Source: a virus. Taken from it: a stretch of DNA of 23,720 nucleotides. Every line of letters begins with the position of its first letter. Within the stretch, counting starts at the first letter, position 1. The stretch covers positions 1 through 23,720 of IMG/VR virus record IMGVR_UViG_3300028115_000116, one strand, 5' to 3'. The notes beneath the pieces were generated by a model. It worked only from the letters and a program-made list of their open reading frames with translations. It was not told the DNA's origin and searched no databases. The position numbers and the translations under genes are program-made. Below are positions 1 to 23,720 of the stretch, piece by piece.

Positions 1-1
1 T

Positions 2-70
2 CTTGGTTACACTTTTGATTATCTTCGAGATGCCTCAGAGCATTCCGTAGGACTTTTCTACAACTTCTAA
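2..70 (+). CDS. 3' end of an unidentified gene (5' truncated by window edge)
   Basis: The second reading frame is open from the window edge and encodes 22 residues ending GLFYNF before a TAA stop. A strong terminator follows four bases later, as expected for the last gene of a transcription unit. Too little is visible to name a family. By position, next to a module that looks like virion surface proteins, it could be a tail fibre or other late gene, but that is only inference. Confidence 0.5.
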   Translation, partial: LGYTFDYLRDASEHSVGLFYNF

Positions 71-72
71 TG

Positions 73-96
73 AGAAGGGGCTACGGCCCCTTTTTT
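73..96 (+). terminator. Rho-independent terminator
   Basis: A G+C-rich stem GGGGC/GCCCC with loop TACG (82-85) is extended by A-T pairs on the outside and followed by six T residues (91-96). It directly follows the stop codon at 68-70 and precedes the promoter at 108-147, so it separates two transcription units. Confidence 0.9.
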
Positions 97-107
97 CTAC
101 CCCTTCT

Positions 108-147
108 AAAAATAATTCTTGACTTTTTGTTCTCCTTGCACTAGAAT
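108..147 (+). promoter_or_regulatory. Sigma70-like promoter A of the repeated phage promoter family
   Basis: An A/T-rich upstream element AAAAATAATTC (108-118) leads into -35 TTGACT (119-124), a 17-nt spacer and -10 TAGAAT (142-147). The same extended upstream/-35 block recurs at 2179 and 4352. Initiation near 154 gives a leader of about 16 nt containing the SD TAAGGAG (155-161), eight nt before the ATG at 170. Confidence 0.88.
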
Positions 148-169
148 AACACACTAAGGAGAATTTTAC

Positions 170-619
170 ATGGCCAATAGAATTTGTCTAGGAGATCACC
201 CAAATCACGGGTACGGCCTTTTTGTTTCTCGCCCTGGCGTAAATGTTCTCTCGAATATTAAAAAAGAAGATTTAATATTTGACTCTAGAAGTGTTCAAAG
301 TTCTCTTGTTCATGAAGTAATTTCAACCTCAATCTCAAGTGGAAACAATGCCGGATCTACAGTCAGTTTCGCAACTGCTTTGTCATACGTTCCTCATGTA
401 GATATTATACTTTTAACAGGTTCTGGAGGCTCGTCAAAAGGAATATCGGTTATATTTGAAAATTCAGGGTTTCCTTCTTTTATTCTTCGGTATTATAGAC
501 AGTTTAAGGTCGAAGTAACGTCTTCGGGAGTAACTGTAAGCACCGCGTGGCCCTCGATTACTGTTGGGTCAAACACTTTCTTTAAGATTGTAGTTTATAA
601 AATGCCGAGTCTTACCTAG
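170..619 (+). CDS. MANR-module protein 1, putative virion or tail-surface protein
   Basis: This 149-residue protein opens with MANRICLGDHPNHGYGLFVS, a module shared with the two genes that follow it (MANR-x2-LG, then Gly/Tyr residues and a VS motif near residue 19). The remainder is rich in Ser, Thr, Val and Ile with alternating hydrophobic residues, which suggests a beta-structured domain. There is no signal peptide and no clear transmembrane helix. The ATG at 170 has a good SD (TAAGGAG, 155-161) and lies just downstream of promoter A. Its stop overlaps the GTG of the next gene (TAGTG, 617-621), indicating translational coupling. I infer a virion surface, fibre-associated or decoration role from the shared module with variable C-termini beside structural genes. 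No enzymatic motif is seen and the family function is not known to me. Confidence 0.8.
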   Translation: MANRICLGDHPNHGYGLFVSRPGVNVLSNIKKEDLIFDSRSVQSSLVHEVISTSISSGNNAGSTVSFATALSYVPHVDIILLTGSGGSSKGISVIFENSGFPSFILRYYRQFKVEVTSSGVTVSTAWPSITVGSNTFFKIVVYKMPSLT

Positions 620-1062
620 TGGCAAATCGAGTATTATTAGGAAATCATGGCACTTACGGTTATGGGCTTTATGTAAGTAAGTCTAATATTGATGTAACCG
701 GAGCAAATATCGAAAATTTTCTTTTTGCTTCTACTGCTACGAATAACAACCAGCTTCTTTTACTAGAATGGATTCCTATTACCCATGGAGGAAGCGGCAC
801 TACGACAGTAACACAACAGTACGCAAATTTTAATAAAGATTGCGAAGTAATGATGGTATATACGTCAGGAGGAGAGCCAGTAACTGCAGGAAGTGCGACA
901 GATGCCTGGAGTGCAAATGACTTTGGAAGTCTATTCACGGGATTGGTCACACTCACAAATACAAAAACAAGTAGTTCTGTAGGGACACTTACTCTTACAG
1001 CAACTGGAGCAAGCTCCTATACACTCAATCCAATTATTGCGGTTTTTACTCAGGAAATTTAG
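619..1062 (+). CDS. MANR-module protein 2, putative virion or tail-surface protein
   Basis: This 147-residue paralog begins MANRVLLGNHGTYGYGLYVSK and then diverges from its neighbours into a Thr/Ser/Gly-rich, probably beta-stranded domain (QQYANFNKDCEVMMVYTSGG and on). The GTG start at 619 overlaps the upstream TAG stop by one base and has no SD of its own, so translation is probably by re-initiation. The shared N-terminal motif falls exactly at this GTG, which supports the start. The stop at 1060-1062 abuts the next ATG. Function is unknown; a swappable surface or receptor-contact role is an inference from the conserved N-terminus and divergent body. Confidence 0.8.
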   Translation: MANRVLLGNHGTYGYGLYVSKSNIDVTGANIENFLFASTATNNNQLLLLEWIPITHGGSGTTTVTQQYANFNKDCEVMMVYTSGGEPVTAGSATDAWSANDFGSLFTGLVTLTNTKTSSSVGTLTLTATGASSYTLNPIIAVFTQEI

Positions 1063-1578
1063 ATGGCAAATCGAGTATTACTTGGAAAAGATGGGAATGG
1101 AGATTATTGCCTGAAAGTTTCAGCTTCGGGAGCAAATGTCTTAACAACTTCGAACCTAACCTTCAATAGTTTGATCACAGACTCTACTTCAGGAGTTACG
1201 TCTACAGAGGGAAGAGCTTTTAACGTTATTCAAAGTGGTGTTATCAATGGTTCAGGAACCACTGCAGCAACCTATAGTGTCCAATTTCCTTCTATAGTAG
1301 ATAATTCCGGAAACTATAGTATTCCCTTTGTTCATGCTCTTTACGAAAAAACTGTAACTGAGACAAATATCGCTGCTGGATACTATACCGGGTATGGTTA
1401 TCATGCTTCAGGAACTTATAGTTGGGGAGCTTATATGCTTCTTGAAAGTCATGGCTTTAATTCTTCGGGAGGCAACTATACTTCAGGAACCCAATACGGA
1501 AGACTTCGTTTTAATGCAAGTAATCCGGGCAATATGTCACTCAGTTACTATATTTTAGCAATACCAGCACACGGATAA
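1063..1578 (+). CDS. MANR-module protein 3, putative virion or tail-surface protein
   Basis: This third tandem paralog, 171 residues, begins MANRVLLGKDGNGDYCLKVS. Its 5' end is nearly identical at DNA level to that of the preceding gene (17 identical bases at 620-636 and 1064-1080). The C-terminal two thirds are rich in Gly, Ser, Tyr and Thr (for example GYYTGYGYHASGTYSWGAYM near residues 106-125), typical of beta-rich adhesive or fibre-tip domains, though composition alone does not prove this. The ATG follows the previous stop without a gap, with AGGA (1052-1055) as a weak SD. No catalytic motif is visible. Confidence 0.8.
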   Translation: MANRVLLGKDGNGDYCLKVSASGANVLTTSNLTFNSLITDSTSGVTSTEGRAFNVIQSGVINGSGTTAATYSVQFPSIVDNSGNYSIPFVHALYEKTVTETNIAAGYYTGYGYHASGTYSWGAYMLLESHGFNSSGGNYTSGTQYGRLRFNASNPGNMSLSYYILAIPAHG

Positions 1579-1582
1579 TTTT

Positions 1583-2011
1583 ATGATTATAATGTATAAA
1601 AACACAACGGGACGAATATTTCAAGCACATTATGTTGCGGAAGAAAATATTTGGACTCAAGAGCAATGCGATGAATGGACAACAAACAACCCAGGCAATA
1701 CGGCCCGAGTTGTTGACGACCGAAAAGATGCCAGTGCCTGTTACTGGAATGGAACGGAACTTGCCCTTGCAACCGAATTTTCTATTACCATATCAACTCA
1801 AACAATTACTGATAATGGAACAGATTACGTTCAGTTCTCAAATCTTCCGAATGAAACTCGAGTTTATGTTGATGATGTTTATATCGGAGATACAGACTCT
1901 TCAGGAATTTTTCAATTTACTTCTTCGGAGGTTGGAACATACTGGGTTCGCTTCGAAAAGTATGGATATTTTGAACATAGCACAGAGGTAACAGTAAATG
2001 CTTCAATTTAA
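1583..2011 (+). CDS. Hypothetical protein with C-terminal PEGA-like domain
   Basis: This is a 142-residue protein. The N-terminal half (MYKNTTGRIFQAHYVAEENIWTQEQ...) is not recognised. The C-terminal half (about residues 75-140) fits the PEGA / Ig-like pattern: a short strand, V-x-VDDVYIG, a Phe-rich strand, GTYWVRFEKYGY and a final strand. PEGA domains are small surface-exposed beta sandwiches. The start could be the ATG at 1583 or the in-frame ATG at 1592; neither has a strong SD. It follows the MANR-module genes by four bases and its 3' end overlaps the next gene by 14 bases. A fibre accessory or surface role is inferred from context. Confidence 0.75.
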   Translation: MIIMYKNTTGRIFQAHYVAEENIWTQEQCDEWTTNNPGNTARVVDDRKDASACYWNGTELALATEFSITISTQTITDNGTDYVQFSNLPNETRVYVDDVYIGDTDSSGIFQFTSSEVGTYWVRFEKYGYFEHSTEVTVNASI

Positions 2012-2180
2012 TGGAACAAAAAATGCCGAATACGATGAAACTCGAAGGCTTGCATACCCAGAAATAGGAGAACAGCTCGATCTGTTATGGCACGCAATAG
2101 ATTCTGGGACTTTAGACAAGAATTCAGATTTTTACACAAAATTAAAAGCTATAAAAGATAAGTATCCTAAACCAAGTTAA
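1998..2180 (+). CDS. Small conserved-type phage hypothetical protein
   Basis: This 60-residue protein contains the pattern YPEIGEQLDLLWHAID, then a short spacer, a hydrophobic-basic helix and YPKP near the C-terminus. Proteins of this type recur next to tail-fibre genes in marine and other phages, but I cannot assign a biochemical function. The ATG at 1998 has a good SD, GAGGT (1985-1989), eight nt upstream inside the preceding gene, and the two genes overlap by 14 bases in different frames. The TAA stop lies at the left edge of promoter B, so this gene ends the first transcription unit. Confidence 0.75.
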   Translation: MLQFNGTKNAEYDETRRLAYPEIGEQLDLLWHAIDSGTLDKNSDFYTKLKAIKDKYPKPS

Positions 2181-2218
2181 AAATAATTCTTGACTTTTTG
2201 GTCTTAACATTTTATACT
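2179..2218 (+). promoter_or_regulatory. Sigma70-like promoter B driving the packaging genes
   Basis: The element AAAAATAATTC (2179-2189) leads into -35 TTGACT (2190-2195), a 17-nt spacer and -10 TATACT (2213-2218). Positions 2178-2200 are identical base for base to 107-129 of promoter A. The -10 box ends only seven bases before the ATG at 2226, so the predicted transcript starts at or next to the start codon. Confidence 0.9.
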
Positions 2219-2225
2219 TGACTCT

Positions 2226-2657
2226 ATGAAGCTCGTAAAAATGGCCCCAGAAAATCTTGAAGTAGCCAATGCCTATTTAAGCACTGGCAATGCGCTCGTT
2301 GCCGCAAACTCTTTAGGATGCTCTCCCGACCAAGTATACGAGATACTTGAAAAATCTGAAGTAAAAGAATATATTAACTCGGTCTACCTCGACCAAGGTT
2401 ATCGTAACCGTTTCCGACTTGCTGAATTACTCGACGAAGTTATTGAAAATAAACTACAAGAAGCTCGTGATTCAGACCAATACTCTAGCAAAGACCTCGT
2501 TGATATAATTGCACTCGCCCATAAAATGTCCGAAGATCATAGAAAAACTTCTACAGCCTCTACAAACATTAAACAGCAGAATGTGCAGATTAACTCTCCC
2601 TTTGGTGAAGGAAACTATGGAAAACTGATGGAGAAGTTACTTGGACAATCCGACTAA
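2226..2657 (+). CDS. terS: Terminase small subunit (putative)
   Basis: This 143-residue protein would recognise phage DNA and load the large subunit for packaging. A helix-turn-helix-like segment lies at about residues 22-46 (NALVAANSLGCSPDQVYEILEKSEV), followed by a helical oligomerisation region (about 60-110) and a disordered Gln/Asn-rich tail that could contact the large subunit. The length and helix order fit small terminases, and the position before the large subunit supports the call. The ATG at 2226 lacks an SD and sits about where promoter B should start transcription, suggesting a leaderless message; an in-frame ATG at 2241 is an alternative, also without an SD. The 3' end overlaps the next gene by 17 bases. 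Confidence 0.8.
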   Translation: MKLVKMAPENLEVANAYLSTGNALVAANSLGCSPDQVYEILEKSEVKEYINSVYLDQGYRNRFRLAELLDEVIENKLQEARDSDQYSSKDLVDIIALAHKMSEDHRKTSTASTNIKQQNVQINSPFGEGNYGKLMEKLLGQSD

Positions 2658-2877
2658 AGAATTACAGGAATTAAAAGTAGAATTTGCCCAGCATGAAGCT
2701 GTTTGCGAAGAAAGATGGAAAACTATTTTTAATGAACTTCGTGAAGGGAAAGAAGAAAGTAAAGAGCGTTGGACAGAAGTAAAATCCTCTGTACAATCGC
2801 TTCATCGTCTCGTGTGGGCAGGAGGCGGAGCACTCATTCTCTTTTTAGCGGGAATGATTATGAAAGGTGAACTATGA
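2641..2877 (+). CDS. Small coiled-coil protein with C-terminal membrane helix (holin/XhlA-like?)
   Basis: This 78-residue protein has a charged, coiled-coil-like N-terminal half (about residues 5-55) and a single hydrophobic segment at about 57-74 (LVWAGGGALILFLAGMIM) followed by KGEL. A coiled coil plus one C-terminal helix resembles XhlA/holin-accessory proteins, but the resemblance is architectural only. The TTG start at 2641 is supported by GGAG (2630-2633) with seven-nt spacing and by the overlap with the terminase small subunit gene. The stop forms ATGA with the next start (2874-2877). A membrane protein between the two terminase genes is uncommon; it could act in lysis or at the inner membrane. 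Confidence 0.7.
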   Translation: MDNPTKELQELKVEFAQHEAVCEERWKTIFNELREGKEESKERWTEVKSSVQSLHRLVWAGGGALILFLAGMIMKGEL

Positions 2878-3086
2878 TCTATCAAAAAGGTAATATGTGG
2901 AAAGTGGCCGGTAGCTCTGAAAAATATGCTACCGAAGCGGAAGCAAAAGCTGCTGCCGGAATTAAAGAAACTGTAATAAAAGAATCGCCTCTCGATCAGT
3001 TAAGAGGATTAAAACAACCTTGTAATGAATGTGCATGTGACCCTTGTGAGTGTGATGAAGAATGGAAGTCAGCAGACGAGACATAG
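2874..3086 (+). CDS. Small protein with C-terminal cysteine cluster
   Basis: This 70-residue protein starts with a compact segment (MIYQKGNMWKVAGSSEKYATEAEAKAAAG) of a type seen in small phage proteins. It ends in a dense Cys cluster, PCNECACDPCEC (Cys 50, 53, 55, 58 and 60), followed by acidic residues. Five cysteines spaced C-x2-C-x-C-x2-C-x-C could bind zinc or another metal. Its start overlaps the upstream stop (ATGA) and its 3' end overlaps the large terminase gene by 25 bases, so it is embedded in the terminase operon. The function is not known; a terminase accessory role is only suggested by position. Confidence 0.7.
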   Translation: MIYQKGNMWKVAGSSEKYATEAEAKAAAGIKETVIKESPLDQLRGLKQPCNECACDPCECDEEWKSADET

Positions 3087-4342
3087 TTCTCGATAAAATA
3101 ATACCAGGAGACTTTTTAAAGGTTCCTATTGAAAGTTATTTGGAGTTGCTTGGAATAGAAGCAATTCCTTCACAGAGAGCGTTAATAAATGCTATTAATA
3201 ATCCTAAGTATCGGTTTGTTGTTGGGGCTCTTAGTCGGCGGCAAGGAAAAACATATATTGGTAACATTATTGCCCAATGTGTCGCCCTCGTTCCAGGATG
3301 CCATGTACTTATTGTCTCTCCTAATTACAACCTTAGCAATATTAGTTTTGATCTCCAAAGAAATCTTATAAAACATTTTGATCTTGAAGTTGCGAGAGAC
3401 AACGCAAAAGATCGTGTAATTGAACTTACAAACGGATCTACTATAAGACTCGGGTCAGTCAATCAAATTGACTCTGTTGTAGGAAGAAGCTATGACTTTG
3501 TTCTCTTCGATGAAGCGGCATTGGCAGATGGAGAAACTGCCTTCAACGTTGCCATTAGACCCACACTCGATAAACCCGGTAGTAAGGCTCTATTTATTAG
3601 CACTCCTCGGGGCAGGAACAATTGGTTTAGCCGTTTTTTTAATCGGGGCTATACTGATGAGTTTAACGAGTGGTGCTGTATAAAAGCTACTTGGCAGGAT
3701 AATCCAAGAGCTTCTCAAAGCGATATTGATGAAGCTCGACGCTCGATGAGTCAAGCAGAATTTGCACAAGAATATGAAGCAGATTTCAATGTATTCGAAG
3801 GACAGATTTGGAACTTCAACTACGAAAAGTGTGTTCAAGATTTATCTGAAAGAGATTTTAGTGGGATGGACATAATATCGGGGCTCGACGTAGGATTTAA
3901 AGACCCCACAGCACTGTGCGTAATCGCTTTCGATGGACATAAATACTACTTAATGGAAGAGTATTATGCGGCGGAACGCACAACAGAGGAACATGCGGGA
4001 TACTTATCAGAAATTATTGAAAGAAGAGAAGTCGACTACTGCTTCATTGACGCAGCAGCAGCACAGACTCGATTCGACTTTGCTCAACAATATGACATTT
4101 CAACCATTAATGCCAAAAAATCTGTTGTTGATGGGATTGGCCACGTGGCTTCCCTTGTTGACAATGATCGGCTTATCGTTGATTCTTCGTGCGTAGAAGT
4201 CTTGAGGTCTCTTGACCAATATAGGTGGGATCCGAATCCAAACTTAATAAGAGAGAAACCGGTTCATGATTCTTCTTCTCACATGGCAGACGCATTAAGA
4301 TACGCACTTTATAGTTTTGAAGAGAGCGCACCAACATTTTAA
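3062..4342 (+). CDS. terL: Terminase large subunit (packaging ATPase and nuclease)
   Basis: This 426-residue motor protein pumps DNA into the prohead and cuts the concatemer. The N-terminal ATPase has Walker A ALSRRQGKT (residues 56-64), Walker B FVLFDE (146-151) and a coupling motif FISTPRG (178-184). The C-terminal RNase H-like nuclease shows GLDVGFKDP with Asp276, a second acidic strand YCFID with Asp330 and HMADALR with Asp410, the usual metal-binding positions. The length is normal for the family and no key residue is missing. The ATG at 3062 lies inside the preceding gene with only a weak SD, so coupling is likely. The gene ends just before promoter C. Confidence 0.96.
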   Translation: MEVSRRDIVLDKIIPGDFLKVPIESYLELLGIEAIPSQRALINAINNPKYRFVVGALSRRQGKTYIGNIIAQCVALVPGCHVLIVSPNYNLSNISFDLQRNLIKHFDLEVARDNAKDRVIELTNGSTIRLGSVNQIDSVVGRSYDFVLFDEAALADGETAFNVAIRPTLDKPGSKALFISTPRGRNNWFSRFFNRGYTDEFNEWCCIKATWQDNPRASQSDIDEARRSMSQAEFAQEYEADFNVFEGQIWNFNYEKCVQDLSERDFSGMDIISGLDVGFKDPTALCVIAFDGHKYYLMEEYYAAERTTEEHAGYLSEIIERREVDYCFIDAAAAQTRFDFAQQYDISTINAKKSVVDGIGHVASLVDNDRLIVDSSCVEVLRSLDQYRWDPNPNLIREKPVHDSSSHMADALRYALYSFEESAPTF

Positions 4343-4351
4343 ATCCAACGA

Positions 4352-4391
4352 AAAAATAATTCTTGACTTTCAACTAACCCGAATATATAAT
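4352..4391 (+). promoter_or_regulatory. Sigma70-like promoter C driving the head genes
   Basis: The element AAAAATAATTC (4352-4362) leads into -35 TTGACT (4363-4368), a 17-nt spacer and a perfect -10 TATAAT (4386-4391). It matches promoters A and B across the upstream element and -35 region. The ATG at 4400 is eight bases after the -10 box, so this promoter too should give a leaderless or nearly leaderless mRNA. Confidence 0.92.
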
Positions 4392-4399
4392 TTATAAAA

Positions 4400-4783
4400 A
4401 TGGCAGAGTTAAAACGAGACCCGATTAAATACATCAGAGACCGGGCAAAGTCGAAGTATGAAAAAGGCAAAGAGTGTAGAATTTGCGGTGCAAAAATAAA
4501 ACTCGACTTCCATCATTTCTATACGCTTGCTCCACTTTTTCATAAATGGCTTAAAGAGAAACAAGCACTTCGTCCAGAACATTATACAGATGAGTATCTA
4601 ATTATATGGAGAGACGAATTTATTGAAGATAACTGGGCTGAACTTTACGACGAAACAGTTACTCTTTGTCACACTCACCATTTAAAGCTACATAGTATCT
4701 ACGGAAGAAATCCTGGATTACATACAGCAGAGAAGCAAAAACGCTGGGTAGAAATACAAAGAGAAAAATATGGCATGGTATGA
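4400..4783 (+). CDS. HNH endonuclease of the packaging/head cluster
   Basis: This 127-residue protein carries a treble-clef HNH fold signature: CRIC (Cys26, Cys29), LDFHHF (His38, His39), then LCHTHHLKLH (Cys90, His93, His94, His98). The paired Cys sites would hold structural zinc and the His residues the catalytic metal. HNH proteins next to terminase and portal genes in HK97-type phages (the HK97 gp74 class) assist terminase cleavage, and the location here fits that better than a homing endonuclease. The ATG has no SD and lies at the predicted start site of promoter C. The gene overlaps the portal gene by 14 bases. Confidence 0.88.
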   Translation: MAELKRDPIKYIRDRAKSKYEKGKECRICGAKIKLDFHHFYTLAPLFHKWLKEKQALRPEHYTDEYLIIWRDEFIEDNWAELYDETVTLCHTHHLKLHSIYGRNPGLHTAEKQKRWVEIQREKYGMV

Positions 4784-5966
4784 CTTCTGGAAACAGGAAA
4801 AATTAAACCCAGCACAAGAAGAGATTGTAGTTAGTCTCGAAGGCTCTGGTCCTATTGCTTCCAGAGAAATTCCTACTAATTATACCTCATACTATGAGTA
4901 TTTGGAAGTTGTAAATCGTGGCGTCAACATGATCGTTGATGACACGGCAGAAATTCCTCTTCGAATAGGTGAACCGATTCAAGGAATGAATTCGGTTGTA
5001 AAAGGTATTAGAAGATCTAGACTTAACTTACTGTTAAATGTAGAGCCTAATCCTTTTCAAGATATTTCCTCTTTTAAGCGAAACCTCATAATCGATTATA
5101 TACTCGATGGGAATATCTTCATCTATTTCGATGGGGCTGGTTTATATCATTTACCCGCATCTTATACGGACATAGATCCAGATAAGACTACTTACATTAA
5201 TAAGTATACTTTTCAACGTAATATAGATTATAGTACAAACGAAATCATTCACATTAAAGAAAACTCTTTTCATAGCATATATAGAGGTACTAGTCGTTTA
5301 AGAGCTGCTCAGCGTGTAATGTCACAGCTTACTCGTATGCGCCAATTTCAAGACAATTTTTTCAAGAATGGAGCTGTCCCCGGCCTTATAATTAAATCAC
5401 CTTCTGTAATTAGTGAAAAAAATAAAGAAAGAATGATTCAATCTTGGATGACTCGTTATCGCCCTGACGGAGGAGGAAGAAGACCTCTCATTTTAGATGG
5501 CGGAATGGATCTAGATGCTATCTCAAATGTTAATTTTCGAGAACTTGATTTCGAAGCCTCAATAGAGGGAGCGGAAAAAGAAATATTAAAAGTTTTAGGA
5601 GTACCTCCCCTTTTACTAGATTCGGGAAACAATGCAAATATCCGACCAAACCATAGACTTTATTATTTAGAAACAATATTGCCTATAATTGAAAAAATTA
5701 ATAAAGCTATAGAAAGATTCTTTGGCTTTCACATTACCCCAGACATTAGTAATATCCCTGCACTTCAGCCAGAATTAAGAGACAGCGCAGCTTATTACTC
5801 TACTCTTGTTAATACGGGAATTATTACCCCTAATGAAGCTCGTGAAGCACTAAACTACGATGAGCAGTTTGGCGCAAGCGAACTAAGAGTACCTGCTAAT
5901 ATAGCTGGATCTGCTGCAAACCCTTCAGAAGGTGGAAGACCGTCTGAAGATAATATAGAGGAATAA
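4770..5966 (+). CDS. HK97-family portal protein
   Basis: This 398-residue protein would form the dodecameric ring at one capsid vertex through which DNA passes and to which the neck attaches. Family features include RGVNMIVDDTAEIPL (about residues 50-64), YILDGNIFIYF (110-120), SIYRGTSRLRAA (169-180), FFKNGAVPGLII (197-208), VLGVPPLLLDSGNNAN (275-290) and the late GIITPNEAREALNYDE segment (350-365). The length is typical. The ATG at 4770 overlaps the HNH gene by 14 bases. The C-terminal 25 residues are Pro/Ser/Glu-rich and likely disordered. The gene precedes the protease/capsid gene, as in other HK97-type head modules. Confidence 0.95.
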   Translation: MAWYDFWKQEKLNPAQEEIVVSLEGSGPIASREIPTNYTSYYEYLEVVNRGVNMIVDDTAEIPLRIGEPIQGMNSVVKGIRRSRLNLLLNVEPNPFQDISSFKRNLIIDYILDGNIFIYFDGAGLYHLPASYTDIDPDKTTYINKYTFQRNIDYSTNEIIHIKENSFHSIYRGTSRLRAAQRVMSQLTRMRQFQDNFFKNGAVPGLIIKSPSVISEKNKERMIQSWMTRYRPDGGGRRPLILDGGMDLDAISNVNFRELDFEASIEGAEKEILKVLGVPPLLLDSGNNANIRPNHRLYYLETILPIIEKINKAIERFFGFHITPDISNIPALQPELRDSAAYYSTLVNTGIITPNEAREALNYDEQFGASELRVPANIAGSAANPSEGGRPSEDNIEE

Positions 5967-5968
5967 AA

Positions 5969-6286
5969 ATGACTAGAACCGAAATAGCGCTTACTGTTAT
6001 TAAATATTTTCAACAACTAGGAAGAGTGCCCGCACGATCAGAATATATTGCACTAGGAACTAACGCCCCGATTCACTATAGAATTGTTATACGTAATTTT
6101 GGTTCCTGGCATCAAGCTATAAAAAGAATACAATTAAAACATCCCGAAGAATGGGAAAATATTTTTAATACTTCTAGTGTTTATACATTGGAACAAAATC
6201 CCAAGCCAGTTCTTGAACCGGCTTCGGATGAAGATCTCAGCCCTTTAGAGAAGCTGAGAGTGTCGACAGGAGAATCAAGTGAATAA
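5969..6286 (+). CDS. Small protein with homing-endonuclease-associated repeat-like (HNHR) domain
   Basis: In this 105-residue protein, residues 4-53 match the pattern of the homing endonuclease associated repeat: a helix, LGRVPARSEY (17-26), a short loop and FGSWHQAIKRI (44-54). Such repeats are small helical DNA-binding units normally appended to HNH or other nucleases; no nuclease motif is present here. The C-terminal 40 residues are acidic and probably disordered. The ATG at 5969 has AGAGGA (5957-5962) as its SD and begins three bases after the portal gene. Its end overlaps the protease-capsid gene by eight bases. It could be a partner of the HNH protein at 4400, a remnant of a homing gene or a head accessory protein. 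Confidence 0.75.
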   Translation: MTRTEIALTVIKYFQQLGRVPARSEYIALGTNAPIHYRIVIRNFGSWHQAIKRIQLKHPEEWENIFNTSSVYTLEQNPKPVLEPASDEDLSPLEKLRVSTGESSE

Positions 6287-8369
6287 AATTTTTCACATTG
6301 GCTCCACATTTAAGGCGTTTGAAGAAGGGGATGATCTTCATATCGCTGGTATGGCCAGTACGAATAGTACTGACCGTGTTGGAGACATAATTGAGACTGA
6401 AGCCTGGACAAAGGGCGGACTTCAAAATTATTTAAACAATCCCGTAATTCTTTTTAATCACGATTACAATCAGCCGATTGGCCGAGCAGTTCAGCTTGGT
6501 ACTAACGATAATGGTCTGCAGTTAAAAGCAAAAATTGCTAAATCTGCTGGTCACGTAGGTGAATTAATTAAAGAAGGTGTCCTTGGAGCTTTTTCAGTCG
6601 GGTTTCGAGTCAAGGATGCGGAGTATATGACCGAAACCGATGGATATAAGATAAAGGACGCAGAATTACTGGAAGTTTCAGTAGTAACGGTTCCTGCTAA
6701 CCAAGCTGCAACCTTTTCTCTTGCTAAATCTTTTAACTCAGAGTCTGAGTATGAAGAATTCAAGAAATCTTTCAAAACTATAGATTCCGTGGAAGAAAAG
6801 CATGTTATTAGTGTTCAGGAGACTGAAGACAAAGTAACTGTTGAGTTTGAAAAACATTCTGAAACCGAATCAATGCCTAAAGACTTATCACAAGTCGAAG
6901 TACAGGAGAAAACTATGAGTGATATCGATATCGATGCGATTGTGGCTGCTGCTGTCGAAAAGACCGCAACTGCAATGGCGATGAAAGACGCTGAGCGCAA
7001 GGCAGAAGAGCAAGCTAAAATGGAAGCAGAACAAAAAGCTGCTGCCGAAGCTGAAGCTCAAAAAGCCGCGCAAGAAGCCCAAATTGTAACCGCTGTTTCT
7101 AGTGGTGCAGAAAAATTAATGGCTGACGTTGAAGCTAAAATGGCTGCAAAAGATGCTGACTATGAAAAAATTATTGGCGAATTGAAGAATGAACTGATTG
7201 AAAAATCAGACGAAATTTCTAAAATTCGTGATAGCAAGCGTGTATTTGCTGATCGTGGCGAAGCAAAGTCTTTTGCTGAAGCCTATGAGAAAGACATTTG
7301 CGATGCGCACCTTCTTGGCGTAATTACTAAGAAGGGTTGGGATAATAAGCTTACTAAGCAGTTATTCGAAAAAGCCAGTCGTAATACAAATGCAGGCCTA
7401 ACTGTTCCAGATACGTCCTCTGATGCTTTACAAGCTTTTGAAACTACTGTTTCTACTGCAATGGAGAGAGATGTAGAATTAGAATTGGTTTTGGATCCTC
7501 TTTTCCGAAAAATCCAAATGAATTCTGCTTCAATGGTAATGCCTACCATGCCTGATGCTGGCTATGCAGAGTGGGCAGCTAATGATACCTCTGGCGGTGC
7601 TTCTGGTGCCCCTTTTAAAGGTAATTTAGAAGGTCGTGACGATACTGTAGGTTCACCTTTCCCCGGCATGAGCATGGGTCGTAAAGTATTGACTGTAGAG
7701 CGTTTAATCTCTCGTTCCTATATTGCTAATGAAAGTGAAGAAGACGCAATTATTCCTGTTCTTCCTTTTATTCGTGAGTCAATGGTACGCTCACACGCAC
7801 GTGCAATTGAGCATTCATTACTCTTAGGCGGTTCAGCCGGTAATGATTTGATCAGCACACCTTATAATGGTTTGGTTGCTCGTACAAATGCTAATGCTGT
7901 TTTAGACAACGGTTCATCTCCTGGCGTAGGTGGCGTAGCTACTGCTTCCAAATTACTTGATCTTCGTCAAGCAATGGGTAAGTATGGCCGTCGTCCTGGC
8001 GATGTAGTTTATATCATCGCACTTACTGCATACTACGATATGCTTGATGATCCTGACTTCCAAAATATCAATGAAGTTGGTGATCAGCGTGCTACCAAGA
8101 TTACCGGAGAAATCGGAAACGTCTACGGTTCACCCGTAATCGTTTGTGACGAGTTTACAGGTGGACGTACTGATGGTAAGCATTGGGCCGTAGCCGTAAA
8201 CGCTCGTAATTTTGTAGTTCCTGTATTGCGTGGAGCTACTGTTGAGACCGATTACGAAGTTGCCAATCAACGTCGTGTATTGGTTGCTACTCAACGTCGT
8301 GGCTTTGACTGCATCTTTGCAGACGATGCTACTAACGGTGATTATCAAACTGCTGTACATACTTGGTAA
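6279..8369 (+). CDS. Fused prohead protease - scaffold (delta) - major capsid protein
   Basis: This 696-residue ORF joins three head functions. Residues 1-150 are an S78/U35-type prohead protease with the expected motifs FNHD (His61), GAFSVGF (Ser106) and LLEVSVVTVPANQA (Glu132 onward). A linker (150-212) is followed by an Ala/Glu/Lys-rich coiled coil (about 215-315) typical of the HK97 delta scaffold. The rest (about 325-696) is an HK97-fold major capsid domain. The GTG start at 6279 has AGGAG (6268-6272) at six-nt spacing and overlaps the previous gene. An internal SD and ATG at M213 (6915) would give a separate 484-residue scaffold-capsid protein. Arginine codons in the capsid part are mostly CGT, unlike the AGA-rich downstream genes, as expected for strong expression. 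Confidence 0.93.
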   Translation: MNKIFHIGSTFKAFEEGDDLHIAGMASTNSTDRVGDIIETEAWTKGGLQNYLNNPVILFNHDYNQPIGRAVQLGTNDNGLQLKAKIAKSAGHVGELIKEGVLGAFSVGFRVKDAEYMTETDGYKIKDAELLEVSVVTVPANQAATFSLAKSFNSESEYEEFKKSFKTIDSVEEKHVISVQETEDKVTVEFEKHSETESMPKDLSQVEVQEKTMSDIDIDAIVAAAVEKTATAMAMKDAERKAEEQAKMEAEQKAAAEAEAQKAAQEAQIVTAVSSGAEKLMADVEAKMAAKDADYEKIIGELKNELIEKSDEISKIRDSKRVFADRGEAKSFAEAYEKDICDAHLLGVITKKGWDNKLTKQLFEKASRNTNAGLTVPDTSSDALQAFETTVSTAMERDVELELVLDPLFRKIQMNSASMVMPTMPDAGYAEWAANDTSGGASGAPFKGNLEGRDDTVGSPFPGMSMGRKVLTVERLISRSYIANESEEDAIIPVLPFIRESMVRSHARAIEHSLLLGGSAGNDLISTPYNGLVARTNANAVLDNGSSPGVGGVATASKLLDLRQAMGKYGRRPGDVVYIIALTAYYDMLDDPDFQNINEVGDQRATKITGEIGNVYGSPVIVCDEFTGGRTDGKHWAVAVNARNFVVPVLRGATVETDYEVANQRRVLVATQRRGFDCIFADDATNGDYQTAVHTW
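6904..6917 (+). promoter_or_regulatory. Internal ribosome binding site and start for separate capsid protein
   Basis: AGGAG (6904-6908) stands six bases before an in-frame ATG (6915-6917) that is codon 213 of the protease-capsid ORF. The start falls exactly between the protease linker and the coiled-coil scaffold (MSDIDIDAIVAAAVEKT). Translation from here would make a 484-residue scaffold-capsid precursor without protease, giving a way to produce many capsid subunits for each protease. Confidence 0.7.
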
Positions 8370-8378
8370 CAAGTATGT
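8357..8378 (+). other. GNRA-type tetraloop hairpin spanning the capsid stop codon
   Basis: CATACTTG (8358-8365) and CAAGTATG (8370-8377) pair perfectly around loop GTAA (8366-8369), with a ninth A-T pair outside. The TAA stop codon (8367-8369) lies in the loop. A role in protecting the capsid message 3' end or in slowing readthrough is inferred. Confidence 0.75.
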
Positions 8379-8385
8379 TAGGGAT

Positions 8386-8412
8386 GGGAGTCTTCGGACT
8401 CCCAAGCCTTTT
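8386..8412 (+). terminator. UUCG-tetraloop hairpin, probable (partial) terminator after capsid gene
   Basis: GGGAGTC (8386-8392) pairs with GACTCCC (8397-8403) across a TTCG loop closed by C-G, a very stable RNA tetraloop. Five T residues (8408-8412) follow after a short AAGC/C gap, so termination may be only partial. Downstream head-tail genes have no obvious promoter of their own, so readthrough is expected. Confidence 0.75.
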
Positions 8413-8422
8413 TGGAAAATAA

Positions 8423-9034
8423 ATGGCCGATTTAATTACATTAGATGACTATAAATTGTTGGAGGGTATAAACTCTACTCAGTTTGACGAAAAGTTTGAG
8501 AAGCTAATTACGAGTGTAAGTCAGCTTGTCCGTACTTATTGTAATTCTGAGTTTGATACTTATGCAACTTCACCAGGATATACGGAGTTATTTGATATTC
8601 AATGGGACACTTATACTGTTCAGCTTAAATATAGCCCTGTTATTAGTATAACAAATGTATATGAAAGATTGGGACAAGCTTCTGATTATGTTGAACTTTT
8701 TTCAAATGGAGCCGGCCCTTCACCAGAATATTCATGGTACTTAGATTCTGTTTCCGATTCTATTTTCAGAACAGAAGAAAGTGGTAAGTATAGAAATTGG
8801 CCTAAAGGAGTAGGTTCTGTAAAAGTTACTTATTTAGCAGGGTATGTCTCTGTACCCGTTGATTTAGAACTTGCGGTTGCTGATATTATAACTTACTACC
8901 ATAAAGACGAGCAGAAAGAGAGACAAAGCATTGGTTCAGCAAGTAGAGAGGGAGCAGGAAGCTCTGCGATTCGTAATGATCCTGGATTTCCAGACCATAT
9001 ACGAAGAGTTCTAGATATGTATAGAGTATCATGA
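8423..9034 (+). CDS. Head-tail connector (gp6-like adaptor)
   Basis: This 203-residue protein begins ITLDDYKLLEGINSTQFDEKFEKLITSVSQLVRTYCN, the helical opening usual for the HK97 gp6 / SPP1 gp15 adaptor family that binds under the portal. A beta-rich insert (about residues 55-135) is followed by VKVTYLAGYVSVPVDLELAVADIITYYHK, the characteristic YxAGYxxVPxDL motif and following helix. It would form the ring linking portal to neck. The ATG at 8423 has only a weak upstream purine stretch as SD. The gene ends in an ATGA overlap with the next gene. Confidence 0.88.
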   Translation: MADLITLDDYKLLEGINSTQFDEKFEKLITSVSQLVRTYCNSEFDTYATSPGYTELFDIQWDTYTVQLKYSPVISITNVYERLGQASDYVELFSNGAGPSPEYSWYLDSVSDSIFRTEESGKYRNWPKGVGSVKVTYLAGYVSVPVDLELAVADIITYYHKDEQKERQSIGSASREGAGSSAIRNDPGFPDHIRRVLDMYRVS

Positions 9035-10431
9035 GCAAAAGATTTTTAGATAAGCTATTAAAAGAAACTATAAAAGAGCTAAAAAACCCAGCTAATGACC
9101 CGAAGAAAGGGTCGGGATTTAGAGAATTAGAATCAGACGTAAAAGTTCATAGAATAAGTGCCTCTGTAAATGGAGTAAAAAACCAGGTTTATATTCAGCT
9201 TCAAGAGCAAGGTATACCTGCAAAACAAATCAATCACCCTCAGATGAGAAATGTGATTGATACTTATGTTCCAAACTTTGTAGAAGCAATTTATAACTCG
9301 GCAAAGAAAAACTTTGATAAGAATCCTTCTTCTAGTAATACAAGAGTAAAAGGTAATAAAAGCGCTTGGAGCGTAACTATATTGGAAGGAGGTTATGGCT
9401 ATAGTCTAGCAAGGAGAGAGGTTGGGCATTTATCTGTTTTTGAAACTATTAGAACCCTGTATTCTTCTCAAAAAAGTACATTAGTAAACAATATAAATAA
9501 AGTTCTGAGAGAAATAGCCACTTTATCCTCGGGTGAGTATAGTATAAATGGTAGAAACTTTTTAGATTTTGGTCATCGCGCCGGTTCAGCGGTTGTAGAA
9601 CAGCAAAGCCAAAGAGCTAGAGATACTTTCCAATCTACAATTAGATACAGAAATGAAACTAGCGAAGATAAAATAACCGACAAAGATTTAAAAAATCTGG
9701 GTTTAAAAGTATTTTTTAGAAAGAAAGGAACTTTAGAAAAGGATACTGTAGAAATCGGTATAGAAGCGTCATCAATAAATAGAGGTAAAAAATCAGAGTT
9801 GGAATTAAAAGCTAATCTAATTGAACAATTAGAAAAGGCTATAGTAAAATTAAATAAAGCAAAAAGCTTTGCTGATAGAAAAGGCTCTGACACCAGAATA
9901 GAAATAGAAGCTAAAAAAGTTGTAAAAAGATTTGACCAGGGTATAAAAAGAGGTAAAAATGTAAAAGTAGTCAGTAGAAACTTTAAGCCTAAGCTATCTA
10001 ACAGTACGTCGGTTAAAACAACTAAAAGAAAAGCTACAAAAGGCACCATAACTAAAGCGAAACTATCTTCTTTAGGAGTAAAAAAGGCAGCGTTAAAAAA
10101 AGGTTCTTCTAGTAGTAATATTTCTGTAATAGCTTTAATTAACCAAAAATTACCACAAACAGTTAAAAAAAATATGGGAGCGCCCGGATTAGAAAATAGG
10201 TCAGGGAAATTTGCGGCAAGCGTTAGAGCTACAGATATTACTACTACAGCAAAAGGATTTCCCAGTATCGGGTATTCTTATGACAAAAACCCTTATCAAA
10301 TATTTGAACAAGGTGCAGGTAAGTTTCCCTGGGCTAATGCTGATAGAGACCCACGAAAGTTGATAGACACTTCTATTCGAGAGATAGCTGCGCAACTTTT
10401 AACAGGACGTTTCTACACTAGGAGAGTATAG
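9031..10431 (+). CDS. Large basic neck/head-closure protein (putative)
   Basis: This 466-residue protein lies between the adaptor and the tail terminator, where head-closure or gp10-like tail-completion proteins sit. The N-terminal part (1-200) is mixed alpha/beta and not recognised. The middle (about 255-365) is unusually Lys-rich, including KTTKRKATKGTITKAK near residue 328. The C-terminal 100 residues contain NRSGKFAASVRATDI, then NPYQIFEQGAGKFPWANADRDPRKLIDTSIREIAAQL, which resembles gp10-type virion-morphogenesis proteins (an SG-x-F/L-x-x-S motif followed by a C-terminal helix). It is much longer than usual neck proteins, so the name rests mainly on position. The ATG overlaps the upstream stop (ATGA) and its TAG overlaps the next GTG. 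Confidence 0.7.
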   Translation: MSKRFLDKLLKETIKELKNPANDPKKGSGFRELESDVKVHRISASVNGVKNQVYIQLQEQGIPAKQINHPQMRNVIDTYVPNFVEAIYNSAKKNFDKNPSSSNTRVKGNKSAWSVTILEGGYGYSLARREVGHLSVFETIRTLYSSQKSTLVNNINKVLREIATLSSGEYSINGRNFLDFGHRAGSAVVEQQSQRARDTFQSTIRYRNETSEDKITDKDLKNLGLKVFFRKKGTLEKDTVEIGIEASSINRGKKSELELKANLIEQLEKAIVKLNKAKSFADRKGSDTRIEIEAKKVVKRFDQGIKRGKNVKVVSRNFKPKLSNSTSVKTTKRKATKGTITKAKLSSLGVKKAALKKGSSSSNISVIALINQKLPQTVKKNMGAPGLENRSGKFAASVRATDITTTAKGFPSIGYSYDKNPYQIFEQGAGKFPWANADRDPRKLIDTSIREIAAQLLTGRFYTRRV

Positions 10432-10883
10432 TGGCTACGAGAGATTATAGTTCTAGGAGAATGGCCATTGTAAAAGCTATAGAGGATAAGTTAAAGTTAA
10501 TTAACGGAAACTTTCCTTTTAGGACAAATTTATATAATAATGTTCTCCCTCGATTAAAGTTTTGGGACGAAGTAGAAGATTTTCCTGCAGTTCATGTATC
10601 TGCGGGATCGGAAACAAGACAGTATCAGGGTGGAGGATATAAAGACAGATTTCTAACTGTTACTCTTCGAGTATATGTTCAAGAAGAAAATGCTATTTTT
10701 GCTCTTGAAAAATTATTTGAAGATATAGAGACAGTTCTAGAAGATAACGCAGATCTTCCTTATATAGATCAAGATGGTAATACTCAACGTGTTCAGCAGA
10801 TAACAATCTTGAGCTTGGATACGGATGAAGGAGCCCTCGAACCTTTAGCGGTTGGGGAAATTATCTGCGAAGTTCGATACTAA
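10431..10883 (+). CDS. Tail terminator protein (putative)
   Basis: This 150-residue protein would cap the tail tube and join it to the neck, the role of lambda gpU. It has an N-terminal helix (RMAIVKAIEDKLKLING), then strands around FPAVHVSAGSETRQYQGGGYKDRFLTVTLRVYVQEEN, a helix (FALEKLFEDIETVLEDN) and a final strand pair ending GEIICEVRY. This alpha/beta order fits tail terminators, and it lies between the neck gene and the tail tube gene. The start is a GTG overlapping the upstream TAG (TAGTG, 10429-10433) without a separate SD, so coupling is likely. Confidence 0.82.
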   Translation: MATRDYSSRRMAIVKAIEDKLKLINGNFPFRTNLYNNVLPRLKFWDEVEDFPAVHVSAGSETRQYQGGGYKDRFLTVTLRVYVQEENAIFALEKLFEDIETVLEDNADLPYIDQDGNTQRVQQITILSLDTDEGALEPLAVGEIICEVRY

Positions 10884-10926
10884 CCTTATTAGGTTGAGAT
10901 GAAAAGGCAACTTTTCTTCGGAGAAA
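10882..10926 (+). promoter_or_regulatory. Structured leader with alternative hairpins before the tail tube gene
   Basis: AACCT/AGGTT (10882-10895) form a small hairpin at the upstream stop codon. GAAAAG (10901-10906) then pairs with CTTTTC (10911-10916) around GCAA, while the same CTTTTC can instead pair with GAGAAA (10921-10926) around TTCG. The second hairpin would bury the SD GGAG (10920-10923) of the tail tube gene; the first leaves it free. The two are mutually exclusive, so a regulatory or stabilising role is possible. Confidence 0.55.
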
Positions 10927-10930
10927 AAAG

Positions 10931-12064
10931 ATGGCATTACAATTTACAAGAAATGCAAACGTATATGTGCAGCTGGTAGATGGAGCCGGCTCCCATGTAC
11001 AAGCTTGGAAACTTTCAGTCTTAGACGGGTTTTCATTCACACAATCAATTAACTCATCAGAAATTACCATTAATGAAGCAGGTTCAATCTCTCGTAGAGC
11101 AAGATTGCTTTTTAACGATAGTTTAGCACCTGTAGAATGGTCAATGAGTACTTACGCCCGTCCTATTACGGACACTAATATTACGCATTGTCCTGAAGAA
11201 CCTCTTTGGGCTATGATGTTAGGCGCGGACGGTTATGCTACAAATCAATATACTAGTTCAGTATTGGCAGGAGTATCACCTTCTCCCGATACTGAAAATA
11301 TAAATACTCCTGCTAATGGAACAAATACTTTTGACTTTTCAGCTTCAAATGTATCTTCATTTTCTGATCGTTGGAATATTTATTTCGGGTTTGAGGATAC
11401 AGGAAATATTCAATTTTATAAACTAGACTCTGCTGTAGTAAATTCAGTAACTATGGATTTTGATATAGATGGTATTGCGACTCTTTCTTGGAGTGGCTTT
11501 GCAAAATCTTTATCTGATGAAGGTATTTCCGTTCCTACCGATTTGGCCTCCCCAATTACCACAGGATTAACGGATACTACTAACTTTATTCGTAATCGTA
11601 TTTCTACAGTTTCTTTATCAAGAACAGATGTTTCTCCTGACGATGTGTATAATATTGTGTTGACGGGAGGCTCTTTTACTATTGAAAATAATGTCTCTTA
11701 CTTAACTCCAGAAGAGCTAGGGATAGTAAATGCACCTCTAGCAAATATTACTGGTGCTCGCTCAATTTCCGGTTCTATGACTTGTTATCTTGACAATGAT
11801 CAAGCTAACAGTAAATCAGGAGAACTTTTTGCTGATTTGGTGGCTGATGTAGACACAGTACGAAATGTTTTTACTCTTTCATTAAATGTAGGAGGAGAAA
11901 CTGCTTCTACTCCTAGGGTGGCATTTGAGCTTCCAACAGCACATTTAGAAGTGCCAACAATTAACGTAGAAGATCTATTGACTCTTGAAATTAACTTCCA
12001 TGGTCAAGTGAGTGGAGGTAATGTTGATCTTACTGACGAAGCAACAATCGTCTATAAATCGTAG
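10931..12064 (+). CDS. Major tail tube protein
   Basis: This 377-residue protein would polymerise into rings forming the tail tube. It starts MALQFTRNANVYVQLVDGAGSHVQAWKLSVLDGFSFTQSINSSEITINEAG and continues as a beta-rich, Ser/Thr-rich protein with repeated strand motifs such as NSVTMDFDIDGIATLSWSGFAKSL and GARSISGSMTCYLDN, which suit tail tube proteins. The size is at the large end, consistent with an extra surface domain in the central or C-terminal part. The ATG at 10931 has GGAG (10920-10923) at seven-nt spacing and a structured leader. It follows the tail terminator gene, as in lambda and HK97. A promoter/terminator pair lies after its stop. The protein at 12183 appears to be a diverged copy. 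Confidence 0.88.
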   Translation: MALQFTRNANVYVQLVDGAGSHVQAWKLSVLDGFSFTQSINSSEITINEAGSISRRARLLFNDSLAPVEWSMSTYARPITDTNITHCPEEPLWAMMLGADGYATNQYTSSVLAGVSPSPDTENINTPANGTNTFDFSASNVSSFSDRWNIYFGFEDTGNIQFYKLDSAVVNSVTMDFDIDGIATLSWSGFAKSLSDEGISVPTDLASPITTGLTDTTNFIRNRISTVSLSRTDVSPDDVYNIVLTGGSFTIENNVSYLTPEELGIVNAPLANITGARSISGSMTCYLDNDQANSKSGELFADLVADVDTVRNVFTLSLNVGGETASTPRVAFELPTAHLEVPTINVEDLLTLEINFHGQVSGGNVDLTDEATIVYKS

Positions 12065-12083
12065 TAACAAGAAAAAATAAATC

Positions 12084-12112
12084 TTGACAATTAGATAGTT
12101 GTTTTGTATAAT
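12084..12112 (+). promoter_or_regulatory. Consensus sigma70-like promoter D
   Basis: A perfect -35 TTGACA (12084-12089), 17-nt spacer and perfect -10 TATAAT (12107-12112) follow an A-rich element (AAAAAATAAATC) related to that of promoters A to C. The predicted start near 12118-12120 is only a few bases before a terminator-like hairpin at 12125-12147. Confidence 0.88.
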
Positions 12113-12115
12113 TAC

Positions 12116-12152
12116 TGAAGATTAGGGGAGAAATTTCTCCCCTTTTTCTTCA
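12116..12152 (+). terminator. Rho-independent terminator immediately downstream of promoter D
   Basis: The 18-base perfect palindrome GGGGAGAAATTTCTCCCC (12125-12142) is followed by TTTTT (12143-12147). TGAAGA (12116-12121) and TCTTCA (12147-12152) extend the symmetry. It can end transcripts from the head/tail tube unit, but it also lies inside any transcript begun at promoter D, so it could act as an attenuator or make a roughly 30-nt RNA. Confidence 0.85.
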
Positions 12153-12182
12153 TTTAGAAGGAGAAAATATAGGAGTATACCC

Positions 12183-13133
12183 TTGAGTTTCAATGTTTTA
12201 AGAGACGGAAGAGTTTGGATGGAATATCTTAACACTTTTTACCTTCTTCATACAAACAAAGAAGTTTCATTCTCCCAAACATTTCGCCAGCAGGACATAA
12301 CAGTAAGAAATCTGCATAATAACTCAGATTTTTTTGAAAATTCCTCCATTGTAGAGGCAAATCCTGCTGATTTTAGTTTTTCTATATACTTAATAGAAAA
12401 TGATAGTACGCCTCTACACCAACACAAGCCCTTAGATTTATTAACAGAGTATTCGACTGATAACAATTTAAACACGTTTAATCTATATTTTGTATATTCG
12501 GATTATAGTCCTGAAATTTACTATAAAATAGAGAAATGCGTATTTACTGGCGGATCTTTCAATATACCTAGAAATGGTATTATGACTGTCGGATTATCAG
12601 GACAAGGTACAAAACTCACTAGGAATACCGGTTCGGTTCCAGGATTAGTACAGTCACCTAACTATACTAGTTCTCCGAATTATGCTATTTCGAAGGAGTT
12701 CGATATTTGGGCGACAGGTACAGACGTCGCACAATTTAAACTGGATAATATCTTAGGAGCGTCTTTAGAGCTGCAAAATAATATAAGTTGGACAGCAAAC
12801 AAAACTTTGCAGAAGTCTTTACAAGTTACTAATGCGAGTAATACTATATACCCAGAAAATTTTACTTTGGCTGATAGATCTCTCGCAGGAAGTATACGAC
12901 AATATGTTAGCGACTCTCAATCACTATCTAAGAACAATATTCAGACTTGGGCTGAGAATACCTCAGTTATTATAAAAGCGGGTTTGGGCGGCTCTTTCGG
13001 CTATCAACTAGAAGTTGATTTGGACAACAGAGCTTCTTTTACGAATAGAGTGGCTTTTGGAGATTTATTCACTCAAAGCTATGATTTTCGTTGCATGTCA
13101 AATCCCGCAATTAGTTCAATTTTTACATATTAG
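12183..13133 (+). CDS. Tail tube-like protein, diverged paralog of the tube protein
   Basis: This 316-residue protein resembles the preceding tail tube protein along its length. Its start MSFNVLRDGRVWMEYL lines up with MALQFTRNANVYVQLV; VSFSQTFRQQDITVRNLHN matches FSFTQSINSSEITINEAG; GGSFNIPRNGIMTVGLSGQGTKL matches SVTMDFDIDGIATLSWSGFAKSL; and ADRSLAGSIRQYVSD matches GARSISGSMTCYLDN. It is probably a second tube or tube-baseplate transition protein. The start is a TTG at 12183, chosen because AGGAG (12171-12175) is seven bases upstream and because the N-terminus then aligns with the paralog. It lies just after promoter D and its terminator and 8 bases before the chaperone genes. Confidence 0.75.
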   Translation: MSFNVLRDGRVWMEYLNTFYLLHTNKEVSFSQTFRQQDITVRNLHNNSDFFENSSIVEANPADFSFSIYLIENDSTPLHQHKPLDLLTEYSTDNNLNTFNLYFVYSDYSPEIYYKIEKCVFTGGSFNIPRNGIMTVGLSGQGTKLTRNTGSVPGLVQSPNYTSSPNYAISKEFDIWATGTDVAQFKLDNILGASLELQNNISWTANKTLQKSLQVTNASNTIYPENFTLADRSLAGSIRQYVSDSQSLSKNNIQTWAENTSVIIKAGLGGSFGYQLEVDLDNRASFTNRVAFGDLFTQSYDFRCMSNPAISSIFTY

Positions 13134-13141
13134 GAGTATAG

Positions 13142-13567
13142 ATGAAATTAAAAGATTTAATGGTGGACACTAAAGCCGCTTGGCTAGATTTTCCCGGTGC
13201 CCCAGGGTTTCAAGTAAAGGTTGCAAATCTTTCTAGGAAAGAATTAGTAGCTCTTAGAAAGCGTTGCATTTCTCAAAAATTTGATAGAAAGACTCGTCAG
13301 ATGATAGAAGATTTAGATGAGGAAAAGTTTATAACTGAATTTACAAAAGCTACCGTAAAAGGCTGGTCAGGATTAAAGTTAAAATACTTAGAAGATTTAA
13401 TTTTAGTTGATTTAAAAGATCAAGATTTAGAATTAGAATTAGAATATGACGAAGAACAAGCTCAAGTACTTGTTCAAAACTCTACAGAATTTGACAATTG
13501 GATAAACGAGGTGGTTTTTGACCTTGCCAACTTTCGTAGAGCAGGAGAGGGAGATTCTTTGGGCTAG
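13142..13567 (+). CDS. Tail assembly chaperone, G-like
   Basis: This 141-residue protein lies between tube genes and the tape measure, the position of lambda gpG. It is mostly helical and acidic (KYLEDLILVDLKDQDLELELEYDEEQAQ at about 80-107), with an N-terminal patch DFPGAPGFQVKVANLSRKELVALRKR seen in tail chaperones. These proteins bind the tape measure during tail assembly and are absent from the finished virion. The ATG at 13142 has GGAG (13132-13135). The next ORF overlaps its 3' end in the +1 (equivalently -2) frame, consistent with a programmed frameshift making a longer G-T protein of about 263 residues. Confidence 0.83.
   Translation: MKLKDLMVDTKAAWLDFPGAPGFQVKVANLSRKELVALRKRCISQKFDRKTRQMIEDLDEEKFITEFTKATVKGWSGLKLKYLEDLILVDLKDQDLELELEYDEEQAQVLVQNSTEFDNWINEVVFDLANFRRAGEGDSLG
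13506..13567 (+). other. Probable programmed frameshift window between chaperone ORFs
   Basis: The downstream frame is open only from 13506 (after a TAA at 13503-13505), and the upstream frame stops at 13565-13567, so any shift must occur here. GTTTTTG (13514-13520) lets a Phe tRNA on TTT (13517-13519) re-pair perfectly two bases back (13515-13517), giving a -2 shift into the downstream frame. GAGGTGG (13508-13514), an SD-like sequence, lies directly upstream. Confidence 0.6.
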
Positions 13568-13931
13568 ACTAGAGGATTGGCAACAACATAATGCTGTGGG
13601 TATGACTAAGGATAAATACTTAGAATTGCAGCAGCAAATGGGGAGAGAGCCAGATCCAGAAAGATGTCCACCAGGAATCGAAGATTTTCCTGAAGTAGTA
13701 ATTGATGCCTTATCGATTTTCAATTCGTTAGGGGATAGAGTATATCCTGAGATAGGGTATACTGGAAAAGATTACACTAATTTAAATTTTTTAATTAATG
13801 TTTACAAAATAGAAGATAAAGAATTACTTTACGATATTCTATTAAGACTCGATGCTCACGTTATTAAAAAGTCCCAAGAAGCTATAAAACGTGAATACGA
13901 TAAATTAAAGAGAAATAAACGTGGCCGATAG
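13506..13931 (+). CDS. Tail assembly chaperone, T-like C-terminal ORF
   Basis: This downstream chaperone frame contributes about 140 residues, including WARLEDWQQHNAVGMTKDKYLELQQQMGREPDPERCPPGIEDFPEVVIDALSIFNSLGDR and ending in a basic helix (KKSQEAIKREYDKLKRNK). Acidic/Pro motifs followed by a helical C-terminus fit T-type domains of tail chaperones. No ATG or GTG start precedes the conserved part; TTG codons at 13518 and 13524 are possible starts near GAGGTGG, but expression as a frameshifted extension of the upstream ORF is more likely. It overlaps the tape measure gene by 11 bases. Confidence 0.75.
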   Translation, partial: TRWFLTLPTFVEQEREILWARLEDWQQHNAVGMTKDKYLELQQQMGREPDPERCPPGIEDFPEVVIDALSIFNSLGDRVYPEIGYTGKDYTNLNFLINVYKIEDKELLYDILLRLDAHVIKKSQEAIKREYDKLKRNKRGR

Positions 13932-16900
13932 CAGTGTAACTCTAGAAGTAATACTAGAAGGTAAAAACTTAAAAATAGTCCAAAAAGATGTGGACAAGGT
14001 TACTTCGTCTGTTAATAGAGCATCTAAATCCACTGAAAATTTATCTACTAAAAGTAATAACTACAATAAAGGTCAGAAAGGGGTTGCCCAAGCAACTTCC
14101 AACAGTACAAAAGCATTTTCTAAAATGCGTAGCGAGATCGGAGGAGGCTCTTCTGGTCTTGTCGCTGCTTACGCTACGCTCGCGGCAAACTTATTCGCTG
14201 CTACTGCCGCTTTTAATGCTCTTCGAGGAGCTTCAAAAGTAGAAGAGCTCTCAAAAAGCTTAGATGTTATAGGCACAAAAGCCGGTAGAAATCTCGGTAT
14301 TTTAGCAGAAAGTTTAAGAGACGTTACTAATGCCGCAATTTCCACTGAGCAAGCATTAAGAACCGCAGCAATTGCTACAAGTGCAGGATTTTCGGATTCG
14401 CAACTTTTAAGTCTTACTAAAGTTGCAAAAGGAGCTTCAATCGCTCTAGGAAGGGACTTAGGTGACTCTTTAGATCGATTGGTCAGAGGTACTGCAAAAC
14501 TTGAACCAGAAATTCTCGATGAATTAGGTATTTTTGTTCGTCTTGACGACGCTACACGAGAATATGCAAGAGCTTTAGGTAAGACTTCTGACGAGCTTAC
14601 TGACTTTGAAAGAAGACAGGCTTTTCTTAATTCCGCAATTGAAAAAGGTGAAAAGAGATTTGGAGAGTTAGCTGAAGCCCTAGATACAAACCCTTATGAT
14701 AAACTGTCAGCAGCTTTTAGAGACTTAGCTAAGAATTTGGTAACCGCTATAAATGGTACTATTACTCCTGTGATTGGTTATCTATCTCAAAATTTAACGG
14801 CTCTTGCAGGGGTTTCTCTTCTGGCTGGCAGCGGGGTTGCAAAAAATGTTGTTAGTGCTTTTGTACAGGGTGCAGAAGGTGCAGCAACTTTTGCTGGAAA
14901 GCTTTCCGACCAGAGAAAAGAACTTCTTCAAAATTTAGAAACTACTGATAAATTGCCAGCGGTTTACAAAAATGTAAGTTCAAAAATTAAAGAAGGAACC
15001 GCTTCCTTAGATGATTACAAAACGGCTTTTCGTAGCTTAGAAAAATCTACAAAAACACATCAGGGGCAGCTTGATGCAATGAAGGATGGAACTAAAAAGT
15101 TCAGCTTCACTGTAAAAGAAAAAGAAGAAAGATTACTAAATGTAAACACTACTTTAAAGAACTTAAGGACACAGTTGGTAGTTACTACCGCCGCTCAGGC
15201 TAATTTTACAAAGGCACAAGCTTTAGGGGCTATACAGGCAGGTTCTTATATTGCCGGAATAAAGCTTGCCTACGCGGCTGTAAAAGAATACGCAAGTGGA
15301 CTTTGGGCAGCTGTCGCTGGAGCCGGTGCTCTTGCTACGGCTAACGCAGCCTTAAAAATAACCTTTTTTGCTATAGGAATAGCAGTTCAGACTGCTTTTG
15401 CAGCAGTTTTGAGTGCAATAGCTATAATAGGAATATTAATAGCTCTTGGCCCTCAGCTGAAAGATTGGATTGAGAGTACGTTTTTCCCAGAAAAAATAAT
15501 TCAAAGAAGAAGAAAAGAAATAGTAGACTCTTTAAATATAATTCAAAAGACTTCAAGAGACTTTACAAAAAACTTCTTTAATGACCAACAGACAGCAGCA
15601 GATGCCGCAAAAAAAGCTTCTGGCCTAATACAGGAAAGTATTTCAGCAGTTGAAAAAGCCTCAAAACTAGATGCGGAAGCTCAAAAGAAAAGAGAAGAAG
15701 AATTATTTACTTTAAAAGAGAAGCAATTAGAACAACAAGAAGAACTAAAAAAATTCAAGAATCCAAATGCAATTGCCAATGCTAAAGGCGAGCTTGCTAA
15801 AACAAAAAAAGCTATAGAAGAACTTCAGAATACAAACATGAACGCATTGATCACAAATTCAAATGCTATTGAAGTTGCAAATAAAGCTGTAGAAAATTTT
15901 TATTCAGTTTTAGACTCTCGTGACCAGTTCAGTCTTTTGCCTCAAAGCTCGATAGAGCAAATAGATGAGGCGATCGCACTTCTTGAAACTGGGGGCCCGG
16001 ATGCTGTTGAAAATTTTATAAATACTTTAACTAAGATAAAAGAACCTTTTGATAAAATTACTGCAGGTTTTGAATCTGTAACCGGAAAAATAAATGATTT
16101 TAAAGATGCTCAAGCCACCCTTTTAAAGAGAACAGCTACTCCTTATGACGATATTTTAGAAGCAGCTAAAGGAGTGCAGGCTGAGATAAAAGCAATAACT
16201 GATAACACTAGTGAGCTCGCAGAAGTTACTGGAGGCACAGTTATTGCTAGGGATATTTTAGAAAAAATAACAGACGCTGGATTCGAGTCCCAAGAGCAGC
16301 TTGATACTTATATTACTACCCTTGAAGAAGGTATAAAGAAATATATAGAATTTCCAGGACTGATTAAGCAACAAGAAACTGCCTTAAAAAGATTAAATAA
16401 CTTTGCTAAAGAAGATGTAAATGTTCTTCAACAAAGTTTAGAGAAGCGAACGGAACTAAATAAGGTGAGGGAAAACGCTCTTATCAATGAAGAAAATTTA
16501 ATAAAAGCTAATCAGAAAGAGGGGCAGGAAGGACAAGCCCAGGCAGCGCGGTTACTAGAAATAGAAAGAGAAAAAGCTGTTATAGCCGAAGAAGAACTTA
16601 AATCAAAATATGATGAGCAAACACTTGCAGTTGCTCGGGTAGAAGAACAACAAAAACTTTTGGATTTAAGTAAGAAAGTTACAGGAGAAACCATAGCCCA
16701 AGCAAAAGCGCAGATGGAAATAAGAAATATTGCTCGAGAAATAGAAAGACTTGAAGCTGGAGGTGGAGAGTATTCCGCTTCTGCAAAACTTGCTATTTTT
16801 TCTACTGAAAGGAAAGCTCGTGAAGACGTTCTTGCCCTAGAATATTCTATGAAAGTAGCAGGTATTGAGCTAGAGTACGATTTGATGGAAGCAAAATTCG

Positions 16901-18240
16901 AACTTCTAAAAAAGCAAGCGGAAGTAGAAGGGGTAAAATTAACTAATACCGAAAAGATTGAAAAATTAATGAAGGACGGACGAGCAGCCGCTTTAGCTAA
17001 TGCAGAAACTCAAAATGAGCTTTCATTAAAGAGGTTAGAGCTTGAAGAGGCACAACTACAGAAACAAGTTCGTTCCGAAAGAAGCGCTTTTACAGAAAAT
17101 TTGGGGGGTATAGGTTCAGGATTTGCCACTACCACTTCTATGACGTCAGATATTGAAAATTCTATAAAAACTGGTCAAGGTAATATAACCAAAATAAATG
17201 AAGGTAAAGGAACGGAACCAGAAAAGGAAGCAGCTATTGCTAGAGAAAGACTGGCTATGGCTGCTTCTGCTGCGGGGCCTTTTGTAGAACAGTTAAAAGC
17301 TCTTGGCCCTGAAGGAGCACTTGTTGCCGCTGTCACAGAAGGTTCTATGGTTATGGCCGATGCTTTTCTTCGTATTGGCGAAGCTGGCGATAATATGGGC
17401 GATAAACTATCTGCCATTGGCAATGTTATAGGAGCTATTGGAGGAATTGCCCAAGCTGCAGGACAAGCAAGAGTAGCGGCCATTGATAAAGAAATCGCGG
17501 CAGAGAAGAAACGTGATGGTAAGTCAAAAGAATCTTTAGCAAAACTTGCTCAGTTGGAAAAGAAAAAAGAAGGTATAGAAAGAAAGAATTTTGAGAGAAA
17601 TAAGAAAATTCAAATGGCTCAAATTGTAATCAATACCGCTGCTGCATATATGAAAACTTTAGGAGAAACAGGATTTTTCGGAATTCCTTTAGGTGCAATT
17701 ATCTTAGGGTTAGGAGCCGCTCAATTAGCTCTTGTTGCCGGACAGTCTTATGAAGGAGGAGGGTCTTCCGTAGGGGCGGGAAGTGCGCCAAGTCCTACAG
17801 TAGAATTAGGAAAAAGAAAATCATCTGTAGATCTTGCTAGCTCACAAAGCGCTTCTGGAGAACTTGCGTATTTTAGAGGGGAGCGAGGTATTGGAGGCCC
17901 AGAAAACTTTGTACCTACAGGTGCTATGATGGGTGCAAAGTATAGAAACGAAGGCGGCCCTACTGCGGGGTATATGGTTGGAGAGCAAGGACCAGAGTTA
18001 TTTGTACCTTCTGTTCCTGGAACGATCGTTCCAAACGATGAAATGACCGCAACTTCTCAAAATGTAAATATTTCAATAAACGCAATAGATAGTAGAGGAA
18101 TGGAGCAAGTATTAGTTGAGCAAAGAGGAAACATAATCGGAATGATTAGAAGTGCAGCAAATAATGTAGGAGAAGATTTTTATGAAACTATAGATACTTC
18201 TGTTTATACTGCTGAAGCTGCAGGAGCAACGAGGTACTAA
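13921..18240 (+). CDS. Tape measure protein
   Basis: This 1439-residue protein sets tail length and is carried inside the tube. Order of parts: a basic N-terminal helix region; a hydrophobic segment (about 78-100) and the conserved helical domain ending DDATREYARALGKTSDELTDFERRQAFLNSAIEKG; a long hydrophobic stretch with probable membrane-spanning helices (about 441-516); long coiled coils rich in Glu, Lys and Gln (about 570-1060); further hydrophobic segments (about 1235-1275); and the typical C-terminus VGEQGPELFVPSVPGTIVPN (1353-1372). At about 0.15 nm per residue this predicts a tail near 200 nm, an inference from known phages. The GTG at 13921 has only a weak SD and overlaps the chaperone ORF. 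Its TAA overlaps the next ATG (TAATG). Confidence 0.95.
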   Translation: MADSSVTLEVILEGKNLKIVQKDVDKVTSSVNRASKSTENLSTKSNNYNKGQKGVAQATSNSTKAFSKMRSEIGGGSSGLVAAYATLAANLFAATAAFNALRGASKVEELSKSLDVIGTKAGRNLGILAESLRDVTNAAISTEQALRTAAIATSAGFSDSQLLSLTKVAKGASIALGRDLGDSLDRLVRGTAKLEPEILDELGIFVRLDDATREYARALGKTSDELTDFERRQAFLNSAIEKGEKRFGELAEALDTNPYDKLSAAFRDLAKNLVTAINGTITPVIGYLSQNLTALAGVSLLAGSGVAKNVVSAFVQGAEGAATFAGKLSDQRKELLQNLETTDKLPAVYKNVSSKIKEGTASLDDYKTAFRSLEKSTKTHQGQLDAMKDGTKKFSFTVKEKEERLLNVNTTLKNLRTQLVVTTAAQANFTKAQALGAIQAGSYIAGIKLAYAAVKEYASGLWAAVAGAGALATANAALKITFFAIGIAVQTAFAAVLSAIAIIGILIALGPQLKDWIESTFFPEKIIQRRRKEIVDSLNIIQKTSRDFTKNFFNDQQTAADAAKKASGLIQESISAVEKASKLDAEAQKKREEELFTLKEKQLEQQEELKKFKNPNAIANAKGELAKTKKAIEELQNTNMNALITNSNAIEVANKAVENFYSVLDSRDQFSLLPQSSIEQIDEAIALLETGGPDAVENFINTLTKIKEPFDKITAGFESVTGKINDFKDAQATLLKRTATPYDDILEAAKGVQAEIKAITDNTSELAEVTGGTVIARDILEKITDAGFESQEQLDTYITTLEEGIKKYIEFPGLIKQQETALKRLNNFAKEDVNVLQQSLEKRTELNKVRENALINEENLIKANQKEGQEGQAQAARLLEIEREKAVIAEEELKSKYDEQTLAVARVEEQQKLLDLSKKVTGETIAQAKAQMEIRNIAREIERLEAGGGEYSASAKLAIFSTERKAREDVLALEYSMKVAGIELEYDLMEAKFELLKKQAEVEGVKLTNTEKIEKLMKDGRAAALANAETQNELSLKRLELEEAQLQKQVRSERSAFTENLGGIGSGFATTTSMTSDIENSIKTGQGNITKINEGKGTEPEKEAAIARERLAMAASAAGPFVEQLKALGPEGALVAAVTEGSMVMADAFLRIGEAGDNMGDKLSAIGNVIGAIGGIAQAAGQARVAAIDKEIAAEKKRDGKSKESLAKLAQLEKKKEGIERKNFERNKKIQMAQIVINTAAAYMKTLGETGFFGIPLGAIILGLGAAQLALVAGQSYEGGGSSVGAGSAPSPTVELGKRKSSVDLASSQSASGELAYFRGERGIGGPENFVPTGAMMGAKYRNEGGPTAGYMVGEQGPELFVPSVPGTIVPNDEMTATSQNVNISINAIDSRGMEQVLVEQRGNIIGMIRSAANNVGEDFYETIDTSVYTAEAAGATRY

Positions 18241-18992
18241 TGGCACAGTTTACTAATTTTCTTAATATATTACCATCCCCAACAATTAAAATAGGGGGTG
18301 CGGGACAAGATGAATCAGACGGAGGTACACAAGTTGGGCCTGGTTACGCTTCTGTAAAATTAACTTCTGACCAAAAAATTTTAAAAACTCGTACAAATTC
18401 AGGAAGATATACTGCTAGAAGCGCAGCGTACCAAAATTGGCAAATTAATATTACATATAATCCAATGACCCGCTCAGAGTTCTCCCCTATTTATACTTTT
18501 CTATTAGAAAAGCAGGGAGGTTTAAAACCTTTTTATATTTCTTTGCCTCAATATGAAAATCCTCAAGACGCTACTTTTGCGTCTAATGGATTGGTAAATA
18601 GTCTGCTTACCACTAGTTTAACCAATGCGGGAGAAACTAAAGTATTACTACGAAATGGGGGATATAATCATACTACTGGAGGAAAGCCTTCTCCTGGAGA
18701 TATTTTTAATATATCAGATCCTAGTGATTCTAATCATAAAAAAGTTTATATGGTTACACGAGTAGAAGACAGCGTTTACTACAATGAGTCTGCGGTAGCA
18801 ATAGATGAAATTGTTATACATGTTACTCCTCCTTTTGCAAAAAATATCTCTTCCGGAAGCAGTTTTGTTTTTGGCCAGGTGTTCTCCAGCGTAGGTCCAT
18901 TATTTAAAGTAGTAGCAAAAGATCAACAAGAATACAGCTTAGGCACCGATAATTTATATCAATTTAGTCTATCTTTAGAGGAAGTTCAGTGA
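18240..18992 (+). CDS. Minor tail protein, distal-tail/gpM-like
   Basis: This 250-residue beta-rich protein lies directly after the tape measure, where lambda gpM and Dit-type tail proteins are encoded. The stretch RYTARSAAYQNWQINITYNPMTRSEFSPIYTFLLEKQGGLKPFYISLPQYENP (about 57-110) resembles the tube-like N-terminal domain of such proteins, and the last 50 residues (GQVFSSVGPLFKVVAKDQQEYSLGTDNLYQFSLSLEEV) form another strand-rich unit. It probably forms the ring between the tube and the tip protein. The ATG overlaps the tape measure stop (TAATG) and the gene ends in GTGA shared with the next start. Confidence 0.75.
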   Translation: MAQFTNFLNILPSPTIKIGGAGQDESDGGTQVGPGYASVKLTSDQKILKTRTNSGRYTARSAAYQNWQINITYNPMTRSEFSPIYTFLLEKQGGLKPFYISLPQYENPQDATFASNGLVNSLLTTSLTNAGETKVLLRNGGYNHTTGGKPSPGDIFNISDPSDSNHKKVYMVTRVEDSVYYNESAVAIDEIVIHVTPPFAKNISSGSSFVFGQVFSSVGPLFKVVAKDQQEYSLGTDNLYQFSLSLEEVQ

Positions 18993-21900
18993 CAATTCGT
19001 TCTATTTCTACCGACCTAAAAAATTCCTTACTTCCCGATAATCCCAGTTATCAGGAAGGATTTTCTTACGCCCACTTAATAAAGTTTGAAAAAGCTATAA
19101 AAACGGGTACAGGAAAAACAAAGAAGACCCCTCTTTCTTACGCATATATCACAGATGCTTCTAGAAATATCAGATTTAATGACGGTAGTACTGATATAGA
19201 TGGAACTCCTAACGGACTTCAGACTTACATTGCAAATAGAGTTGTATCTGTTGGTTCTGTACAAGAAACAACAGAGGCTAGAGCCTCGAACTTTAATATT
19301 GAAATCGATACTACAGCCCTAGGAACTTCTTTATCTAATCAAACTTTTATATACTCCACATCCACTATTATCGGAGAAATAGACTTTGTTGATGCAGGTT
19401 TTGCAGAAGGAGATAAACTTAAGATTACGGCATCAAATAGTCTTAATACTGGACTAACCTTTCGTATTAATAGTTTTACAAACAATAATAAAACTATTAA
19501 TTTTAGTACTGAAGATACGGTAGTTACTGGTACCGGCACAGCAGAAACTGTAGAATTTGCTTCCGAAGAAGTTATTGGTCTTTTAAATAAAAAAGAAGAC
19601 TCGGCAAGTTATGCGGGATATATAAATAGAGAGATATTTATATATAAAGCTCATATTGATACTGATACGGGTAGTATTATCGGAGATCCTTATCTTCTTT
19701 TTAAAGGAATAATATCTAATGCAAAATTAACTGAAGACCCTTCATCATCATCAAAAATTTCTTGGGGAGTATCTAGTCATTGGGGAGATTTTGTACGTGT
19801 TAACGGTAGAATAACTTCAGACGATTTTCACAGAGGTCTAGATGGTAATGGTCAGTCAGACCCCTATGCTTTAAAAAGACCCGAATATGCAGATGATTTA
19901 GGTTTTATGCACTCTGAACAAGCCATAAATATTATTGGTATTTATCAGGTAAGTGAGACTAGGTATAAACTAAAATCTAAAAGAAAATGGTATGGGACAA
20001 AAAAATATAAACAAGTAGAATATCAAGTACAGGTCGATAGAGAAGCAGATCTTCGTTTTAATCTAGATGCAAAATATATACCCGTAGTTTATGGAGTTCA
20101 AAAGATAGATGCTATCCCCTTCTTTGTAGATACGGATAAGGATAGTGCTGACATTATTTATGTCGCATACGCCCTTTGCGAAGGAGAGATTGGAGGATTA
20201 TACGATATATATTTTGACGACTCCTCTAGCATATGCTTAGATGAGCAAGACAATGATACTAGGGCTCAAGGCAGCGAGGGAGTAGATGTTTATTGCCAAG
20301 GAAGAATGGATAGAGGAGATGTTTTAGGGGGGTACTCAGCAGCTTATGATAGTCTTGTAACTAGGTTGAGCAGGCTATCTCAGGCTTATGCCTACACTAC
20401 TGAAAATGGTACTGGGACTTACTCTCAGGAAGTAGCACAACAAGAAACCGACTTACTATTAGCAAATCCTTTACTTCAAGCAGCTACTCAATCTATTCTA
20501 CCCTCGAGCCAAACTTTTGGCTTGCAACACGAAGAAGCTACTTTATTTGAAAAACCTTTAGATGCTAGAATGGTTTTTCACTCTGGAAAACCTAACCAAA
20601 AAACCGACGGTATGCTAGCTTCTGTAGCTAATCAATCACGTTTTAAAATTCAAACAGATTATTTTTCTTCTACCGCTGACTACTGGGGAGCGAACCATAG
20701 AGTTTTAGATACTGCTTATGTTGCAACTAAATTTACTATTTCTGATGGAGAAACTACTATACCCGAACTTGACTTTATTGTTCGAGGTAAGTTAATTGAT
20801 TGCTATAATTATGATTTTTCCTACGTATCAATTCCCGCTGCAGGAGAAAGTATATCTAATTTTAATCTTGGGGATTCTGTAAATATTTATGATATTTCTG
20901 ACCCTACAGGCACTACTTCTTTAGGAAGTAATATTATTGCAGATATATTTACTCTACCAGAAGAAAACGAACCCAGGATAAGATTAAAAACAGACCCTGA
21001 TCTATCTATCACAGCTTTTTATATAAAAAATTCTAATGGAGATACTTGGAGGGTAATAACTTATGATCACGTAGAACAGTCAGGAAATGTTGCAGAGACT
21101 TTAACTGAACAAGTTCAAAGCATATCTACCGGAACAACGAGTGGGGTATCTGTAAATATTAATGCAGGTACTGTAGCTAATATTTTGTCTGAGCCCGCGA
21201 TACAAGCAGCTGTAGCTATAGCTAGTCAATTTGTTGGTGTTGAGAGAACTTATGCACAAGAACCAAAAGATGCTCTAGTTCCTTCCAGAACAATCATATC
21301 TTCAGACTCTACTAATTCAGGACAAACTTTAGATAATGTAGGCGTCGATACTGATATTACCAGATCCGAGACTGTATTTGAAGAAGTACAAGTTAAAAAT
21401 GCTATAAAATTAGATACTGTCGGCAAGGCAGACGATTTTTACAATGGTTTCGAAATTCAAGTTACCCGAAGAAATGATGATGATACTTTAACTACGGAAA
21501 CAAAAACAATAATTGATTTCGATGGAGCAACTCAAGTAGCAATTATTGATGGAGAATTTAACTTATTTTTACCTAGAGACGGATCTATCTCTGGAACTGT
21601 AGCAGATACTTATAAAATTTTAACTAAAAAAGACAGAAGAGTATCTATAAACCCTGCTATGCAGCTTTTAGACTATATTACTAATAATAGGTACGGTAAA
21701 GATCTATCTATAGAAGAAGATATAAATTTAGACGCTTTTAGAAGAGCTGCATTAGCTTGTGATACCCGATCTGATGTTACTGTAGTAACTTCTTCCACCC
21801 CCACTATAGGAGCAGATTACGAATATGTAACAGGTGGTGTAAGATTATTCAGAGCTACTTGCTTATCTCATGAAACAGTCAATTCAAAAATAGAAACTAC

Positions 21901-23720
21901 TTTTACAGATGTAATAGGTAAGTTAGGGCAAAAATGGTTTAGTTGGAAATCTTACAATGTTGGAGCTTTAGTTTGGTACGAAGGAATTTTGTATCAAAAA
22001 ACAGGAAGCTCCGGTACAATTCCATCAGGCTTTGGATCTGGAGTATCTGTTGTAAACAGTCTTGATCTTGTAAAAATAAGTGATAGTTCTACTTTAACAG
22101 TAGACTTAACAAGTGCAAGTTTTGAGGGTAATCCTCTAGTAAAACTTTTTAAAGGAAACTCTTATGTTAGTGGTTATAGTCTTTACGATTCCGATAATGT
22201 AAAGTATTGGAAATATTTGGGATGGAATTCTCAAGATCAAAGAGAAGTAACTAGACACCAGACAAATACAACTATAGACACTTCCTCTTCTATATTTAGT
22301 AACATTAATAGTTTACTAAACCATTTTAATGGAATTTTAAGATATTCTAGTGGTAAGTATGAGTTAGACATAGAAACTCAAGCCCCTACTTCTTACGATT
22401 CTGCAGAACAACTTGATGAAAATGATATTATTGGTGCTATTAATATAGAGGATTCAGGACAGAAGGGAACTTTCAATACTGTTAATGTAAATATTTCTGA
22501 TCCTCAAAACAGATTTGAATCTCGTTCTGTATCTTTTTTCGATTCTACTTATTTAAAAGAAGATAGAAATGTGCAGAAAAAGGGAGATTTCCAAGCTCCT
22601 TATGTTACCAATTATTTTAATGCTAGAATTAATGCAAGACAGTATTTAGAAGAATCAAGATATGGTTTAAAAATATCTTTTAGAATGCCTCCAAAAGGAT
22701 TATTGCTTGTAGCTGGAAGTATAATTACAATATCTTATGCTAGGTTCGGATGGGAAAATAAACCTTTTCGAGTATCAAACTTAAACTTTACTCCTGATTG
22801 TTTAGTTCAAGTCACTGCTTTTGAGCATAATGATAGTGCTTATTTAATTTCAGCTATACCGTCACAAAACTATGTTTCTCAGAATATTACTACGGCTAGA
22901 GAGCCAGATCCAGTTTCTCCTTCAGCCCTTTTAACTTCAGTGTCTTCAAGAGGGGGTATAGACTTAAATTGGACAAATTCTGATACGTTTAAGCAAGCTA
23001 ACTATATTACCGAAATTTACAGAGGTGTACAAAATAGTTTGTTAGGGAGCCCCTCCCCTATTTTGGTAGGAACTTCTGTAGGAAATAGTTTTTTTGATCC
23101 TATAATTACAAGTACAGAAACTACAGTATATTATTGGATTAGATACGCCGTAAATACTTCTTATTCTAAAAGAACTAAAACTAATCAAGCAAGAACACTT
23201 TTTTCCGCGTATCATCCAACTAATGTAGGAGTTAGTGCTACTACTTCAGGCTCTATAGATGGATTAACCATTAACTTGAGTAGACCCTCTGTCACGTTAA
23301 GCGAAGACCCAAATAACCCCGGAAATTATATTTATACAAATTCAGGAACTTCTATTAGAGTAAGGGTAGGCACAGTAGCCTTAGATTTCGATAACTCCTC
23401 CCCCTATAGTAACTCTTCTTTCAGGGTGGAAAATGTTTCCGGTACAAATATTACTCCAGGAAATATTAATAGTTCTGGAACTGATTTTGTAGTTTATGAT
23501 GATGCCAGTGCTATAACTAGTGATACTGGTAGTATTGAATACGAAATTATTATAACAAACAGTTTAGGAGAGGAGTCCGCTTCCTATTTTATTACCCAAG
23601 ATTTTGCTATTTCATCAATAGGGGCTCAAGGACCTTCTGGCCCTCAAGGTGCTCAAGGCCCTTCTGGCCCTCAAGGTGCTACAGGCGGAACTGGTGCTCA
23701 AGGCCCTTCTGGCCCCCCAG
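18989..23720 (+). CDS. Giant tail-tip / host-specificity protein (lambda J-like), 3' end beyond window
   Basis: One frame is open without a stop from GTG 18989 to the window edge (1577 codons). The GTG overlaps the upstream TGA (GTGA). Residues 1-135 look like a tail-hub domain (YAHLIKFEKAIKTGTGK ... VGSVQETTEARASNFNIEID). Then comes a J-like core with YIPVVYGVQKIDAIPFFVDT (363-382) and MQLLDYITNNRYGKDLSIEEDINLDAFRRAALACD (about 891-925). A Trp/Tyr motif WFSWKSYNVGALVWYEGILYQ (983-1003) resembles carbohydrate-binding modules. A fibronectin-III-like domain follows at about 1305-1390, and a collagen-like Gly-X-Y repeat starts at 1545 and runs off the window. It would form the tail tip, open the tail and bind the host surface. 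Confidence 0.9.
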   Translation, partial: MTIRSISTDLKNSLLPDNPSYQEGFSYAHLIKFEKAIKTGTGKTKKTPLSYAYITDASRNIRFNDGSTDIDGTPNGLQTYIANRVVSVGSVQETTEARASNFNIEIDTTALGTSLSNQTFIYSTSTIIGEIDFVDAGFAEGDKLKITASNSLNTGLTFRINSFTNNNKTINFSTEDTVVTGTGTAETVEFASEEVIGLLNKKEDSASYAGYINREIFIYKAHIDTDTGSIIGDPYLLFKGIISNAKLTEDPSSSSKISWGVSSHWGDFVRVNGRITSDDFHRGLDGNGQSDPYALKRPEYADDLGFMHSEQAINIIGIYQVSETRYKLKSKRKWYGTKKYKQVEYQVQVDREADLRFNLDAKYIPVVYGVQKIDAIPFFVDTDKDSADIIYVAYALCEGEIGGLYDIYFDDSSSICLDEQDNDTRAQGSEGVDVYCQGRMDRGDVLGGYSAAYDSLVTRLSRLSQAYAYTTENGTGTYSQEVAQQETDLLLANPLLQAATQSILPSSQTFGLQHEEATLFEKPLDARMVFHSGKPNQKTDGMLASVANQSRFKIQTDYFSSTADYWGANHRVLDTAYVATKFTISDGETTIPELDFIVRGKLIDCYNYDFSYVSIPAAGESISNFNLGDSVNIYDISDPTGTTSLGSNIIADIFTLPEENEPRIRLKTDPDLSITAFYIKNSNGDTWRVITYDHVEQSGNVAETLTEQVQSISTGTTSGVSVNINAGTVANILSEPAIQAAVAIASQFVGVERTYAQEPKDALVPSRTIISSDSTNSGQTLDNVGVDTDITRSETVFEEVQVKNAIKLDTVGKADDFYNGFEIQVTRRNDDDTLTTETKTIIDFDGATQVAIIDGEFNLFLPRDGSISGTVADTYKILTKKDRRVSINPAMQLLDYITNNRYGKDLSIEEDINLDAFRRAALACDTRSDVTVVTSSTPTIGADYEYVTGGVRLFRATCLSHETVNSKIETTFTDVIGKLGQKWFSWKSYNVGALVWYEGILYQKTGSSGTIPSGFGSGVSVVNSLDLVKISDSSTLTVDLTSASFEGNPLVKLFKGNSYVSGYSLYDSDNVKYWKYLGWNSQDQREVTRHQTNTTIDTSSSIFSNINSLLNHFNGILRYSSGKYELDIETQAPTSYDSAEQLDENDIIGAINIEDSGQKGTFNTVNVNISDPQNRFESRSVSFFDSTYLKEDRNVQKKGDFQAPYVTNYFNARINARQYLEESRYGLKISFRMPPKGLLLVAGSIITISYARFGWENKPFRVSNLNFTPDCLVQVTAFEHNDSAYLISAIPSQNYVSQNITTAREPDPVSPSALLTSVSSRGGIDLNWTNSDTFKQANYITEIYRGVQNSLLGSPSPILVGTSVGNSFFDPIITSTETTVYYWIRYAVNTSYSKRTKTNQARTLFSAYHPTNVGVSATTSGSIDGLTINLSRPSVTLSEDPNNPGNYIYTNSGTSIRVRVGTVALDFDNSSPYSNSSFRVENVSGTNITPGNINSSGTDFVVYDDASAITSDTGSIEYEIIITNSLGEESASYFITQDFAISSIGAQGPSGPQGAQGPSGPQGATGGTGAQGPSGPP
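23621..23719 (+). repeat. Collagen-like tandem repeat inside the tail-tip gene
   Basis: In frame with the tail-tip protein, GAQGPSGPQGAQGPSGPQGA and what follows are Gly-X-Y triplets. At DNA level a 27-base unit (GPSGPQGAQ) repeats at 23630-23656 and 23657-23683, with a partial copy at 23702-23719. The repeat continues beyond the window. Such repeats make trimeric stalks and can change in length by slippage or recombination. Confidence 0.9.

Follow-up and report, generated by a model that had tools for sequence, protein, structure and literature searches.

Promoter and hairpin at a tail tube gene boundary

Why would a phage place a perfect promoter so that it fires straight into what looks like a transcription terminator, in the midst of its tail genes? 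The question is raised by a short joint between two genes in the window, that is, the whole stretch of viral DNA analyzed here (23,720 nucleotides; IMG/VR virus record IMGVR_UViG_3300028115_000116). The first-pass annotation had described a TTGACA-17-TATAAT promoter followed, about 12 nt later, by an 18-base palindrome and a T5 tract, the pair being located between two paralogous tail tube genes. The coordinates proved to be exact, and the flanking genes match phrog_3575 and phrog_3889; their products, the major tail tube and base-plate tube proteins, are indeed paralogues (BLASTP E 5e-10). The joint and its neighbours, all on the plus strand, comprise the following features:

10931-12064 (+): major tail (tube) protein gene, 5′ of the joint (phrog_3575, E 2.9e-52)
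12072-12083 (+): UP-element-like, A-rich box AAAAAATAAATC touching the −35 element (consensus of the family, AAAAATARTTC)
12084-12112 (+): sigma-70 type promoter, with TTGACA at 12084-12089, a 17-nt spacer and TATAAT at 12107-12112
12116-12152 (+): outer arms TGAAGA (12116-12121) and TCTTCA (12147-12152), which lengthen the hairpin (fold; weak covariation)
12119 (+): predicted transcription start, 7 nt past the −10 element, placed by this position rule only
12124-12147 (+): intrinsic-terminator-like hairpin AGGGGAGA AATT TCTCCCCT with T5 tract (sequence, fold, d-score, covariation)
12171-12175 (+): ribosome-binding site AGGAG of the downstream gene (sequence)
12183-13133 (+): base plate tail tube protein gene with a TTG start, first gene 3′ of the joint (phrog_3889, E 2.1e-10)

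The palindrome GGGGAGAAATTTCTCCCC is perfect over its 18 bases (12125-12142), begins 12 nt beyond TATAAT and is followed by five T residues at 12143-12147. The stem (12124-12143) has eight pairs and encloses a 4-nt loop, where an intrinsic terminator calls for at least five GC-rich pairs and a short loop, and the U tract, TTTTTCTT, lies directly behind it. The terminator d-score of 41, computed on the identical hairpin of a relative (locus L226), is strong. For the RNA spanning 12113-12160, the predicted fold has an energy of −20.6 kcal/mol (z = −4.5), a value equalled by none of 200 shuffles. In a scan of window positions 1-20000, the 12/12 promoter match is unique to 12084-12112, and 600 first-order Markov copies of the window yield a chance expectation of 0.008 perfect promoters per window; none of these copies contained a perfect promoter with a G4..C4 hairpin behind it.

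The window encodes terminase, followed by head, connector, and tail genes. Its terminase is ~50% identical to those of Vibrio T5-like phages and its tube protein ~32% identical to T5-like tail tube proteins; judging from these proteins, the window belongs to an uncultured marine phage related to T5, of which it represents the head and tail module. The phage DNA collection contained no nucleotide match to it. Contigs carrying relatives of the tube protein were binned with gammaproteobacterial and betaproteobacterial MAGs of marine origin, a weak pointer to the host. The tube gene lies 5′ of the joint, and the genes for the base-plate tube, chaperones, and tape measure lie 3′ of it. With copy numbers taken by analogy from known tails, the joint is thus placed between high-copy and low-copy products, which is the location expected of a dosage terminator. 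The window also contains two ordinary terminators, one behind the major capsid gene (8385-8411), with a UUCG loop and without an adjoining promoter, and one at 72-98 ahead of a promoter at 119, i.e., in the order terminator, then promoter.

Conservation of the joint and alternation of its order

The conservation in relatives proposed as a check in the first-pass annotation was borne out on a broad sample. Boundaries were gathered from viral contigs by tube protein or profile, independently of the motif (20 loci by tube protein, then 80 + 80 + 79 by profiles, and six MAG contigs), and removal of duplicates left 173 distinct readable boundaries behind homologous tube genes. A hairpin is present at 171 of the 173, and 146 also carry the family promoter. 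Their order, however, alternates: the promoter precedes the hairpin at 78 boundaries and a terminator precedes the promoter at 68, whereas 25 have the hairpin only and two have neither element. The latter two (L365 and L435) represent tandem duplicate tube genes, with neither hairpin nor promoter between the copies. Among promoter-first relatives, the promoter keeps its position even where tube protein identity is as low as ~37%. The next gene may encode the base-plate tube or the tail chaperone, and each is preceded by both orders, indicating that the joint belongs to the boundary rather than to one gene. On the tube-protein tree, the promoter-first state requires 17 changes, at least eight of which are forced by supported branches. 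The gap from the −10 element to the hairpin is 9-23 nt in 78 of 78 promoter-first boundaries, and the RNA predicted for these loci is 32-44 nt long. In the six true T5-like phages examined, which are cultivated isolates, the genes at the tube boundary overlap or are separated by less than 20 nt, so that, unlike in the window phage, there is no room for a promoter plus hairpin.

Recombination can contribute to the changes of order. In two comparisons (the window with L005, and L010 with L011), the break point coincides with the promoter box: the sequences are 98-100% identical upstream of it, and exactly at the −35 element identity falls to 40-74%; accordingly, modules may be exchanged at this box. 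A simple linker explanation would fit these break points, which help to explain the exchange of order, but leaves unexplained why the hairpin type tracks the order (see below). We also considered that the joint might be the remnant of a moron (promoter-gene-terminator) from which the gene was lost. This was rejected because the 9-23 nt gap, held in all 78 cases, is too short for a gene; furthermore, no relative with an intervening gene was seen.

Hairpin structure, loop type, and terminator scores

The three inner stem positions behind the G run are paired in 86 of 93 cells, compared to 42.9 after shuffling (0 of 5000 as good), with A-T, T-A, C-G, and G-C pairs all being used in relatives. Since these pairs covary, the hairpin is, on comparative grounds, under structural selection. 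The same does not extend to the outer arms. The first-pass annotation had noted that TGAAGA and TCTTCA could pair the 5′ end of the transcript, and both arms are present in the window, but across relatives native arms perform little better than swapped ones (longest helix 4.43 versus 4.37, with 360 of 1000 swaps as good; for duplex energy, the native arms were matched by 7 of 200 swaps). Outer-arm covariation is hence not claimed, and given the weak advantage over swapped arms, this pairing may be ordinary A-tract/U-tract complementarity.

The type of hairpin depends on the order. UNCG (UUCG-type) loops are found in 3 of 78 hairpins behind the promoter but in 60 of 68 in front of it (Fisher 4e-28), and the difference holds on phylogenetically independent pairs (median p 0.031). 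Hairpins ahead of the promoter have a short stem and a long U tract, whereas those behind it have a longer stem and a U tract that is poorer on average, though not significantly so on phylogenetically independent pairs. The median terminator score is 39 for terminator-first, 24 for promoter-first, and 4 for hairpin-only boundaries, on a scale which, like that of the promoter scores, is calibrated on E. coli and may not suit the host of the phage. At hairpin-only boundaries, readthrough is the sole local supply to the next gene, and the ranking of scores is that expected if a hairpin that polymerase has to pass on its way to the next gene needs to be leaky; leakiness is not evident in the window, as its own terminator, with a d-score of 41, scores as strong. 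Neither the lower terminator scores of promoter-first boundaries (raw p 4e-8) nor a stronger promoter compensating for the hairpin (marginal, raw p 0.03) is significant on independent pairs, and both differences were discarded. Of the order-linked differences, only loop type survives phylogenetic correction. In one hairpin-only group (L279, L284, L293, L296, L298, L274, and L275), exactly 17 nt separate the end of the hairpin from the next start codon, and the U tract is poor; this distance and composition suggest a possible role of the hairpin in mRNA processing or stability in place of termination.

Possible functions of the joint

Terminators between genes for high- and low-copy products are well known, and leaky dosage terminators include the rplL-rpoB attenuator of E. 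coli and T-phi of phage T7, located behind capsid gene 10. Like them, the phage joint has a terminator that follows a gene with a high-copy product and precedes genes with low-copy products; unlike them, it has a strong promoter no more than a dozen bases 5′ of the terminator, and the order of the two elements swaps among relatives. The interpretation that we favour, and to which we give about an even chance, is that the operon joint behind the tube gene is a fixed step-down (attenuator) between high-copy and few-copy tail proteins. The hairpin would act as an intrinsic terminator that stops the greater part of the highly abundant tube mRNA, and the promoter would load fresh RNA polymerase for the low-copy distal tail genes, a division of labour that would serve tail stoichiometry. 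In the window, transcription is predicted to initiate at ~12119 and to terminate at 12143-12150. In the promoter-first form, shared by the window phage with about half of its relatives, the promoter lies just 5′ of the hairpin, so that its own transcripts would also meet the terminator, within ~40 nt; most of them would end as a 30-40 nt RNA by-product and a minority would read through, the putative net effect being that the tail operon 3′ of the joint is refilled at a reduced rate. A bolder version holds that the promoter-hairpin pair works as a dedicated gate for regulation, or as the gene of a tiny RNA, in a large group of uncultured phages. A built-in early stop would decouple initiation from elongation, with a phage factor or the history of the polymerase (fresh or arriving from upstream) deciding the outcome, and the pair would have been exchanged repeatedly in evolution, along with a change of hairpin type, for an ordinary terminator-then-promoter joint. 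We regard this as unlikely.

One competing explanation is a plain operon boundary, at which the hairpin ends the upstream mRNA, the promoter feeds the next genes, and the order is of no consequence since just-started polymerases pass the hairpin freely, e.g., before NusA joins. Such a boundary would readily accommodate the alternation of order among relatives that share neighbour genes. Nevertheless, an indifferent order predicts neither that loop type should switch with it (3/78 versus 60/68 UNCG loops, surviving on independent pairs) nor that the spacing should be held at 9-23 nt in every promoter-first boundary, and we therefore consider this explanation improbable. A second competing explanation is a small-RNA gene, whose hairpin product of 30-40 nt would be abundant and act in its own right by pairing to a target, as a protein decoy, or as a primer. 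The perfect promoter with its A-rich upstream box, the length of 32-44 nt predicted for the RNA of promoter-first loci, and the strong terminator of the window are in keeping with such a gene. However, neither a conserved seed nor a known family, the marks of a trans-acting small RNA, was found: there is free, compensated variation in the loop, inner stem, and leader, and an Rfam search at a permissive threshold gave only sub-threshold matches, with no family reaching its own threshold. Moreover, 68 relatives have the terminator-then-promoter arrangement instead, where an RNA of this kind cannot form, making this explanation quite unlikely. Thus, among the roles listed in the first-pass annotation (attenuator, small RNA, or promoter opposing readthrough), the first survives in the form of an attenuator-like joint of alternating order, whereas the small RNA is left without evidence favouring it.

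Two further possibilities concern what happens at the hairpin. Q and AlpA act at sites where a promoter is followed by an intrinsic terminator, as described in PMC9371919 and PMC6606751, and the anatomy of lambda pR′-tR′ and P. aeruginosa PalpB-tB, with the terminator close behind the promoter, is also that of the promoter-first joint. A phage protein loaded at the promoter might then carry polymerase past the terminator late in infection. Yet the joint differs from both systems in lying mid-operon, and the promoter-first arrangement is missing from more than half of the relatives; −10-like pause hexamers (score of at least 4) occur in the initially transcribed region behind 38% of the joint promoters, no more often than behind other family promoters (50%); and among seven contigs of relatives (the longest 115 kb, possibly incomplete), none encodes a Phage_antitermQ or Antiterm domain (PF06530 and PF03589, the two profiles covered). 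An antitermination gate thus seems very unlikely. Finally, the hairpin could be a 5′-terminal stem-loop that stabilizes the distal tail mRNA and not a terminator at all. This would suit the clade of the window, where the predicted start coincides with the base of the outer stem, and it would suit some relatives that have almost no U tract (L009, CCCCCAAACC). The possibility is rendered highly improbable by the 71 of 78 promoter-first hairpins that exceed the terminator threshold, by a second clade in which the hairpin begins further into the RNA, and by outer-arm pairing that hardly rises above that of swapped arms.

In a limited search of open-licence papers, we found no other phage group in which a strong promoter directly 5′ of a dosage terminator is conserved and yet has been swapped with it again and again. 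Among the ~170 natural variants of this single operon joint, promoter and terminator change places and the hairpin type switches in step, with neighbour genes staying constant. The variants provide a testable system for a terminator located a few dozen bases past a promoter, as met by fresh polymerases versus those arriving from upstream. They also bear on how phages set the ratios of tail proteins by transcription.

A phage-wide promoter family

The A-rich box of the joint promoter, which the first-pass annotation did not mention, is common to three further promoters of the window (110, 2181, and 4354), and the combination of AAAAATARTTC with TTGACA-17-TATAAT is repeated many times in related contigs of up to 115 kb, where a reversed control pattern has no matches. 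The box is invariant or nearly so in promoter-first and terminator-first joints as well as in 241 other distinct family promoters. In the T5-like phage AKFV33, promoters contain AAAAATT at −43, TTGCTw, and TATAATA, and T5-type promoters generally combine an AT-rich −43 region with strong hexamers for the host polymerase (PMC3326045). The window phage, related to T5 by its terminase and tail proteins, has promoters of the same design, being of sigma-70 type with an A-rich box just 5′ of the −35 element and many copies per genome, but with TTGACA as the −35 element and AAAAATARTTC as the box. The joint promoter is a member of a phage-wide family resembling T5-type host-polymerase promoters, its activity being predicted. 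Among 312 family promoters in the loci covered by this count, which a motif search has enriched, 58 have a hairpin at the transcript start, and 55 of the 58 are located behind a tube gene.

Other members of the family show features of their own. An ATG frame of at least 50 codons begins within 75 nt of 249 family promoters; in 57 of these, the ATG lies 6-8 nt past the −10 element (exactly 6 nt in 36), almost at the predicted transcription start, as also seen in the window at 2190-2226 and 4363-4400. This proximity suggests that leaderless mRNAs are widespread in these phages. A second promoter-into-terminator pair is present in two relatives (L061, minus strand, 7220; L146, minus strand, 3032), where the spacer GATCCTCGATCCGTG is conserved and the hairpins differ, each being followed by T9-T10; the gene 3′ of this pair may encode a nuclease-like protein.
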